Origin: Flavobacteriales bacterium
GTDB taxonomy: Bacteria > Bacteroidota > Bacteroidia > CAIKAF01
Direction: 5' to 3'
Length of the DNA stretch: 64,000 bases
Assembly (NCBI GenBank): GCA_025451235.1
Contig: JANWKT010000008.1
Location: 62,001-126,000 of the forward strand
Part shown: piece by piece, positions 1 to 64,000 of the stretch
Numbering within the stretch: position 1 is the first letter of the stretch
How the letters are laid out: the number at the start of each line of letters is the position of its first letter
The notes under the pieces: model-generated
Databases searched by the model: none
What the model was told of the DNA's origin: nothing
The model's input: only the letters and a program-made list of their open reading frames with translations
Translations under genes and position numbers: made by a program

Positions 1-379
1 GCACTATTCTGCATTGATCCGGATCTTCAATGGTGATCCCATGTTTTTTCCAATAGGGATTTTCAGGCTCCACTTCCCCATAACCCATTTTGAATAACCG
101 TTGAGCGATCAAATCCCTTTCTTCCTGATTCGATAAATAAAAGACCAATAAATGGTCTTTGGTGGGTGCAGGGCAAGGATCTCCATTTTTATGCTGGGTA
201 AATTCCAAATGATACGCTTCGGTGGGTAATCCCAACATCACTCCACTATATCCTTCATGGTTGGTAAAACTTCCGACCTCGGTTAGACCCAATCCGTTTT
301 TATAAAAATCCACCACCTTTTCCAACTGGTTGGTGGGCCGGGCAATCCTGATCTGGGTATAAGGGAAAGCGTTTGTCAT
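1..379 (-). CDS. VOC (glyoxalase/dioxygenase-fold) family protein, 3'-truncated by window edge
   Basis: The reverse strand reads from an ATG at 377-379 into a protein with the repeated beta-alpha-beta pattern of the vicinal oxygen chelate superfamily. It has an early 'RIARPTNQLEKVVDFY' segment, a central 'AYHLEFTQH' strand carrying a likely metal-ligand Glu, and a late 'GITIEDPDQCR' that matches the usual 'DPDG' strand near the C-terminus. About 126 residues are visible, so probably only the last few are missing. Family members include glyoxalase I, dioxygenases and resistance proteins, and the substrate cannot be told from sequence. It stands alone, upstream of a palindrome-rich spacer. The fold is confident; the function is unknown. 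Confidence 0.8.
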   Translation of the reverse strand, partial: MTNAFPYTQIRIARPTNQLEKVVDFYKNGLGLTEVGSFTNHEGYSGVMLGLPTEAYHLEFTQHKNGDPCPAPTKDHLLVFYLSNQEERDLIAQRLFKMGYGEVEPENPYWKKHGITIEDPDQCRIV

Positions 380-425
380 AAAAACAATATTTGAAAATAA
401 AGTTAATCATAATCATCAAAGTAAT

Positions 426-784
426 TGACCCTGGAAGGGTCATATATTGGTAGAAATAAAATTAACGCGAAATTGGACGACCCCAGCGGGGTCGAATGTT
501 CTGGATATTCGACCCCGCTGGGGTCGTTATTTTTTTTTGTTATCATTTTTACCAATATATGACCCCTCCGGGGTCAGCTAAAGCAGGTCCAATTCTTTTT
601 GAAGGTGCGACCTCGCTGGGGTCATTTTTGCTTATACTATTTTTTGTTACTGATATTCGACTCTTATGGAGTCGATTGATAAGCAAGCTTTATTAGCATC
701 GAACCATACATAGTTCTTGACCTCAGAGAGGTCAAACATTGGTAACAAAAAGCAATCAATTGAATCCCGACTCCAGAGGAGTCG
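426..784. repeat. Cluster of REP-like 17-nt palindromes upstream of the transposase
   Basis: At least seven short inverted repeats lie here: 426-442, 478-494, 510-526, 560-576, 608-623 (imperfect), 658-674 and 718-734, plus 768-784. Most have 6-7-bp arms of the form YGAC(C/T)(C/T)C / G(A/G)(A/G)GTCR around a 3-5-nt loop. Arm bases differ between copies but change in matched pairs, so the hairpin is kept. The flanks of 426-442 and 560-576 are also inverted copies of each other ('catatattggta' against 'taccaatatatg'), giving a larger nested palindrome. This is the organisation of REP/BIME sequences that go with RAYT transposases. It fills the gene-free stretch 380-866. Confidence 0.85.
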
Positions 785-866
785 CACCTCATTGGCATTT
801 TTTTTCATTTTTTGGCTAGATTTTCAATTTTTCTTTATATTAAAGAAACTAAAATTGCTAAAAAAT

Positions 867-1328
867 ATGTCAGATACATTTTCGCAAATCCATATCCAGG
901 TCATTTTTGCTGTAAAACATAGGCAAAGCCTTATTCATCAATCGTGGGAGGCTAAATTACATGGATACATTACCGGAATTGTTCAAAATAAAGGCCAGAA
1001 AATGTTGGCAATAAATGGAGTAGCTAATCATATTCATTTTCTTATTGGTTTAAGGCCTAATTGTTGTTTATCTGACTTAGTCAGAGAAGTAAAAAAATCA
1101 AGTACCGAGATGATTAATGATTATAGGCTAGTATCCAACCATTTTCAATGGCAGGAGGGATTCGGTGCTTTCTCATACAGCAAAGCGTCAATGGGGAATG
1201 TCTGCACATATATTCAAAATCAAAAAGAACATCACCGAAAAATAACATTTCGGGAAGAGTATATTTCGCTTCTCAAGGAATTTGAAATTGATTTTAAGGA
1301 AGAGTATTTGTTTGATTGGATAGGTTGA
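867..1328 (+). CDS. IS200-like / REP-associated tyrosine (Y1) transposase
   Basis: This 153-residue protein starts 'MSDTFSQIHIQVIFAVKHRQ', the typical start of small single-domain Y1 transposases of the IS200/RAYT kind. The HUH metal motif is visible as 'ANHIHFLIG' near residue 50. The catalytic Tyr is probably the one in 'TYIQNQKEHH' near residue 110. I chose the ATG at 867 because the family begins there; the open frame upstream only runs through the palindromes. Proteins of this class cut and join single-stranded hairpin DNA. The gene is bracketed by matching palindromes (426-784 and 1340-1409), which are the likely substrates. It appears intact. Confidence 0.9.
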   Translation: MSDTFSQIHIQVIFAVKHRQSLIHQSWEAKLHGYITGIVQNKGQKMLAINGVANHIHFLIGLRPNCCLSDLVREVKKSSTEMINDYRLVSNHFQWQEGFGAFSYSKASMGNVCTYIQNQKEHHRKITFREEYISLLKEFEIDFKEEYLFDWIG

Positions 1329-1339
1329 TTTTGAAAGTG

Positions 1340-1409
1340 CGACCCCGCTGGGGTCGATGAATTCCTTCATCAATTTTGTTTCTATAAACATCTGACCCTT
1401 CCAGGGTCA
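1340..1409. repeat. REP-like palindromes downstream of the transposase
   Basis: Two hairpins of the upstream family lie here: CGACCCC/GGGGTCG at 1340-1356 and TGACCCT/AGGGTCA at 1393-1409. The second is followed by 'gctaaagcaggtc', the same tail that follows the upstream copy at 560-576. The transposase is therefore flanked on both sides by related ends. Confidence 0.85.
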
Positions 1410-1410
1410 G

Positions 1411-2025
1411 CTAAAGCAGGTCTATTTCTTTTTCTAAGTTTTGTTTGGCTTGTGCTTCCAACTTATCAAAAAAATATTCGGTCTTGAAGATCCTTTCCAT
1501 GGCTAAAAAATGTTGAAGCACTTTTTTACGTCCCGGGTTATAGATCAGATCCGGGTACATGGAATACTCTTTCCGAACATTTTTATAATAGGTGGAATAG
1601 ACCTCCCAACTTTGTCCAAGGATAGAAAGATCCGCATCGGTAAAATAATTGGTATCCATATCCGCATTGGGTAGATGTTGCTTGGTGGCCAGGATCTGGA
1701 CCTTGCAATTTTCAATGATTTCGGAGGGGACACCTATAGATTGCATTCTTTTCTCCGCTAGCTCTGCACTTCTCTCTTCATTGTCTTTTTTCAATGCATT
1801 GTAAACCACATCATGATAGAAAAGGGAGAATAAAACCGTATTCCAGTGCTTGATCTGAGGTTTTACTTCCTTCAATTCCTTCAGCAAATTAGCCAAATGC
1901 TCCAGGCTATGGTAATACCTTTTCTTTTTTGAATAATTCTTTTCAATTTCATTCCATAGCTCCTTGGCTAACGAATGGTAGTTCGAATAATTTTCGATCA
2001 GAGCCAAAAAAGTTTGTTGCAGCAT
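1411..2025 (-). CDS. HD-domain metal-dependent phosphohydrolase-like protein (COG4339-like)
   Basis: A 204-residue soluble protein with HD-superfamily metal motifs: 'YYHSLEHL' near residue 40, 'FYHDVVY' near residue 70 and 'FTDADLSILG' near residue 133. This is the pattern of the bacterial predicted HD phosphohydrolases that are sometimes misnamed as receptor subunits. The substrate is unknown. I take the ATG at 2025 as the start; a TTG three codons upstream would overlap the previous gene. It lies 1 bp after the CHMI-like gene and is probably co-transcribed with it. Confidence 0.8.
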   Translation of the reverse strand: MLQQTFLALIENYSNYHSLAKELWNEIEKNYSKKKRYYHSLEHLANLLKELKEVKPQIKHWNTVLFSLFYHDVVYNALKKDNEERSAELAEKRMQSIGVPSEIIENCKVQILATKQHLPNADMDTNYFTDADLSILGQSWEVYSTYYKNVRKEYSMYPDLIYNPGRKKVLQHFLAMERIFKTEYFFDKLEAQAKQNLEKEIDLL

Positions 2026-2026
2026 T

Positions 2027-2374
2027 TTATTCAATCATTGATCGATTACAATAGGTGGCTTTTTCAAAATCGCGGATATTGATGGAGAGGATAGGTACCT
2101 CCGGGAACAGGGTTTTTAATTGGGTGATCATTTTTTTGGAAAGATCGCTTTTTTGTTCTACACTTCTTCCTTCCATGATATTGGCAAAAATATGGATAAA
2201 ACTTTCTTTTCCTTCTCCCAGCTTAAAATATTTGTATGGATTGATCCTCACCTTGATATCCCCTTCTTTAAAAAGAGAAGTGGATTCTGCTACATCGTAT
2301 ACTGTTTGCATGATCTCCGCAGGTGATTTCATGCGGACAATGTTTTCTGAACAATCAATGATAAAATGTGGCAT
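2027..2374 (-). CDS. 5-carboxymethyl-2-hydroxymuconate delta-isomerase (CHMI/HpaF-like) family protein
   Basis: A 115-residue protein beginning 'MPHFIIDCSENIV', so Pro would be N-terminal after Met removal, as the tautomerase superfamily needs for catalysis. The internal 'GDIKVRINPYKYFKLGEG' and 'FIHIFANIMEGRSVEQKSDL' are like the trimeric CHMI family. The length is close to that family's usual ~125. CHMI acts in homoprotocatechuate degradation, but no other genes of that pathway are here, so a different tautomerase role is possible. It overlaps no gene and sits directly upstream of the HD gene. Confidence 0.8.
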   Translation of the reverse strand: MPHFIIDCSENIVRMKSPAEIMQTVYDVAESTSLFKEGDIKVRINPYKYFKLGEGKESFIHIFANIMEGRSVEQKSDLSKKMITQLKTLFPEVPILSINIRDFEKATYCNRSMIE

Positions 2375-2380
2375 ATATTT

Positions 2381-2890
2381 TTATTTAAAAAAGATATCTT
2401 CTACTATCACCATTAATAATAAGGCATACAATACATCTATCCAAAGGGTTTTGGCTACTGCTAGTCCGTAAATAATGATCACCAATGGAAAACCCAGAAT
2501 GGCAATATAGTTTTTTTGTTTCAGGGCGATGAACCCATTTTTCCAAAGTAAATTGGCCATTTCAAGATGTGGAAATGCATTGGCCGCCATAGAAACCGCC
2601 AGCCATAAGAAGAAAACAAAACCCCATCCCTGGTGAAAATACAAGGCCAGGTAACAAAAGGGGAGGGCAGCGGCTGTCATGATCAAATAAGGCCAGAAGA
2701 TCAAAGCAAATAAGCGAATATACATCTCCGGTGGTTCTATTTTTACCGCCATTCCGAAAAGCATGACCCCATAATTGATCTCTTTTACTTTTATACCCAA
2801 CATTTTACAAGTGAGGTAACAAACATAGGTATTCAATAAAACCCCTGGAAAGGTGATGATACGAAGAATGATCCCAAGAATTACTCCCAT
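2381..2890 (-). CDS. Membrane protein resembling M50-type zinc metalloprotease family but lacking HExxH
   Basis: A 169-residue integral membrane protein with about four hydrophobic segments. The N-terminus reads 'RIITFPGVLLNTYVCYLTC' and then 'KMLGIKVKEI'. In site-2-protease-like small membrane metalloproteases the equivalent region is usually a Pro-Gly followed by HELxH and a 'GxxVxEV' segment. Here residues 20-24 are NTYVC, so both zinc His and the catalytic Glu are absent. A later 'SMAANAFPHLEMANLLW' also matches the layout of those proteins. I infer an inactive homologue. If that alignment is wrong, it is simply an unrecognised membrane protein. Confidence 0.55.
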   Translation of the reverse strand: MGVILGIILRIITFPGVLLNTYVCYLTCKMLGIKVKEINYGVMLFGMAVKIEPPEMYIRLFALIFWPYLIMTAAALPFCYLALYFHQGWGFVFFLWLAVSMAANAFPHLEMANLLWKNGFIALKQKNYIAILGFPLVIIIYGLAVAKTLWIDVLYALLLMVIVEDIFFK

Positions 2891-2934
2891 GGATGTTTAT
2901 TTATGCAGTGTAAATTTATATATTCCACATTCTT

Positions 2935-3402
2935 TTATTTTTTTTCAAATTCAACAGGGATGGAGTCAAGAAGAGGTTGCATCATGAGCTTCACCATACT
3001 ATCAATATTCAGTGAACGCATGCTGTTGAAATAAGTAAATGGGTCTTCCTCATATTCTCCTCTTACATGATCACCATCTTTCAGGTTTTCAGGATCACGG
3101 ATGAAGATATCCACATCAATGTACTTTGCTCCAAGCAGACTTCCACTTTTGATTTTAAATTCAGCACTTTTAGAAATTTGCACTTCATTTTGGATTGCTA
3201 CGGTTACCCATACCTGATTATCCACCAATTGCATCTTTTTTACCTTTCCAACTTCCATACCAGAGATTTTTACCAAAGATGTCTTGTCCAGACCATCTAC
3301 ATGGTCAAATTCAACGATAAGATCGTAGGTTTTATTTCCATTACAGGAAAACAATGTAAGCAGAAACAGAAAAATGGTAGTTGATTTAAAAGTATATTTC
3401 AT
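2935..3402 (-). CDS. MCE/MlaD-domain lipoprotein
   Basis: 155 residues with a lipoprotein signal (Lys-rich start, hydrophobic core, LTLFSC with Cys20), followed by one MCE domain at about residues 27-110. Diagnostic features are 'VEFDHVDGLDKTSLVKISG' with 'EVGKVKKM', and 'KIKSGSLLGAKYIDVD'. MCE proteins carry lipids between membranes, usually with a permease and an ATPase (MlaE/MlaF); neither is nearby. The usual N-terminal transmembrane anchor is replaced here by a lipid anchor, so it probably sits in the periplasm or outer membrane. I start at the ATG of 'MKYTF', because the eight extra upstream codons would spoil the signal peptide. Confidence 0.85.
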   Translation of the reverse strand: MKYTFKSTTIFLFLLTLFSCNGNKTYDLIVEFDHVDGLDKTSLVKISGMEVGKVKKMQLVDNQVWVTVAIQNEVQISKSAEFKIKSGSLLGAKYIDVDIFIRDPENLKDGDHVRGEYEEDPFTYFNSMRSLNIDSMVKLMMQPLLDSIPVEFEKK

Positions 3403-3461
3403 ATTTGAAGGAATTGGTTGGGTCATTATGCTCAGGAAATTTGAACTAAATATACATTATT

Positions 3462-3905
3462 TTACTTCTTCACTACATGTTCCATTTCATACAGATCCAT
3501 CCCCTTTCCCCAATAGTCTTTTTCTGTATACATGAGCTGGTAACCAAATTTTTCGAAGAACTTGTAGGCATGCTGGGAGGTTCTTACGATCAGCACTTCA
3601 ACCGTGGGATGTGACCGGAGGATCTTTAGACAATGTTTCACTGCTTTTCTTCCTTCTCCCTTCCCCGAAAAATCCGGATGAAAAAAGATCCAGTTGATCC
3701 TGCCTGACCGGTCGCTTTCCCTGATCTCATAGCCAATTCCACCTATGATCCTGTCTTCTGACTCGATGGTGAAATAAGTATCACTTTGGGTTTCTAGATA
3801 CGCAAGAAAATCGTTGAGCTCCAATGGATCAAAAAAGGCAGGGACATTTAGGTTGAATATTTCTATTAACTTTTCTTGGTCTGATATGTTGTAGGGACGT
3901 ATCAA
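3462..3905 (-). CDS. GNAT-family N-acetyltransferase
   Basis: A 147-residue single GNAT domain. Motif A is visible as 'INWIFFHPDFSGKGEGRKAV' around residues 69-88, with the GKGEGR acetyl-CoA pyrophosphate loop. The C-terminal 'AYKFFEKFGYQ' matches motif B. The acceptor is unknown. It starts 4 bp beyond the stop of the upstream gene at 3910, suggesting one transcript. Confidence 0.85.
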   Translation of the reverse strand: MIRPYNISDQEKLIEIFNLNVPAFFDPLELNDFLAYLETQSDTYFTIESEDRIIGGIGYEIRESDRSGRINWIFFHPDFSGKGEGRKAVKHCLKILRSHPTVEVLIVRTSQHAYKFFEKFGYQLMYTEKDYWGKGMDLYEMEHVVKK

Positions 3906-3909
3906 TGTT

Positions 3910-4731
3910 TTATTTAGCTATTTCTCCTTGCAGCCACATGGTACCGGATATTCTATCACCTACAGCAATACTTGGTATTTCCATATTTTCCTTGTTGATG
4001 AAGGTATCTACCACGAAAAAGTCTTTCTCCTCTTCCATTTGGATCAATCTTAACTTTGCTATATACCCTTCTATTCCAAACTCTGTTTCATGAATGGGTT
4101 TTAACTCCAGGATCTTACCAACGAAATCAAGGACCGAAAATTTACCATGTTCACTATTGGGCAAATAACCTACAAAATCTTCGGCCATTTGCTCCATGGT
4201 TGGAGGCCCCGCTACTGAATAAGCTATTCCGGATAGTTGTATGTTCAGGTCAAACTTGGTTTGGTAGAGCGTTTTATTCTCCAAATAATCTGTTGCAAAA
4301 AAGGAAAGCCCAAAAGTATTTTTTCCTTTGGACTCGATTTGAGCCTCCGTTTTATTGGCATGTTGCCATTCCTTTATCACCTTGGTATTCGTAGCAATAG
4401 AATGACTGGCTTTAATAACAGGGTAAGCAGTGATCAATTCTTTTTGGGAATTGATGGACTTCAATGTTAGGCTGGGATAATCCAGCTCTTGTTTGAAATA
4501 TTGATCATTGATGGGGGTCTTGGTTCCTTTGTGACTGATCAAAGTGAGCATTTCCATTCCCATTTGTTGGTTGTTATAGAATTGAGTGAACCCAAAGAGC
4601 CCGGCCCAATGATCACCATGGCTCCCTTCTTTCACTTTCTCAATAGGCACAATGGTCGACCGTTCCGGTTGAACAATATGTGATGCATCACCTTCGTTCG
4701 TTTTCTTCTTAAAAAGATCAAAGAGTCCCAT
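3910..4731 (-). CDS. Hypothetical cytoplasmic protein, ~273 aa
   Basis: I do not recognise this family. The protein starts 'MGLFDLFKKKTNEGD', has no signal peptide or membrane segment, is rich in beta-strand-like stretches, and ends 'VGDRISGTMWLQGEIAK', which suggests an OB-like or barrel end. It is followed within 4 bp by the GNAT gene, so the two are probably co-expressed. It looks complete. Confidence 0.65.
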   Translation of the reverse strand: MGLFDLFKKKTNEGDASHIVQPERSTIVPIEKVKEGSHGDHWAGLFGFTQFYNNQQMGMEMLTLISHKGTKTPINDQYFKQELDYPSLTLKSINSQKELITAYPVIKASHSIATNTKVIKEWQHANKTEAQIESKGKNTFGLSFFATDYLENKTLYQTKFDLNIQLSGIAYSVAGPPTMEQMAEDFVGYLPNSEHGKFSVLDFVGKILELKPIHETEFGIEGYIAKLRLIQMEEEKDFFVVDTFINKENMEIPSIAVGDRISGTMWLQGEIAK

Positions 4732-4797
4732 AATAGGTATTGTAATTAAAATGTAGAATCAAAAATATGAATTAAATATAAGAAGAATTTTTGACGA

Positions 4798-5094
4798 CTA
4801 TTTATTGTTTTTATATAACCACACGATCCGCTCGATGAATAAGCCGTATATACAACAGTTAATAAAAAGACCAAAGAAGTAAAGGAAGATCCCATTTCCT
4901 AAAAAAATATTCCCCAACAAAGCATGGGTGGGGATCCGGAGTACATAAAAGAACCTGGCAAAGGGGATGAGTATCCCCATGTCGGAGTCTAATTTCCCGC
5001 TAGATTCCGCTTTGGCTGTTAAGAAACAGGGGAGGATCAGCAGGACCAAGATGCCGGTGGCAATAAAAAATCTTTTATAATTAAAATTCTTCAC
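4798..5094 (-). CDS. Small membrane protein, ~98 aa
   Basis: Starts at GTG (5092-5094) with 'MKNFNYKRFFIATGILVLLI', then about three hydrophobic segments and a basic end. There are two possible small topologies and no motif I recognise. The GTG start is inferred because no in-frame ATG precedes the first membrane segment. Confidence 0.55.
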   Translation of the reverse strand: MKNFNYKRFFIATGILVLLILPCFLTAKAESSGKLDSDMGILIPFARFFYVLRIPTHALLGNIFLGNGIFLYFFGLFINCCIYGLFIERIVWLYKNNK

Positions 5095-5890
5095 GGTTGA
5101 GAGTGCTTTGATCAGCTACCAATATGATCCCGTCTGTTGGGCAAGGTTGTGATGTATTTCGTATTTGTTCATTCAAACTTACAGAAAACCTGGTCATTCT
5201 CAAAAAACCGTGGATTTCTTTTTATGAATTGCTAACCTGCCTGACGGCAGGCAGAACAATTCATTCTTTTTTGCTCGGATTCGCTACCGCGAGGGTTCTA
5301 CTTTTTTGTCATCTCGACCTGGGCCAAGGAGAACGGCTTGCAGGGAGTGGAGAGATCTCAAAAAAAGCTTACCATAGTTTTGTTCGCTCCGCGGGGTTCT
5401 TTTTCCTTTTTTTGCCTCCGGCGGTTTCCCTCCGGGGGCTTCTTTTTTTTGCTCGGATTCGCTACCGCGAGGGTTCTACTTTTTTGTCATCTCGACCTGG
5501 GTCAAGGAGAACGGCTTGCAGGGAGTGGAGAGATCTCAAAAAAGTATGCCATGTTTTTTTTCGCTCCGCGGGGTTCTTTTTTTAGAGGGCCGAAGGAGAA
5601 ACTTCCAGTGGAAGTTTTGAATGAGGAGCCAGGCAGTGTGGTTGGGATCCCTGCTTTCGCAGGGACGCAAAGAAATGAACTCCTGACCTCGCTACACCCG
5701 CAGGCCTCCTCGACCAACAGTTTGCTCCTTCAAGGCCCACCCTCTATGCCGCAAACTGTGTCGAGCGCTACCGTATCCGCTCGGCTGACCCAACGCCTTA
5801 CACCCACCATTTCTTTGCCTCCATCCGGCAGATTTCTTCTCAGATTTCTTCTCGGATTTCTTCTCAGATTTCTTTTCGGATGAAACAACT
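5095..5890. repeat. Gene-free repeat region: 131-bp direct repeats plus composite repeat copy A
   Basis: No gene is supported here. A hairpin with CTGCCTG/CAGGCAG arms lies near 5237-5254. Two imperfect direct repeats of about 131 bp (5273-5404 and 5451-5583) contain 'gctcggattcgctaccgcga' and 'ggagtggagagatctc'. From 5579 to about 5885 lies copy A of a composite repeat found again at 17.16 and 19.37 kb; it shares 'ccgaaggagaaacttccagt' and 'gggatccctgctttcgcagg'. The end (5826-5880) is four tandem 'agatttcttctc(a/g)g' units. Open frames across it have repeat-like composition and no homologous feel. Confidence 0.85.
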
Positions 5891-6508
5891 CTAATACTCC
5901 ATTTCTGAACCACCATCCACTATTTTTAAGCCCAGTTCTTTCGCCAGATCAGCATATCTCTGTGCTCCCTTGCGTGTTAAACCGTCGGACTTGTAGTAAG
6001 GAACCGTTCGGATCCCTTGGCAGATAAAGCAAATATTTACTTGGGCTATTACAGAATCATGTCGGAAAAATGCAAATCCCATATGAGGGATAAAACATAC
6101 ACCTGCTATGCCACTCCATTCTCCAGTATAGGTAGTGGTATCACAGGTCATGTTGATCAACTTGCTTATTTGTGTTCTGGATAATTTTTTTTCATTGGTG
6201 GCCGACTTGCATAAACCCATTCCATACAAATGATCACATTCTACCGAAGCGGGGTTTCCATTGTTCCCATTAAAATTATATCCCCGCACCTCATCCGCTT
6301 TGGTTAAAAGCTTCCGAAGATCCTTGATGTCGCGAATGGAAGGGTGGACATAATATTCAGGATAGCCAAGGCTATCCCGTTTTACTTCGGATTCCTCATC
6401 AGGCGTATTTTCCACTTGCACTTCCTTGTCTTGGTTGGCATGCTTGTTGGAGCTACCGCAACTGAGGAGGAGGAGGAAAAAGAATATGGATAGGTTTGTT
6501 TTGATCAT
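5891..6508 (-). CDS. Cys-containing lipoprotein of unknown function
   Basis: 205 residues with a clear lipoprotein signal (hydrophobic core and LLSCGSS, Cys near residue 17). The mature part has paired cysteines: 'ECDHLYGMGLCKSA' in the middle and 'GVCFIPHMGFAFF' with 'NICFICQGIR' later. A CxxC next to a beta-hairpin could bind metal or form disulfides. I believe similar lipoproteins are common in Bacteroidota, but I know of no assigned function. The C-terminal 'GLTRKGAQRYADLAKELG' looks like a helix. It ends directly against the repeat region at 5.1-5.9 kb. Confidence 0.7.
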   Translation of the reverse strand: MIKTNLSIFFFLLLLSCGSSNKHANQDKEVQVENTPDEESEVKRDSLGYPEYYVHPSIRDIKDLRKLLTKADEVRGYNFNGNNGNPASVECDHLYGMGLCKSATNEKKLSRTQISKLINMTCDTTTYTGEWSGIAGVCFIPHMGFAFFRHDSVIAQVNICFICQGIRTVPYYKSDGLTRKGAQRYADLAKELGLKIVDGGSEMEY

Positions 6509-6559
6509 TTATTTTTAAATGCTTGAATAGTTTCCACCAGGTTTTATATTCCTGTTTTC

Positions 6560-7132
6560 TTATCCATAACTGAACCAAACGGTTTTGGTCCCTCTTTCTT
6601 TGGCATATTCCAGGAACCGTTTAAAGTTACGGAGGTCCTGGCCAAAATTATTGCCTATATAACCTTCGCCAATATCTTTTGTAAAATCGGAAAAATAATT
6701 TTTGCTGTCCAGGGTTTCGAAGTCGGTGGGCAATAATAAAGAGGGGAGGTTATCGATTCCATTAAGTTTTGAGATCAATTGATTCAGGGTACTTATGACT
6801 AGGTCAATATTTCCTTCCAATGTATTTCTTATTTCCTGAACATTCTCCAGGATACTTTGTTTTTCGGCCTCTGTTTCGGCAGAAGCCAGGTGCTCCTCTA
6901 TATCAAAGTCCTCCGGATATCCTTCCATATCATAGAATATGGAAATATCTACTCCCGCTATTTTCCCTACCTGGTCTAATTCCGGCAAATGCCCGATCAC
7001 ATGTTGACGGCACATAAGGTTACAAAAGGTCCTGCTTAAACTATGCAGGTTAAAAAGTTCATCATTCCCATGGTATTCATGTGAATATACTTCATCGTTG
7101 TTATTTACGCCGATATGGATGTCGAGGCCCAT
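6560..7132 (-). CDS. Hypothetical protein, 'MGLDI' family
   Basis: 190 residues, soluble and acidic, starting 'MGLDIHIGVNNNDEVYSHEY'. A 'MGLDI' start followed by a short beta-strand is a recurring feature of small uncharacterised bacterial proteins. His residues at the start and at 'CRQHVIGHLPELD' could bind metal, but this is a guess. A helical segment covers about residues 80-125. It is the last gene before the cassette-like island; the partial recombination-like site starts about 70 bp upstream of its start codon. Confidence 0.6.
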   Translation of the reverse strand: MGLDIHIGVNNNDEVYSHEYHGNDELFNLHSLSRTFCNLMCRQHVIGHLPELDQVGKIAGVDISIFYDMEGYPEDFDIEEHLASAETEAEKQSILENVQEIRNTLEGNIDLVISTLNQLISKLNGIDNLPSLLLPTDFETLDSKNYFSDFTKDIGEGYIGNNFGQDLRNFKRFLEYAKERGTKTVWFSYG

Positions 7133-7199
7133 ATTATGTGGTTTAGATCAAATGTAGAAATTTTCTGGGAGCTCCATAAATGGAGACTCACGGGTGAAA

Positions 7200-7239
7200 T
7201 AAGGGCTGTAGGCAATTTTATAAAATTGGAGTTAGCAGT
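7200..7239 (+). other. Left partial attC-like element of the cassette island
   Basis: The segment 'ggctgtaggcaatttta...' leads into the core GTTAGCAGT at 7231-7239. It resembles the right arm of the full element at 8199-8370 ('ggctgtattgcaggtaat...' before GTTAGGTAC). The central hairpin found in full copies is missing, so only a right half remains. The core is the inverted partner of ACTGCTAAC at 8199-8207 on the other side of module 1. Confidence 0.55.
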
Positions 7240-7251
7240 TGTGGATATTTG

Positions 7252-7605
7252 TCATAATCCTCCTAAGAGCTTATCAATAATATCAGATGATGATGCTTGA
7301 GAAACTTTCATAGCTTCTTCAAAAAGAGTTTTAAGTAACTCATAGTACGATGGCATTGTGTTCGCATTAATCTGTAAAGCAATTTCATTGGGATTCGTTG
7401 CTTGTATTGTCAAGGTGTAATTTTGCTTTCTTACTTGACCAATTGCCATTGGTACTGTTTGAGTTTGAATTGTAACGGTGAACAGTCTGTCGATATCCTG
7501 TCTTGTCCAGCGCACAACGTTAGCATTCGAATACTTCCAAGGAATTTTTCCATCCTTAGTTTTTTGAAGAATGCGTTCAATCTGTTCTGTTATTTTATTA
7601 TCCAT
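7252..7605 (-). CDS. Hypothetical protein, cassette module 1 (second gene)
   Basis: 117 residues, soluble, not recognised. The protein has a helical start ('ITEQIERILQKTKDGKIPW'), a central beta-rich portion and a helical Ser-rich C-terminus. Its start codon lies 1 bp from the stop of the membrane-anchored gene at 7607-8173, so the two almost certainly work together. The pair is enclosed by inverted cores GTTAGCAGT (7231) and ACTGCTAAC (8199). The local AT-rich codon usage differs from the genes on either side of the island. Confidence 0.65.
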   Translation of the reverse strand: MDNKITEQIERILQKTKDGKIPWKYSNANVVRWTRQDIDRLFTVTIQTQTVPMAIGQVRKQNYTLTIQATNPNEIALQINANTMPSYYELLKTLFEEAMKVSQASSSDIIDKLLGGL

Positions 7606-7606
7606 A

Positions 7607-8173
7607 TTATGAGTTTTTAATAAGTCGACTATTTAACATTCCTTTTAATTTGCTGAGACTACCAATTAAATTGGTGAAGTGAGGTGCAGTAATATTGTAA
7701 ACGTAATTTTCTAAAATTGCAGGAGCAATAGCATTGTCATTAAATGGGCTTGATGGATTGGATTTATTAGCAGTGTCTAATGAAGTCTTTATACTTGCTA
7801 GATTGTCTTGAATTAATTGTATTTCTTCTTTTATTTCTTCATCGGATTTATACATCCCTAAAATTCCATATACTCTTGCGCTAATATCATTAAAAGTAAC
7901 AGTACATTGTTGAAAATTCACATTTTCGTCTAATTGGCAGCTATTGGATATTCTTTCTAATTCCATCACTATTTCTTGAGTTTTTACAACAATTCCTGCT
8001 TGGTTTGCAGCGTTTTTTGCAAGTTTTGCTTCACTAAATGCTTTAATCGAGTAATACAATCCAAAGGCGGAAACACCGATTCCGAGAATAGATAAGATCC
8101 CTGCAATCCAATAATCTGTATGAGAAGCCCAGAAGGGGGATTGTTCTAAAATTATCATCATTTTTAATGTCAT
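7607..8173 (-). CDS. Membrane-anchored coiled-coil protein, cassette module 1 (first gene)
   Basis: 188 residues. One transmembrane helix lies at about residues 21-45 ('YWIAGILSILGIGVSAFGLY'), followed by an Ala/Lys-rich helix and a long cytoplasmic helical region. This 'short tail, single TM, helical sensor' design is common in accessory and phage-response proteins, but no family is recognised. It is translationally linked to the next gene (1-bp gap). The start could also be either of the two Met at residues 5-6. Confidence 0.65.
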   Translation of the reverse strand: MTLKMMIILEQSPFWASHTDYWIAGILSILGIGVSAFGLYYSIKAFSEAKLAKNAANQAGIVVKTQEIVMELERISNSCQLDENVNFQQCTVTFNDISARVYGILGMYKSDEEIKEEIQLIQDNLASIKTSLDTANKSNPSSPFNDNAIAPAILENYVYNITAPHFTNLIGSLSKLKGMLNSRLIKNS

Positions 8174-8198
8174 AATTTATTTCGAATTTATTGCCATT

Positions 8199-8370
8199 AC
8201 TGCTAACGAAGAATTATTTACCACGTTACCGGTTTATAAATATCGGAACTTTAAACCAAACTACAACGATAGCGAGGCGTAAATTTTAAAAATATGCCTA
8301 GGCGGGTTAGTAGCAGTGTGCTTTAAATAGGCTGTATTGCAGGTAATGTGGAAAATATACAGTTAGGTAC
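8199..8370 (+). repeat. attC-like palindromic element X1 between modules 1 and 2
   Basis: The element runs from ACTGCTAAC (8199-8207) to GTTAGGTAC (8362-8370), 168 bp from core to core. Outer arms pair as ACCACGTTACC (8220-8230) with GGTAATGTGG (8342-8351). A central hairpin AGGCGTA (8275-8281) / TATGCCT (8293-8299) has an 11-nt loop. It aligns in the same orientation with the elements at 10052-10225 and 12900-13070. The two end cores do not match each other; each matches the far end of its own neighbouring module. It occupies the gene-free stretch 8174-8497. Confidence 0.75.
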
Positions 8371-8441
8371 TGCCGCCTTTCGGTTAAAATAACTCTCAAT
8401 ATATCAGTCTGATACAGGCATTATAGGTATCATAAATTACT

Positions 8442-8473
8442 CTTGATTTAAATTCAATATTATCGTAAATTTG
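8442..8473 (+). promoter_or_regulatory. Bacteroidota-type promoter for module 2
   Basis: CTTG at 8442-8445, a 20-bp spacer and TAAATTTG at 8466-8473 match the Bacteroidota -33/-7 promoter (TTG-N19/20-TAnnTTTG). It sits 24 bp before the ATG at 8498, so the module carries its own promoter rather than relying on an upstream one. Confidence 0.65.
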
Positions 8474-8497
8474 TAATAATCAAAAGCTGTTATTAAG

Positions 8498-8956
8498 ATG
8501 ATCTCAACAACAAAAGAACACGTTTCGTCAATTTCAATTATTGATGATTTAGATTTGTCTTTAGTCAAAATGAAGTTAATGGATTCAGAGGAAGGTTTAA
8601 ATTGGACATATAACCATTGTGAGGAAGCAGAAATTGAATATAAGCGATTCTTAACTCTTTTATATTTATATCCAAATGAATCAATTGTCCCCACTAAGCA
8701 AATGGATAAATTTTGGCATTTCCATATTTTAGATACTTGGAAATATTATAACGATTGCCAAAACATTTTTGGAAAATTCATTCATCATTATCCGTATCTA
8801 GGAATGTTTGGGAAGGAAGACGAAGAAAAGCTTAATGATTGCTTTATGAAAACCTCAAAACTATACGAAAATACATTTGGGGAAAAAATAATCAGACAAG
8901 CATCATCATGTAACGGACATGGCTATGGAGGAGGGGGAAGATGTGGTAGACTATAG
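8498..8956 (+). CDS. Glycine-rich-domain-protein-like (GRDP/DUF1399-like) protein, cassette module 2
   Basis: 152 residues. The centre reads 'KQMDKFWHFHILDTWKYYND' then 'CQNIFGKFIHHYPYLGMFG'. This WHxHILDT...FGxFIHHxPY pattern is the signature of the GRDP-like family known from plant glycine-rich-domain proteins. The last 17 residues are Gly/Cys-rich ('SSCNGHGYGGGGRCGRL'), as in bacterial members. The role of bacterial members is unknown to me. It is the first gene of a two-gene module with its own promoter, and the DUF218 gene follows after 38 bp. Confidence 0.75.
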   Translation: MISTTKEHVSSISIIDDLDLSLVKMKLMDSEEGLNWTYNHCEEAEIEYKRFLTLLYLYPNESIVPTKQMDKFWHFHILDTWKYYNDCQNIFGKFIHHYPYLGMFGKEDEEKLNDCFMKTSKLYENTFGEKIIRQASSCNGHGYGGGGRCGRL

Positions 8957-8994
8957 GATAGCATCTTTATCTAAAATAACTAACCTGAAAAATA

Positions 8995-10014
8995 ATGTAC
9001 CTAAGAAAAGCTGTCTACATTGGCGAAGAGAATAAAGATAAAGATGCAAAGGATATCCTTTGCTCAATGCATGATGGTAAAATAAACCTTGATAGATATA
9101 TCGAAAAATTTACATTTAACAATAATGTATATTACCACAAAAAGGAACTATTTCAAAAATTATTAGATGAGAATTTTGTAGAGGATTGTCTCAAGGGGGA
9201 TGTTGAGGCAAATATTAAGGATGGATTTAAAGGCCTGATTGCAGATCTAGCGGCTTCAGTTGTTCAGAGGCTGTTCGAAAGTGGTTTTATTCATGAGAAT
9301 CTGGATACAGAGTCAATTAAGGTTTGTAGAGATATTCTTGTGAATAAAGGGTATAAGGAGTTAACAACCGATATTCTTGAGAACGAAATAACCCTCAATA
9401 GCAAAAGGCTTAGTGGTGAGGATTATGGTGAGGTACAAAACGTAATGTTAGTGGCAGGTTGCCAAGACGAACATATGTTAAATAGGAGGTTATATACAGC
9501 ACTTTACATGATTCCAAGATTTCGGACCAATTTGACTGTTGTTATGTCTGGAGGAAACCCAATTGCAAACGGAGCACCTTCCACCAATATTCTTGATGAG
9601 TCAATACGGATGTACAATAGACTTCAAGAACTTATCGATGTCAATCCAGAGGTGAGACTTCCATATTCCTTTTCTATTGAGCGTGATGGAAATTCCTCTA
9701 ATACTCGAAATAATATTAAAGAAACCTTACACCATTTTGTCTCAAGTAAGGAAAAAGTATATAATATCCATATAGTTAGTTCTACATTCCACCTAATACG
9801 GCTTGCAAAAGAATTAGAAGCAGAATTGTCTTTGATATTCAATTCTGAAAAGAACTTGCCCGATGAGGAGCGAACTAAAATTGAGAACATTGTTTTAATA
9901 GGAGCAGAAAAGGTTGAGACAAAGTTCAAGCCTGTTCATGATGGACCTTATATGAAATTGATGTTTGTGGATATCTTCAGATATCTTTCAGAATATCGAA
10001 AAGAGAAGAAATAG
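8995..10014 (+). CDS. DUF218/YdcF-like domain protein with N-terminal extension, cassette module 2
   Basis: 339 residues. The C-terminal half (about 155-330) has the DUF218 (YdcF/SanA/ElyC) pattern: 'VMLVAGCQDEHMLNRRL', 'VVMSGGNP', then 'FSIERDGNSSNTRNNIKET' (the ExxSxNTxxN signature) and 'STFHLIRLAKELE'. DUF218 proteins are linked to envelope or nucleotide-like ligands. The N-terminal ~150 residues are helical and unrecognised, and there is no membrane anchor, unlike SanA/ElyC. The stop is 37 bp before the next palindromic element. It looks complete. Confidence 0.75.
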   Translation: MYLRKAVYIGEENKDKDAKDILCSMHDGKINLDRYIEKFTFNNNVYYHKKELFQKLLDENFVEDCLKGDVEANIKDGFKGLIADLAASVVQRLFESGFIHENLDTESIKVCRDILVNKGYKELTTDILENEITLNSKRLSGEDYGEVQNVMLVAGCQDEHMLNRRLYTALYMIPRFRTNLTVVMSGGNPIANGAPSTNILDESIRMYNRLQELIDVNPEVRLPYSFSIERDGNSSNTRNNIKETLHHFVSSKEKVYNIHIVSSTFHLIRLAKELEAELSLIFNSEKNLPDEERTKIENIVLIGAEKVETKFKPVHDGPYMKLMFVDIFRYLSEYRKEKK

Positions 10015-10051
10015 AATTAAGAATAAACCTTCTAATCATAAATTTAAGGTT

Positions 10052-10225
10052 GTACCTAACGACCTCAAATTTTATAAAGTGGCCGGATTTAAAGGTACAA
10101 AACTTTACCCATATATAAAAAGACCAGCAAGGCGTACATTATTTTAATACGCACAGGCGGTTTAACTGCTACTAACTTCAAATAATGGAGTTAGCTGGCA
10201 CTGTTTTTAATTAGCGGTTAGCTAC
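10052..10225 (+). repeat. attC-like palindromic element X3 between modules 2 and 3
   Basis: Bounded by GTACCTAAC (10052-10060) and GTTAGCTAC (10217-10225), 170 bp core to core. The central hairpin is GCGTA (10132-10136) / TACGC (10148-10152) with an 11-nt loop. The flanks 'acaaaactttaccc' before it and 'aggcggttta' after it match the other two elements in the same orientation. The outer arms are weaker than in the other two copies (AAAGTGGCC region against GGCACTGTTTTT). The cores differ at one position from each other but each is perfect against the far end of its own module. Confidence 0.75.
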
Positions 10226-10231
10226 AGTTTA

Positions 10232-11026
10232 TTACTCCAACACAATAGACGTAGTTAATAATAAGTTCAACTCCAAATCCGGATCTTCTTCCTCATCTAA
10301 GTAGTAATAGTCATACTTTGCTGCACTTTTCATAGGATATGTGGCCACATTATTTTTAGCCTCCTGGATGCTACATGGATATGCGTGTGCAATTGCTTGG
10401 ATACAGTCAATTTCAACCATCAGATAGTTCGTTATCTGGCCAGTATTGGTTACGCCAATTTCTTTTGAGCATGAAACACTAAATCGTATCTTTTCTAGAT
10501 TCACTATAGGTTCAAACAAAGTTATCGCTGACTTATGAATTATTTTGGATATTACATTCGGAGTAATTTCATTAAAAAGATATGAAGCATCTTCTTTTAC
10601 AGCTACTTTTTTAATTTCATCAACTGAAATATTCTTTTTAAGGATATGTTTAGGGTATATCGTGGCATCTGCAACAGTTGGAGTGATGGGTCTAACCTTC
10701 GCTAGGAACTTTGCTCGAGCCTCATTTATCCATGTTTGGATATTAACAGCAAGCGGATGTAGTTCTTCAAAGGAATCTTCATCCAATTCAAAATCCCTAT
10801 AATCATCATCATCATATATGTGATGCCATTCAATATCTATAGAGTGATTTCGAACTATTTCTTTCCACAACCCAAGAAGTTTATATTTCAAATCATCAAA
10901 AGGTTCTCCTTCTCTTATTGGAAGTGGGCAATCTAATTCTCTTTTTATAAATTCTACTACACCCTCATGAGTATCGGGTACGTCAGCTGCTATTATTAAT
11001 GTTTTGTTCTTTCTGTAGTCGTCCAT
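10232..11026 (-). CDS. Hypothetical protein, third gene of SIR2-like operon (module 3)
   Basis: 264 residues, soluble and acidic, not recognised. It begins 'MDDYRKNKTLIIAADVPDTH' and has an Asp/Glu-rich loop near residue 75 ('YDDDDYRDFELDEDSFEE') and another acidic patch near the C-terminus. The start is 2 bp from the stop of the DUF5677-like gene, so it belongs to the same operon. The stop lies only 6 bp from the core GTTAGCTAC of the flanking element. Confidence 0.6.
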   Translation of the reverse strand: MDDYRKNKTLIIAADVPDTHEGVVEFIKRELDCPLPIREGEPFDDLKYKLLGLWKEIVRNHSIDIEWHHIYDDDDYRDFELDEDSFEELHPLAVNIQTWINEARAKFLAKVRPITPTVADATIYPKHILKKNISVDEIKKVAVKEDASYLFNEITPNVISKIIHKSAITLFEPIVNLEKIRFSVSCSKEIGVTNTGQITNYLMVEIDCIQAIAHAYPCSIQEAKNNVATYPMKSAAKYDYYYLDEEEDPDLELNLLLTTSIVLE

Positions 11027-11028
11027 GA

Positions 11029-11835
11029 CTAAATTTTCTTAAAGTATTCTAAATTTGATTTGTAAACTTTAATCTTGCCCGCAGGAAGTAAATCAATAAT
11101 TTCTTGAGTTATTCGAAACAATAGATGATTTGCAAACTCTAGAGCGTATGTGATGTGACCAATTTCCGCTTCATTTTCTAGTCCACGACCTCTTTCATTA
11201 TCCATTGTCATAACGGAGAATGCAGTTGAATGTGTGTAGTTGGAATAGAATCTATACATTGCTGCTACTGGCAATTGTTCAAAATCGACTTCCTTCAAAA
11301 TATCATAATAGCTTTTAAGAAGGAAGACTTTTCCCTGAACTAACTTATTCCTTTTTTCTTTGCTAATTGTAGAAAAAAAAGGGTGCCTTTTTAGTCTCTC
11401 AGCCCTCAATGGTAAACCATCCTCGAACTCTTTCAATATTTCCGCGGTCCAATCAAGTTCTTTGTATAGCTGGTATTTTTCGTTGTCCCAATGAAAAATT
11501 GCTAGCTGAAGTCTAAAATCATATTCCTCATCTGAACAATTCTCTAACGCCATGTATCTAAATACCGCATAGTTTTCAAAAAGAGATCTTGTCAAACTGG
11601 CAATAGAAAAAAAGTCCCAAAATCTATGAGATAATGGCATTGCACTGTTGTAGGGACACAGCCTCAAAATTCCTAATGATGTCATTAAAAACTTTGTATA
11701 AAGCTTATGCGCAAAGTCAATCCTTTCGGTTGTTGGAATATCACCCAAATTTTCGCTAACCGAACATGATTTTTTTGCTGTGGTTTCAAATTTTTTTAAA
11801 ACATCAAAATATGTTTTCTTATCCCCCGGATTCAT
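11029..11835 (-). CDS. DUF5677-like protein, second gene of SIR2-like operon (module 3)
   Basis: 268 residues, mainly alpha-helical and soluble. Features resembling DUF5677 are 'SLTRSLFENYAVFRYMALE' near residue 85 and 'AMYRFYSNYTHSTAFSV' near residue 195. In DUF5677 an Arg/Glu helix is followed by a later Tyr...His. Such proteins are frequent in accessory and defence islands, but the biochemical role is not known to me. It lies 15 bp after the SIR2-like gene and 2 bp before the third gene. The family assignment is moderate. Confidence 0.6.
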   Translation of the reverse strand: MNPGDKKTYFDVLKKFETTAKKSCSVSENLGDIPTTERIDFAHKLYTKFLMTSLGILRLCPYNSAMPLSHRFWDFFSIASLTRSLFENYAVFRYMALENCSDEEYDFRLQLAIFHWDNEKYQLYKELDWTAEILKEFEDGLPLRAERLKRHPFFSTISKEKRNKLVQGKVFLLKSYYDILKEVDFEQLPVAAMYRFYSNYTHSTAFSVMTMDNERGRGLENEAEIGHITYALEFANHLLFRITQEIIDLLPAGKIKVYKSNLEYFKKI

Positions 11836-11850
11836 ACACCTGCATTATAT

Positions 11851-12891
11851 TTAATAATAGTCATTCCCATAGAATTGTTTCTCCGCTTCTATCAACGGTT
11901 TATGCCAATCCCATAGCTCTTCTACAGATTTAAAATTGTCTGGGATTCTGTTGCCTTCTTGAAACATCTCACTATAGGTTACTGGTAATGCCCAATGATG
12001 ATAGCTTTCCACAGTTCTCCTTGGATGCAGTGCATGAGAAGAATTGAAGTAATTGTTACTGTAACTGTAGTGATGAGAGTGGATAAATTTATTCCACGCT
12101 TGTTTAACCTCATCCTCGGGTCTTACATCTATTAACTCAAATTGCTCCATATTCCTATCCTCTGCATTTCCCCATCCTTTTTGCAACAATTCAATTGCCT
12201 CAACATCGGAAACTGGTGCAGAATAACCAAATACAGTAACCCTTTCAGCAGTTTCTAATTCTTCACTCAACGACCCCCATTGACCTTTAATATAAGGATC
12301 GGAGTTGTAGTTTTTTTTATCAATAGGGTATAGCAGTTTTGTAGGAATAAATTCATTTTTTGTTTTAGGGTTATACCACCCTGCTGGGCCTGCAATATCA
12401 TCTTCAGCATCATAACCCAACGAGACACAGCCGTGTAAAAAATTAATTCCAGGACCACGGACAAACTCTCCATTTCTAGCATAAGCTTTATATAAAAAAG
12501 GATCCCAATTAAAAGTGGCGATTAGATCTTTTTTGTGTCTGAGAGAAAGTACCAAATAGTCGTAAATGGTTGGCTCATCAGGAAGGTCTAGCTCTTCAAA
12601 ATATGAATAAACAAGTTTTTCAATTTCTTCTTTTTCCGATTTAAATTTGGATTCATTAGCAAGTTTACTATACAACTTTTCGAAGTCTTCCTGTAGGTCA
12701 ATATAATCTTGTGGTAAACTATTTATAATTTTATTTAAACCGACAATGTCCACTATATTCTTCATTAGTGGAAGTTTCTTTGCATTTTTTTCTGGATTAC
12801 GCAATGTTGAAGCAAACGAAGCCCCAGCACCTAAAATTACGACATGAGATCCACCGCCGTGAACCTTACTAATTTCATCTTCTCGTGTCAT
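11851..12891 (-). CDS. SIR2-like NAD-binding domain protein, first gene of module 3 operon
   Basis: 346 residues. SIR2-fold motifs appear in order: 'HVVILGAGASFAS' (residues 16-28, NAD loop), 'LIATFNWDPFLYKAY' (~125-140, the NxD motif), 'NFLHGCVSLGY' (~150-160, candidate catalytic His) and 'RVTVFGYSAPVSDVEA' (~220-235). The rest has no effector or nuclease domain that I recognise. Bacterial SIR2-like proteins of this type often deplete NAD during phage infection (for example in Thoeris and DSR systems). Defence is an inference here, based on the domain, tight operon and cassette context. A lone SIR2 metabolic role is the alternative. Confidence 0.8.
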   Translation of the reverse strand: MTREDEISKVHGGGSHVVILGAGASFASTLRNPEKNAKKLPLMKNIVDIVGLNKIINSLPQDYIDLQEDFEKLYSKLANESKFKSEKEEIEKLVYSYFEELDLPDEPTIYDYLVLSLRHKKDLIATFNWDPFLYKAYARNGEFVRGPGINFLHGCVSLGYDAEDDIAGPAGWYNPKTKNEFIPTKLLYPIDKKNYNSDPYIKGQWGSLSEELETAERVTVFGYSAPVSDVEAIELLQKGWGNAEDRNMEQFELIDVRPEDEVKQAWNKFIHSHHYSYSNNYFNSSHALHPRRTVESYHHWALPVTYSEMFQEGNRIPDNFKSVEELWDWHKPLIEAEKQFYGNDYY

Positions 12892-12899
12892 ATTAAATT

Positions 12900-13070
12900 G
12901 TAGCTAACGTACCCGCAATTGGCCACGTGCCTTGTTTAAAGATAATAAACTTTAACCAATCTCAAATGGTAGCAGGGCGTAAATTTTTACAATACGCCCA
13001 AGCGGTTTATATTCTTTAATCTTTAAATATACCGGAATGCAAGGCATGTGGGCCATTGGGAGTTAGGTAC
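12900..13070 (+). repeat. attC-like palindromic element X2 between modules 3 and 4
   Basis: Bounded by GTAGCTAAC (12900-12908) and GTTAGGTAC (13062-13070), 167 bp core to core. This is the best-preserved copy. GGCCACGTGCCTTG (12921-12934) pairs with CAAGGCATGTGGGCC (13040-13054, one bulged base). The A/T-rich arms at 12935-12956 pair with 13004-13026. The central hairpin GGGCGTA (12975-12981) / TACGCCC (12993-12999) has an 11-nt loop. The single strand could fold almost end to end, with unpaired bases between the core and the inner stem, as integron attC sites do. Confidence 0.8.
12936..12966 (-). promoter_or_regulatory. Candidate promoter inside element X2, reading into module 3
   Basis: On the minus strand TTTG (12966-12963), 19 bp and TATCTTTA (12943-12936) approximate TTTG-N19-TAnnTTTG with one mismatch. 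It lies about 45 bp before the SIR2-like start codon. It falls within the palindromic arm, so the element could serve as both recombination site and promoter. The mismatch keeps confidence low. Confidence 0.4.
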
Positions 13071-13082
13071 TGGCAAAAATTC

Positions 13083-14336
13083 CTATTCAGATTTATTCTT
13101 TTTATCATCCTTGGGTACGTCCATCATTTTCTTGTTAAGGTTATTGTCAATTTCATCTAATTTCCCAGGGATGATTTTACCTGATTCTTGCATTATTAAA
13201 ATGGCTCCATTTAATTCTATTCTGAAATCTGAATCAACCGTAAGAATTCCTTGTGCAAATAAATCACTTAGTTTTTCAATTATTTCCAGTTGTTGCTTAA
13301 CATTAGTAAGTTTCAGTGATTTTAATTCTTCCTCGCTTTTTTGAACTTCAATATCTTGGAGTTTTTTGGTTTGTTCCTCAGGCATCATTCGCTTGATTTC
13401 TGCTTGCATTTTGGAAGTTTCCATTTTATCCTTTTCAACAGGGGCAATGTGCCTGTCCATGCTATAATATTCAGCGGCCTTAATCCCTTTATTTAAAATC
13501 TGTTTTGTTTCCTCTTTTGCAAACCAGCCCTTAATCGTTACTCCCCATTTCTGCCAAATACTGCCAACGCCTGCATCCAAAATCTCAATTTCAACATTTT
13601 CAATACTTGATAAAACTGCCGCAACAACACTCATAAAACGATTTGCTTCTGCAGGATCCTTCGTGTCTATCCAAATTTTTAATTCGCCATAATAAAGCGT
13701 ATTCTCTCCGTCATCAACTATTTCAGCTTGGATATTTGATATTTCAGATTGTATTACATGTACTAATTTAATTGCAGGCTTTTCTTCGGCCTTAATAAAT
13801 TCAGCAGACAGAGTAGTTACAAATTCCTTAACAAATCGCATCGTTATGCGTTCAGAACTTCCGTGTGATACAAAAATATGTGGTTGAATTTGGGCTATTG
13901 TGCCTCTCAGCTCTTCAGCTTGATCTGACGTAACTATGAATTTAGTTTTAAAATCGTCTTTTATTTGATCTAGTGACTTAGATTCGATGTTTGATAGCGC
14001 CACATACTCCAACAACCTATCCAACTCTGCTGATAAGTAATTCACTATGTTAGGATCAATATTTCGATTGCTAAATACTGGTAACCATATACTTAAAATT
14101 GCTTTGGTTTTAGAAATGGTAAAAGCGTACTTGTTTTCGACATGTTCGTTTTCGGCAGTAATCTTTTCCGACAAATCCTGAAGTCGGTTTTCTATAATTT
14201 CAATCTTAGATTGAATTACCGAAAGAAATATATTTATATCTCCTTGTAGACTTGATTGTTCAAATTCGATTGCGAATTGCTCAAATACATTTTCTCCGCT
14301 TCCCATTTGGTCAACCATTAATGCGATTCTTTCCAT
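13083..14336 (-). CDS. Hypothetical coiled-coil protein, cassette module 4
   Basis: 417 residues, no signal peptide or membrane segment, family not recognised. The N-terminal ~130 residues are helical with a coiled-coil look ('IQSKIEIIENRLQDLSEKI'). A central mixed alpha/beta part (about residues 150-275) includes 'PHIFVSHGSSERITMRFV'; the rest is helical and charged, ending in a Lys-rich tail. The 'IFVSHGSSE' strand is superficially TIR- or nucleotide-binding-like, but the rest does not support a TIR domain. It is the only gene of its module, enclosed by GTTAGGTAC (13062) and GTACCTAAC (14360). Confidence 0.65.
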   Translation of the reverse strand: MERIALMVDQMGSGENVFEQFAIEFEQSSLQGDINIFLSVIQSKIEIIENRLQDLSEKITAENEHVENKYAFTISKTKAILSIWLPVFSNRNIDPNIVNYLSAELDRLLEYVALSNIESKSLDQIKDDFKTKFIVTSDQAEELRGTIAQIQPHIFVSHGSSERITMRFVKEFVTTLSAEFIKAEEKPAIKLVHVIQSEISNIQAEIVDDGENTLYYGELKIWIDTKDPAEANRFMSVVAAVLSSIENVEIEILDAGVGSIWQKWGVTIKGWFAKEETKQILNKGIKAAEYYSMDRHIAPVEKDKMETSKMQAEIKRMMPEEQTKKLQDIEVQKSEEELKSLKLTNVKQQLEIIEKLSDLFAQGILTVDSDFRIELNGAILIMQESGKIIPGKLDEIDNNLNKKMMDVPKDDKKNKSE

Positions 14337-14359
14337 AGAATTATTTTTATTTATTGCTT

Positions 14360-14380
14360 GTACCTAACTACTGTTTGCCG
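14360..14380 (+). other. Right partial attC-like element of the cassette island
   Basis: The core GTACCTAAC (14360-14368) is followed by 'tactgtttgccgtacc', which resembles the left arm of the full elements. No central hairpin and no closing GTTAG core are found downstream. This half site marks the right edge of the island. Ordinary genes resume after the terminator at 14487-14524. Confidence 0.5.
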
Positions 14381-14486
14381 TACCTTTTCTATTTTCAAGT
14401 GATTACAAATAATTATTTTCGTTTGTAAGCGAATGTAAATGGATTGGCACTTATAAATATATACAAATTCTTTTACTGAAACCTAC

Positions 14487-14524
14487 AAAAAAAACCAGGC
14501 ATCCGGGAAAATACGGATGCCTGG
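14487..14524 (-). terminator. Rho-independent terminator of the 14559-16169 gene
   Basis: A perfect 11-bp stem CCAGGCATCCG/CGGATGCCTGG (14495-14505 / 14514-14524) is followed on the minus strand by eight U (14494-14487). It lies 34 bp after the stop codon. Confidence 0.9.
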
Positions 14525-14558
14525 AGTTAGTTGGAATAAGTGATGTTTGCTGGTATCC

Positions 14559-16169
14559 CTAGTCTATCTTCAGTTTCACCAATACCTTGCGCTTGGTGGT
14601 GATCTTGCCGGCCTCTTCTATGCCTATGCAATAGAAGGAGTTTCCGAAGTCCTTCATGAGGCCAGGGAAGATGGTGAGCTCGTAGCCCGTTTCTTTTTTA
14701 TTGTAGATGGATTGCTTGGAAACGGACCCATCGGTGGTAATGGTAGCTCCTATCAATTCTACCTTGTCCTCTTTTCCAAAGTTCAGGTAGTTCACGTCGC
14801 GGGGATTCTCTACATTAAAATTGTCTTTGTTGTCGTAGTATAAATAAAGGATATCATCGCCCAGATGCTTATAGGAATATTGAACCAAAGATTGAGAAGT
14901 ACTGGAACTCCGTCTTGGGATCTTTTTGGTCCATTCGATTTCTCCTTCTTTGTCAATTTTTAAGGTAATGATGTCGTTATGCACATATACCCAATAGCAA
15001 TAAGTATTTCCTTTGCTGTCGGTATGACAAACCTGGTATTGATAGGCATATTCACCCACTATATAATAACTTCCATCAGAATTGATCAGGATCTCGTAAA
15101 ATTTGATATGGGGTACTTCCAGGTCCTTCCCTTTTTTCTCCGCCTTGTTTACCTGCTTCTCTGTATAAAACTCTTCAATAAAATCATTGTCGAACTCTTT
15201 TACATCCCTGGAGATCTCTTCTCCACTCTCTGCATCGAACTTACAGGAGAATGAACCCGAGATCTCATATTCCCCTTTATTTCCCCAAAATCCGGCGCAA
15301 TATATGATCCCCTCCTTCACCCTGAACTTACAACTGGAAATAAAATAATCGATCTGGAATTTTACTTCAGTCGGTTCTTTTTGGTCCCTGTTGAAAATAA
15401 CGAAATTATACGAAAGATCTTCAGGCCTGAGTTTTTCTTTTTTATTGGCTTTGGTGATCTCCTTCTCCAATACTTCCACCAAATAATATAAATTCCCGTT
15501 TTCGTCCATTTCACTATAAGAACTTCTCACTTTATCTTTCTCGTAAGGTAATTGCACGTCTTTTTCCTCTAATAGCTCCATTTTCTCATCATAAAAAAGG
15601 GTTTTGTTCGTACCTTCTTTTTTTACCTTGTCATACGAATAGGTTTCCACATAGAATACATCCGAATTCTTAAAGGTTTGCACATAAGCAGTATGGTTAT
15701 AATAATTCGCATAACCGGAAGCATAGGGGAGGGTGGTTAGTTTTACCGGATCTCCATCAAAGGTCCCGCCTTTCATGAATTGGCCATATAAAGTTTTGGT
15801 TTTTTCTTTTTGATTGATGAGCATGAAAGTGCCAAAAGGTTTTCCGTTCAATTCATCAATGGAGAATTGCCAGATCTTTGGGTTTTTGATCCCCATGAAT
15901 TCTTTTCCGAAAAATGGAACTTCAGTCAATAGATTATAGGTTTCTTTTTCGTAGGTGTTAACAAGAAAGGTCACTTTACCGAACCCTGGTTTTTTTACGA
16001 GTCCATAAATATATTGGTCATCCTGGTCGAATACCTGTACATCGTAAGAGGAGAACATGCCTCCTTTTTTGGTGGATTCCTGGGAAGTCTCTATGGTTAC
16101 GTTGTGGGATTGAGCGATCGCGGAGTTGATGCATAGAAATGCGATCAAAACGAGTTTTATATTTTTCAT
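14559..16169 (-). CDS. Secreted hypothetical protein
   Basis: 536 residues with an N-terminal signal peptide ('MKNIKLVLIAFLCINSAIAQ', cleavage probably after AIA or AQ). I chose the ATG at 16169; a longer frame upstream lacks a sensible signal. The mature protein is beta-rich with many short repeats of strand-turn-strand character ('GNLYYLVEVLE', 'GSYYIVGEYAYQYQV'), suggestive of a propeller-like fold. No C-terminal T9SS sorting domain is seen, so it is probably periplasmic or surface-retained by another route. It ends at a strong terminator. Function unknown. Confidence 0.75.
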   Translation of the reverse strand: MKNIKLVLIAFLCINSAIAQSHNVTIETSQESTKKGGMFSSYDVQVFDQDDQYIYGLVKKPGFGKVTFLVNTYEKETYNLLTEVPFFGKEFMGIKNPKIWQFSIDELNGKPFGTFMLINQKEKTKTLYGQFMKGGTFDGDPVKLTTLPYASGYANYYNHTAYVQTFKNSDVFYVETYSYDKVKKEGTNKTLFYDEKMELLEEKDVQLPYEKDKVRSSYSEMDENGNLYYLVEVLEKEITKANKKEKLRPEDLSYNFVIFNRDQKEPTEVKFQIDYFISSCKFRVKEGIIYCAGFWGNKGEYEISGSFSCKFDAESGEEISRDVKEFDNDFIEEFYTEKQVNKAEKKGKDLEVPHIKFYEILINSDGSYYIVGEYAYQYQVCHTDSKGNTYCYWVYVHNDIITLKIDKEGEIEWTKKIPRRSSSTSQSLVQYSYKHLGDDILYLYYDNKDNFNVENPRDVNYLNFGKEDKVELIGATITTDGSVSKQSIYNKKETGYELTIFPGLMKDFGNSFYCIGIEEAGKITTKRKVLVKLKID

Positions 16170-16510
16170 GGTGAAAGGTTTAATCAACTTTGGGCAAAGA
16201 TAGGAAAATGGAGAGGGGAGGGGTATAGGTAAAAACACCTATATTTTGTTTCTATTTATTGTCAATCTTTTTCAATAATTTATATACAGCTTCAAGGCCC
16301 GGGATCCCGGTGATCCCAGCCTGCGCTGGGAGGGAAACCGCTCAAAGATTATAGCAGAGCTTCGATCAACTAGGGTTGATCGAAGCTCTGCTATAAAAGA
16401 AAAAAAGATTCCCCTCCCTGCGAAGGCGGGGATCTGCTGGGATCCGGTGGTGCGAAACAATACGTTTAGGGATAAATGATAAAGCCACCAATAGATATAA
16501 CCCCAAATAT
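16170..16510. repeat. Gene-free stretch with a 22-bp perfect hairpin
   Basis: No gene is supported. A 22-bp perfect stem lies at 16349-16370 / 16375-16396 with a 4-nt loop (TAGG). It is flanked by smaller GC-rich hairpins such as CCCAGC/GCTGGG (about 16316-16331). The outer arms share 'gggatccc' and 'ctgcgaaggcggg'-type words with the composite repeats at 5.6 and 17.2 kb. No U-run follows the long stem, so it is not a simple terminator. Confidence 0.8.
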
Positions 16511-17044
16511 TTACTCTAATATCTCTGCTTCAAATATTTCCTTTAACTCCCTTTTTGATCGGGAACTTTCAAACTTAAATCCAACTATAGTGATTAAATA
16601 ACCAAAAAGGAACATTCCATAAGGGATCAATACACCCGGATTAAATTCCAGGTTGATGATAGACGTTGCTGTAAAGGCCAGGGCAGCGAAACCTACAATG
16701 GAGAGCCAAACAATCATAAATACAAGTGGCAAAGGATGTAAACGCATTTTTATATGGATGAGGGTATAACCTTCTCCATACATGGGTTGGATAGTACCGT
16801 AGATCCTTGGAAGAAAAGAATTACGACCTAGGATGATGCGTCTCATGATAAAGTTTCGTCCGATCCTTTGGCCTGCATAGGTTTTTGTGGTTCCGATGCT
16901 AAAGATCTTCCAGGTGAACATTTTTTCTTCTTCGATCATCTCATCCAGGCGGATGGAGATAGCAGATTCTGTGAGATCTGTTTTATAGGTGATCTTTTCG
17001 AAGGGTAGAAATTTTCGGATCGTTTTCAATATATGATGATTCAT
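16511..17044 (-). CDS. Two-TM membrane protein of unknown function
   Basis: 177 residues. The N-terminal ~100 residues are soluble and beta-rich ('FIMRRIILGRNSFLPRIYGT'), followed by two hydrophobic helices at about 107-131 and 136-156 and a charged tail. I believe related proteins occur in Bacteroidota, but I know no function. It is flanked by repeat-rich spacers and likely forms its own unit. Confidence 0.65.
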   Translation of the reverse strand: MNHHILKTIRKFLPFEKITYKTDLTESAISIRLDEMIEEEKMFTWKIFSIGTTKTYAGQRIGRNFIMRRIILGRNSFLPRIYGTIQPMYGEGYTLIHIKMRLHPLPLVFMIVWLSIVGFAALAFTATSIINLEFNPGVLIPYGMFLFGYLITIVGFKFESSRSKRELKEIFEAEILE

Positions 17045-17778
17045 TGTATGTTGAATTGCTGATGCAATTTTTTTTCCTCCTTTTTTTTGTCTCCCTGATC
17101 CCGATAGCTATCGGGATGTCGAAGGGTTTTCTTTTTTCCCTCCGGGGGCTTCTTTTTTTTAGAGGGCCGAAGGAGAAACTTCCAGTGGAAGTTTTGAATG
17201 AGGAGCCAGTCGGTGCGGTTGGGATCCCTGCTTTCGCAGGGACGCAACGAAATGAACTCCCGGCCTCGTTACACCCGCAATGCCTCCTCGGCCAAATGCC
17301 TTTTGCCCTTGCGCAGTCCACCGCACAGGCATTGCCGAGCGCTGCCGTATCCACTCGGACAACCCACCCCGCACCGCCACCATTTCGTTGCCTACCTCCG
17401 GCAGATTTCTTCTCGGATTTTTCCCAACACACTGGCCACATGATCTGCGATTTTTTGGGACAAAAAGAACAACACGGGTAATTGCAGGTAAGTGAGAACT
17501 TGGCAAACCCACTATCCCGCAAATAATGTAGCCTGCGGGAGGCGAAACCCGAAATGGTGCGAACTTTGGGTTTTGCGGCTTAGGCGGCGTTGGGTTAAGG
17601 TGAAAAGCAAAAGCCCAAAGTTAGCATTTCGGGGGTCTTTTCTTTTGCTTACTTTTCTTTGGACAAGCAAAGAAAAGTAAGACCCAGTGGTAACGAAAAA
17701 AAGAAGAACTGCTGGGGATAACTGAAGGACTGAAAAGCCGAAACTAAGTAAAAACCTTCTTGACCGAAATCTAATCTT
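17045..17778. repeat. Composite intergenic repeat, copy B
   Basis: No gene is supported. It begins with the palindrome CCCGATAGCTATCGGG (17100-17115). A stretch at 17160-17430 matches copy A (5.58-5.88 kb) and copy C (19.37-19.56 kb). A second block at 17484-17690 matches only copy C (19604-19812). That block holds a long inverted repeat, CCCGAAATGG...TTTTGC (17548-17576) against GCAAAAGCCC...TTTCGGG (17607-17633), and a 14-bp perfect hairpin (17648-17661 / 17668-17681). Open frames on both strands are artefacts of the GC-rich repeat. Confidence 0.85.
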
Positions 17779-18348
17779 TTATTGCTTCTGTTCACTCGTG
17801 GCTTTTATATCCTCCCTCCGCGGCGCTCCAAAAATAGGAACCAATATTTTTTCCAGCAATCTCCAGAACCGAAGTTTATCTAATACAAAATTCATATAGG
17901 GAGTAACTACACAATAAGCCGAGTTTTTTTCTCCCCTATGATGCTGTGCATGGTGCTTCGAATTTTGTAGGATGCGCAAAGTTTGAAGGATTCTTACGAT
18001 CCACGGAACTTTATGTTTCGGTAAATGTGCATATTTATGCAATTGGTTCGCATTCGTACCAATAAAACAAAACAACCACATATGCCAGGTGAGTTGTCCA
18101 ATCCACCAGGCAACCACAATTCCCAATGCCGAAACCAATAACAAATCCCAGGAACTGGCCCACCAGGATTTTTTGGTGAACTCCAATGGACTATGGTGAT
18201 GGACCACATTCGGAATAACGATCCATTTACCCACTACGGGAGTTTTCTCCGTTCCAAATGTATCTTCCGCCCAATGTACAATGCCAGAGAGCAAATCGAT
18301 GGCGAGGATAACCAGAATCAATTCGATGATGAACCAAAGTATGGACAT
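17779..18348 (-). CDS. CarF/TMEM189 (Kua)-type fatty-acyl desaturase, candidate plasmanyl-lipid desaturase
   Basis: 189 residues with three or four membrane segments and a set of His clusters at the expected places: 'GIVHWAEDTFG' near residue 22, 'NVVHHHSPLEFTKKSWW' near 47, 'NQLHKYAHLPKH' near 101 and 'SKHHAQHHRGEKNSAYCV' near 129. This pattern is that of the Kua/TMEM189/CarF family. Members studied in myxobacteria and animals introduce the vinyl-ether double bond of plasmalogens. The reaction needs O2 and an electron donor, implying an aerobic lifestyle. No plasmalogen partner genes are nearby. Specific substrate is inferred. Confidence 0.8.
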   Translation of the reverse strand: MSILWFIIELILVILAIDLLSGIVHWAEDTFGTEKTPVVGKWIVIPNVVHHHSPLEFTKKSWWASSWDLLLVSALGIVVAWWIGQLTWHMWLFCFIGTNANQLHKYAHLPKHKVPWIVRILQTLRILQNSKHHAQHHRGEKNSAYCVVTPYMNFVLDKLRFWRLLEKILVPIFGAPRREDIKATSEQKQ

Positions 18349-18373
18349 AGTATTAAGTATTAAGTAGCAAGTA

Positions 18374-19105
18374 TTACTGTATCCTTAATGAATCTTTCAA
18401 CTCTTTGGAAAAGATCTCACGACCTAAGGCCGGTTCTTTGATATTCAATTCCCTGAAATTGGTTTCATCGGAATTGGTGAATTTTTTATCGTCATTCCGG
18501 TCGATGATCGATTTTACTAAGATCTTCTGCGTTTTTGGATAATAAAAATAATCAATGAACTTTTCATTGTTAGGCGTTACCTGTACCAGGTTCTTTCCAT
18601 TCAGGTCGGAAGTAAATAACATCACGGGGTCTGCCGAATTGTATACCTTATCTCCATTATGGTCTTTCATCACGATCCTGTAAAAGATCTGCGGATTCGA
18701 AAATTCTTTGTGCAAAGCAAAAGACAATATATGGGCCGTATCTTTTAATAAAGGATAACTCACCCCCGTATTCAAATCGTGAAATAAAATATTGCGGATA
18801 TCGAAGATATTCTCATCGTTGTTTACGAATTCCTTGTTTGCCATGCGATCATTGTATCCTTTTTCTTTGGTGTTTTCCTTAAATGATAAAATTCCACTGT
18901 CTTCCGTTCTTTCTTTTTTTCTATCTTCTTTCGATGGGAGGTAACAGGTACCTGTGGGGAAGATCACCATGCTGTCGATCCCGCAATCCATGGGATCACC
19001 AATGATGATAGAAGTATTGGCTTTGGTAGGTTCTTGCCTGGGTTTTCCACAGGCGGATGTACTAACAAGGAGACATGCAATGAAAAAAAAGTGGATGGAT
19101 CTCAT
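18374..19105 (-). CDS. Lipoprotein with EF-hand-like loops
   Basis: 243 residues starting at the ATG of 'MRSIHFFFIACLLVSTSAC', a lipoprotein signal with Cys19. The mature protein is beta-rich and resembles short TolB/propeller-like lipoproteins. Two Asp/Asn-rich loops, 'DHNGDKVYNSAD' and 'DRNDDKKFTNSDE', fit the DxNxDxxxxxxD calcium-loop pattern. I infer calcium binding at the cell surface or in the periplasm. Just 25 bp separate its stop from the CarF-like start, so the two may be co-transcribed. Function unknown. Confidence 0.7.
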   Translation of the reverse strand: MRSIHFFFIACLLVSTSACGKPRQEPTKANTSIIIGDPMDCGIDSMVIFPTGTCYLPSKEDRKKERTEDSGILSFKENTKEKGYNDRMANKEFVNNDENIFDIRNILFHDLNTGVSYPLLKDTAHILSFALHKEFSNPQIFYRIVMKDHNGDKVYNSADPVMLFTSDLNGKNLVQVTPNNEKFIDYFYYPKTQKILVKSIIDRNDDKKFTNSDETNFRELNIKEPALGREIFSKELKDSLRIQ

Positions 19106-19162
19106 ATGGCGCTGTATTGGTTTTGTGTAGAACGAAAATAGATGAATGGGGTCGAGGCGCAT

Positions 19163-19912
19163 AAGGGGTTAACGGTTGTTAACTAGGGCTATAAATGTTT
19201 TTAAGAAATGGGAGGATAGTCCCTCGTTCATTCAACATTTCTTTGTATGCTATCAGCAGATTTTTTCTCGGATTGCTGGCGCAATTCATTTTTTCTTTTT
19301 TGCCTCCGGCGGTTTCCCTCCGGGGGCTTCTTTTTTTTAGAAAAAAAGAAGGAAAAAAATCGCAACGAAATGAACTCCCGGCCTCGTTACACCCGCAATG
19401 CCTCCTCGGCCAAATGCCTTTACCCTTACACATTCCAACCCACAGGCATTGCCGAGCGCTACCGTATCCACTCGGACAACCCACCACGCACTGCCACCAT
19501 TTCGTTGCCTCCCATCCGGCTGATTTCTTCTCTGATTGCTCCCAACCCACAGACCACAGGGTATAGTATTTTCTGGGTATAAAGATTGTACGTGAAATAG
19601 CAAGTAAGTGATAACTTGGTTAACCCATGATCTTGCAGATAATGTGGCTTGCGGGAGGCGAAACCCGAAATGGCGCGAACTTTGGGTTTTGCGGCTTATG
19701 CGGCGGTTGGGCAAAGGTGAAAGCAAAAGCCCAAAGTTAGCATTTCGGGGCTCCTTTCTTTTGTTTACTTTTCTTTGGAGAAGCAAAGAAAAGTAAAACC
19801 CTCGCGGTAGCGAATCAGAGCAAACACATAACGCCGCAGGCAAATCTGCGGGAAATAAACGAGTAACCCCGATAGCTATCGGGGCTGCGAGGCGTTGGCT
19901 AAAAATCCAATA
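19163..19912. repeat. Composite intergenic repeat, copy C
   Basis: No gene is supported. 19372-19560 matches copies A and B ('atgaactcccggcctcgtta', 'cattgccgagcgct'). 19604-19812 matches the second block of copy B, including the inverted repeat and a 14-bp perfect hairpin (19764-19777 / 19784-19797). It ends at the palindrome CCCCGATAGCTATCGGGG (19867-19884). The first block is shortened relative to B: the 'ccgaaggagaaacttcc' part is missing. Confidence 0.85.
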
Positions 19913-22057
19913 TCACTTGTAATCCATTCCCAAATTGAACATGGTAAATGCCCAGATATCGGCCCATTCATCAATGGCCATGGTGGTGGATTTTCCTGCT
20001 CCATGACCCGCTTTGGTATCAATGCGGATAAGAATAGGATTTTGTCCTTTATGTTTTTCCTGCAAGGTGGCTGCAAACTTAAATGAATGTGCAGGTACCA
20101 CCCTGTCATCATGATCTGCCGTTAATACCATTGTACATGGATACTCTGTTCCCTCTTTTATATTATGCAAAGGTGAATATTTTACCAGGTTCTTAAAGTC
20201 TCCCTCCTTGTCACTGCTTCCATATTCAACTGCCCATGCATGCCCGATGGTGAACTGATGGTAACGCAACATATCCAAAACTCCTACTGCAGGCAATGCC
20301 ACTTTAAATAATTCAGGACGTTGGGTCATTACTGCACCTACCAATAATCCTCCATTGGAACGACCATGAATGGCCAGCTTTTTTGAATTGGTATATTTTT
20401 TCTCGATCAAATATTCAGCAGCAGCAATAAAATCGTCGAATACATTTTGTTTTTTCAATAACATGCCAGCTTTATGCCATTCCTGCCCGTATTCTCCACC
20501 ACCCCGTAAATTCGCCACTGCATATACACCTCCTTTTTCGAGGAATACCATGTGTTGGATCTGGAAGGAGGGAAGGATACTGATATCAAATCCACCATAC
20601 CCATACAACAGGGTTGGATTTTTTCCATTTAACTTCAATCCTTTTTTATGTACAATGAACATAGGAATTTTAGTTCCGTCTTTGGAAGCATAAAATTCCT
20701 GCTTCACTTCAAAATCATCTGTTTTGAATTTGATCTCGGATTTACGGAATACTTCACTCTTGTTACCCTCTGTATCGTATTTATAAATGGTAGGTGGCAT
20801 ATTGAAGGAGGTAAATACATAAAAGGCTTCCTTCTCATCTTTTTTACCACTGAAACCACCGGCTGTACCGCGGGTAGGTAATTCTACATCGTATAAATAT
20901 TTTCCACTGTAATCGAAAACTTTTACCAGGCTGCAAGCATCCTTTAAATAATTGGCCATCCATTTTCCACCGATATTCGAAATTCCAGTGAGCACATTTT
21001 CCTCTTCTGGAATAATGGTGACCCATTTTTTGCGATCAGGATCGTTGGTATTTACTTTTACCACCCTGTATTTATCGGCATCGATATTCGTCATTACATA
21101 AATATCATCTCCATCATTGTCGATCACATTCGACTCGTTGTTGAAATCATCTACAATGGTGATCCATGGTGCGGTAAAACCTTTTTTCAGGTCTTTTATC
21201 TTGAGGGTATTTCCATAGGTGCCGGTGGTAGTTACCAGGATGAGCCATCTTTCATCTTCACTTACCCCGGCATAATGACCATGCAATGGATTGGAAAGAT
21301 CTTCGAAGACGAGCAGATCCTTGTCTTGGGAAGTTCCCATTTTATGGTAATATACTTTTTGGTAACTGTTGGCAGTGCTTAATTCAGAGCCGGTAGGAGC
21401 AGGGAACCTGGAATAGAAAAATCCATCCTGGTACCAGGAGATGCCTGAAAATTTTACCCATTTGATCTTGTCATCGGTTTGTTTTTGATCGGCTAAGGTC
21501 ATTACATAAATGGTTTGCCAATCGCTGCCTCCTTCGCTTAAACTATAGCCTGCATATTTTCCATCTTTGCTTACGGAGAATCCGGAAAGTGAAGTAGTAC
21601 CATCCGCCGATAATTTATTCGGATCAATGAGCACTTTGGGATCATCGCTCAATGCTTTGTGGAAATACAATACTGATTGGTTTTGTAAACCATCGTTCTT
21701 ATAAAAGAAATACTGTCCGCCTTCTTTAAAAGGTGTTGAATATTTGGGATAATTCCAGATCTCTGTTAACCGGGTTTTGATGGCGTTGCGATAAGGGATC
21801 TGTTCAAGATAACCGAAAGTAGCTTTGTTCTCAGCTTCCACCCATTTTTTAGTTTCAGGGGTGGTATCATTTTCTAACCAGCGGTAAGGGTCTTTGATGA
21901 TGGTCCCAAAATAATCATCCTGAACGGTGGTATCTTTCCTGGTTTCAGGATAGTCTACTTTGATCTGTTCTACTCTGGTCTCTTTTTCCTTACAAGCATC
22001 TTTCCCACAGGAAATCAATAATGCACTGGAAATTAATAGAAGTATAGGTTTAGTCAT
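19913..22057 (-). CDS. Prolyl oligopeptidase (S9A), lipoprotein
   Basis: 714 residues with a lipoprotein signal ('LLLISSALLISCGKDAC', first Cys near residue 17), an N-terminal 'DYFGTIIKDPYRWLEND' typical of S9A, a seven-bladed propeller in the middle, and a C-terminal alpha/beta-hydrolase domain. The catalytic Ser lies in 'IHGRSNGGLLVGA', the Asp in 'LTADHDDRVVPAHSFKF' and the His in 'TKAGHGAGK'. The enzyme cleaves after Pro in short peptides, here probably in the periplasm. It stands alone. Length and motif set are normal. Confidence 0.93.
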   Translation of the reverse strand: MTKPILLLISSALLISCGKDACKEKETRVEQIKVDYPETRKDTTVQDDYFGTIIKDPYRWLENDTTPETKKWVEAENKATFGYLEQIPYRNAIKTRLTEIWNYPKYSTPFKEGGQYFFYKNDGLQNQSVLYFHKALSDDPKVLIDPNKLSADGTTSLSGFSVSKDGKYAGYSLSEGGSDWQTIYVMTLADQKQTDDKIKWVKFSGISWYQDGFFYSRFPAPTGSELSTANSYQKVYYHKMGTSQDKDLLVFEDLSNPLHGHYAGVSEDERWLILVTTTGTYGNTLKIKDLKKGFTAPWITIVDDFNNESNVIDNDGDDIYVMTNIDADKYRVVKVNTNDPDRKKWVTIIPEEENVLTGISNIGGKWMANYLKDACSLVKVFDYSGKYLYDVELPTRGTAGGFSGKKDEKEAFYVFTSFNMPPTIYKYDTEGNKSEVFRKSEIKFKTDDFEVKQEFYASKDGTKIPMFIVHKKGLKLNGKNPTLLYGYGGFDISILPSFQIQHMVFLEKGGVYAVANLRGGGEYGQEWHKAGMLLKKQNVFDDFIAAAEYLIEKKYTNSKKLAIHGRSNGGLLVGAVMTQRPELFKVALPAVGVLDMLRYHQFTIGHAWAVEYGSSDKEGDFKNLVKYSPLHNIKEGTEYPCTMVLTADHDDRVVPAHSFKFAATLQEKHKGQNPILIRIDTKAGHGAGKSTTMAIDEWADIWAFTMFNLGMDYK

Positions 22058-22144
22058 ACTCTGCGCTACTTTTCGTTGAATACAAAGATTGGAATTTTGG
22101 GTCGGCTATTTAGTCATAGAAATTATGATAAATCCGAAAAAATC

Positions 22145-23422
22145 TTAAAATTTCGAAAAAAACAGGACTGCATTCACGTCTCCGAAGCCAAAACTGGACT
22201 TTCCGACGATATTGATTTCTTTTTGGATGGTTTGGAGGGGGGCCTTTTCCCGATCGATAATGGCTGCAATTTCAGGGTGAAAGTCCACAGAATTTTTATT
22301 GCCGTGGATAAATCCCCCTTGCATTTGTAGAATGGCCGCTACCAATTCAATACTTCCGGCCGCTGCCAGGCAATGACCGATCAATGTCTTGGGTGCATTT
22401 ACATAAGGGAAATCCTTGCCTTTCAACTGAAGTACTTCGGACCAGTTCCTAATCTCGGCCACATCACCTATGGTAGAAGTAAGATGTCCGCAAATAAGGT
22501 CTATTTGTTCTGCTTTTACACCGGCATTCTCCATGGCCTGACTAATGCATTTACGCACCGCATAGTTGTTAGGGAAGGTCATGGTACCTCCCTGGCGTTG
22601 GCCACCGTTATTGATATGTCCGCCCAATATTTCGGCGTAGATCCTGGCCCCTCTTTTTTGTGCATGTTCCAGTTCTTCCAATACCAAAGCACCGGAGCCG
22701 GCACCGGGAATAAATCCGGAAGCAGTTGCACTCATAGGTCTGGATGCTTCTTCAGGCCGGTCGTTCATTTTACGGTTGGTGACCCACATGGAATCGAACC
22801 CACCCCAAATATAAGGACCGTCACAATCTGTGCTGCCACAAAGCATAATATCTGCTTTGCCATTTTTTATAAACTCAAATCCATCAATCACGCCTTCGGT
22901 ACCTGTGGAGCAGGCCGAACTATTGCTGGTGACTTTATTTCCCAACCCGATCAATCCTGATAAAAAAGCAGAAGGGCCCGAGTTCATGGTCTGCTCAATC
23001 ACCCTGCCACCCAGGCGACGTACATTCATATCGTCTACTTTATAAAAAGCATCCCGCAGAGGTTCTACTCCGGCTATACCTGTACCAAAAATACTTCCTG
23101 CATTCCAGAAAGGCTCTATCTTCTCATCGGTCCCTTTTAATTCGAAGCCGGCATCCAACCAGGCATCTACTCCGGCTATACAACCATATACAATGGCAGA
23201 GCTGGTTAAAAATTTTAAGGTAAGCTCCGTGAAATATTTCTTTTTTAATTCTTCGGTCACTGCAGGGATCCCTGCCAGTGTACATGCGAAGCCCAGGCGT
23301 TTTAATTCAGCAATTTCTTTGATCCCGCTTTTTTGATGGTAAAGGGCATTGGAAAATTCTTCGAGGTTAATTGCATTGGGGGCAACTACTCCCATTCCAG
23401 TTACAACGACCCTTCTTTCCAT
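22145..23422 (-). CDS. Beta-ketoacyl-ACP synthase (KAS I/II-type), last gene of the lipid/polyketide cluster
   Basis: 425 residues, starting 'MERRVVVTGMGVVAPN' as KAS I/II enzymes do. The nucleophile Cys171 lies in 'SNSSACSTGTEGVIDG', and the two catalytic His are in 'ICGHLTSTIGD' and 'LIGHCLAAAGSIELVAA'. The Gly-for-Ala and Leu substitutions around the first His are unlike housekeeping FabF. It condenses malonyl-ACP with an acyl chain, probably making the long acyl starter used by the type III synthase in this cluster. It follows the FabZ-like gene by 49 bp. Confidence 0.9.
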   Translation of the reverse strand: MERRVVVTGMGVVAPNAINLEEFSNALYHQKSGIKEIAELKRLGFACTLAGIPAVTEELKKKYFTELTLKFLTSSAIVYGCIAGVDAWLDAGFELKGTDEKIEPFWNAGSIFGTGIAGVEPLRDAFYKVDDMNVRRLGGRVIEQTMNSGPSAFLSGLIGLGNKVTSNSSACSTGTEGVIDGFEFIKNGKADIMLCGSTDCDGPYIWGGFDSMWVTNRKMNDRPEEASRPMSATASGFIPGAGSGALVLEELEHAQKRGARIYAEILGGHINNGGQRQGGTMTFPNNYAVRKCISQAMENAGVKAEQIDLICGHLTSTIGDVAEIRNWSEVLQLKGKDFPYVNAPKTLIGHCLAAAGSIELVAAILQMQGGFIHGNKNSVDFHPEIAAIIDREKAPLQTIQKEINIVGKSSFGFGDVNAVLFFSKF

Positions 23423-23471
23423 TTATTCTAAATGTTTCGTGTAAAGATAAGTGTTTTGATGGACAAACACT

Positions 23472-23924
23472 TTATATCGTTGCGAACATGCCTGCCATGA
23501 CCCCTTTGCTGATAAGCTCACCAGATTCTGTTTCCATGGTGACTTCACATTTCAGGCTTTTGAGACGGAAATATAATTTATGTGCTTTTACAATTACTTT
23601 TTCTTTGGGAAGAACCGTACGGTAATAATGTACCTGGTTGGTGGTAAAAAACACACGTAAAGTTTTCATGATCTCGGGGTTGGCCCGGTATAAATGGATC
23701 CCAAAAGCTACTAAACCGATTTGCGCCATACATTCGGTGAGGATCACTCCGGGGGTTACCGGATTTCCAGGGAAATGACCGCGGTAAAAGAATTCATTTT
23801 CTTTAAACGTATAGCAGCCTTCAATGTGGTCATCATCGATCTCTAGTATTTCATCAATAAATCTGAAGGGGGCCCTGTAGGGCATGCAGTCCAAGATATT
23901 TTGCTCTACGCTGGTTGCTATCAT
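23472..23924 (-). CDS. FabZ-like 3-hydroxyacyl-ACP dehydratase (hotdog fold)
   Basis: 150 residues with the hotdog-dehydratase active-site helix 'YRGHFPGNPVTPGVILTECM', containing the catalytic His and Glu. Start 'MPYRAPFRFIDEI' and end fit FabZ lengths (~150). It would supply the dehydration step for chain extension together with the ketosynthase and the SDR. I infer a dedicated pathway copy, because it is separated from ordinary fab genes and sits inside this cluster. Confidence 0.88.
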   Translation of the reverse strand: MIATSVEQNILDCMPYRAPFRFIDEILEIDDDHIEGCYTFKENEFFYRGHFPGNPVTPGVILTECMAQIGLVAFGIHLYRANPEIMKTLRVFFTTNQVHYYRTVLPKEKVIVKAHKLYFRLKSLKCEVTMETESGELISKGVMAGMFATI

Positions 23925-24013
23925 CTATACAAATATAATAATTAATGCAGGCAGTTTTATATAACAAATATTGTACCGATTTATTGTAAATTAAGAATGT
24001 TTTTGAAAGGTTT

Positions 24014-24215
24014 TTTGGGCGGCTTACCTGCCTGTCGACGCGCTGGCCATGCACCTTGGCAGGCAGGTCCGGCTGTACGCTATATCTTTTTTGTTTGCCA
24101 CCAGATCACATTTTTTTTCGTTGGATTGCCCTACGACATATGTTGTGGGATATCCCAACGATTACAACCTTTCATGTCAAACAAAAAAGGATGCCGCTTC
24201 CATCCGGGCCGCTAC
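24014..24215. repeat. Nested-hairpin intergenic element inside the polyketide cluster
   Basis: Between the SDR and the FabZ-like gene. ACCTGCCTG / CAGGCAGGT arms lie near 24026-24068. CTTTTTTGTTTG (24086-24097) pairs perfectly with CAAACAAAAAAG (24178-24189). TCGTTGG (24118-24124) pairs with CCAACGA (24155-24161) inside it. The ends 'gggcggctt' and 'atgccgcttccatccgggccgc' suggest an outer stem too. From memory this layout recurs between genes in other Bacteroidota; I cannot verify that here. It starts right at the SDR stop codon. Confidence 0.65.
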
Positions 24216-24216
24216 C

Positions 24217-25005
24217 TTAAATCAATGATTCGCCTCCATCTGCTTTTACAAGTGATCCGTTGATCCATTTGGCTTCGTCCTGGCATAAAAGATATACCAC
24301 ATTGGCAATATCCTCTGGAAGGGTGAGTCTTTTAAAAGGATTTCTCTTCATAGAATATTCCACCATTTTTTCTGATCCGGGGATCATTTCCAGGGCCGGA
24401 GTTTTTACCACCCCACTTTGGATCACGTTGGTCTTTATTCCTAACGGAGCCAGTTCAACGGCCATGTACCGGCACAATACTTCCAGACTTGCTTTGGCCG
24501 CAGAAACGGCCGTATAATTGGGAATATATTTTTGATTTCCTTCGCTGGTAAATGAAATATTACGTGCATCCTCTGCCCAAAGTTGTTGATCGAGCAATTC
24601 TTTGGTCCATTCCCACCAACTGGTAGCCATGGCATGGATGGTAATGTCAAAATCAGTTTTATCCAGGGTAGGTTCTGTATCGGAAACCAATTTTTTTAAA
24701 TTTCCTTTCGCGATACTGTGTACCATGCAATAAATTTTCTCCGCCCCTATTTTTTCTTTGATGTTGAGCACTATTTTTTTTCGCAGCTCAGCATCCAATG
24801 CAGTTTCGTTGAAGGAAATAAGTTGATTGCCTTGTGACTTGATGGATTCAAATTTTTGAAGGAGTTCGTTTTCGTTCGACTTTCTATCACGATGAACGAT
24901 GATGAGGTTCATCCCTTCGGCCGCCAGTTTTTTTGCCGTGGCAAATCCAAGTCCACTTGATCCGCCCAGGATGAGGGCCCATTTATTTTTGAGGGTGTTG
25001 CTCAT
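24217..25005 (-). CDS. Short-chain dehydrogenase/reductase, enoyl-ACP-reductase type
   Basis: 262 residues. The NAD(P) loop is 'LILGGSSGLGFATAKKLA' (residues 12-29). The active site has Tyr followed by Lys seven residues later ('NYTAVSAAKASLEVLCRYMA'), the Yx6K spacing of FabI/FabL enoyl reductases rather than the Yx3K of ordinary SDRs. The C-terminal 'NGSLVKADGGESLI' is standard. It would complete reductive cycles of acyl chain making with the FabZ-like and KAS proteins. A ketoreductase role is less likely. Confidence 0.85.
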   Translation of the reverse strand: MSNTLKNKWALILGGSSGLGFATAKKLAAEGMNLIIVHRDRKSNENELLQKFESIKSQGNQLISFNETALDAELRKKIVLNIKEKIGAEKIYCMVHSIAKGNLKKLVSDTEPTLDKTDFDITIHAMATSWWEWTKELLDQQLWAEDARNISFTSEGNQKYIPNYTAVSAAKASLEVLCRYMAVELAPLGIKTNVIQSGVVKTPALEMIPGSEKMVEYSMKRNPFKRLTLPEDIANVVYLLCQDEAKWINGSLVKADGGESLI

Positions 25006-25353
25006 AACCCTTGCAAGATAAATATTTTTTATTTAACCATATAGTTCTTGCCTATTCGCCTAACACTTCGTCGGCTCATTGCACTTGGTGGATGGTTTCC
25101 TGCAGAATCTTTGATCCACCAGCGCTGCGCTCGGTGGATGGTTTCCCGCAGATCTCGCAGATTTTCGCAGAACTTTTTCTTAGCCTCGTACATTCCCTTC
25201 GGCAGATATCAACTCGCAGATCAGAGGCGCCGAGGCGCCTCATCTGCGAGAACCTAACGAGCAGCGTCATCTGCGAGTAATTCATATTCTGCGGGAACTA
25301 CTTGTAAATATCTTTGGGAAACATTTTTTATTAAGCGCTGGCAAGAAAAATAA
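25006..25353. repeat. Gene-free repeat stretch in the polyketide cluster
   Basis: No gene is supported. 'ggtggatggtttcc' occurs twice (about 25087 and 25132), each followed by 'gcaga'. The word 'ctgcgag'/'ctcgcag' recurs in both orientations. A strong hairpin lies at 25213-25250: CTCGCAGAT/ATCTGCGAG with an inner AGGCGCC/GGCGCCT. It separates the SDR from the type III polyketide synthase, which are otherwise in one transcription direction. Confidence 0.75.
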
Positions 25354-26406
25354 TTACTGCCACTGAAGAAGAACTGTTTGAGCCGTAAAACCCGGACCAA
25401 AACTAAGCATGAGTCCGTATTCGCCTTTGGCAATATTTTTTTGCATGAATTTATCCAATACATAGAGAACCGTTGCACTGCTCATATTTCCATATTCCCT
25501 TAATACTTCTTTGGTCGGGTTGATATTTTTACCGTATTGTGCAAACAGATCGTCAACCACCTGAACAATTTTTTTTCCACCCGGATGGAAGATGAATTGA
25601 TTGATGTCTTCTATTTTCAATCCGTTCTTTTCGATAAACGGGAAAATGATCTTTTGAAAATGTTGTTCTATCTGATTAGGTACTTCAGGATCCAATACAA
25701 TTTGTAAACCTGAATTTTTCAGATCAAATCCCATGAGCCGGGGTTGATCGTAAAAATGGTACATCTGTGTATCCAGGATCACGGGTCTTACATCCGTACT
25801 GGGTTTAATGATGGCACAAGCACATCCATCACCAAAAATAGCAGCGCTGATGGCATTGGTCAAACTTTTATCTTCGATCAAAAAAGTAGAAGTAGGGGAT
25901 TCGAAGGCGACAATCGCAATGGTCTTCGAAGGATTTGCTTTTGCAAATTCATGGGCATAGATGAGGGCCGAAGTTCCACCGGCGCATCCCATTTCGGTGA
26001 TGGGTAAACGAACAATGTCCTGCCTCAATCTTAACCTGTTCACTAAAAATGCATCTACGGAGGGGATCATAATACCCGTACAGCTGGTGGTAATGATAAT
26101 ATCCACTTCCTCTGGTTTTGTACCTGATTTTTCCAATGCATGTCTCAATGCATTTTCGCAAAGGTCAATAGATGCTTTAATATAAATATTATTCCGCTCT
26201 TCAAAACTTTTTTCGCTGAAGATTTCATGGATGGGCATGATCCCATATCTTCTTTCCACTTGTGCATTCTTGAATAAGCGAATAATTTTTTCCTGGTCCC
26301 TTTCGGTGAGATCACCTACCCATTGCCGGGCGTATTCTATAATTGTATCAATACTTTCTGTAAATTCCGGGAGTTCAATATGGGTAGTATGTATTTTCGA
26401 CGACAT
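25354..26406 (-). CDS. Type III polyketide synthase (chalcone-synthase-like)
   Basis: 350 residues. The catalytic triad is visible: Cys141 in 'ITEMGCAGGTSALIYAH', His in 'QFIFHPGGKKIV' and Asn in 'EYGNMSSATVLYVLDKF'. The C-terminal 'GEYGLMLSFGPGFTAQT' is the family's GFGPG-like loop. Type III synthases extend an acyl starter with malonyl-CoA and cyclise it. The neighbouring methyltransferase and flavoprotein match the alkylresorcinol-making type (as in the srs operon of Streptomyces), so a fatty-acyl starter is likely. Product is inferred; an alkylpyrone is the alternative. Confidence 0.92.
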   Translation of the reverse strand: MSSKIHTTHIELPEFTESIDTIIEYARQWVGDLTERDQEKIIRLFKNAQVERRYGIMPIHEIFSEKSFEERNNIYIKASIDLCENALRHALEKSGTKPEEVDIIITTSCTGIMIPSVDAFLVNRLRLRQDIVRLPITEMGCAGGTSALIYAHEFAKANPSKTIAIVAFESPTSTFLIEDKSLTNAISAAIFGDGCACAIIKPSTDVRPVILDTQMYHFYDQPRLMGFDLKNSGLQIVLDPEVPNQIEQHFQKIIFPFIEKNGLKIEDINQFIFHPGGKKIVQVVDDLFAQYGKNINPTKEVLREYGNMSSATVLYVLDKFMQKNIAKGEYGLMLSFGPGFTAQTVLLQWQ

Positions 26407-26469
26407 CTTACAATTTCAAGGGGCTAAATAACTGCTTTATTTCAATACTCTTATCTTTTTGACTGTTTT

Positions 26470-27180
26470 TTATTGTTTTTTGATTAATAGGAGTTGCCAC
26501 CGGAAAGCCCATCTCCAGTGGAGCTTATATTCATATCCTGAAATTCCTTCGGCCATGCTGATCATCTCTTTTTTATCGAAACCCTTTGTAATAGAGAGCC
26601 TACCATCGTGAAAGGTTACAGTGGAGGTCCTTTTTACCTTACATAAGAGGGTAAAAAGGATATATGCCAGCCTGCTTCGCTGAAGATCATTCACCACGAT
26701 CAACCCAGGACCCTTCTCCAGCAGGTTGTTCAAGATCTTCCTGATATCTGTCATTTCGAAATGGTGAAGGAACAAATTCAGCATATACACATCTGCAAAA
26801 GGGATCTTTTCTGTTTCGAGCAATACATCGGCCTTTACAAACTGGATCTGTTGATGTTGAAAATGTTTTTCCCTGGCAAAATCAAGGATATGTTCATTGG
26901 CATCCACCCCCACCAGGTTCACCGGTATATGTACGTGTTTTGACACCTTTTGGATCTTTTTTAAAATATCTCCTGATCCACATCCAATATCCACCACAGT
27001 TACCTTGCGTTGCAGATGTTCCTGTATGTATTTTAAAATGGGGTATACGGAGGTATTGATGCCCCCCAGGTATTTATTTACCCATTCAATTTCCAGGAGG
27101 GTGAGATCAAGGGCCTGACCCACCATATTAAAATCATCTATGTATTCGGGTACTACCACCCTGTTTTTAAATCTGCTCAT
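26470..27180 (-). CDS. Class I SAM-dependent methyltransferase of the polyketide cluster
   Basis: 236 residues with motif I 'VTVVDIGCGSGDILKKI' (~residues 58-74), motif II 'LVGVDANEHIL' and the 'ADVYMLNLFLHHFEM' post-motif. Small methyltransferases of this kind adjoin type III synthases in many bacteria and methylate the phenolic product or its acid. Its start codon overlaps the stop of the FAD oxidoreductase by 4 bp, so both are translated from one transcript. The substrate is inferred. Confidence 0.88.
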   Translation of the reverse strand: MSRFKNRVVVPEYIDDFNMVGQALDLTLLEIEWVNKYLGGINTSVYPILKYIQEHLQRKVTVVDIGCGSGDILKKIQKVSKHVHIPVNLVGVDANEHILDFAREKHFQHQQIQFVKADVLLETEKIPFADVYMLNLFLHHFEMTDIRKILNNLLEKGPGLIVVNDLQRSRLAYILFTLLCKVKRTSTVTFHDGRLSITKGFDKKEMISMAEGISGYEYKLHWRWAFRWQLLLIKKQ

Positions 27181-28367
27181 TGTTTAAAAAAATCTTTGCC
27201 AGGCAAGCCTTTTGTAAAAAAATCTTTGCCAGGCAAGCCTTTTGTAAAAAAATCTTTGCCGTGCGTTTTTTTGATGATGGCCGGTAAAACAAATGGAGCT
27301 ACCTGTAAACTTTTTAATGCAACAGATGAAATGCTCTTTTTTCCGAACAATTTTTGTACGTTATATCCCACATCTAGTCTTGACTGAAAGTTGTTTTTCC
27401 ATTCTTCTGCATACTTATGCCTGAGCTCTTCTGCACTTATCTTTTTATTGAAATATGCTTCCAATAATGTACTGGCAATAAAAGCTGCATGAATGGCCAT
27501 GGCCATTCCATTTCCGCAGAGGGGAGTGATCAAACCGGCTGCATCTCCCAACATGAGTATTCCGTCTTCTACCGGCTTTTTAGGTTTGAAAGAGAAATCA
27601 CTGATGGTCTTGGGTTCATCGAATAATTTTTCCCCATTGGTGAAAATATCTTTTAAAAATGGATTGGTCCAAAGTAAATGGCTTTCCAATTCCTCTATGG
27701 ACCCATATTTTTTGAGGGATGATTTTGAGGTGAGGTAACATACATTGGTGATCTCATTCTCCACCATCGATACTCCGCAATAACCTGTTTCGAAATTATG
27801 CAAGGCTACCAGGTTGGAAGGGATGGGGTATTTAAAATGATATTTTACACCCAGGTAGTCATTGTCCTTCTGAAAAAATTCCCGGTCCATGATCCGGTCG
27901 ATATTCGATTTTTTTCCATGGGCCGACAACAATATTTGTACCTGATAGGTTTGATTCGTGCTGGTCTTTATTTCGTAATGCTCCTCCGTTTTCGAAAAGC
28001 CGGTTACATTTTCCTGGAGATGGACCGTGATATTATTTTTTATGGCCAGTTGATAGAGTGCATGGTCAAACACATATCTGCTTAAACCAAAAGCTCCCTG
28101 GTCTAACTTGGCATGCGTAGTATTTCCGTTCCAATGTGATATTTCAAATTCATCAATATTCACGGCTCCATCCTTGAAAGGATCGTAACCCAGATAGGAT
28201 AAATAATGCAGGGTTTCGTTCGATACATATTCACCGCATACTTTATGGCGTGGGTATTCGCCTTTTTCCCAAACGATGCAAGAAATTCCGAGTTTATTTA
28301 AATGTAAAGCGGCGCATAGACCTGCGAGCCCCCCTCCTATAATTCCAACCTGAAACTGATCCGGCAC
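27177..28367 (-). CDS. FAD-dependent oxidoreductase (geranylgeranyl-reductase/aromatic-hydroxylase type) with repeat tail
   Basis: 396 residues from a GTG start (28365-28367); no in-frame ATG precedes the FAD loop 'VGIIGGGLAGLCAALHLNKL'. 'MLGDAAGLITPLCGNGMAMA' is the second FAD motif. 'PRHKVCGEYVS' fits the FixC/geranylgeranyl-reductase-like group, which includes aromatic hydroxylases. It would hydroxylate or oxidise the phenolic lipid. The last residues are a tandem repeat (KDFFTKGLPG), see separate entry. It overlaps the methyltransferase by 4 bp. Confidence 0.87.
   Translation of the reverse strand: MPDQFQVGIIGGGLAGLCAALHLNKLGISCIVWEKGEYPRHKVCGEYVSNETLHYLSYLGYDPFKDGAVNIDEFEISHWNGNTTHAKLDQGAFGLSRYVFDHALYQLAIKNNITVHLQENVTGFSKTEEHYEIKTSTNQTYQVQILLSAHGKKSNIDRIMDREFFQKDNDYLGVKYHFKYPIPSNLVALHNFETGYCGVSMVENEITNVCYLTSKSSLKKYGSIEELESHLLWTNPFLKDIFTNGEKLFDEPKTISDFSFKPKKPVEDGILMLGDAAGLITPLCGNGMAMAIHAAFIASTLLEAYFNKKISAEELRHKYAEEWKNNFQSRLDVGYNVQKLFGKKSISSVALKSLQVAPFVLPAIIKKTHGKDFFTKGLPGKDFFTKGLPGKDFFKQ
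27183..27262 (-). repeat. In-frame 30-bp tandem repeat at the oxidoreductase C-terminus
   Basis: The 30-bp unit 'aaaaaatctttgccaggcaa' plus 'gccttttgta' occurs twice exactly, then a third partial unit. In protein this gives repeated KDFFTKGLPG and ends KDFFKQ. Since 30 is a multiple of three, copy-number change would lengthen the tail without breaking the frame. Confidence 0.9.
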
Positions 28368-28378
28368 CTGATTGATTT

Positions 28379-28945
28379 TTAGTTTTGGACCATATTTACG
28401 GTCCCATCATCAATTTTGATCTTGAGGTTATCGATCAATTCTTTGATGGCAGGGATATACATGGGTAATTCCATTTTGAGGATCTCCACATTCACATTAA
28501 TGGAGGGTTGCGCAGGATTCCGGATCATCCTGGCCCCATAGCTGCAAACGATCTGGGTACCATATTCCATGCCCCGGAATTTTACCGTTCCGGTGATGCT
28601 GAATGTATAGGTTTCCTTTAGGTTATCCCGTGGCCAGATTTTGTCTTCAGGAATAAATCCTTCGAAGGTGAGGTGATTGGTATCATCAATATTGGTATTG
28701 TATTCGATCCCATCTCCTGGTAACGGACCGTTGCTTTGGTCAGCCAGGTCCCTCATATTCACCGCCAATTTGAAAGAGGAGTTATTGGGGTAGTATAAGA
28801 GAAAACAACGCTTTGAAACAAAATAATGGCTTTGTACCCCTACCATTTTTATTTCAGCCGGGCATGAAACCAGGAAATTTGGCTGTGAATAGGCGGTAAA
28901 ACCTATTACATAGGTAAATATGACCAATAGTAATAGCCGTTTCAT
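28379..28945 (-). CDS. Secreted hypothetical protein upstream of polyketide cluster
   Basis: 188 residues from the ATG at 28945, with a signal peptide ('MKRLLLLVIFTYVIGFTAYS'). The mature part is beta-rich ('TYTFSITGTVKFRGMEYGTQ') and vaguely YceI- or lipocalin-like, but I cannot confirm either. It ends 12 bp before the GTG of the FAD oxidoreductase, so it is probably the first gene of that transcript. If lipocalin/YceI-like, lipid binding would fit the cluster; this is inference only. Confidence 0.65.
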   Translation of the reverse strand: MKRLLLLVIFTYVIGFTAYSQPNFLVSCPAEIKMVGVQSHYFVSKRCFLLYYPNNSSFKLAVNMRDLADQSNGPLPGDGIEYNTNIDDTNHLTFEGFIPEDKIWPRDNLKETYTFSITGTVKFRGMEYGTQIVCSYGARMIRNPAQPSINVNVEILKMELPMYIPAIKELIDNLKIKIDDGTVNMVQN

Positions 28946-29090
28946 GGCGTTAATTTTATCAATACTAGTGAAAATAGTCGAAATTCTCAATGAAATGGGA
29001 GCTATTTTATTATTATTTAAGGCTTTAGGCTTTTGTTAATGAGCTGTTCATCAATTTCTTTAAAAAATATGTTGGAGTGGCTATATTTTA

Positions 29091-29098
29091 TATATTTG
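29091..29098 (+). promoter_or_regulatory. -7 element upstream of PUR-family gene
   Basis: TATATTTG matches TAnnTTTG, 36 bp before the ATG at 29135. The -33 part is weak: only 'GTTGG' about 17 bp upstream. Confidence 0.45.
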
Positions 29099-29134
29099 TC
29101 AATACAACATACATAGTGTTATAGAGGTAGATAT

Positions 29135-29533
29135 ATGGAAGATAGAAACAACAAAGGGAAGTCGGAGATATTTTCGAAAGCCGTAAGAGCTGGAAAAAGA
29201 ACTTATTTCTTTGACGTGAAGTCGACAAAAGATGGGAACCTGTATTTAACAGTGACAGAGAGTAAAAGAAGATTACGTCACGATGGTAATGGGTTTTTCT
29301 ACGAAAAACATAAGGTCTTCTTATATAAAGAGGATTTTATCAAGTTTTCTGACGGTTTAAGTGAGGTGGTAGAGTATATCCGCCAAAATAACCCAACTCC
29401 GGTAGTTGAGCAAGTCTATGTTCCTAATCCTGAGCATAATGGTTCAGGAGAAAACAATACCGGAGAGGAAGTTTCCGAAAGCAGCACAGGTGGATTTTCC
29501 TCCGATGTTGATTTTGATGACCTGGATAAATAA
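29135..29533 (+). CDS. PUR-domain-like nucleic-acid-binding protein (DUF3276)
   Basis: 132 residues. 'GKRTYFFDVKSTKDGNLYLT' followed by a 'TESKRR' strand is the Bacteroidota PUR-like domain (residues 14-90), a relative of eukaryotic Pur-alpha. The tail after residue 95 is acidic and Gly/Ser-rich, ending 'DVDFDDLDK'. Such proteins bind single-stranded nucleic acid; its partner in this organism is unknown. A terminator follows at 29555. Confidence 0.88.
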   Translation: MEDRNNKGKSEIFSKAVRAGKRTYFFDVKSTKDGNLYLTVTESKRRLRHDGNGFFYEKHKVFLYKEDFIKFSDGLSEVVEYIRQNNPTPVVEQVYVPNPEHNGSGENNTGEEVSESSTGGFSSDVDFDDLDK

Positions 29534-29554
29534 GAATCTGATATATTTTTTTGT

Positions 29555-29586
29555 AAAGCCCTTTGGTTCAACCGAAGGGCTTTTTT
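29555..29586 (+). terminator. Terminator between convergent genes
   Basis: Stem AAAGCCCTTTGG (29555-29566) / CCGAAGGGCTTT (29572-29583) with a U-run at 29581-29586. The U-run overlaps the stop codon of the convergent hydrolase gene (29585-29587). Confidence 0.85.
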
Positions 29587-30370
29587 ATTGAGGATTTAAC
29601 CAGTCATTGATCTCTTCGGTCAGCACTTCCGGCTCCTCATACAATCCCATATGCCCCGAATCCTTTAGTTCCAGCCAATTGGCTTTTTCCTTATCTACCA
29701 GTTTCTCAAGCTCTTTTACATCGAATATTTTATCATACGTGCCTGCTACTACCAGTCCATGCTTTTCGGCTTTGGTCCAGGTGGCCAAATGGTTCTTTCT
29801 ATCCCGCAAGCCTACCACGGTCTCAATAATATATTTTACCGGAATGTTTTCGGCTTTCAGTCTTAGTTTTTCGATCACATCTGCAAATTCATCCTTATGG
29901 TGTTCGGCAAAAAGGCTCCAATAAAATTCACGGATAAATACGGCCGGCTCTCTCTCCAGCACTCCTATGGTTTTATTCCGGTTATGTTTTTTTTCCTCGG
30001 TATCAGCCAGACAGGTAGAATGTAGCAGACCTATATGGATGTCTGGTTTCAAAGTTGCTAATTCAAGGGTAATATAACCACCCATGCTATGGCCTAATAC
30101 ATAAACCTCCTTGATATGTAAATGATCCAATAACTCTAATATAGATGCTGCCTGCTGCTTCATCGAAAAATCAAAATCAGGTTGGGGAACACTTTTTCCA
30201 AAACCCAATAGATCCACCACGATCAAATTGGCATGTAAAGGGGTCACTACCTTTTCCCATACTTCCCGGTCTTCAATAAATCCATGAATCAACAATAGAT
30301 TTTTTTCATGCCCCTTGTCGAAGAAATCATACGAGATCTTCCCAAGGCTACTTTCAAAATGATTTTCCAT
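29585..30370 (-). CDS. Alpha/beta-fold hydrolase
   Basis: 260 residues starting at the ATG of 'MENHFESSLGKISYDFFD' (30370). The upstream part of the open frame would overlap the divergent AcpH start. Motifs: 'LLLIHGFIEDREVWE', the nucleophile elbow 'VLGHSMGGYITLE', a late Asp in 'AGTYDKIFDVKE' and the His in 'DSGHMGLYEEP'. This is a typical lipase/thioesterase-like esterase; substrate unknown. It is divergent from acpH with 27 bp between start codons. Confidence 0.88.
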   Translation of the reverse strand: MENHFESSLGKISYDFFDKGHEKNLLLIHGFIEDREVWEKVVTPLHANLIVVDLLGFGKSVPQPDFDFSMKQQAASILELLDHLHIKEVYVLGHSMGGYITLELATLKPDIHIGLLHSTCLADTEEKKHNRNKTIGVLEREPAVFIREFYWSLFAEHHKDEFADVIEKLRLKAENIPVKYIIETVVGLRDRKNHLATWTKAEKHGLVVAGTYDKIFDVKELEKLVDKEKANWLELKDSGHMGLYEEPEVLTEEINDWLNPQ

Positions 30371-30397
30371 GAACCAAATATAGTACATTAGCTGCCT

Positions 30398-30982
30398 ATG
30401 AATTTCCTGGCACATGCATATTTATCTTTTAATAACAGTCAGCTGCTAACGGGCAATATGATTGCGGATGCCATTAAGGGGAATCAACTGAATGAATATC
30501 CACCCGAAATAAAAAAAGGGATCCTCCTGCATAGAAGTATTGATGCGTATACTGATCAACATGAATTGGTCAAACAAAGTCGAAAAATATTTTATCCCGC
30601 TATTCGTCATTATGCATTGGTGATCTCCGATGTGATCCATGACCATTTTTTAGGAACCAACTGGACTAGTTTTAGTGAAGATAGTTTGGAGGAGTTTTCA
30701 AAAAGATCTTTTGCTGATCTGGATGCGCATCAATCCTATTTCCCGGAAAAATTCAAGAGGATCTATCCTTATATGAAAGAACATAATTGGTTTGTGATGT
30801 ATGCCACCAGGCCAGGCATTGAGGGGACGATTGAAAGGTTGAGCTATAGAAGCAAAAATTTTATCTGGGCCAAAGAGACCATTGATATTTTCAACCGCGA
30901 ATATGATGAGCTGGAAAAATTATTCATGGATTTCTTTCCTCAGTTGGTGGAACATAGTAAAGATTTTTTAAAAAAAGAGTAG
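30398..30982 (+). CDS. acpH: Acyl carrier protein phosphodiesterase (AcpH/DUF479)
   Basis: 194 residues. 'MNFLAHAYLSFNNSQLLTGN' followed by 'MIADAIKG' and 'GILLHRSIDAYTDQHELVKQ' are the AcpH signature with the metal-ligand His and Asp residues of an HD-like fold. 'ISDVIHDHFLGTNW' gives the further metal His/Asp. The enzyme removes 4'-phosphopantetheine from ACP. Its location within 10 kb of the ACP-dependent cluster may be coincidental. Confidence 0.9.
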   Translation: MNFLAHAYLSFNNSQLLTGNMIADAIKGNQLNEYPPEIKKGILLHRSIDAYTDQHELVKQSRKIFYPAIRHYALVISDVIHDHFLGTNWTSFSEDSLEEFSKRSFADLDAHQSYFPEKFKRIYPYMKEHNWFVMYATRPGIEGTIERLSYRSKNFIWAKETIDIFNREYDELEKLFMDFFPQLVEHSKDFLKKE

Positions 30983-31022
30983 GGCAGCTATACTGAGCTT
31001 TCCGATCGCTTCCGGTTAGCTA

Positions 31023-31466
31023 TCAGGAAGAAATTTCCATGCAATTTTTCAAATCTACTAACCTCTGCTTCACATTTCCATTCAGATTGGACCGAATGAA
31101 TGGACTCAACAAACTATAGGGAAAACGAAGTGTAAATGAATAGGTGAATGTAACCAGGGTTTTGTTGGGTGCTTCGGTTTCAAATTGCCAGGAACCTGCA
31201 AAGGATTTGAACATAAAAGGGCCCTTGGTCATTTTTACAGCGGTTACTTTGGGCCGATTAAAACTTATATATTCTGTTTCCATCCCCATTCCATTTTTTG
31301 CAACACACCATGCCTTTACCCCTTTGGCGGATTCCTTAGCCCCCTCTATTAATCTTGCCTCTTTTAAAAAAGTATCCCATATCAGTCTTTTATCATAATC
31401 CTGGGTAAAATCAAAGATCTTCTCAGGTGGAGAAGAAATGGAAATGGATTGAAGGATTTTGGGCAT
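31023..31466 (-). CDS. SRPBCC (START-like) domain protein
   Basis: 147 residues from the ATG of 'MPKILQSISISSPPEKIFDF' (31466). An alternative in-frame ATG at 31517 overlaps the stop of the previous gene (ATGA), so translational coupling with a 17-residue extension cannot be excluded; the domain itself starts at the internal ATG. The SRPBCC pattern includes the 'PPEKIFDFTQDYDKRLIWDT' start and the 'VTFTYSFTLRFPYSLLSPFI' end helix. It likely binds a hydrophobic ligand. It is the last gene of the overlapping membrane operon. Confidence 0.78.
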   Translation of the reverse strand: MPKILQSISISSPPEKIFDFTQDYDKRLIWDTFLKEARLIEGAKESAKGVKAWCVAKNGMGMETEYISFNRPKVTAVKMTKGPFMFKSFAGSWQFETEAPNKTLVTFTYSFTLRFPYSLLSPFIRSNLNGNVKQRLVDLKNCMEISS

Positions 31467-31513
31467 AGAATTATTCTGGTTCAAGTATAGGGAAAAAAAA
31501 GAAAAAAGATTAC

Positions 31514-31921
31514 TCATTCCTGATTAATTCCAATTAAAGTACCAATTTCTATGAACATCATTACCGAGCCAAGTAAGAGGAAAATATATAGCAATTGAAA
31601 GTACCACTTTTCTTTTATTAAAGAAGCGATGGATGGAACTATGCATAGTAAGAAAATCGGTATAAAGTAGAAAGCATGATCAATATAATTCTCATGCCTG
31701 AAATCATAGGACATTGGGTTTTTGATGTAAAATACAAAATGTATAATCCAAACAATAACAATTACGACTTCAATACCCAGTATCACCTTTAAAATAACGG
31801 AAACAATAGAGTCCAATTTTCTGGAGATTTGGGAGATTGCGTATAAGATTGCTAGAAAAACCGTTGAGATAAAGACCCCAATAGAAAAAAATATAAAAAA
31901 AACCATTGCTACACCACCCAT
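31514..31921 (-). CDS. Four-TM membrane protein, unknown
   Basis: 135 residues from the ATG at 31921 (a TTG 12 bp upstream is less likely). About four hydrophobic helices cover most of the length. No motif is recognised. The stop overlaps the alternative SRPBCC start, so it belongs to the same operon. Confidence 0.6.
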   Translation of the reverse strand: MGGVAMVFFIFFSIGVFISTVFLAILYAISQISRKLDSIVSVILKVILGIEVVIVIVWIIHFVFYIKNPMSYDFRHENYIDHAFYFIPIFLLCIVPSIASLIKEKWYFQLLYIFLLLGSVMMFIEIGTLIGINQE

Positions 31922-31977
31922 ATTATTTCTCAATTATAAGTGGACCGTGATAAATGGAAATAAGCTGACCGTTTTTT

Positions 31978-32310
31978 TCATTTTACCATTACCATAAAAA
32001 ATAATAAGAACAGAAAACAGAAGGCCGAATGGATGGCGATATATACATAGGAGAAATCGTCGGATTGAAGGAAGGACCTTACCAACGCATAGACAACTAC
32101 GATGGTTGATACATAGCCGGCAATTCCCATCACATATGACCAGGGAGTATAGGTGGTACTGCATATTTCGCCCGGGAACTTTTCAACCATATGTCTTTCC
32201 GTCATAAAAATTCCCAGTCTCACGGCAAGCATAACAGTAACCAGGGAGAAGGCGATCGAAAACAGGATACCTGTTATTCGGATAAGGATGTTGATGGATT
32301 CGTTTTTCAT
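31978..32310 (-). CDS. Small membrane protein, unknown
   Basis: 110 residues from the ATG at 32310, which overlaps the upstream stop codon by 4 bp (ATGA). Three or four hydrophobic helices; no recognised family. The Cys in 'EICSTTYTPWSYVMG' sits at a membrane boundary. Confidence 0.6.
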   Translation of the reverse strand: MKNESINILIRITGILFSIAFSLVTVMLAVRLGIFMTERHMVEKFPGEICSTTYTPWSYVMGIAGYVSTIVVVYALVRSFLQSDDFSYVYIAIHSAFCFLFLLFFMVMVK

Positions 32311-33068
32311 AACTCTATTTGTTCCCATTTTAATTTGCTTTGGTATACACTGCTTTTAGGTCTGAATAAGCGTTGGATGGTCTTATCGAACTTTAATTTC
32401 ATTTTTCTATAATAGCGGTTATAATTATTTCCACCTGCCCTGAACAGTTTACGGTGGGCTATATAAACCACGGTAATGGTGGAGAAATAAAAGAACCAGT
32501 ACAACCAATACCTGATGAGTTTTGAAGTAGGAGATTTATCCTTGGTAATCATAGATAAACGTTCGAATTGGAAAGAAATATGATAGGCTTCATCTATCAG
32601 AATATCGGTACAAATTTGTTTGAGCAGTTTGCAGGTGGTGGCTTCCTTTAAGGATTGATAAAAGAGCTGAGCAGTGCTTTCAACGGTGATCACTGCCAGG
32701 GTCCATAATTCCATATTCGTATTGAAATACCTCACCTTTCTGAACAATCCATCTCCCCAATCCGATTTGATCCTAGGTTCCTGAAGCCGGTCGAGGTATT
32801 TACCCAGGTTTTCTCCATGCTTCTGCTCTTCTTTGATGAATAGGTAAATGGCTTCGAGGAAGGCTGGGTCGTTGGTTTTTTCTGCATGCTTTTTGGATGC
32901 AGCAATCAAATGCATTCCATCCGAAGTTTCACCCAGCTGCCATGCCTGAAGTGATTTCAGGATGGTTGATCTTTGTTTTTTGGTAAGATTGGGTTGAAGA
33001 TCCCAATCGATCCTTTCTTTTTTGAGATTTTCGGCAAAATGTTTTTGCCAATATTGCGATGTTTTCAT
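32307..33068 (-). CDS. Ferritin-like diiron domain protein with C-terminal membrane helix
   Basis: 253 residues from the ATG of 'MKTSQYWQKHF'. Two ExxH motifs fit a four-helix diiron site: 'FIKEEQKHGENLGKYL' near residue 90 and 'DILIDEAYHISFQFERL' near residue 165; the other helices have 'ETSDGMH' and 'ITVESTAQLFY'. A hydrophobic helix follows at about residue 190, then a basic tail. Such proteins may be oxygenases or desaturases acting on a lipid or aromatic amine. In this membrane-protein operon a lipid substrate is plausible. Neither is proven. Confidence 0.65.
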   Translation of the reverse strand: MKTSQYWQKHFAENLKKERIDWDLQPNLTKKQRSTILKSLQAWQLGETSDGMHLIAASKKHAEKTNDPAFLEAIYLFIKEEQKHGENLGKYLDRLQEPRIKSDWGDGLFRKVRYFNTNMELWTLAVITVESTAQLFYQSLKEATTCKLLKQICTDILIDEAYHISFQFERLSMITKDKSPTSKLIRYWLYWFFYFSTITVVYIAHRKLFRAGGNNYNRYYRKMKLKFDKTIQRLFRPKSSVYQSKLKWEQIEL

Positions 33069-33088
33069 GTTATATGTATATAATATTA

Positions 33089-33709
33089 TTATGCATGAGC
33101 AACTCCTCCACCTAAAAACCAGAGTAAGCAAAATAGCCCTAAGCCAATAGTTAACAGGACTTCAACGGATACGATCAGTATCCATAAAACCTGAAAAACT
33201 TTTAAAATCGTTGGCTTATTCTGAATTTTACTAAATACTATTGCGGATAGAACTAAAAAAACAGATTTTAAAAAAAACAAACTGAGTATAAATACACCGG
33301 ATGATCTATCCAACAGATCGAAATGGATAAGCCGATGCATATTGAACATGGTAAAATAAGCGAGGATACTTAAGAATAGATAGATAAAGAATAATAGGTA
33401 GCGGTTTTTACAGATGGCTTCTTTCCTGGAGATCCTTTTTCTCATAAAAAAATAAACCGTGCTAAACAATGAAACACAAAACAGGGAGCCGGTTAAAATA
33501 GTTTTCATAACGAGCATTCTATAATAGGCTTCTTTGTAGTTTTTTTCTGGTAATAAATGCTGGAAGTGATTTCGTTGAGGACTTTCCAGAATTTCTTCAA
33601 TTCTATCTATCCGGCTATGTATTTTATAGGTATGGTAGCAAAAACCAGTAAATATGATAATAAGCAGAAAAGAGATAAGGGTGAGCAATATAAATATCCT
33701 GTTGTTCAT
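33089..33709 (-). CDS. Membrane protein, unknown
   Basis: 206 residues from the ATG of 'MNNRIFILLTLISFLLIIIF', overlapping the metallophosphoesterase stop by 4 bp (ATGA). An N-terminal helix, a soluble stretch of about 55 residues with helical character, then four helices. No motif recognised. Confidence 0.6.
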   Translation of the reverse strand: MNNRIFILLTLISFLLIIIFTGFCYHTYKIHSRIDRIEEILESPQRNHFQHLLPEKNYKEAYYRMLVMKTILTGSLFCVSLFSTVYFFMRKRISRKEAICKNRYLLFFIYLFLSILAYFTMFNMHRLIHFDLLDRSSGVFILSLFFLKSVFLVLSAIVFSKIQNKPTILKVFQVLWILIVSVEVLLTIGLGLFCLLWFLGGGVAHA

Positions 33710-34419
33710 GAGACTTCTTTTTTTGTATGTATGACCAAAATTTCTTTTGTGCAATTGAACCGAAGTGGCAGGGTGTCCCCCAGTCCTTTTCCTATATAGT
33801 AATAACAATTACCCATTTCTTTTTTTAATAGGTTCCACCTGTAGAATAATCTTCCGGGATACAAACCCTTTTTATTTCCCCAGAAAACGAATTGACAACC
33901 ATGTAAATGCCCTGCAAGGGCGATATGGTATTTTTTCGGGTGTTTTTGTATGTTAATGGGTTGGTGGAGGCATAAGATCTTCAGGTCATCGTTGTTTTGA
34001 TCCAGACCCGGTCTGTTTCCATCAACGGTGATGAACTGGCCTTTGATGCAAATCCTAACGGATGCATTCTCGATCCATTCAATATTGTTTTCCTGCATCC
34101 TGTTTTTTATTTTGTACAAGCCAAAAAAATGGTCGTGGTTGCCTGGAATAGCCAATACATTTTCTCTTGATGATAGGAAGTGCAGCAATGTTTCCAAATG
34201 TGTTAATCCCCGATTGGTATCCACATAGTCGCCTCCGAGAAGGATGAGAGACGGATCCTCTTCCCGGATGATCCTGATCATTTTTTGTACTGCCTCACCA
34301 CTGTATCTGTTCAGATGAAGATCAGACAAGTACATGATCTTGATATCCAGTTTGCCTGGATATGAATAGAATTCTTTGCGAACTTCTATATGGCTGTTAT
34401 ATCCTATTTCCAGTTTCAT
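33706..34419 (-). CDS. Calcineurin-like metallophosphoesterase
   Basis: 237 residues. All motifs are present in order: 'MYLSDLHLNRY' (DLH), 'LILLGGDYVDTNRG' (GD), 'VLAIPGNHDHFFG' (GNHD), 'ILCLHQPIN' (H) and 'IALAGHLHGCQFVFW' (GHxHG). This fits the YkuE-like/UDP-2,3-diacylglucosamine-hydrolase-like group. In a membrane operon a phospholipid or lipid-A substrate is possible. It overlaps the neighbouring genes at both ends. Confidence 0.88.
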   Translation of the reverse strand: MKLEIGYNSHIEVRKEFYSYPGKLDIKIMYLSDLHLNRYSGEAVQKMIRIIREEDPSLILLGGDYVDTNRGLTHLETLLHFLSSRENVLAIPGNHDHFFGLYKIKNRMQENNIEWIENASVRICIKGQFITVDGNRPGLDQNNDDLKILCLHQPINIQKHPKKYHIALAGHLHGCQFVFWGNKKGLYPGRLFYRWNLLKKEMGNCYYYIGKGLGDTLPLRFNCTKEILVIHTKKEVS

Positions 34420-34927
34420 TTTTATACCAGATTAAAATGGATAAACATCCTATATACCAGTTCCGCAATGGATCTTTTAGGTTGAATAAACCTATGAGCA
34501 TATAGAAACTAATGGGCATTACATTCAAAACTGTTTTTAGAATACCGATCCTATAGGTAAGCCGTACACATTCCCTGACCGGGTTTTTAACTTGTGAAAC
34601 CAGCAGAGGGAACATGAAGAGAAAATGAACTTCGGCAAAATAAAAAACCAGTACGGATAAAGGAATAAGTAGTGGGTGGATGAAAAGAAAGCCCACGAAC
34701 GAAAGGACGAAAACGGTGAAGCAGATGCTATACTTGATGAATCCATAATGATTGAAACGAACCTCCTTGTTGAAGCTCATTTTTTCTGGGAAGCCTATTT
34801 TTATCAGCATTTCGTACATCCATTCTGCCCCGTTTTTAAATACGGATCCCGGAGAGTATTCCCGGATATTTTCCGGATGGAGATCTCTGAAGGCGATGGC
34901 TTCTTTTATTAATTTTTGATAATACAT
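34397..34927 (-). CDS. Membrane protein, unknown
   Basis: 176 residues from the ATG of 'MYYQKLIKEAIAFRDLHPEN' (34927), 1 bp after the previous stop; the longer frame would overlap that gene. The N-terminal ~70 residues are soluble and the rest holds three or four helices. It overlaps the metallophosphoesterase start by 23 bp, a sign of coupled translation. Confidence 0.6.
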   Translation of the reverse strand: MYYQKLIKEAIAFRDLHPENIREYSPGSVFKNGAEWMYEMLIKIGFPEKMSFNKEVRFNHYGFIKYSICFTVFVLSFVGFLFIHPLLIPLSVLVFYFAEVHFLFMFPLLVSQVKNPVRECVRLTYRIGILKTVLNVMPISFYMLIGLFNLKDPLRNWYIGCLSILIWYKNETGNRI

Positions 34928-34928
34928 A

Positions 34929-35438
34929 TCAGCCGTATATAAAATGAAACCATGAGAGCCAGGCAATGCCATTTCCGAATACGATCATTCGATGGAAGCG
35001 GGTCTCTACCCTTCCGCATCTTTTCAGGTGAAAAACAAATTCATCGTAACTAATCACCACCACCGTATAAATGAGTACCACCAAAATAGGGATCAGAAAA
35101 TAATGAGGTACGGAGCTCATCATGGCCAACCACATGAGAACGAACATGGGAATACCTCCGAGCCCGAGTGCTACTGCTTCGGCTTTTCTCTCCTTCGGAG
35201 GGATCTTCATATGAAGGGGATTTCTATGAAATTTCCAATCAAGAACGCCGCCAATTGTGGCGATGGAACCGAAAACGGCTATGATTAAAAATTGCCAGGG
35301 AACAAAAGGGAAATTAAAATCAATGGCCAGTTTTGGATGATCCTTGTAGAGAATAAGAAGAACGAAAAAGAGTAAGGCAGGAATAAATAAGAAAACGAGG
35401 GAAATATAATAGCGGAGGGATTTTTCTTGTGCATTCAT
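34929..35438 (-). CDS. Membrane protein with conserved-looking His, unknown
   Basis: 169 residues with four hydrophobic helices. His residues cluster on loops ('DWKFHRNPLHMKIPPKERK', 'YDEFVFHLKRCGRVETRFHR'). No family is recognised. It is the first gene of the overlapping operon running down to 31023. Confidence 0.6.
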   Translation of the reverse strand: MNAQEKSLRYYISLVFLFIPALLFFVLLILYKDHPKLAIDFNFPFVPWQFLIIAVFGSIATIGGVLDWKFHRNPLHMKIPPKERKAEAVALGLGGIPMFVLMWLAMMSSVPHYFLIPILVVLIYTVVVISYDEFVFHLKRCGRVETRFHRMIVFGNGIAWLSWFHFIYG

Positions 35439-35456
35439 ATGTATATTTTTAAATGA

Positions 35457-35759
35457 TCATTCAAATATTGTTTTCAGGAATCGGACCAATAAATAACCGG
35501 TAAGTATTGGCATAGCTATCAGCATGCAAAGGATGTATGAATAGCCGAATGAATAGTAAAGCTGCACGGTTCCTGATAAAACAGTGATACAAGCAAAGGG
35601 CAGGTTGCGAAGCATGAAGGGTAGGTAATGCTCCTTGTTTTCCTTTCTTCCCAATGGCAAGGGTAAAAGAAACAAAACCACCACGCCAAAATAGCATAGG
35701 ATGAAATATCCTACGGAAATAATAAAAACGCTTTTTTGTATCATGGTCAACAGTTTCAC
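35457..35759 (-). CDS. Small three-TM membrane protein
   Basis: 100 residues, three hydrophobic helices, a basic loop 'LPLGRKENKEHYLPF' between the first two. The stop is 18 bp upstream of the next gene. No family recognised. Confidence 0.6.
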   Translation of the reverse strand: MKLLTMIQKSVFIISVGYFILCYFGVVVLFLLPLPLGRKENKEHYLPFMLRNLPFACITVLSGTVQLYYSFGYSYILCMLIAMPILTGYLLVRFLKTIFE

Positions 35760-35770
35760 TTAGGTATTTG

Positions 35771-35893
35771 TTATCTAAAATTTTTCTTTGTTTTCATTTT
35801 ATGCTTATAGGAAGCCCTGCGGATAAGTTGAATCCACCATGCAAGTAAGAGAAGCACCAGGCCTAACAGTAGGAGATATAGTTTATTTTTCAT
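35771..35893 (-). CDS. 40-residue single-TM small protein
   Basis: Reading from an ATG at 35891-35893 gives a 40-residue protein: a Lys-containing start, a Leu-rich helix ('LYLLLLGLVLLLLAWWI'), then a strongly basic tail (RRASYKHKMKTKK). Its start overlaps the last 11 bases of the upstream membrane-protein gene, and the next gene follows within 12 bp. The overlap, spacing and clear membrane design support a real gene. Confidence 0.55.
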   Translation of the reverse strand: MKNKLYLLLLGLVLLLLAWWIQLIRRASYKHKMKTKKNFR

Positions 35894-36443
35894 ATTCTTT
35901 ATCAATGCCTAATTCTACTATTGGATGATTGATGAGGATATACGCTTCGGTCGCCAGTAAAACAATCACCGGTAACAAACTAAAGTAGGGGAGTGCCAAT
36001 AAGGAAAAGATGATACCAGGTGAAGGAATGAGAACAGCACCCAGAAAACCAATCAAATAGAAACGGAACAACATTCCTATACATAGGATAATACCCATGA
36101 CCAACAGAATGAGAATGATGACCCTTAAAAACGGGGGGAGTTTTTCCTTGAGGATCCTCGACAAAAAATATCCTGTGATGATAAAAGGTATACTGATGAG
36201 GGCCAGGTAATATTGCCAATCGAGCACCGGTTTTTCGATCCCGAAATTGTCCAATGCATGATAGCAAATAAACCCTTCGAGTGGCATGAGTAAAAGGTAT
36301 ACTACCTCGATGGAACGGATGGCCAGCACCCTTCCTTTTGAAGTAGATTGCCAGTTCTTTCTGGCAGCCTGAACGGCGGGAACGCAAAAGAGGAGAACGA
36401 CGATGACTGTTCCTGCTCCACCTAGATAAAATGTTGATTCCAT
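35883..36443 (-). CDS. Membrane protein, unknown
   Basis: 186 residues with about five hydrophobic helices. There are no catalytic motifs that I can see. It probably heads a short transcript including the 40-residue and 100-residue membrane proteins. Confidence 0.6.
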   Translation of the reverse strand: MESTFYLGGAGTVIVVLLFCVPAVQAARKNWQSTSKGRVLAIRSIEVVYLLLMPLEGFICYHALDNFGIEKPVLDWQYYLALISIPFIITGYFLSRILKEKLPPFLRVIILILLVMGIILCIGMLFRFYLIGFLGAVLIPSPGIIFSLLALPYFSLLPVIVLLATEAYILINHPIVELGIDKEYEK

Positions 36444-36456
36444 ATTGTTTTTATTA

Positions 36457-36497
36457 GTTATTCGTTAACCGTTATTCGCTATCGGTTAACGAATAAC
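36457..36497. other. 15-bp perfect hairpin between creD and next operon
   Basis: GTTATTCGTTAACCG (36457-36471) pairs perfectly with CGGTTAACGAATAAC (36483-36497) around 11 bases (ttattcgctat). The stem repeats 'GTTAACG' and 'TTATTCG' words. It lies 20 bp after the creD stop. No U-run follows, so it is not a classic terminator. Confidence 0.75.
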
Positions 36498-36517
36498 GGT
36501 TAACGCAACTGCAGGGA

Positions 36518-37879
36518 CTATTGCGGAACACCCGAAATGGGATCCGTTTTTTCATCCTTCAATACCAGCTTCTCGTCCTTTCCATTTTTGCTCCACTGTA
36601 TCTTCCTGGAGAAAAACATAATGAGGGAAAGAATAAGGAACAAGCCAACACTTCCTGCCAGCAATGCATAATCTTCTAATTGGATCAAGGAGAAGATGAA
36701 GAGGTACAAGACCGAGATCAATACACCAAATACAATGGCCGTTTTGATACTTTTAAAAACCATCCCGGTATAGATGCTGATCTGGAGAATAACTGCAGAT
36801 GCTGCTATTGCATATGCCATGTTGAAACCGGTATATTCACTGATGGAAAGCAGCAAGGTGTAAAAAATTAGCAAGGCTGCTCCCACCAATACATATTGGG
36901 CAGCATTGATCCTTTTTTTCTGCAATAATTCGATGAACATATAGACCACAAAGGTGAGTGTAATGATGAGGATGGCATATTTTATGCTCCGATCGGTTTT
37001 GGAATAATGGTCCTGTCCTTGCAATAATTTTACTCCCATAAAATTTTCAGACACTTCACCATAATAGGCATCTACAAACTGGTCTGGAATACTTTTCTTT
37101 ACATCCATTACGTTCCAGGTTGCAGTGAACCCTTTTTCCGTTACCTGATTATCAGGAAGTATTTTTCCTGTGAATGAAGGAATATTCCAGGGAGAGGATA
37201 GTTCTACCGTAGTTTTTTTGGCATAAGGTTCCAGGTTGAGTTGCTCGTATCCTTTTAATTGTACATCGAATGAAAAGGATTGGTCTTTGATGGTTGGATC
37301 GGTATTCATTCGAACAGGGGCTGCCAGGCTGTTGGTGAGAAATTGCAGATCGTAGGTGTTAGCTGCAAACTCTGAATTGGAATCGTTGGAGTTGAGTTGA
37401 ATTACATTTTCCATACCGGTATAGTCGGAAATGCTCATGACGATCTTTGCCTTCTCCCATTGCATGCCTTGATTGGTGGCCATATTCCGATCAATAACAA
37501 GGTCTTTGAAGTTCCCCTGGAAATGTAGTTGTGTTTTGTAGAGCACCACTTTATACAAACTCCTATGTTTGATCTCCGGGTCAATATTTCCTTTTATATT
37601 TAGTTCGTTGGGCTTGATCCAGATATATTCATCACCTTCTCTGGCATCCACTCCATTTTTATATTTAGGCACCAGTAGCATAGGACCTTTGATGGTTTGC
37701 TCGGAGGCCCATTTTCCTACTACTTCATCTTTTACTTCCAACTGCCGTTTCTCTCTTTCTTTTACCAGATCCTGGATGAGGAATTTTGGGATCAATAGAA
37801 AGAGGATGAGGAAGAATACAAAGATCCCACGAAAAAAGATGTGGAACCTGTCGTAAAACTGCATGAATTGATTTTTCAT
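36518..37879 (-). CDS. creD: CreD-like inner membrane protein
   Basis: 453 residues. One N-terminal helix (about 15-37), a long periplasmic beta-rich domain with 'EVVGKWASEQTIKGPMLLVP' and 'LNIKGNIDPEIKHRSLYKVV', then four or five helices at 290-425. 'FTATWNVMDVKKSIP' and 'ENFMGVKLLQGQDHYSKTDR' are CreD-like. In enterobacteria CreD is induced by CreBC and affects envelope stability; here the neighbour is a winged-helix regulator instead. Confidence 0.9.
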   Translation of the reverse strand: MKNQFMQFYDRFHIFFRGIFVFFLILFLLIPKFLIQDLVKEREKRQLEVKDEVVGKWASEQTIKGPMLLVPKYKNGVDAREGDEYIWIKPNELNIKGNIDPEIKHRSLYKVVLYKTQLHFQGNFKDLVIDRNMATNQGMQWEKAKIVMSISDYTGMENVIQLNSNDSNSEFAANTYDLQFLTNSLAAPVRMNTDPTIKDQSFSFDVQLKGYEQLNLEPYAKKTTVELSSPWNIPSFTGKILPDNQVTEKGFTATWNVMDVKKSIPDQFVDAYYGEVSENFMGVKLLQGQDHYSKTDRSIKYAILIITLTFVVYMFIELLQKKRINAAQYVLVGAALLIFYTLLLSISEYTGFNMAYAIAASAVILQISIYTGMVFKSIKTAIVFGVLISVLYLFIFSLIQLEDYALLAGSVGLFLILSLIMFFSRKIQWSKNGKDEKLVLKDEKTDPISGVPQ

Positions 37880-37952
37880 TGTATATGTTGTTTTTAATTG
37901 TTTACTATTTTAAAAGTGCTTTGAATTTCAAAGTAACGAAGCAAAAAAAATA

Positions 37953-38252
37953 TTATTGTAATTTTTTAATCATTTTTTCTAGTGCATCTAAATGAGCCTT
38001 AAAAGCTTTTTCACCTAACTTGGTGGCAGAGTAGGTGGTATTGGTCTTTCGACCAATAAAACCTTTTTGTACCCTCACGTATCCATTTTCTTCGAGACCT
38101 TTTAAATGCGAAGCGAGGTTTCCATCGGTGACATTCGTGAGTTCTTTGAGCTGGTTAAAACTTACATGATCGTTTACCATTAAAGCACTCATGATGCCAA
38201 GCCGGACTCGGCTGTCAAAAACCTTGTTCAATTGATCTATCAAGTTCGACAT
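37953..38252 (-). CDS. Winged-helix transcriptional regulator (ArsR/MarR-like, PF13601 type)
   Basis: 99 residues, a single winged helix: 'FDSRVRLGIMSALMVNDHVS', recognition region 'TNVTDGNLASHLKGLEENGY' and wing 'KGFIGRKTNTTYSATKLG'. It lies between a membrane gene and creD in one direction, so it probably controls this group, including itself. The signal is unknown. Confidence 0.85.
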   Translation of the reverse strand: MSNLIDQLNKVFDSRVRLGIMSALMVNDHVSFNQLKELTNVTDGNLASHLKGLEENGYVRVQKGFIGRKTNTTYSATKLGEKAFKAHLDALEKMIKKLQ

Positions 38253-38256
38253 AGGT

Positions 38257-38898
38257 TTATGAGCTTACTTTTCGATCGTATTTATACCACATGGCGACAC
38301 CGTAAATAATATGGCAGAGGCCGAATCCAAAGGTCCAGAAGACGAAACTATACCCTGAAAAAAGCAAATTAACTAATCCTAATGCGATCTCGGCCATAGC
38401 CAGGTATAAGGTTTCGTGAATAGTAAATTTATAAACGCTGAACAAGGAGATCCCATACACAATTAAACTAAGGGGAGCAATATAAATAAAGTCTTCGTTC
38501 CCGATCAGGTAAATGATGAAGAGAGTTCCTGATACAAATGGGACCAGGAAATGGAAGGCCACTTTTCTTGACATCTTTCCCCAGATGTTGATCTTTTGTT
38601 TTTGCGATTTAATATAAGTAAAGATAAAAGCACTGATCATGGCGACTAAAAAAGTCCCCATAGCGATGTAGGAGAGGGGGTGAAAGAAATAGTCCGTTAC
38701 CTGGTCATATCCCTGTCGACGGTATATGCCCCGGAGGGTTTCCTGCTCCGTTATATCTACATATGGATAAGCCAGGGCGGCCCCGATTAATGCAACCGTT
38801 CCGGCGGCTACACCGCTCCAACCGCTTAAACTAATAAAACGGCTGGATTTCTCCATCATGGATTTTATTTCCTTGAGTTGTTCCAGTTCATTGGTCAT
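38257..38898 (-). CDS. Membrane protein associated with winged-helix regulator and CreD
   Basis: 213 residues with six hydrophobic helices. A short N-terminal cytoplasmic part starts 'MTNELEQLKEIKSMMEKSSR', and the first helix carries 'SLSGWSGVAAGTVALIGA', a pattern I associate with Bacteroidota membrane proteins beside this type of regulator. It ends 4 bp before the regulator start, so the pair is co-translated. Confidence 0.7.
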   Translation of the reverse strand: MTNELEQLKEIKSMMEKSSRFISLSGWSGVAAGTVALIGAALAYPYVDITEQETLRGIYRRQGYDQVTDYFFHPLSYIAMGTFLVAMISAFIFTYIKSQKQKINIWGKMSRKVAFHFLVPFVSGTLFIIYLIGNEDFIYIAPLSLIVYGISLFSVYKFTIHETLYLAMAEIALGLVNLLFSGYSFVFWTFGFGLCHIIYGVAMWYKYDRKVSS

Positions 38899-38976
38899 AA
38901 AAAAGTACTTTGAAAAACAAAGTTAAACATAGTTTTATAACTTCCAAATTATTTTTTTATTGTTTTGGGGGCATCT

Positions 38977-39000
38977 GCATCCCGATAGCTATCGGGATGC
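38977..39000. repeat. 24-bp perfect palindrome containing CCCGATAGCTATCGGG
   Basis: The core CCCGATAGCTATCGGG also occurs at 17100-17115 and 19868-19883, always in gene-free spacers. Here it is extended to a 24-bp perfect palindrome. Confidence 0.85.
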
Positions 39001-39060
39001 TATCGGGGCTGCGGGAACCAAAACCTGCTAAGCGCAGCAGGTGAAAATTAACATTACTAA

Positions 39061-39086
39061 AAAAGGCTGCCCTGGAGCAGCCTTTT
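39061..39086 (-). terminator. Terminator of the 39106-40989 gene
   Basis: AAAAGGCTGC / GCAGCCTTTT stem with a 6-nt loop, followed on the minus strand by an extended U-run. It lies 20 bp past the stop codon. Confidence 0.85.
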
Positions 39087-39105
39087 CAATGGAGATTTGG
39101 GGAAA

Positions 39106-40989
39106 TTATTTTACTACGGTAAATTTCTTGGCATAAGAACTCTTGGATGTACTCATATGGATGGTATACATTCCAGCAGCTAAACCACTAACATCTAAAT
39201 TAAACAGATTTCCATTTCCCATCATTTTCGGGTGAATGGTTCTCACCACCTGACCGGTATTGTTCACCACTGTGATCGAACGGATATCTTCGGCATCCGA
39301 GATCTGGATGTTCAGGATATCCGTAGTTGGGTTTGGATATAAATGGAATTGAATAGTGGGTGCATCTTCGATGCTTACAAAACAATTGTTTTGGTAATCG
39401 TAACATTGACTGGTAAAACTCCACGAAAGATCCATTTGACTTCCTTGCCAGTTAGGATCCCAGAAATCAGATTTGCAGAAGTAAGCAACTGCTCCTACAT
39501 AATGGTAGTTGGTGGGACTTAACGCATCCGAAGGCACTTCCTGCGTAACGATCGGCAAGGTATATTTATTGGGAGTGGCAATATTGTCGACCAATACATA
39601 AGGTGCCATGGTTGGAGTAATGGCAAAATCATCATTGGTAACACCTATGATCTGTTTCCAGCAGGTTCTCCAACCTGTAGTCATGTCGCGGGCAGCAATA
39701 AATGTATTTGGTGCTTCGTTGGTGGTTGCTCCCATGTGGATCAATGTATCCGTATCAGACCATGAATAAAAAATAACATTTCCATTGGTGGTCCTTGAGA
39801 CCTGGTTATAATTATCTACTGCAAGTGGGGTAGGGTTTTCCGGAACACTGGTCCTGAAAGTATTGATCTGAGCTACATAGAAACTGGTCCAGGTTGTACC
39901 TCCATCGGTAGTATAAATATCTATTGCGTTTTTTGGGTAGCCTGAATAGACTACGTAACCTTTGGCTCCCGTAACCACATTGGTGGTATCCCTTCTTTCA
40001 ACAGCACAGAGGGTGGTAAAAATATGGAGGTTTCCGTTGGCATCCACCGTAATATCAAATTCAAAAGCAGTACCAACTTCGCCTGCTGATTCAATAGCAG
40101 TGCCGGTATCAAATAAATATTGTTTAATGCTATCACCCACTCCGGCAATATTATCTACAATGAGTTCCTGAGCAGGCCCCCAAGTAGTTCCCCCGTTTGT
40201 TGATTTATAAATAATGGGGTTGTAGATTGAATCTGAGGTACCGATATCACCTAGGAATACTACATAACCTATTTGGCCATCGGGAGAAAAAGCCATGTTA
40301 GGCCGCGAAGAATGCACAGCTCCATCAAATGACGTGCTATGCGGTGCATACAATGCAATATGTTTTACCCAATCTACATTTTGAGTTCCTATATTAAAGG
40401 TGCCCTTGTATACATTAATTGAATCTATTACGGTGGTATCATTGGTGGTCGCATTTTCTACCATCCAGAAAATACCGGAAGTACTTTCCGTTAAACCACC
40501 GGGAATAAGGGTACTTGTTCCAACAAAATCATAGTTTTCTGTTGAGGTTGGAGTCCCGCTGGTAACCACAGGGCAGGTCCCATTTACATGTCCATCGAAA
40601 TTAGTGGCCAGTGTTGCTCCTCCCCAAACGATATAGGCGGAGGTAGGATTTGTATTTCCAGTTGGATTATATAAGCAAGACTGAGGATAACGTGCAGGTC
40701 TGGTATATGTATTGTTCAGCATACCCAGATCAATATTCCAGTTTAATCCACCATCGGTTGAAATGGAATACCTGAGTCTCCCATTTGAAGCACTTCCACC
40801 TCCAAAAACCGAAACATTCTGCCGATAAACAAAACCCACCGTGTTCAGCACCGGATCAACGAATACCTGGTTTTGAGAAGTTCGTAGCATTGAATAGGCA
40901 TTTGAAGAAGAGCCTATAGGAATAGAATTTTGTGCAAAGGAGAAAGCAGCGCCCAGTAAAATAATAGTACTTAGTAATAGTTTTTTCAT
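39106..40989 (-). CDS. Secreted T9SS cargo protein with BNR/sialidase-like repeats
   Basis: 627 residues. Signal peptide at the N-terminus ('MKKLLLSTIILLGAAFSFAQ'). Asp-box/BNR-type motifs recur: 'SISTDGGLNWNID', 'YKSTNGGTTWGPA', 'IYTTDGGTTWTSF'. The C-terminal ~80 residues are a type A sorting domain: 'FHLYPNPTTDILNIQI', 'VNNTGQVVRTI', 'LAAGMYTIHM', ending 'SYAKKFTVVK'. It is exported and attached by PorU/PorV. Substrate unknown. Confidence 0.88.
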   Translation of the reverse strand: MKKLLLSTIILLGAAFSFAQNSIPIGSSSNAYSMLRTSQNQVFVDPVLNTVGFVYRQNVSVFGGGSASNGRLRYSISTDGGLNWNIDLGMLNNTYTRPARYPQSCLYNPTGNTNPTSAYIVWGGATLATNFDGHVNGTCPVVTSGTPTSTENYDFVGTSTLIPGGLTESTSGIFWMVENATTNDTTVIDSINVYKGTFNIGTQNVDWVKHIALYAPHSTSFDGAVHSSRPNMAFSPDGQIGYVVFLGDIGTSDSIYNPIIYKSTNGGTTWGPAQELIVDNIAGVGDSIKQYLFDTGTAIESAGEVGTAFEFDITVDANGNLHIFTTLCAVERRDTTNVVTGAKGYVVYSGYPKNAIDIYTTDGGTTWTSFYVAQINTFRTSVPENPTPLAVDNYNQVSRTTNGNVIFYSWSDTDTLIHMGATTNEAPNTFIAARDMTTGWRTCWKQIIGVTNDDFAITPTMAPYVLVDNIATPNKYTLPIVTQEVPSDALSPTNYHYVGAVAYFCKSDFWDPNWQGSQMDLSWSFTSQCYDYQNNCFVSIEDAPTIQFHLYPNPTTDILNIQISDAEDIRSITVVNNTGQVVRTIHPKMMGNGNLFNLDVSGLAAGMYTIHMSTSKSSYAKKFTVVK

Positions 40990-41149
40990 GTCTTGGAATC
41001 TTATATTTCTGTTAAGACAAATCTAATGAATCTCATATATCAGGGCAATTCTAGATGCGTACATTATAATGGTTCTATCGGGATTTTTAACTCCTTATTA
41101 TTTCCTAATTAACAGATAGTTAGTATTTTAGTTAATTCAAAGGACTTCG

Positions 41150-41181
41150 TTTGGAATTAATTTATTATTATTGTATCTTTA
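41150..41181 (+). promoter_or_regulatory. Promoter of the PA-domain T9SS protein
   Basis: TTTG (41150-41153), 20-bp spacer, TATCTTTA (41174-41181; one mismatch from TAnnTTTG). The ATG is 42 bp downstream of the -7 box. Confidence 0.65.
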
Positions 41182-41222
41182 AAAATCTTTAAATAAGTAT
41201 AAAAAAACTAAAATTGCTAATT

Positions 41223-42947
41223 ATGAGAAGAGCTTTATTCTTTTTGCTAGTTCTGGGCTTTGTTTCACAGGTAAATGCACAGGTGATATTTTATGTGGAA
41301 ACGCCTCCACCCTTAGTTGGAAATTATGAAATGACCTGGGCAGATCCAGGTGGTGGTTGGGGTACTCCCGATTTAAATAATCCGGCTAATTCAGTTCTTG
41401 ATACATTGGTTTTTGCAGACGATGGAACCACCGGAGATTCATTGGCATGTAATGCCTTGATCAACGGGGCTCAAGTTTCAGGGCAGATAGCAGTGCTGTA
41501 TCGTGGAACTTGTGAATTCGGCGTAAAAGCATTGAATGCACAAAATGCAGGTGCAGTTGCCGTAGTGATCATCAACAATATTCCAGGTGCCCCGATTGCA
41601 ATGGGAGCTGGTGCACAAGGAGCCAATGTTACCATTCCTGTGGTGATGATCACGCAAGCCGATGGTGCCTTATTGAAAAACCAGATCAACGCTGGAAACG
41701 TAACAGCCTTTATAGGCTCTAAATTGGGATTCTATCCGAATGATATTGGATTGTGGCCAAGGGACTATATCCTTGCTCCAGCTACTTCCAATCCGCATAG
41801 GACAAGTGAAAATTCATCAGAATTCAGTGCAGTTGTTGGAGCTTGGGTGTTTAACTATGGTCAGAATACTCAAACCAATGTTAGGCTGAATGGAAACATC
41901 ACTTATATGGGAGGATCTGTTTATGCCAATTCTTCAACACCGGTTACCATTCTTCCAGGAGATAGTCTATGGGTACAATTACCCACCTTTAGCATGGCCA
42001 CTTATAATGCCGGGTTGTATAAATTTACTTATACCACTACTTGCGATTCAGTGGATGATTTCCCGGCAGATAATAAAAGAAGAGCTGACTTTACGATCAG
42101 TGATACCATGTTCTCTTATGCCGCTATTGATACCAACACTTTGATGACCATTACCAATGCAAGTTATCGTCCAGGTGGAAGTACCGGTGAATTTGAGGCT
42201 TGTATCAACTTCCGTGATTCATTGGCCAACAGATTAGCTGTTGACGGATTATATTTTAGTGCAACCACTGCAACCACCGACTCGTTAGATGGAATTTATG
42301 TTGAGACCATTTTATACGAGTGGAATGATGTATTCGTAGACGTATTGGATGCCGGTATTGCGCTTGATAACCTGAACCCGGTAGTTTATGGAGGATATAC
42401 CTATGCTTCCGATTTACAGAACCAAATTGTGTATGCACCTTTCTCCAGTCCTTATATATTAAATAATAATCAGCGGTATTTATTCTGTGTAAAATCGTTT
42501 GAAGCCTTTATTTATTTAGGATTTGGAACCAGCACCGATTATGATGAGCATCTGAACCAATATTTGCAACCTATTTCGCCTATCAGTGATAACGGTACCT
42601 GGTATTGGGCAGGTTTTGGAACCGATGTGGTTCCTTCTATCGGTGTAAAAATGTTTGACCAAAACTGGTTAGGTGAAGAGCCTGTGACAACCATTTCAGG
42701 TGGTGCACCAGCCTATCCAAATCCAGCGACCAACATGGTATACATTCCATTGAATGATATTACCGGTACATTGGAAATTGCAATTTATGATATGAACGGA
42801 AAAATGCTTAAATCTGAAGTGCGTGAAATCACCACTCCAGGAGCACTTCCTGTAAATATCGAAGGAGTTAGCAACGGACAATATATCATCAAACTAATAT
42901 CACCAGCTGGTCAAACTCAATCTTTCAAAATCTTGATCAATCGTTAA
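41223..42947 (+). CDS. Secreted T9SS cargo protein with PA domain
   Basis: 574 residues from the ATG of 'MRRALFFLLVLGFVSQVNAQ', a signal peptide. A TTG nine bases upstream is unnecessary. A protease-associated (PA) domain is at about 55-165 ('GQIAVLYRGTCEFGVKALNA', 'GAVAVVIINNIPG', 'VTIPVVMITQADG'). No peptidase catalytic motif follows, so it is not obviously an enzyme. The C-terminal sorting domain contains 'AYPNPATNMVYIPLND' and ends in 'QSFKILINR'. A terminator follows. Confidence 0.88.
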   Translation: MRRALFFLLVLGFVSQVNAQVIFYVETPPPLVGNYEMTWADPGGGWGTPDLNNPANSVLDTLVFADDGTTGDSLACNALINGAQVSGQIAVLYRGTCEFGVKALNAQNAGAVAVVIINNIPGAPIAMGAGAQGANVTIPVVMITQADGALLKNQINAGNVTAFIGSKLGFYPNDIGLWPRDYILAPATSNPHRTSENSSEFSAVVGAWVFNYGQNTQTNVRLNGNITYMGGSVYANSSTPVTILPGDSLWVQLPTFSMATYNAGLYKFTYTTTCDSVDDFPADNKRRADFTISDTMFSYAAIDTNTLMTITNASYRPGGSTGEFEACINFRDSLANRLAVDGLYFSATTATTDSLDGIYVETILYEWNDVFVDVLDAGIALDNLNPVVYGGYTYASDLQNQIVYAPFSSPYILNNNQRYLFCVKSFEAFIYLGFGTSTDYDEHLNQYLQPISPISDNGTWYWAGFGTDVVPSIGVKMFDQNWLGEEPVTTISGGAPAYPNPATNMVYIPLNDITGTLEIAIYDMNGKMLKSEVREITTPGALPVNIEGVSNGQYIIKLISPAGQTQSFKILINR

Positions 42948-42963
42948 TAGAAATCTATTTTCT

Positions 42964-42993
42964 AAAAAAAGCCCCTGTTAATGGGGCTTTTTT
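42964..42993 (+). terminator. Terminator after the PA-domain protein
   Basis: AAAAAAAGCCCC / GGGGCTTTTTTT stem around 'tgttaat', with a long U-run. Confidence 0.9.
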
Positions 42994-43058
42994 TATGCTT
43001 TTTTTGATTCAACGCAATATTCGTCTAATTTTTTTAGTTTTGTAAAACAAACATACAT

Positions 43059-43940
43059 ATGATGAAAGCACTCAAGTATTTCTCACTATTGGCTGTTGTT
43101 GCCGTTGCACTTACTTCTTGTGAGCCAACACCTGCACCGCCCAGATTGGTTTTTAAATTCAAGTTCGACAGTACCCAGGCAAGATTGGATAATTTAGGAA
43201 ATCCGGCCTCCATGCCTGCTAATCATAGAGGGCAGCACCCACAGTTCAATGTAATGAGTGCCCATTATATTGAGTTAGCTCCAAACGCTTTAACTGCTTT
43301 GGGAACCGGAGAAGTACTTTTTTTAGCCCCGCAAACTGCCACTCCGGCCATTATTTTTGACCAGAATACCAAAGCCGGGAATAACCAGGAGTTCTTTTCC
43401 ATCCCTATTTCGGATGTTACCCCAGGAACTTATGATTGGTTAAGGGTTTCACTGGCTTACCAAAACTATGATATTACTTATAGAGTGGGGCCTCCAGCTG
43501 TGCCTTCTACTTATGATGGTACTGGAACCATTGCTTCTTTTATTGGCTATAGAACCTATTTAACCTCATATAATATCAATACCCAGTCGGTAACGGTAAA
43601 CGGAGACGTTTTGCAAGGGTATTGGGGATTTGAGACTACCATTCCATTTTATGGGGTATATTCGGTAACAGGTCAGGCACCTCCGGGAGCTACCACCGTT
43701 CCAAATCCTTTATTTGCTACTTCACCCATACCGGCCGGTTCATGTATAGTAACTGCGTCATTTACCTCACCTTTAACAATTACAGGAAATGAGACCCAGG
43801 ATGTGGTGATTGAAGTTTCCTTATCCATCAATAATAGTTTTGAATGGATTGAATCAGGTTCAAATAATTTATATGAGCCATTAAATGGTGATACAGTGAT
43901 CGACATGGGAGTAAGAGGAATGATCCCAACCGTTCAATAA
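43059..43940 (+). CDS. MbnP-like secreted lipoprotein
   Basis: 293 residues with a lipoprotein signal ('LAVVAVALTSCEPTP'). The mature domain starts 'RLVFKFKFDSTQARLDNLGN' and resembles the start of MbnP-family copper-site proteins ('FxFxFDxxQxRLxNxG'). Near 'AHYIELAPNALTALGTGEVL' and 'FFSIPISDVTPGTYDWLRVS' the pattern continues. Characterised MbnP proteins bind copper; Trp/His ligands are not certain here. A -7 box (TAGTTTTG, 43035-43042) lies upstream. Start could be either of two adjacent ATGs. Confidence 0.7.
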   Translation: MMKALKYFSLLAVVAVALTSCEPTPAPPRLVFKFKFDSTQARLDNLGNPASMPANHRGQHPQFNVMSAHYIELAPNALTALGTGEVLFLAPQTATPAIIFDQNTKAGNNQEFFSIPISDVTPGTYDWLRVSLAYQNYDITYRVGPPAVPSTYDGTGTIASFIGYRTYLTSYNINTQSVTVNGDVLQGYWGFETTIPFYGVYSVTGQAPPGATTVPNPLFATSPIPAGSCIVTASFTSPLTITGNETQDVVIEVSLSINNSFEWIESGSNNLYEPLNGDTVIDMGVRGMIPTVQ

Positions 43941-43966
43941 AACATTCAACTTTTTAACCATTAATC

Positions 43967-44000
43967 GCCCCCTGATTGTAACATCAGGGGGCTTTTTTTT
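43967..44000 (+). terminator. Terminator after the MbnP-like gene
   Basis: GCCCCCTGAT / ATCAGGGGGC (43967-43976 / 43983-43992) followed by TTTTTTTT. Confidence 0.92.
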
Positions 44001-44059
44001 GAACCCTTTTCTTCTTGCTGTGTATTCATAAAGGTTGTTAATACAAACTGGTACCATTA

Positions 44060-44090
44060 TTGTATTCAGTATTAAAATGCACTATATTTG
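44060..44090 (+). promoter_or_regulatory. Promoter of the cupredoxin gene
   Basis: TTG (44060-44062), 20-bp spacer and TATATTTG (44083-44090) match the Bacteroidota consensus. The ATG follows 23 bp after the -7 box. Confidence 0.7.
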
Positions 44091-44112
44091 TAAGTAGCTT
44101 ATACCCTTTACT

Positions 44113-44724
44113 ATGGCAAAACGTATACTCATCGCTTTTGGCTTCTTTATTTTAAGCTTGAATGCCTTTTCAGAAGTGCATGTAATCACTGCTGTGAATG
44201 TTTCCTATGTACCTTCATTTTTACAGGTGAACTTGGGGGATACCATTATCATATCTACCACTAATTTCCATAGCACCCAGCAGGTATCCCAGGCAACCTG
44301 GAATGCAAATGATACCACCTTACTTCCTGGCGGTCTGGACGGTCCTCCCGGCGGGTTTACCTTCGTCGCTACTACCTTGGGGGATATTTATTACGTATGT
44401 GTAGAACATGTACAAGACGACCAAATGAAAGGGATGATCAAGGTGAGCCAATTGGGGATTGATGAAAATAAGGCGTTTAATATGCAGATCCTACAGTCTA
44501 CTTCTGAGCAATATGTTAAATTGATTGTGAATGGAGGATTGCCTGGGCAGCTACATGTGGAAATGCTGAATCTAAGCGGCCAGGTAGTAAAAACGGTGCA
44601 AATGGACCTTACAGGCGAGGAAACCTCGGCCATCATTCAGGTAGGGGATATGCCCAGGGGAGTCTATATGATCCGCTGGTCCTACGGCAACATCAATAAG
44701 GCAAAAAAGATCATTTTGCAGTAA
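44113..44724 (+). CDS. Cupredoxin (plastocyanin/azurin-like) T9SS cargo protein
   Basis: 203 residues. Signal peptide 'MAKRILIAFGFFILSLNAFS', then a cupredoxin fold at about residues 20-115. Candidate type 1 copper ligands are His in 'STTNFHSTQQVSQATW' and the Cys-His-Met set in 'YYVCVEHVQDDQMKGMIKV'. The C-terminal ~80 residues are a sorting domain ending 'NKAKKIILQ', although the usual 'YPNP' start is replaced by 'NMQILQSTSEQYVKLIV'. Its position directly after the MbnP-like gene hints at surface copper handling or electron transfer. This link is inference. Confidence 0.85.
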   Translation: MAKRILIAFGFFILSLNAFSEVHVITAVNVSYVPSFLQVNLGDTIIISTTNFHSTQQVSQATWNANDTTLLPGGLDGPPGGFTFVATTLGDIYYVCVEHVQDDQMKGMIKVSQLGIDENKAFNMQILQSTSEQYVKLIVNGGLPGQLHVEMLNLSGQVVKTVQMDLTGEETSAIIQVGDMPRGVYMIRWSYGNINKAKKIILQ

Positions 44725-44727
44725 TTT

Positions 44728-44759
44728 TTTGCGGATTACCTATTTAATTCCTACATTTG
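44728..44759 (+). promoter_or_regulatory. Promoter of rpmG operon
   Basis: TTTG (44728-44731), 20-bp spacer and TACATTTG (44752-44759), an exact match to TTTG-N20-TAnnTTTG. It directly follows the cupredoxin stop codon. Confidence 0.75.
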
Positions 44760-44804
44760 CCACCCCGATTGATTGGGGGAATGAAATTTTAAAGATTTTA
44801 CGAA

Positions 44805-44987
44805 ATGGCTAAGAAAGGTAACAGAGTACAGGTTATTTTGGAATGCACTGAGCATAAAAACAGTGGTGTGCCAGGTACTTCGAGGTATATTACCACCAAG
44901 AACAAAAAAAACACCACAGAAAGGATTGAATTGAAAAAATTCAACCGCATCCTTAAGAAAGTAACCGTTCATAAAGAAATTAAATAA
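44805..44987 (+). CDS. rpmG: 50S ribosomal protein L33
   Basis: 60 residues, '[20 protein letters not shown]' and '[20 protein letters not shown]' are L33. It lacks the C..C zinc pair found in some L33 forms (only one Cys, in 'LECTEH'), i.e. the zinc-independent version. The L28 gene rpmB, often next to it in Bacteroidota, is absent here. It heads a core operon with DUF4295 and ftsY. Confidence 0.96.
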
Positions 44988-44995
44988 AATAAGTC

Positions 44996-45151
44996 ATGGC
45001 TAAGAAGACCGTTGCAACACTTCGTACAGGACAGGGTAAAGATTTTACCAAAGTGATTAAAATGGTGAAGTCTCCAAAATCAGGAGCATACCAGTTTAAA
45101 GAAGAAATTGTACATAAAGATCATATTAAAGATTTTTTTGCTAGTAAGTAA
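44996..45151 (+). CDS. DUF4295 family small protein (51 aa)
   Basis: Reading from the ATG at 44996 gives 'MAKKTVATLRTGQGKDFTKV' continuing to '...DHIKDFFASK', 51 residues and basic. It lies 8 bp after rpmG and before ftsY, its usual Bacteroidota position. Probably ribosome-associated, though I know no demonstrated function. Confidence 0.88.
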   Translation: MAKKTVATLRTGQGKDFTKVIKMVKSPKSGAYQFKEEIVHKDHIKDFFASK

Positions 45152-45174
45152 TTCTTGCAAATACTGTATTTTTG

Positions 45175-45206
45175 AGAGCTTCTTCTGTTGGGGAAGCTCT
45201 TTTGTT
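45175..45206 (+). terminator. Attenuator/terminator before ftsY
   Basis: AGAGCTTC (45175-45182) / GAAGCTCT (45193-45200), followed by TTTTGTTTTT. It would separate the L33-DUF4295 transcript from ftsY. Immediately before it, TATTTTTG (45167-45174) resembles a -7 box for ftsY. Confidence 0.7.
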
Positions 45207-45226
45207 TTTAAATAACTTGGGTTCAC

Positions 45227-46180
45227 ATGGCATTATTTGGCTTATTCAATAAAGAAAAGAAACAAGCATTAGATGAAGGACTTTCGAAGACCAAGGAAAG
45301 CCTCTTTGGTAAATTAAAGAGAGCTGTTGTAGGCAAGTCGAGGGTTGATGAAGATGTATTGGATGAACTGGAACAAATCCTGATCAGTTCGGATGTGGGG
45401 GTGGCTACTACGGTTAAAATTATCGAGAGAATTGAAAAACGTGCTTCAAAAGACAAGTATGTGAATACGGATGAGTTGAACACCCTTTTAAAGGACGAAA
45501 TAGCTTCCCTGCTTTCGGAAAATAGGATTGATGATGGCTATTCCAATTTTGATCTGCCTGCAAGCCAGAAGCCCTATGTGATCATGGTAGTGGGGGTAAA
45601 TGGGGTGGGCAAAACCACCACCATAGGTAAATTGTCACATCAGTTTAAAAAAGCTGGAAAATCTGTTGTGTTGGGAGCTGCGGATACCTTTAGGGCGGCC
45701 GCAGTAGAGCAGTTAAAGATATGGAGTGAAAGAGTGGGAGTAGATATTGTGGAAAAAGGCATGAATGCAGATCCGGGATCCGTTGCTTTTGATACACTCA
45801 ATTCAGCGGTGGCAAAAGGAGCAGATGTGGTGATCATTGATACCGCCGGGAGGTTGCATAATAAGATCAACCTGATGAATGAGCTAACTAAAATACGAAA
45901 TGTAATGAAAAAGGTGATCCCAGATGCACCGCATGAAGTATTGCTCGTGTTGGACGGTTCTACAGGCCAGAATGCTTTTGAGCAAGCCAAACAATTTACA
46001 GCTGCAACCGATGTTACCGCATTAGCCATTACTAAATTGGATGGAACTGCCAAAGGAGGAGTAGTGATTGGGATCTCTGACCAGTTTAAAATACCGGTGA
46101 AATACATAGGTGTAGGCGAAAAAATGGAAGACCTGCAGGTATTCGATAAAAAAGAATTTGTTGATTCCCTTTTTACCTGA
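45227..46180 (+). CDS. ftsY: Signal recognition particle receptor FtsY
   Basis: 317 residues. The N-terminal helical N domain is followed by the GTPase G domain: G1 'GVNGVGKTTTIGKLSHQFKK' (~residue 125), 'GAADTFRAAAVEQLKIW', G3 'VIIDTAGRLHNKINLMNE' and G4 'ITKLDGTAKGGVVIGIS'. The acidic A domain of E. coli FtsY is missing, as usual in Bacteroidota. It docks SRP-ribosome complexes at the membrane. Confidence 0.97.
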   Translation: MALFGLFNKEKKQALDEGLSKTKESLFGKLKRAVVGKSRVDEDVLDELEQILISSDVGVATTVKIIERIEKRASKDKYVNTDELNTLLKDEIASLLSENRIDDGYSNFDLPASQKPYVIMVVGVNGVGKTTTIGKLSHQFKKAGKSVVLGAADTFRAAAVEQLKIWSERVGVDIVEKGMNADPGSVAFDTLNSAVAKGADVVIIDTAGRLHNKINLMNELTKIRNVMKKVIPDAPHEVLLVLDGSTGQNAFEQAKQFTAATDVTALAITKLDGTAKGGVVIGISDQFKIPVKYIGVGEKMEDLQVFDKKEFVDSLFT

Positions 46181-46185
46181 TTATT

Positions 46186-47499
46186 TTGAAGACGAAGACT
46201 CTTAAAAAAAATAAAATAAATGTAGTAACCTTGGGTTGCTCCAAAAATATTTACGATTCCGAGGTATTGCTTGGACAACTCAAAGCAAATAACATCGAAG
46301 CAGTTCATGAATCCACCCTGGAGGATTTTAATATTGTGGTGATCAACACTTGTGGATTTATTGAAAATGCCAAACAGGAAAGTATTGACACCATTCTACA
46401 ATACGTAGATGCCAAACAACAGGGATTGGTAGACAAAGTATATGTTACAGGCTGCTTAAGTGAACGTTATAAGCCTGATTTGGAAAAAGAAATCCCCGAT
46501 GTGGATGCCTATTTTGGTACCCGTGACCTGCCTCGATTGCTCAAAACATTAAAAGCGGATTATAAGCATGAACTGATAGGTGAAAGATTATTGACCACCC
46601 CATCACATTTTGCCTATTTTAAAATTTCAGAAGGTTGCGACCGACCTTGCTCCTTTTGTGCCATTCCATTGATGCGTGGAAAGCATATTTCCACACCCAT
46701 TGAACAATTGGTAAAAAACGCAGAAAATCTGGCCAGGCAAGGCACCAAGGAATTATTGTTGATTGCCCAGGACTCTACTTATTATGGATTGGATATTTAC
46801 AAGGAAAGAAGATTGGCAGAGTTGATGGAGGCACTGAGCAAGGTGGAGGGGATTGATTGGATCAGACTACATTATGCATTTCCGAGTGGATTTCCGGAGA
46901 ATATACTGGAAGTAATTGCCGGTAATGAAAAAGTATGTAAGTATATAGATATCCCATTGCAACATATCAGCGATCCTTTGCTGAAATCAATGAAGCGGGG
47001 TACCACCAGGCAAAAAACCTATGATCTTCTGGAAAAATTCCGAGCAAAAGTTCCCGGGATTGCTATACGTTCAACCTTGATCACCGGTTATCCGGGTGAA
47101 ACCGAAAAGGAGCATGAAGAAATGATCCAGTTTATCAAGGACATTCAGTTCGATAGATTGGGTGTGTTCACTTATTCACACGAAGAGAATACCGGGGCTT
47201 ATGAGTTGGAGGATAATGTTCCTACAGAGGTTAAACAGGCCCGGGCTTCTGAACTCATGGAAATACAACAGGGCATTTCCTATGAACTGAACCAGAAAAA
47301 GGTGGGAAGATCTTTTAAAGTATTGTTTGATAAAGCAGAAAATGGTTATTTCATCGGAAGAACTGAATTTGACTCACCGGAAGTAGATAATGAAGTGGTA
47401 GTGGATGCTAAAACTAACTTTGTAAGAATAGGAGACTTCGCCCAGGTAAAAATTGAATCGGCCCAGGAATTTGATCTTTTTGGAAATGTAATTAAATAA
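46186..47499 (+). CDS. rimO: Ribosomal protein S12 methylthiotransferase RimO
   Basis: 437 residues. 'VVTLGCSKNIYDSE' and 'VVINTCGFIENAKQESIDTI' form the N-terminal UPF0004 cluster-binding domain, 'VTGCLSERYKP' gives its third Cys. The radical-SAM motif CxxxCxxC is in 'SEGCDRPCSFCAIPLMRGKH' (~residue 150). A TRAM domain ends the protein. It adds a methylthio group to Asp of S12. The only start fitting the conserved N-terminus is TTG at 46186, 5 bp after the ftsY stop. Confidence 0.96.
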   Translation: MKTKTLKKNKINVVTLGCSKNIYDSEVLLGQLKANNIEAVHESTLEDFNIVVINTCGFIENAKQESIDTILQYVDAKQQGLVDKVYVTGCLSERYKPDLEKEIPDVDAYFGTRDLPRLLKTLKADYKHELIGERLLTTPSHFAYFKISEGCDRPCSFCAIPLMRGKHISTPIEQLVKNAENLARQGTKELLLIAQDSTYYGLDIYKERRLAELMEALSKVEGIDWIRLHYAFPSGFPENILEVIAGNEKVCKYIDIPLQHISDPLLKSMKRGTTRQKTYDLLEKFRAKVPGIAIRSTLITGYPGETEKEHEEMIQFIKDIQFDRLGVFTYSHEENTGAYELEDNVPTEVKQARASELMEIQQGISYELNQKKVGRSFKVLFDKAENGYFIGRTEFDSPEVDNEVVVDAKTNFVRIGDFAQVKIESAQEFDLFGNVIK

Positions 47500-47501
47500 T
47501 A

Positions 47502-49097
47502 TTGGAGCTTTTACAACATATTACTTTAACAACTGCGGGTATTGGTGATCCATTGGTGCATGATTACCTGTCAGGAAGTGATCAGGTGAAGAAATTATAT
47601 ACCTTCTCTCCAGATATTGATGGGTTAAAACGAGCTGTTGAAGAACGCAAAAACTATTCGACCGACCGAAAACTTCTATATAAAGTCTTGCACCAACAGC
47701 ATGCAAAATCGTACTTATCCGACCCACTTCGTACCAATATCGAATTGCTCTTACAGGAAAATACCTTTACAGTGACCACCGGTCATCAGCTCAATTTATT
47801 TACCGGTCCACTTTATTTTATCTATAAAATTGCTTCAGTTATTTCGTTGGCCAAACAATTGCAGGATGCCATTCCTGGATATAATTTTGTTCCGGTTTAT
47901 TGGATGAACTCCGAGGACCACGATTTTGCGGAGATCAACCATTTCTTTTTGAAGGGTGAAAAATTTGAATGGAAGGTAGGGCCTGAGAAATTTGGTCCTG
48001 TTGGAAAAATGAATCTGGAGGGGATTGAAGGGTTAATGAATGGTATCAAACAAAAGTGGGCTGAATCTTATGCGTCAGATCCTGCGTTTGAATTTATCAT
48101 TCATACCTATACTCAATCGGGGAATTTGGCGGAGGCACACAGAGAAATCGTGAACAAGCTGTTTGCTGACGAAGGATTAGTGATACTCGACCAGGACGAT
48201 GAGGAGTTAAAGAAAGAGTTTTCGGAAAAGATCTCACAGGAGATATTTGGTGCATCCGCCATTGTTCACATAGAATCTACCAATACCTACCTGGAACAAC
48301 ATGGCTATAAACCCCAGGTTTTTGCAAGGGAGATCAATTATTTTTATACCGGCAGAGGGTATAGAGAAAGAATTGTGAAGGCGGGAGAGGGATATGCATT
48401 GGCGGATGGTAAAATTTCCTGGACCAAAACAGAATTGCAGAATGAACTATTGAAAAACCCGGCATATTTCAGTCCGAATGTAGTAACGAGGCCCATGTAT
48501 CAGGAGTCTGTTCTGCCTAACATTGCTTATATAGGTGGTCCGGCAGAAATAGCCTATTGGTTGCAATATAAGACCAACTTTTCTGCCAATCATATATTTT
48601 ACCCTGCTCTGATTTTAAGGGATTGTTTTTTGTTGATCCCCGAGAAAAAATTAAGAAAGGTAAAGGAGTTTGGATTGAAGGTGGACGATTTTTTCAAACC
48701 CATCGATGATATATTGAATGAATATATTAAGATCAATCACCAGGATGATATCAATGTGGAAAGTATTGAAAAGCAATTGCATCATCAATATGATCTTTTA
48801 TTGAAACGGGTCAAAGAAATAGATCCCTCGATGGAGACCATGGTAAAGGCTGCAGAACAGAAGGCTTTGAACGAGTTGGAGAAGATGGTGACCAAGATGA
48901 GGAAAGCTTTAAAGACCCGGCATGAGGCTCAATTGAATATGATCAGGAGTTTATATGCAACTATTTTCCCCGACGGTGTTTTGCAGGAAAGACATAACAA
49001 TGTATATGATCATACTACGGATATTCATTCATTTATCAAAGAAGTAATATCCTTTTCCAATTGTCTGGACCCCAGACTCAAGGTATTGCAGTATTAA
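47502..49097 (+). CDS. bshC: Bacillithiol biosynthesis cysteine-adding enzyme BshC
   Basis: 531 residues. 'TFTVTTGHQLNLFTGPLYFI' and then 'YKIASVISLAKQL' (~residues 87-110), 'FVPVYWMNSEDHDFAEINHF' and 'YIGGPAEIAYWLQYKTNF' are BshC signatures. The C-terminal part is coiled coil. It joins cysteine to glucosaminyl-malate in bacillithiol synthesis. The start is TTG, two bases after the rimO stop, so the two are co-translated. Confidence 0.94.
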   Translation: MELLQHITLTTAGIGDPLVHDYLSGSDQVKKLYTFSPDIDGLKRAVEERKNYSTDRKLLYKVLHQQHAKSYLSDPLRTNIELLLQENTFTVTTGHQLNLFTGPLYFIYKIASVISLAKQLQDAIPGYNFVPVYWMNSEDHDFAEINHFFLKGEKFEWKVGPEKFGPVGKMNLEGIEGLMNGIKQKWAESYASDPAFEFIIHTYTQSGNLAEAHREIVNKLFADEGLVILDQDDEELKKEFSEKISQEIFGASAIVHIESTNTYLEQHGYKPQVFAREINYFYTGRGYRERIVKAGEGYALADGKISWTKTELQNELLKNPAYFSPNVVTRPMYQESVLPNIAYIGGPAEIAYWLQYKTNFSANHIFYPALILRDCFLLIPEKKLRKVKEFGLKVDDFFKPIDDILNEYIKINHQDDINVESIEKQLHHQYDLLLKRVKEIDPSMETMVKAAEQKALNELEKMVTKMRKALKTRHEAQLNMIRSLYATIFPDGVLQERHNNVYDHTTDIHSFIKEVISFSNCLDPRLKVLQY

Positions 49098-49218
49098 TGA
49101 TCGACCCTGCTTCGTAGATAGATATATTTTCACTTATCTGCCCGGCCTTCAACCCGGTGGTCTACAAATTTTGCAAGTAATATAAAAATTTTGTAACACT
49201 TGACCTTGGTAACCGGTT

Positions 49219-49226
49219 TATATTTG
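49219..49226 (+). promoter_or_regulatory. -7 element of the CsbD-like gene
   Basis: TATATTTG, 33 bp before the ATG. A 'TTGAC' 14 bp upstream (49200-49204) is at the wrong distance for a -33 box. Confidence 0.45.
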
Positions 49227-49259
49227 TCGAATATCTAAAAATTATAAAACAAATAAAAA

Positions 49260-49460
49260 ATGGAACCTACATCAACGTCGGCATCACCCATTAGAAATAA
49301 TTGGGACGAGCAAAAAATCAAGCTTAAGCAAAAATTCAAGACCCTGATAGATTCGGACCTGCTTTTTGCGGAAGGCAAAAAAAATGAAATGATGGAAAAG
49401 TTGCAAGCGAAGCTGGGTAAAACAAAAGAAGAGCTGAGCATTATTATAGAAAGGCTATAA
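49260..49460 (+). CDS. CsbD-like general stress protein
   Basis: 66 residues. 'NWDEQKIKLKQKFKTLIDSD' followed by 'AEGKKNEMMEKLQAKLGKTKEEL' is a CsbD-like helical hairpin. CsbD proteins are small and stress-induced; the mechanism is unknown to me. A terminator follows. Confidence 0.82.
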   Translation: MEPTSTSASPIRNNWDEQKIKLKQKFKTLIDSDLLFAEGKKNEMMEKLQAKLGKTKEELSIIIERL

Positions 49461-49480
49461 ATTCTTTAAGCCTCCCTGAT

Positions 49481-49517
49481 AAAAACTGTCTGGATTTTAT
49501 TTCAGGCAGTTTTTTTT
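49481..49517 (+). terminator. Terminator after CsbD-like gene
   Basis: AAAAACTGTCTG / CAGGCAGTTTTT (49481-49492 / 49503-49514) with one G-U pair and a T-run. Confidence 0.85.
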
Positions 49518-49597
49518 ATCTCACCACCTGTGAATGGTGCAAGTTTTTTCAAAGGATATACAACAGTTCCCGCTCGAATAGGGGTGATCTTTGTTGT

Positions 49598-49795
49598 ATG
49601 AAAACAATAGCCTCAAATAACATTCTGACAGCCAGAAGAAATTTTAGGATTGATCCTAAAAAGCTGAAATTACTTGTTGTAAATCCGGTAAAAAGAATAG
49701 TTGCTCAATTGGGCATTCGCACCATGCTCATGATGATCTTACTTGCCTCCGGAGTTGTTGGAACCGGCGTATATGTATGGTTATCGGTGGCGTAA
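49598..49795 (+). CDS. Small single-TM protein (65 aa)
   Basis: The N-terminal half is basic ('ARRNFRIDPKKLKLLVVNP'), followed by a hydrophobic helix near the C-terminus ('TMLMMILLASGVVGTGVYVW'). No family recognised. It lies alone between a terminator and a convergent gene. Confidence 0.55.
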   Translation: MKTIASNNILTARRNFRIDPKKLKLLVVNPVKRIVAQLGIRTMLMMILLASGVVGTGVYVWLSVA

Positions 49796-49881
49796 ACCAG
49801 TATTTTTACTATAACCTTAAAATTGCGGCAGGGATCGTAGTCTCGACTCATCCTTAACGTACAGCCCGGTTTAGCAATCTA

Positions 49882-50547
49882 TCAGATACTCTCCGGCCTT
49901 CTTAATAACCTGATCGACCAGTAGATCATATTCAGGAAAACCCCCATTAAAATAGTAACGGCCCAGGTTCTGGGATGAGATGCAGGATCAATGAACCGAT
50001 CCGCCACATCTCCTAACAGGGTGACGGGCTTTCTTAATATATCCCAGCTATTCCATCTAAGGAACCTTCCTATATATATCCCAAATCCACTTACGAATAG
50101 AAGAAAAACGGAGATGATGGTGATGATTCTTTTATGGACAAAGGGGCTAAGTATTTTTTCAATATCAAATAAACTTACCAGCCCGAATAACAAGCCGGTC
50201 CAGGCAAAGGAAAGGATCAACATCAGATCATACCAAATAGGGACTTTGGTTTCCACTCTTAAATGAAAAAGATCAGTAAGTATATAAGGTGCATTGGGAA
50301 AGAAAAGGATCCAGGAAATGAATAAAGGTGGTAATATCCATTTGCTTTTTTGGAGGCGTGGCATTAACAATACTGTGCTTGTGAGTGCCCAGGGGATAAA
50401 AGCCAAAAACAAGTTCCAATTTAAAAAAAGGAATAGGGAGTGGTTGGTTTTATAGACCCTGAAAAGGGATAGGAAGAAGCAAACAAGGCTCATGATTGCC
50501 AGCAGGAAAGTGATCTTTGTCCGGGGATGAGTAATTAGTTTTTTCAT
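49882..50547 (-). CDS. DUF1361 family membrane protein
   Basis: 221 residues with six or seven helices. 'FLFLNWNLFLAFIPWAL', 'LFFPNAPYILTDLFHLR' and 'IYIGRFLRWNSWDI' are the DUF1361 signature motifs. Function not known. Confidence 0.88.
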   Translation of the reverse strand: MKKLITHPRTKITFLLAIMSLVCFFLSLFRVYKTNHSLFLFLNWNLFLAFIPWALTSTVLLMPRLQKSKWILPPLFISWILFFPNAPYILTDLFHLRVETKVPIWYDLMLILSFAWTGLLFGLVSLFDIEKILSPFVHKRIITIISVFLLFVSGFGIYIGRFLRWNSWDILRKPVTLLGDVADRFIDPASHPRTWAVTILMGVFLNMIYWSIRLLRRPESI

Positions 50548-50638
50548 AAATGTTGAAGATCTTCAGGGAGCAACGATGGAAAAATATATTTCATATCCAA
50601 TTAACTTAAATTAATTATTACCGAAGTATATGAAATAG

Positions 50639-50676
50639 AAAAAGCCATCCTGACGCTTTGGTCAGGATGGCTTTTT
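50639..50676. terminator. Bidirectional terminator after porV
   Basis: A 16-bp stem AAAAAGCCATCCTGAC / GTCAGGATGGCTTTTT (50639-50654 / 50661-50676). On the minus strand it ends the porU-porV unit, 14 bp past the porV stop. The U-runs on both sides let it work either way. Confidence 0.9.
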
Positions 50677-50689
50677 AAAAAGATAAATA

Positions 50690-51985
50690 TTATTTATTTG
50701 TTTTCCCTTTGCCTGAACCGCCTTCACCCTCGCCACCTTTTTTGGCTTTGGCAAATTTATCGAAATGGAAGCTCAAGGTAAATCTCAACGTATTTTCGAG
50801 TGGATTACGTTGTGTAGTAGGGATGAGATATGAAAAATCCAATCCAAATACTTTATAACGTACGCCGGCACCTAAAGTAAAGTACTGGCGATTCCCGTTT
50901 TCAGGTGATTCATAAAAGAACCCTGCACCTACTCTCAATAATTTATTGTACCAATATTCAACACCGGTAGCAAGGGTAAATTCACTCATTTCACCCACAA
51001 AGCCCAACGGTGAATCACCAAAAGAAGTGAACATGGCAGTAAAGGCATTTCTATTCGGATCCATTCCGCTTTCGATCATTGGATTTCCTTGGGCATCCGT
51101 GATCACATAATCTGTTGGATTATTCGGGTTGGTATCTCTTTGAGTTAAATAGTTGGGATTGGAAGGAACCAATAACTTGGCTACTTCAATATGCCAGCTT
51201 AAACTATTGAATTTATCTAATTCAATTTGACCACCACCACCTAATCTAAGGTTAGTAGGTATAAAATCTCCATTTGCCTGAGCATCGGAATATTTAACTT
51301 TCGAACCAATATTATTGATGGCAAGTCCAAATCTCCAGGTTACTGGTTTTTTAAAGAGTTTTTTATCAGGGTTCTGAAAAAAGAAACCCAGGTCACCACC
51401 GCCGGCTAATCCGGGATTGGTTGCTTGTCCGTTTACATTCTGACCTAAAGTAAGGTTGGAGTATATGAACTTGAAAGCGATCCCTCCGCTCCAGTACTGG
51501 CTTAATTTAAGGGAAGCCCCTACATCGATAGAAAATTCATTGGGATTATAATTACCAATGGTATTTCCTGCCATATCGGTAAAAGTGATATCCCCCAATG
51601 AGAAATACCTAACAGAAGCACCCACGGCAGTCCTATTACCGATCTTTTTATAGAATCCAAGATAGGCCAAGTTGATATCCGGCACCAAAGCCCTTAACCA
51701 TGGGCTATAGGAAACATCAAAGCTCATATCCTTTGGAGCCAATGCCAATTTACCCACATTAAAGTGCATAGAGGCGGCATCCGCTTCGGTACAAACACCA
51801 ATATCACCTAAGCTACCCCAACGGGCACTTGGATTGATCATTAAAAAGGGGACTGAAGTAGTAATGGTTCTGGATCCTAAACCCGATAAATCATCATCGG
51901 TGACTGTTTGAGCATTCAGGCTGCTTCCTACTGATCCAACAACGGCAGCTACAACTAAGGTTCTTGACAAAAACTTGAAATTCAT
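50690..51985 (-). CDS. porV: Type IX secretion outer-membrane protein PorV (LptO)
   Basis: 431 residues. Signal peptide, then 'VTDDDLSGLGSRTITTSVPF' and 'LMINPSARWGSLGDIGVCTE', the characteristic PorV start, then 'AASMHFNVGKLALAPKDMSF' and a FadL-like beta-barrel pattern to the end. PorV shuttles cargo to the PorU sortase. It is 83 bp after porU, the usual porU-porV order. The last ~15 residues are an unusual Gly/Lys-rich tail. Confidence 0.95.
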   Translation of the reverse strand: MNFKFLSRTLVVAAVVGSVGSSLNAQTVTDDDLSGLGSRTITTSVPFLMINPSARWGSLGDIGVCTEADAASMHFNVGKLALAPKDMSFDVSYSPWLRALVPDINLAYLGFYKKIGNRTAVGASVRYFSLGDITFTDMAGNTIGNYNPNEFSIDVGASLKLSQYWSGGIAFKFIYSNLTLGQNVNGQATNPGLAGGGDLGFFFQNPDKKLFKKPVTWRFGLAINNIGSKVKYSDAQANGDFIPTNLRLGGGGQIELDKFNSLSWHIEVAKLLVPSNPNYLTQRDTNPNNPTDYVITDAQGNPMIESGMDPNRNAFTAMFTSFGDSPLGFVGEMSEFTLATGVEYWYNKLLRVGAGFFYESPENGNRQYFTLGAGVRYKVFGLDFSYLIPTTQRNPLENTLRFTLSFHFDKFAKAKKGGEGEGGSGKGKTNK

Positions 51986-52068
51986 ACTTTCTAAATCCGT
52001 TCGACAAATATATTTAACAACTTCTAACTAACACTATTTATTGCGTTTTATTGTTGATAATGCAGGTT

Positions 52069-55000
52069 TTAGTATACTAAAACCACTTTACAACATCCTG
52101 AAGCCCTGTTTCCCAACTCATCTTCAAGCATTACCCGGCAAATATAGAGGCCGGAGCTCATTTTTTCTCCCCCTTCTGATCTACCATCCCAACTAATTGA
52201 TACTTCGCGATTTCCTTCTGGAACATAGGATTTACTGAAATTCTTAACGGCTTGGCCGGTTAGGTCAATAATATCGACCGTAGCTACCACATTCTTGCCC
52301 TCGAAATTATGTTCAAACGAAAGGGTTACATTATCGCTGAAGGGGTTCGGATAGGCCACCATATGAATAAGGGCCGGTTCCGAGTTGGTAACTGCAAAGT
52401 TCAGCAGGGCATTGGCGGGATTGTTACAACCATCCCAAACCTGCACTTCCACTGTATGGAATCCTTCACTGAGCCCCGTTAACAGGTATTCGGCGGTTCC
52501 GGTGGTATAACTATTGTTATCAGCCTGGTAATAATCATTTAATATGATTGGATTTTGAATATCACCATCTATAATGGCCTGCAGATCATGCCCAATACCT
52601 AAACCGGTAGTATTGATCCCATTCTCGTCGCTTACCCTTACCAAAAGATGGGTGGCCGATTGGGTAATACCCATTTCTAAGAAGTTAGTATCATTCATGA
52701 AAATTTCAACTTCCGGACCTTCGGAATCAGGTGAGCAATTGTTTTCTGATCCGCCAATATTGAAATTGAAATAATAACCATGTGCATCCCGGGTAGCATT
52801 ATCGGTAGCATAATAACTTATTTTTCCTTCACCTACCAGGTAATTAATATCCAACGGAACCACAAACTGGAAGGTAAATAATCCATCTTTAATGGAAGTT
52901 TTACCTTTAAAGATCACATTTTTTCGGAGCTCATAATTAAATTGATTGCCTCCATCATTTCCAAGTGTGGTTAATTGAGATGCTTTATCGAAAATGGTCG
53001 TATACAGATCACCATCAAAATCACCTTGGAACAAACCTGAAAGATCTTCAATATGACCTGAAATAGTTACAAGTTGTGATGCCATTAAAGTATCCGCTAC
53101 ATAACCTGCGGTCGTATCGGCAAAAACTCCGTTAATGGAATCAGTAACTACCGTAATTTGAGGATAGGCAAGTCTTAATGCAGGATCACCAAATAATAGG
53201 ATATTATATTCTCCCCAGTCATTGGTAGGATTGGGTTGTTTTGATAGGCGGATAATATCACCCATTCTAGGCATTTCTCCATTAGGTAACCTGGTGAAGG
53301 TGGCATTATAAAATTTAGCATTCCAAAGATTTACAATAGAAATGGGTCGAATAGTTGAAAATAGACCGATAGCACCTTTATCAGGTTCCTGGATCAGGTA
53401 CTCTCCAGCAGAATTAAAAGCGGGATTATCAAACCTTGTAAACGTACAGGTAGCCGTAGCAAAAGCAGGCAAACTATTTTCATTCACCAACGAAACAAAA
53501 TCATCTACCTGTATCACCCTTTCTGCAGCCATACCTGTTTCACCACCATGGCCGATATAATTGATCATCAATGAGCCTTTGTTCACTCTGTTATACAATG
53601 CAATTTCAGCTTCCGGATATCTTTGTCCAGCATTAGAAACCTGCTGGTAAGCGTCCAGGTATATCTTATCCATATTCCATACCTGATTGATCCCATCTAT
53701 CTGGTTAGCGATGGTTTCACTGCCCAATAAGAATTGAGATTCCCATCCAGCTTCCATATCATCGGCCACCACGGTCACAATATTTCTCCAATCTCTCATG
53801 CAATCAATATTGGTGGCATAATATTTTATCTTATCAACTACACCTTGCGCTTCTGCCGAACTTCTAGCAGGAATTCTTCCTACACCCACATCAATATTAG
53901 ATGAAGCACTTAATACAATGGTTCCAGTAGAACCTTCATTGTTGTCAAGCAAAGCATAAAAATCATCGGAACAATAGGAGCTTCCTCCCCGGTCAAACGA
54001 TTCCACGGTTTCAAATGCCGGAACAAAATTGGTATTGTCATAATCCAATCTGTTCAGGTAAGGTTTATAATCATATGATCCATCACCGAATAATAAAACA
54101 TATTCTGGATAATCGGTTGGATTCTTATCATAATACATTTTTATATAATCCCTGATCGCACCAATATCTTGCTTGCCTGAGGAGTATTCGTTGTAGATCT
54201 GATCCAGGGTGGCTACATGTACCACCATCCCATCATGTGTTGCATGAAAGTTGGCCAGGTCTTGAGCCGCAGATATAAATGCAGGATGTGTAACAATAAT
54301 AAAATCAGCTGGGGGATTCGATTCGGTTAATGCATGCAGGTTTTGATTGGCAACCGGTGTAAGGCTCGCCGGGCCTAATGCTCCCACCGGATCGAAGACC
54401 ACAAAAGTACGCAGGGTATCCATGTTTACCTGGAATTCACCATCAGTGCCTGTAACAGTAAAGTTTTGTTGGATAGGGACCAGCGGATTGGTAACATCCC
54501 AGATTTGCTGACCTGAATTGGTATTGGTAATCGTAAATTTTGCATTGGTCTCTCCCAGGGACTTTTTATCACTGAAAATAGAGAACCCACTGCCCGCTGT
54601 AATATTTTTTCGATAATTAATTTCAATATAATCCAACCAGGCCTCATCGCCGGTTACTTTTGTAACAGTAAGCGATACATTGCTGCCTCCAAAAACAGAA
54701 GATCCAGTGCCATAACCATTGGTAGCATAAGGAGCTGTATAACTTGAACTGCATTGAGCAGGACTTAAACTCAAAACGGTAAAGCTATTGTACTTAACCT
54801 GCATAGTTGTATTACATTGTACACAACGTGATGCTACCTTCACGGTAACAAGAGCAGTATCGGCAGTGCTGATGTTCTCAAGGTTAAAATCGTAGGTATA
54901 GGTATTGTAGAAATTAAAATAATCACCCATCCATTGACGACCACTATGTGTTAAGCTTTCCAGGTCATCTTCTCTGAAAGTATATCCATCACCGGTAGAA

Positions 55001-55890
55001 GTAGAATAGGTAGGGGCACCAGGAAGGCTGGCTCTGTTGGTCAACCTTAAACCAGTAGAAGTTCCTACCGTTAGAAAATAAAAATTAGTATCTGCATATA
55101 CATTGTAGTTATGGTAGAACCGGCTGCTGTCGGGATAATAAAAGGTCCATTGATGTGGTCCTTGTCCATAGAACAAGATATAATCGTTGTTATCAAAATT
55201 CCCATCACCACCATCCACTACCTCTATTGCATTTTCAAACAGATCATCATATCTGAATTTGCTATTCTCTTCCGGTAAGGTACCGCCTCCATTTCCGAAC
55301 AATTGAAGATTGTCGCTGGGAACACTTCCACCTATCAATCCTGCAGATTGTATCTGACTATACGTAATTTTATAGAGTCCATTTTGCGGAACACCTACTT
55401 TTAGCCATGACCCGCTTGATAAAACACTATTGGAAGTAGACCTGGGTTGATTATTCACAATCACTTCAGATTCTTTCAAATTCAGGTTAACCGTTGCGCT
55501 GATAAGAATTTCAATTTCTCCGCCCTTTAGCCTGAAGGGGAATATTTCATACACAGAATAGTTGCCGCTATTCGCCACTTTATTAGTGGTTTTTATTTCA
55601 AATTCAGCCGGTAACTCATTTTTATTTTCTATCAGGTCTTTCCATTCAGGTGGAATGGGGGTGGTGATGATATCAGCCAGCACGGCTTTTTCAATAAACT
55701 GGTCTTCAAATAATTCACCATATACCGGCAACCCTTTTTGGTTAAAATTGGCACCTTCAAAAAACAGGTAGGATTTATCCTGTTGCACCAATGGAGCTTT
55801 CCACGCCAGGTTCACTGGATAAGAAGTTTGGGCAACAAGGATTTTGGTAAATAGAATGAATAATACGAATAAGAAATAATGGGTTCTCAT
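52069..55890 (-). CDS. porU: Type IX secretion sortase PorU (C25 gingipain-like)
   Basis: 1273 residues from the ATG of 'MRTHYFLFVLFILFTKILVA', a signal peptide; the 18-residue upstream extension is unlikely. N-terminal Ig-like part, then the C25 protease domain: 'DFIIVTHPAFISAAQDLANF', 'EYVLLFGDGSYDYKPYLN', catalytic His in 'LMINYIGHGGETGMAAERVI' and Cys in 'AFATATCTFTRFDNPAFNS'. The C-terminal domain ('AYPNPFSDNVTLSFEHN' to end) is CTD-like and retained in PorU. The protein cleaves the sorting domain of T9SS cargo, many of which are encoded in this window. Confidence 0.96.
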   Translation of the reverse strand: MRTHYFLFVLFILFTKILVAQTSYPVNLAWKAPLVQQDKSYLFFEGANFNQKGLPVYGELFEDQFIEKAVLADIITTPIPPEWKDLIENKNELPAEFEIKTTNKVANSGNYSVYEIFPFRLKGGEIEILISATVNLNLKESEVIVNNQPRSTSNSVLSSGSWLKVGVPQNGLYKITYSQIQSAGLIGGSVPSDNLQLFGNGGGTLPEENSKFRYDDLFENAIEVVDGGDGNFDNNDYILFYGQGPHQWTFYYPDSSRFYHNYNVYADTNFYFLTVGTSTGLRLTNRASLPGAPTYSTSTGDGYTFREDDLESLTHSGRQWMGDYFNFYNTYTYDFNLENISTADTALVTVKVASRCVQCNTTMQVKYNSFTVLSLSPAQCSSSYTAPYATNGYGTGSSVFGGSNVSLTVTKVTGDEAWLDYIEINYRKNITAGSGFSIFSDKKSLGETNAKFTITNTNSGQQIWDVTNPLVPIQQNFTVTGTDGEFQVNMDTLRTFVVFDPVGALGPASLTPVANQNLHALTESNPPADFIIVTHPAFISAAQDLANFHATHDGMVVHVATLDQIYNEYSSGKQDIGAIRDYIKMYYDKNPTDYPEYVLLFGDGSYDYKPYLNRLDYDNTNFVPAFETVESFDRGGSSYCSDDFYALLDNNEGSTGTIVLSASSNIDVGVGRIPARSSAEAQGVVDKIKYYATNIDCMRDWRNIVTVVADDMEAGWESQFLLGSETIANQIDGINQVWNMDKIYLDAYQQVSNAGQRYPEAEIALYNRVNKGSLMINYIGHGGETGMAAERVIQVDDFVSLVNENSLPAFATATCTFTRFDNPAFNSAGEYLIQEPDKGAIGLFSTIRPISIVNLWNAKFYNATFTRLPNGEMPRMGDIIRLSKQPNPTNDWGEYNILLFGDPALRLAYPQITVVTDSINGVFADTTAGYVADTLMASQLVTISGHIEDLSGLFQGDFDGDLYTTIFDKASQLTTLGNDGGNQFNYELRKNVIFKGKTSIKDGLFTFQFVVPLDINYLVGEGKISYYATDNATRDAHGYYFNFNIGGSENNCSPDSEGPEVEIFMNDTNFLEMGITQSATHLLVRVSDENGINTTGLGIGHDLQAIIDGDIQNPIILNDYYQADNNSYTTGTAEYLLTGLSEGFHTVEVQVWDGCNNPANALLNFAVTNSEPALIHMVAYPNPFSDNVTLSFEHNFEGKNVVATVDIIDLTGQAVKNFSKSYVPEGNREVSISWDGRSEGGEKMSSGLYICRVMLEDELGNRASGCCKVVLVY

Positions 55891-56112
55891 AGTAATTTTA
55901 TTAGCACATCTGAAATAACTAAATATGTTCAGTTTTATTGTCATCTTTTATGTAAAATCACCCCGGCAGGTAGGGGGTATATGTATTTTTCTCCCTAAAT
56001 ATACGATAATTCTACCAATTGGGATGGGGGGCTTTTCACCCTCATCTCTCGGCTGAGTCGAGATCCTGGCTGGCTGCTATCGCCCTGGGTGCACGAATGC
56101 CCCAAAAAATGC

Positions 56113-56120
56113 TATCTTTG
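56113..56120 (+). promoter_or_regulatory. -7 element before hydrolase-fold T9SS protein
   Basis: TATCTTTG matches TAnnTTTG, 24 bp before the ATG at 56145. No clear -33 box is seen. Confidence 0.45.
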
Positions 56121-56144
56121 GCAAACAAATCTTAATCCACATTT

Positions 56145-57695
56145 ATGAAGAAAATTGTACTTAGCTGTGTTATTTTAGTTTCAGCTGTAGTTTCCAGTAT
56201 TGCCCAAGTAAGATACTTGGATGATATTTTTACAGTTGGCCAGATACAAAAAACCACTGATGTGGTATATGGACAGAACTTTTACTTTCTCAATTACGCA
56301 CCGGCACCCTCCGGCACAAGTTCAAGTAACCCTCAGATGGCCGATCTGCAAATGGATGTTTATTCTCCTCCGGGCTCCGACACCGCCCAAATGAGACCAT
56401 TGGTGATCTTATGCCATACAGGTAGTTTTTTACCTCGCTACGTAAATGGATTCCCGGTTGGAAGAAAAGACGACAGTACCATTACCGAACTAGGATACAG
56501 GTTTACCCAGAAGGGATATGTTACGGCGGCCATTAATTATCGTTTAGGATGGAACCCCTTGGCCAGTTCACAAGTGGAAAGAACCCGTCAGATCTTAAAT
56601 GCTGTATATCGTGCCATTCATGATGCACAAACGGCTGTTCGTTTTTTCAAAAAAGATGCAGCTACCACCAATACATATAAAATAGATCCGAATAGGATCA
56701 TTCTTATTGGACAAGGTTCAGGAGGATTTATTTCTCTGGCATATAATTTTTTGAATGATCAGGTGGAAACTACCCTCCCGAAATTTTTGGATGGATTAGG
56801 AAACTCCGTTATCAATACCGATCTGGTTGGATTTGTGGATGGAGTTGGAGGAACGTATAATAACTATAACCATCCGGGTTATTCAAACCAGGTGCAAATG
56901 GTTGCCAATTATGGTGGAGCAATGGGAGACATTAGCTGGATGAACAATTTTTGGCCGGCTGTTCCCGTAGCCAGTTTACATTGTCGTAAAGATGTGTATG
57001 CACCCATCGATAGCGGAAATGTGGTAGTTCCTGCAACCGGGCAAGTGGTTGTTTTCGTGCATGGTTCAAGAACCGTGGTGAAAAAAGCAGTTCAACAAGG
57101 ACTGAATGATATTTGGGTGAACAATGTATTTACCGATCCTTATTCTGTACGAGCTTATACCCAGAATCCTGCAGCAACATGTGAAGGATTGTTCTCTTTT
57201 GAAATTGCCGATATTCCAAGTTCTACCAGTCAGGAGGCAGCACCATGGGAATGGTGGGACTCTACCTTGACCACACAGCAGGCTTTATCGGAAGGTGCTG
57301 TATATGCACTCGCTGTTCATCAAAATGGCATGGGTGGAAATCCAAATATGAGTGCAGCAAAAGGAAGAGCATATTGTGATACCATTGTTGGATTTTTAAC
57401 ACCAAGAATGTACCTGGTACTAACAAATCCAACCTTATCAGTCGAAAATCAAGTGGAGGTGGATTACGATGTTTATCCTAATCCTGCGACGGAAAACATG
57501 CTTGTTCAAGTGGGTCAGGATAATATGATAGAAAGCATATTCGTTACAGACATCAACGGCAAAACGGCCATGAGTATTACCGGAATTCAAAGCACTGTTT
57601 ATACAATGAACAGGTTTGGATTAAGTTCGGGTACCTATTTCCTGAACGTTAAAACGATCAACGGAAACTTTGTTCATAAAATTATTCTGAATTAA
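56145..57695 (+). CDS. Secreted alpha/beta-hydrolase-fold T9SS cargo protein
   Basis: 516 residues. Signal peptide ('MKKIVLSCVILVSAVVSSIA'), a carboxylesterase-like domain at about 55-240 ('LQMDVYSPPGSDTAQMRPLV', 'GYVTAAINYRLGWNP'), and a C-terminal sorting domain ('YDVYPNPATENMLVQV' to 'NFVHKIILN'). The nucleophile elbow reads IGQGSGGF: the first Gly of GxSxG is replaced by Gln, so activity is doubtful. Terminator follows. Confidence 0.82.
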   Translation: MKKIVLSCVILVSAVVSSIAQVRYLDDIFTVGQIQKTTDVVYGQNFYFLNYAPAPSGTSSSNPQMADLQMDVYSPPGSDTAQMRPLVILCHTGSFLPRYVNGFPVGRKDDSTITELGYRFTQKGYVTAAINYRLGWNPLASSQVERTRQILNAVYRAIHDAQTAVRFFKKDAATTNTYKIDPNRIILIGQGSGGFISLAYNFLNDQVETTLPKFLDGLGNSVINTDLVGFVDGVGGTYNNYNHPGYSNQVQMVANYGGAMGDISWMNNFWPAVPVASLHCRKDVYAPIDSGNVVVPATGQVVVFVHGSRTVVKKAVQQGLNDIWVNNVFTDPYSVRAYTQNPAATCEGLFSFEIADIPSSTSQEAAPWEWWDSTLTTQQALSEGAVYALAVHQNGMGGNPNMSAAKGRAYCDTIVGFLTPRMYLVLTNPTLSVENQVEVDYDVYPNPATENMLVQVGQDNMIESIFVTDINGKTAMSITGIQSTVYTMNRFGLSSGTYFLNVKTINGNFVHKIILN

Positions 57696-57732
57696 GCCTA
57701 AATTAATTTAGGGTATTTATAATCAATTATTT

Positions 57733-57760
57733 AAAAAAGGCCCGCTTGCGGGCCTTTTTT
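57733..57760 (+). terminator. Terminator after hydrolase-fold T9SS protein
   Basis: AAAAAAGGCCCGC / GCGGGCCTTTTTT with a short loop and a T-run. Confidence 0.9.
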
Positions 57761-57850
57761 ATCATTTACTCAGTTAAACAAATTTTTAATTTTTGGTAAA
57801 ATTGATTCTACATATTTCCATGTAAATTAGTGGCAACAAATCCCCAATTT

Positions 57851-59818
57851 ATGAAACCAATTCTAACCACTCTATTTACAGTTCTATTTCTATCATCTTT
57901 TCTTTTTTCTCAAAACGTAGCCATTAATACCACTGGTGTAGCGGCGAATGCATCCTCTATGCTCGATGTGAATGCCACCGATAAAGGAGTTCTTGTCCCC
58001 AGAATTGCATTGACTGCAACCAATGTTGCTGCACCTGTTGTTGCACCTCTTACTTCGTTATTGGTCTTCAATACGGCAACTGCTGGCGCAGGAGCAACGG
58101 CTGTAGCTCCCGGTTATTATTGGTGGGATGGAGCTCAATGGGTAAGATTGTTTAATACAGGTAATGCCTGGCAAACAAGCGGTAATTATGGGACCAACCC
58201 AGCAGTGAATTTTGCAGGAACTGTGGATGCTCAGGATTTTGTGATCCGGACAAACAATACTGAAAAAATGAGAATAACCTCGGGAGGAAATGCGGGCATT
58301 GGGATTGCCATCCCCTTAGAACGCTTGCATGTTTCCGGTGGGAATGTAAGAATTAGCAACCTTGCAGGGGTTGGAAACAGAATGGTGTATGCCGATGTGA
58401 ATGGAACACTAGCGATTGTAGCTGCAGGTGCAAATGGTCAGGTACTTACTCAAACCGCGGGTGGACCTGCCTGGCAAACCAATCCAGGTTGGCTGATCAC
58501 CGGAAATGCGGGAACAAATGGTGGAACAACGGTTGCCGCAGGGGTGAATTTTATAGGAACTACCGATAACCAAAATTTAGATTTTAGAACCAACAATATA
58601 TACAGAGGAAGGGTGAGTAATTTAGGGGAGTTTTTTATTGGTAGCCTCAATACGGTCATCACGGGAGATTTGATGAATGCAGTGAGCAACGTAACTTTTC
58701 CATGGGCCGCGAATGGCTATTCCGCATTTGATGGAAGTGGGGTATATGGCCAGGTTACCGCAGGTACCACTATTTTTGCTGGAGTTCAGGGTGAGTATAA
58801 TGGAACCAATGCATCAGGAGCGGGTGTAAGAGGACTTTCTGTAAATGGTACAGCCGGTACTGGTTTTAATGCTGCTCATAGCGGTGTGAGTGGAAATGCA
58901 ACAACTAACGGAGCATATAAATTTGGGGTGTTTGGAAGTGGTGGAACTACTACCCGATCCGGAGGAGTATTCGGATATGATTATGGAATAGCGATGGGTG
59001 CTTTAGGATACTATGCATTCAGTGGATTAGATTATGGGGTATATGGTTTTGGCCAGGCATATTTTACTGGACTCGGGACTGGGATGTTACCATCAGAGTT
59101 TTACAAACTTTATCCTGACATGGATCCTTTGAGCAAACCCAATAATAATATTGGATTAGGTATTTACGGAGGAGTGATGGGAGGTTGGGTAAAAGGTATG
59201 GTGTATGGAACCGCATTTTCAGGAGATAGGTTTGCTACGTATACAGATGGTAAATCAGTCACCAACGATCTAATCATTTCTTTAATTGATAACAATACAG
59301 AATCAAGAACCATTGCCTATGCACCGGTTTCATTAACTGCAGATATTCAACAAAAAGGAAAGACCAAACTGGAAAATGGAACTGCCATCATCCGGTTAAG
59401 TGCGGATCTTACAAATGTGATAGATCTCAATTCTATCGTGATCAACATCACACCCATGGGCCAAAGCAATGGATTATATGTGGAAAAAATTACGAAGGAA
59501 GGAATCGTGGTAAAGGAAAACAATGGTGGAAATGCTACCATTGATTTTTGCTGGAGTTTATCAGCAACCAGGACTGATATTAAATCAGAAGTGTCGCCTG
59601 AAATTGCAAATGATAACTTCGATCAAAAATTGGAGGGGGTTATGTTCAATGAGAACAACAATATTGATCAACCAACTGCTTTATGGTGGGATGGGGAAAA
59701 AATTAGATTTGATCCTATTCCAGAAGAGATGCTCATGCTGATCAGAGGAAACAATATAAGTGAGTACAATAAAATTGTGAAGCAATACACCCGTAACAAA
59801 GAGGTGATCAAAAAATAA
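57851..59818 (+). CDS. Secreted Bacteroidota repeat protein with 'MLDV' tail-fibre-like start
   Basis: 655 residues from the ATG of 'MKPILTTLFTVLFLSSFLFS' (57851); a GTG seven codons upstream gives no better signal peptide. The mature protein starts 'NVAINTTGVAANASSMLDVN' and 'DKGVLVPRIALTATN', the standard opening of large Bacteroidota surface proteins with tail-fibre-like repeats ('APGYYWWDGAQWVRL'). The middle is Gly/Ala-rich, beta-structured. There is no clear T9SS type A end. Function unknown. Confidence 0.78.
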   Translation: MKPILTTLFTVLFLSSFLFSQNVAINTTGVAANASSMLDVNATDKGVLVPRIALTATNVAAPVVAPLTSLLVFNTATAGAGATAVAPGYYWWDGAQWVRLFNTGNAWQTSGNYGTNPAVNFAGTVDAQDFVIRTNNTEKMRITSGGNAGIGIAIPLERLHVSGGNVRISNLAGVGNRMVYADVNGTLAIVAAGANGQVLTQTAGGPAWQTNPGWLITGNAGTNGGTTVAAGVNFIGTTDNQNLDFRTNNIYRGRVSNLGEFFIGSLNTVITGDLMNAVSNVTFPWAANGYSAFDGSGVYGQVTAGTTIFAGVQGEYNGTNASGAGVRGLSVNGTAGTGFNAAHSGVSGNATTNGAYKFGVFGSGGTTTRSGGVFGYDYGIAMGALGYYAFSGLDYGVYGFGQAYFTGLGTGMLPSEFYKLYPDMDPLSKPNNNIGLGIYGGVMGGWVKGMVYGTAFSGDRFATYTDGKSVTNDLIISLIDNNTESRTIAYAPVSLTADIQQKGKTKLENGTAIIRLSADLTNVIDLNSIVINITPMGQSNGLYVEKITKEGIVVKENNGGNATIDFCWSLSATRTDIKSEVSPEIANDNFDQKLEGVMFNENNNIDQPTALWWDGEKIRFDPIPEEMLMLIRGNNISEYNKIVKQYTRNKEVIKK

Positions 59819-59845
59819 CCATCACTGCTCATCATACTTGATAAG

Positions 59846-59873
59846 GCCATTCTGACGCTACTGTCAGGATGGC
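59846..59873 (+). terminator. Terminator after the tail-fibre-like protein
   Basis: GCCATTCTGAC / GTCAGGATGGC (one G-U pair), then 'tctttta'. It is close in sequence to the hairpin after porV at 50639. Confidence 0.75.
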
Positions 59874-59944
59874 TCTTTTATTTTAGTATCTTTATGTTTT
59901 ATTAGTATCAAGTAAGACAAGTTAAACCTGGAAAAAAGATTTTT

Positions 59945-61153
59945 TTGAAATTTACTGAATTTGATTTTGATGAGCGATTAATGGAAGGCATAGAAGCCTC
60001 CAATTATGACGAAGCCACCCCCATCCAAGAGCAAGTAATTCCGCTTATACTGAAAGGCAAGGATATGATCGCATCTGCCCAAACCGGTACGGGTAAAACG
60101 GCTGCTTTTTTACTTCCCCTTATTCATAAAATAATAACCCGAAAGCACGATCCCCACGCCATTAGCTCACTGGTGATCGTTCCTACCCGTGAACTAGCCA
60201 TTCAAATTCAACAGCATCTGGAAGGGTTATCTTATTTTACAGGGATTAGCTCCATTGCGGTATATGGAGGAAGTGATGGCCATGCATTTATGCAGGAGAA
60301 AAAAGCTTTGAGCACAGGAGCAGATATTGTTGTTTGTACACCTGGTAAAATGATGTACCATATAAAAATGGGTTATGTTAAACTGGCTAACCTGGAGTAT
60401 TTAGTATTGGACGAAGCAGATCGGATGCTGGATATGGGTTTTTTCGATGATATTATGTTCATTATTGACCATTTGCCAAAAACACGTCAGAATCTTTTGT
60501 TTTCAGCTACCATGGTGCCAAAGATCAGGTCACTTGCGAAAAAGATATTGGTTGAACCGGTAGAGATAAATGTAGCCATCAACAAACCACCAGAAAAGAT
60601 TGTCCAACAGGCATATTTAGTATATGAACCCCAAAAGATCCCTCTGGTACTCCATTTACTTAGAGAAAAAAAACACAAGACGGTGCTCATTTTTTGCAGC
60701 AGCAAATTGAACGTGAAGCAACTTACCCGGGACCTTAAAAAAAATGGAATAAAAGCGGATGAAATCCATAGCGATTTGGAACAGGATCGTAGAGAAGATA
60801 TCCTGATGCAATATAAAAGTGGTCAGCTTCCAGTTCTGGTTGCAACAGATATTTTAAGCCGCGGAATAGATATTGATAATATCGACCTTGTTATCAATTT
60901 TGATGTTCCGCATGATGGAGAGGATTATGTGCATCGCATTGGCAGAACTGCCCGTGCAGAAGCAGAGGGAACCGCCATTACCCTGGTGAGTGTTCAGGAG
61001 CAGAGAAAATTTTCTACGATAGAAAAATTTCTGGGAAAGGATATTCCTAAGATAATAGTTCCGGAAGGTATGGGAGATCAGCCTGCATATGATCCCACCT
61101 CTCCTAATTCCAGAATGCCTAAAAAAAAACCTTTTAAGGGTAGAAGGAAATAA
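59945..61153 (+). CDS. DEAD-box ATP-dependent RNA helicase (RhlE/DeaD-like)
   Basis: 402 residues. All motifs in order: Q motif 'ATPIQEQVIPLIL', I 'ASAQTGTGKTAAFLLPL', Ia 'IVPTRELAIQIQ', II 'YLVLDEADRMLDMGF', III 'LLFSATM', IV region 'VLIFCSSKLNVKQL', V 'LVATDILSRGIDID' and VI 'YVHRIGRTARAEAEG'. The tail is short and basic (KKKPFKGRRK). It unwinds structured RNA, for example at ribosome assembly or in the cold. The start is TTG at 59945; no ATG fits the conserved N-terminus. Confidence 0.95.
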   Translation: MKFTEFDFDERLMEGIEASNYDEATPIQEQVIPLILKGKDMIASAQTGTGKTAAFLLPLIHKIITRKHDPHAISSLVIVPTRELAIQIQQHLEGLSYFTGISSIAVYGGSDGHAFMQEKKALSTGADIVVCTPGKMMYHIKMGYVKLANLEYLVLDEADRMLDMGFFDDIMFIIDHLPKTRQNLLFSATMVPKIRSLAKKILVEPVEINVAINKPPEKIVQQAYLVYEPQKIPLVLHLLREKKHKTVLIFCSSKLNVKQLTRDLKKNGIKADEIHSDLEQDRREDILMQYKSGQLPVLVATDILSRGIDIDNIDLVINFDVPHDGEDYVHRIGRTARAEAEGTAITLVSVQEQRKFSTIEKFLGKDIPKIIVPEGMGDQPAYDPTSPNSRMPKKKPFKGRRK

Positions 61154-61286
61154 TCCAACCTCAAACTGGCCTACCCCGTAAAAACACTGAATTTCTGAAC
61201 CTTCTTTTTTGCTTATTTTTTTGGGCTTGATGCTTTTATAAAAATAAATTTCTTTTGTATCTTGCATTCATATATTTAATAATACC

Positions 61287-61757
61287 ATGCAGCTAAACAC
61301 CGAAAAAGAAGAATTCCTCCTCAACGAATTTATCCTGCTTGTTAAAACCATTGATGAGGACCAGGAACCGGTTTGGGGAAAAATGAATGTTCACCAAATG
61401 GTTGAGCATATGACGGATTCTATAAGAATAGCCAACGAAAAAAACAAAGAAAATAAAATAATTACTCCTCCAGAAAGGCTAGAGCTGAGCTATCAGTTCA
61501 TGATGAGTGATAAGCCTTTTAAAGAGAATACCAAAAATGTTTTGCTGGCCGAAGAGCCCCCCCCGGTGAGAAATGAGTTTCTGGAAGATGCCATTTTGGA
61601 ATTAGACAATGAGATCGCCGATTTTCACACCTTCTTTAAAGGCGATCATGATAAAAGAACCACCAACCCTTTTTTCGGTTACCTCAATTATGCCGAATGG
61701 GTGCAGCTTTTGCATAAACACGCCCTACACCACTTAAAACAGTTTTCAGCTATTTAA
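61287..61757 (+). CDS. DinB-like/DUF1569 family protein
   Basis: 156 residues, four-helix. 'WGKMNVHQMVEHMTDSIRIA' and 'YAEWVQLLHKHALHHLKQF' give the two His motifs of DinB-like metalloproteins (His near residues 35-39 and 145-149). The enzymatic role is unknown. Intact. Confidence 0.82.
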   Translation: MQLNTEKEEFLLNEFILLVKTIDEDQEPVWGKMNVHQMVEHMTDSIRIANEKNKENKIITPPERLELSYQFMMSDKPFKENTKNVLLAEEPPPVRNEFLEDAILELDNEIADFHTFFKGDHDKRTTNPFFGYLNYAEWVQLLHKHALHHLKQFSAI

Positions 61758-61891
61758 TTTTCCTTTTTTAGCGGAATCCCTTTCTATCGACAAACTCAGA
61801 TGACACAGTCTTATATGTCATCCTGAGCTTGTTAGCCAAATAGAAGAAAGCAACGAAAAACTTGGCGAAGGGCACCCAACATAATTTTTGA

Positions 61892-61899
61892 TACATTTG
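61892..61899 (+). promoter_or_regulatory. -7 element before the DUF5723 gene
   Basis: TACATTTG matches TAnnTTTG. It lies 32 bp before the CTG proposed as start at 61931. The -33 box is not clear. Confidence 0.45.
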
Positions 61900-61930
61900 C
61901 TCGTTTTTTAATAAGCCCTTATATATTCAT

Positions 61931-63469
61931 CTGAAACGATCTCACCTCATATTATCCTTTCTGCTTTTCCTATTGGGCCAAACGATCTATGCCCAGGAAT
62001 GGCTTGGATATAACACAAGTAACTATGCAGGTATCAATGCAGTGCAATACAATCCGGCTTTGATCACACAAACCAATTATGGAAAACTCGATATTTCTAT
62101 CATTGCAGCCAATATGCATGTGGAGAACAACTATATTTTTGTGCATAGCAATACCATTACCGATCCCGTAACTGCCTTTAATGATCCGAATTTTGCGGAC
62201 AGGTATATTCGGTTGAATGGAGGTATTGGCCATAAATCAGCCATTATTCATGCAAATGTTCAATCCCCCGCTTTCCTTTTACAAATCACTAAAAGAGATG
62301 CTATTGGGTTTTGTGCAAGACCCAGGATATTTGTAAATGCTGATAACGTTGATCGACCTTTGGCCAGGCTCATTTACGAAGGATTGGATTATCCCCTGTA
62401 TTGGGACCAATTTCATCAAAATGATTTTATGAGTGTAAGTGCCAATGCATGGATGGAATATGATTTTAGCTATGCAAGAACCATTTATATGAACGACCGG
62501 TATAGGTTTAAGGGAGGGATCACCTTTAAATTATTGCAAGGTTTGAATGCATTTGGACTGGGTATCAGGGACTATAGATATAATTTTTACAATGACGATA
62601 CCCTTGGGATATTTAATACCAATGTTCAATATGGAATGAACGACCATTTATACAACCAGGAATTTGCTTTCGATTTTAATGCACCTGGAGTAGCTTTCGA
62701 TATTGGCTTTACGTTTGAATATATCCCCAATAAAAAAACAAAACGAGGTTTATACAGAAGAAGAAGCAATAAGGTAACCAAGTGGCCAGGAATTTTTGCT
62801 CCTGATCAAACCAGGTATAAATATAAATTTGGATTGGCCTTTAATGACCTAGGTGCCATATTCTATGAAAGAGCACCACAAACAAGAGACTTTTTTGTAA
62901 ATGTCGATTCCCTTCCTTTATCCGTTTTCGACGGAGTAAATAGCATTGCTGCAGCCAACGCCATTCTGCAAGCAAACTTTCAAATGAATGGAACAGATGG
63001 TGATATGACCATGGCCATGCCGGCCCATGTGAATATGTTTGGTGATGTTAGATTTAACTACAACCTGGGTTTGCATACAAGTTTAACGATGGGTTTTAAC
63101 CAAGGAAAAACTACGGCCTTTAAAAACCATTTCCTCTATCAATTAACCATTACTCCACGTTGGGAGATCAAGTGGTTCGGAGTTTATATGCCCATATGGG
63201 TCAGCCAGTATTTAAATGCACCCAATTTAGGAATATCTTTAAGGTTAGGTCCATTGGTGATTGGTACAGGTGATATCCTGGGTCACCTGATCAAAAGGGA
63301 ATATGCGGATATTGATGTGCATATGGCATTACGTTTGATCATTCCGCATAAGAAACAACGAGGTGGTAATAATGTGATGGGCGGTGGAAATAAAAGCGGT
63401 AAGAAAGGCAAGCATGGCAAAAGTGGAGGAGGTGCAGCTTGTGAAGATTTTAAACCACCCAAGAAATAG
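61931..63469 (+). CDS. DUF5723-type outer-membrane beta-barrel protein, likely CTG start
   Basis: The signal peptide 'KRSHLILSFLLFLLGQTIYA' is only in frame if translation starts at CTG (61931-61933); a TTG at 61973 gives a truncated signal. A -7 box at 61892 fits that start. Mature protein (about 490 residues): 'YNTSNYAGINAVQYNPALIT', then a repeated beta-strand pattern with 'WAEYDFSYARTIY'-like segments, ending in a Gly/Lys-rich tail. This is the DUF5723 family, thought to be barrel-forming. Exact start is uncertain. Confidence 0.75.
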   Translation: MKRSHLILSFLLFLLGQTIYAQEWLGYNTSNYAGINAVQYNPALITQTNYGKLDISIIAANMHVENNYIFVHSNTITDPVTAFNDPNFADRYIRLNGGIGHKSAIIHANVQSPAFLLQITKRDAIGFCARPRIFVNADNVDRPLARLIYEGLDYPLYWDQFHQNDFMSVSANAWMEYDFSYARTIYMNDRYRFKGGITFKLLQGLNAFGLGIRDYRYNFYNDDTLGIFNTNVQYGMNDHLYNQEFAFDFNAPGVAFDIGFTFEYIPNKKTKRGLYRRRSNKVTKWPGIFAPDQTRYKYKFGLAFNDLGAIFYERAPQTRDFFVNVDSLPLSVFDGVNSIAAANAILQANFQMNGTDGDMTMAMPAHVNMFGDVRFNYNLGLHTSLTMGFNQGKTTAFKNHFLYQLTITPRWEIKWFGVYMPIWVSQYLNAPNLGISLRLGPLVIGTGDILGHLIKREYADIDVHMALRLIIPHKKQRGGNNVMGGGNKSGKKGKHGKSGGGAACEDFKPPKK

Positions 63470-63478
63470 TTACATCCA

Positions 63479-64000
63479 TCATTTTTTTGAAGGTTGGATC
63501 TTTTTTACAACAAAGATCAGGAATGAACCGATAAAAATACCTCCCGATATAAGTCCCAGTATCCATTTTACCAGCGTATAAGTACCCAATGTTTTGGCGG
63601 TTGAAGTGAGTTGGTTTGGGTAATGGTTGATCAAACGAACAATCGTAAAGTTTTCAGCAAAATCAAAATATACCATGAGCAGAGGTATACATGAAAGGAG
63701 CAGGAGAAACCTTTTATCAGGAAAACTTTTTCGGAGCCAGTAGGCAATAGCGAAAAAGAAAAATGATCCGTAAGCTATGGGGAAAACAAAATCTTCGAAT
63801 TGATAAATGGATAGGAGTACCTGCCTTCCTTCTTCACCCACCCTTTCGAGATATTGGTAGGTTCCTGTTGGTTCTGAAGTTGGTTGGGTATCCAGCATGG
63901 TTGAACTACCAGTGGCATGGGCAACCTTCCTCAAAGCAAGCGGCATAATAAGAACAGACCAGATCAATGTAAAAATGAATAGGAGAAACAAAATATACCT
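63479..64000 (-). CDS. Four-TM membrane protein, N-terminus beyond window
   Basis: Four or five hydrophobic helices; the reading frame stays open to the window edge ('RYILFLLFIFTLIWSVLIM'), so the true start probably lies further on. A TTG at 63991 is possible. An extracellular loop carries 'DTQPTSEPTGTYQYLERVGE'. No family recognised. It is convergent with the DUF5723 gene. Confidence 0.6.
   Translation of the reverse strand, partial: RYILFLLFIFTLIWSVLIMPLALRKVAHATGSSTMLDTQPTSEPTGTYQYLERVGEEGRQVLLSIYQFEDFVFPIAYGSFFFFAIAYWLRKSFPDKRFLLLLSCIPLLMVYFDFAENFTIVRLINHYPNQLTSTAKTLGTYTLVKWILGLISGGIFIGSFLIFVVKKIQPSKK

Follow-up and report, generated by a model that had tools for sequence, protein, structure and literature searches.

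The window analysed here, a 64,000-nucleotide stretch of a Flavobacteriales bacterium genome, carries a six-gene cluster that probably encodes, with a confidence we put near 60%, a phenolic-lipid pathway equipped with a dissociated (type II) fatty-acid module of its own. The parts come from known families, and type III polyketide synthases (PKSs) accompanied by a methyltransferase (MT) and an oxidoreductase are already known. The addition of dissociated fatty-acid enzymes to such a cluster, together with a dedicated ACP and PPTase, was not found in the open-access literature searched, although an earlier description is possible, and no product of this cluster type was found there either. A survey of Flavobacteriaceae found type III PKS clusters to rank second in frequency among the predicted biosynthetic classes (9%; PMC7440613). 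If the proposed reading is true, a conserved pathway present in about 9% of the sampled Bacteroidota genomes (17/198) makes an undescribed lipid, and the system would provide a dissociated, easily reconstituted counterpart, with a defined ACP, of the hand-off from fatty-acid synthase to type III PKS in Azotobacter. A wider generalization is put forward tentatively, namely that a phylum-wide phenolic-lipid pathway exists in Bacteroidota, in which a type II module with a dedicated ACP and PPTase directly loads a type III PKS and can also serve other end enzymes.

Gene content and enzyme families

All six enzyme reading frames are intact on the minus strand (22145-28367; Table 1), with a 4 bp overlap between the MT and FAD genes and three 10-residue tandem repeats closing the C-terminus of the FAD oxidoreductase. 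These enzymes, along with a secreted protein and AcpH, had been named in a preliminary description of this DNA, and each was confirmed at its place. The enzymes of the cluster are all discrete, rather than type I synthases of the Azotobacter ArsA/ArsD kind. A single KAS with a complete Cys-His-His set is present and no partner KS is encoded in the cluster, an arrangement distinct from that of aryl polyene and type II PKS systems.

Table 1. Features of the cluster and its surroundings in the window (SDR, short name of the FabL-like protein; T3PKS, type III PKS)
Feature	Position	Strand	Family match or content
KAS, FabF-like beta-ketoacyl-ACP synthase	22145-23422	-	PF00109/PF02801 (Pfam)
FabZ-like 3-hydroxyacyl-ACP dehydratase	23472-23924	-	PF07977 (Pfam)
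Intergenic gap SDR-FabZ, 292 bp	23925-24216		interspersed repeats, terminator-like hairpin, TATATTTG box
FabL-like SDR, probable enoyl-ACP reductase	24217-25005	-	NCBIfam best model FabL, below equivalog cut-off
Intergenic gap T3PKS-SDR, 348 bp	25006-25353		interspersed repeat
Type III PKS	25354-26406	-	PF00195/PF02797 (Pfam)
Class I SAM methyltransferase (MT)	26470-27180	-	Methyltransf_25; best NCBIfam PRK06202, below cut-off
FAD-dependent oxidoreductase, probable ring hydroxylase	27177-28367	-	geranylgeranyl-reductase / FAD_binding_3 superfamily (Pfam/NCBIfam)
Predicted secreted protein, upstream of cluster	28379-28945 (from its ATG)	-	no Pfam/NCBIfam match
AcpH	30398-30982	+	PF04336, 213 bits

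The catalytic residues are complete and strongly conserved among relatives. The type III PKS triad (Cys141-His274-Asn307) is identical in 80/80 aligned rows, both FabZ residues (His50 and Glu64) occur in 74/74, the Tyr and Lys of the SDR Y-x6-K motif (Tyr164-x6-Lys171) in 56/56, and the KAS set (Cys171-His313-His350) is kept in at least 72 of 73. In the FAD enzyme, a look by eye saw no GWxWxIP motif; its PDB matches include halogenases, but among family models geranylgeranyl reductase comes first, and assignment as a halogenase was rejected.

The ring-forming enzyme belongs among the type III PKSs by its Pfam scores, which exceed the cut-offs, by its full triad, and by the match of its structure model (pLDDT 90) to solved type III PKSs (TM 0.89-0.93). 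Its scores stay below the NCBIfam cut-offs for the DpgA (dihydroxyphenylacetyl-CoA synthase) equivalog (169 bits vs 425) and for DarB, the flexirubin resorcinol former (25.5 bits vs 550). The model lies nearest to CylI, which forms a resorcinol, and next to Pks11, an alkylpyrone synthase, and this order favours a resorcinol over a pyrone. The closeness to CylI also supports the phenolic-lipid reading, whereas two observations count against it, namely that Pks11 is the best PDB match by sequence and that neither a ketoreductase nor a malonyl transferase is encoded in the cluster. The same pathway could instead yield an alkyl-alpha-pyrone, methylated by the MT, with the FAD enzyme acting on the chain or the ring. 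This alternative draws on the sequence match to Pks11 and its second place in fold, and on the finding that whether ArsB makes resorcinol or pyrone depends on a single residue (PMC6274091); we consider it unlikely, as the top fold match is a resorcinol former and the linked MT and oxidoreductase fit characterised resorcinol operons.

Conservation across Bacteroidota

The gene order of the window is shared by a genome of the same genus (G013), by sister-genus genomes and by most of the 79 Bacteroidota loci analysed, and the arrangement is therefore more than a chance observation. These 79 loci, which represent the top matches for the query synthase rather than a random sample, span Flavobacteriaceae, Sphingobacteriaceae, Chitinophagaceae, Saprospiraceae and their relatives; all six genes are present in 48 of them, while 19 lack only the SDR reductase. 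The order is preserved in several Bacteroidota classes, FAD orthologues hold the same position in most relatives, and the median gaps between neighbours in the 79 loci are -1 to 6 bp, or 21 bp between T3PKS and FabZ where the SDR is absent. In a phylogenetic tree, 23 synthases of the cluster type form a single clade with 100/100 support, outside which fall the other type III PKSs, from the phylum and from plasmids. At none of 14 divergent type III PKS loci from Bacteroidota are fatty-acid genes nearby; MT and FAD homologues accompany the synthase at two of them, the MT alone at one, and neither at 11.

Judged by this comparative sequence evidence, the six genes form one unit, and the order in relatives bears out the view that the KAS, dehydratase and Yx6K-reductase trio belongs to the same conserved cluster as the FAD enzyme, MT and type III PKS. 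The conserved order, the tight spacing in relatives, the 100/100 clade and the complete catalytic residues all support the phenolic-lipid reading. Linkage of the type III PKS to an MT and an FAD oxidoreductase, the gene content of hid/srs-type clusters, is found in the window and in most relatives. MT homologues linked to type III PKSs also occur in Roseomonas and Sphingobium, and the MT and FAD homologues beside other type III PKSs share 25-38% identity. Compared with G013, the KAS, FabZ, SDR, T3PKS and FAD proteins are 78-90% identical, and their genes are under purifying selection (dN/dS 0.04-0.08, approximate because dS is saturated); the MT is 59% identical. Fatty-acid cassettes without a cluster-type synthase were found in two other genomes (G113 and G060), which suggests that the module can combine with other end enzymes and is not tied to the type III PKS alone, a point that counts against the phenolic-lipid reading.

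The two flanking genes appear to stand apart from this unit. AcpH, mentioned in the preliminary description as lying about 2 kb away, is present in 8/8 genomes of the family that lack the synthase but in 4/8 of those that have it, and on this distribution a link to the cluster was rejected. The secreted protein does precede the cluster as described, but no role was assigned to it; it has no family match and, among the loci examined, is conserved only in G013 (58% identical); on sequence conservation, it is a lineage-specific neighbour. Its structure model was unusable (pLDDT 42). YceI-like proteins precede the FAD gene in 17 other loci, and the possibility that the secreted protein is such a lipid carrier was dismissed after a profile comparison gave a probability of 2%.

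Carrier protein, PPTase and lineage-specific gaps

In most relatives, the KAS gene is followed by genes for an ACP (~84 residues) and an Sfp-type PPTase, neither of which is found in the window. A profile search of the window's own genome gave matches on contigs C24 and C17 only, with no ACP gene in the cluster or its gaps. The search for an associated ACP, suggested at the outset as a check, thus led to C24, where an ACP and a PPTase gene lie adjacent (G000:C24:313934-314727). The pair lies close to one end of C24 and the synthase well inside the 502-kb contig C8, which means that the two loci are not adjacent; in G013, the ACP-PPTase pair is likewise on another contig. The C24 ACP scores above the Pfam cut-off and the PPTase just under it (24.6 vs 25 bits), and their identities to the G013 proteins are 77% and 41%, respectively. 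The housekeeping ACP has its own gene at C17; close to it is a FabF-like KAS with 32% identity to that of the cluster.

The dedicated ACP can be told from the housekeeping one both by its match to the profile (E 1e-28 for C24 vs 2e-9 for C17) and by its distribution. Among 198 Bacteroidota genomes, it occurs in 17/17 that carry the synthase clade and in 1/181 others (4/181 at a looser cut-off), with a nominal Fisher p of 1e-23 that is uncorrected for shared ancestry; within the family, it is found in 7/8 genomes with the synthase and in 0/8 without it. This co-occurrence and the adjacency of ACP and PPTase in the window's own genome support the phenolic-lipid reading, whereas the unlinked position of the ACP and the splitting of the operon by repeats in this lineage count against it.

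The T3PKS-SDR gap, 348 bp in the window, measures only ~22 bp in G013 (aligned start codon). It contains sequence that recurs at 24 places in the genome, and the SDR-FabZ gap contains sequence that recurs at 19, so both hold interspersed repeats. The SDR-FabZ gap also contains a terminator-like hairpin after the SDR gene and a perfect TATATTTG box 5-6 nt before FabZ, the latter shared with G013; both pattern matches occur at or near chance frequency, and scans for sigma-70 promoters and terminators likewise gave chance level only. Since the repeats broaden two gaps in this lineage, the six genes cannot be assumed to share one transcript, and FabZ and KAS may be transcribed apart from the other four.

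Such repeat-filled gaps with possible internal transcription signals, as well as the cassettes that lack a cluster-type synthase, would also fit a KAS-FabZ-SDR module that lies beside the FAD-MT-T3PKS trio but is unrelated to it. This explanation is very unlikely, given that the order is kept through several Bacteroidota classes and that ACP and synthase are found together even when unlinked. It is more improbable still that the cluster copy in the window genome is in decay, with little or no product. The invaded gaps, the unlinked ACP-PPTase pair and the low identity of the PPTase and MT to their G013 counterparts point in that direction, but the six frames are intact, five of the genes show low dN/dS values, and the ACP has retained its similarity to that of G013.

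Proposed pathway and related systems

In the scheme proposed here, each reaction of which is inferred, as are the transfer from ACP to PKS, the type of ring and the role of the product, the PPTase at C24 would activate the dedicated ACP encoded beside it. Acyl- and malonyl-ACP would be condensed by the KAS, and the product would be reduced by a housekeeping ketoreductase, with malonyl transfer likewise left to a housekeeping enzyme. Dehydration by FabZ and saturation by the FabL-like reductase would then allow the acyl chain to grow on the dedicated ACP. The chain would be handed to the type III PKS, extended with malonyl-CoA and closed to a ring, most likely a 5-alkylresorcinol, which the MT would methylate and the FAD enzyme hydroxylate; the end product would be a methylated alkyl-hydroquinone/quinone or a lipid similar to hierridin. 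The earlier suggestion that the cluster could supply its own acyl starter is supported as part of this scheme.

A shorter role for the KAS is a serious alternative, though rather improbable. It might lengthen a housekeeping acyl chain by one unit and pass the resulting beta-ketoacyl-ACP to the type III PKS, leaving FabZ and the reductase to edit or rescue intermediates. This would agree with the loss of the reductase in 19 relatives, with a plasmid cluster of Sphingobium in which T3PKS-MT-FAD is accompanied by ACP and KAS alone, and with the structure of CylI (PDB 8ysp), solved with acyl- and beta-ketoacyl-SNAC and a resorcinol product. On the other hand, the FabZ catalytic residues kept in every aligned row and a reductase in 56 loci suggest full reductive cycles.

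The proposed pathway has partial parallels in several known systems. Streptomyces srsABC encodes a type III PKS, an MT and a flavin hydroxylase, the same three enzyme classes as the window cluster, and to our knowledge has no fatty-acid module of its own. CylI, of cylindrocyclophane biosynthesis, receives its starter from a modular type I PKS; it shares with the window synthase the closest fold, forms resorcinols, and takes acyl and beta-ketoacyl substrates, but the two are only ~27% identical. The hierridin genes hidABC of cyanobacteria and a Planctomycetota operon likewise link a type III PKS to an MT and an oxidoreductase (PMC8086630, PMC10896814), and there a long-chain starter leads to alkylresorcinols. 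Compared with these, the window cluster has the order FAD-MT-T3PKS and adds KAS, FabZ and enoyl reductase, and its relatives also add the dedicated ACP and PPTase. The hierridin synthase HidC has been proposed to start from acyl-ACP (PMC8086630). The MT-oxidoreductase-T3PKS operons of Planctomycetota yield alkylresorcinols, to which a methyl group was added when one such MT-oxidoreductase pair was co-expressed (PMC10896814).

In Azotobacter, a dedicated fatty-acid synthase (ArsA/D) hands acyl chains to type III PKSs (ArsB/C) (PMC6274091). This known hand-off and the alkylresorcinols made by MT-oxidoreductase-T3PKS operons both support the phenolic-lipid reading. The ars synthases are type I multidomain proteins, whereas the window cluster has discrete type II enzymes together with a tailoring MT and FAD enzyme, and by analogy it can be likened to a type II version of the ars system. 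Further support comes from the independent Sphingobium yanoikuyae cluster on pKN1, where a dedicated ACP and KAS lie beside a T3PKS, an MT and an FAD-type protein; its synthase is distant and outside the Bacteroidota clade, and a dehydratase and reductase are not annotated there.

The koreenceine system (PMC6498172), a Pseudomonas type II PKS, differs from the window cluster and was set aside as a match. DAR/flexirubin (DarA/DarB) and aryl-polyene clusters, common in Bacteroidota, also build aromatic or polyene lipids with discrete fatty-acid-type enzymes, but the ring former of the window is a type III PKS rather than DarB, and its single KAS has no chain-length-factor partner. By inspection, a DarB-like synthase lies near the fatty-acid cassette of G113.

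Surroundings of the cluster

A PF10520 protein, whose family has the fold of plasmanylethanolamine desaturase, is encoded at a distance of ~4 kb from the cluster. The gene of a Polyketide_cyc2/START-fold protein lies ~2.5 kb from it. In L041, L094 and 15 other loci, mostly from Flavobacteriaceae, a secreted protein that appears YceI-like by inspection is encoded ahead of the FAD gene, with ~2.4 kb between it and the type III PKS gene further downstream; this protein might bind the hydrophobic product of the cluster.

Features within the window and in other loci
Feature	Location	Strand	Score
Lipid desaturase (PF10520), CarF/TMEM189 type	window 17779-18348	-	135 bits
Polyketide_cyc2/START-fold, lipid-transport-type protein	window 31023-31517	-	
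Three 30-bp tandem repeats, end of FAD gene	window 27180-27269		
Two intergenic repeat blocks	window 17100-17690 and 19290-19900		
SDR-FabZ-KAS-ACP-PPTase cassette lacking this type III PKS	L198 (G113:C44) 8776-15110		
FabZ-KAS-ACP cassette	L199 (G060:C51) 8606-12856		
FAD-enzyme homologue region	L205 (Hymenobacter swuensis pHsw1) 1063-6077		

Cluster components in other settings

Inspection of translations placed one DarB-like ketosynthase gene and transporter genes near the L198 cassette. The L199 cassette adjoins a glycosyltransferase-like gene, and a search of its genome, G060, for this type III PKS at E 1e-50 gave no match. On Hymenobacter swuensis pHsw1, a homologue of the cluster FAD enzyme is encoded beside an isonitrile synthase gene and the gene of a TauD-like dioxygenase, and is not near any type III PKS.

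Repeats

The tandem repeats of the FAD gene, which encode GKDFFTKGLP-like units, lie directly ahead of the methyltransferase start; the FAD protein of the same-genus genome G013 is shorter by 10 residues than that of the window. The intergenic blocks, spaced ~2.1 kb apart, share many segments with 86-100% identity, and a small secreted-protein gene sits between them.
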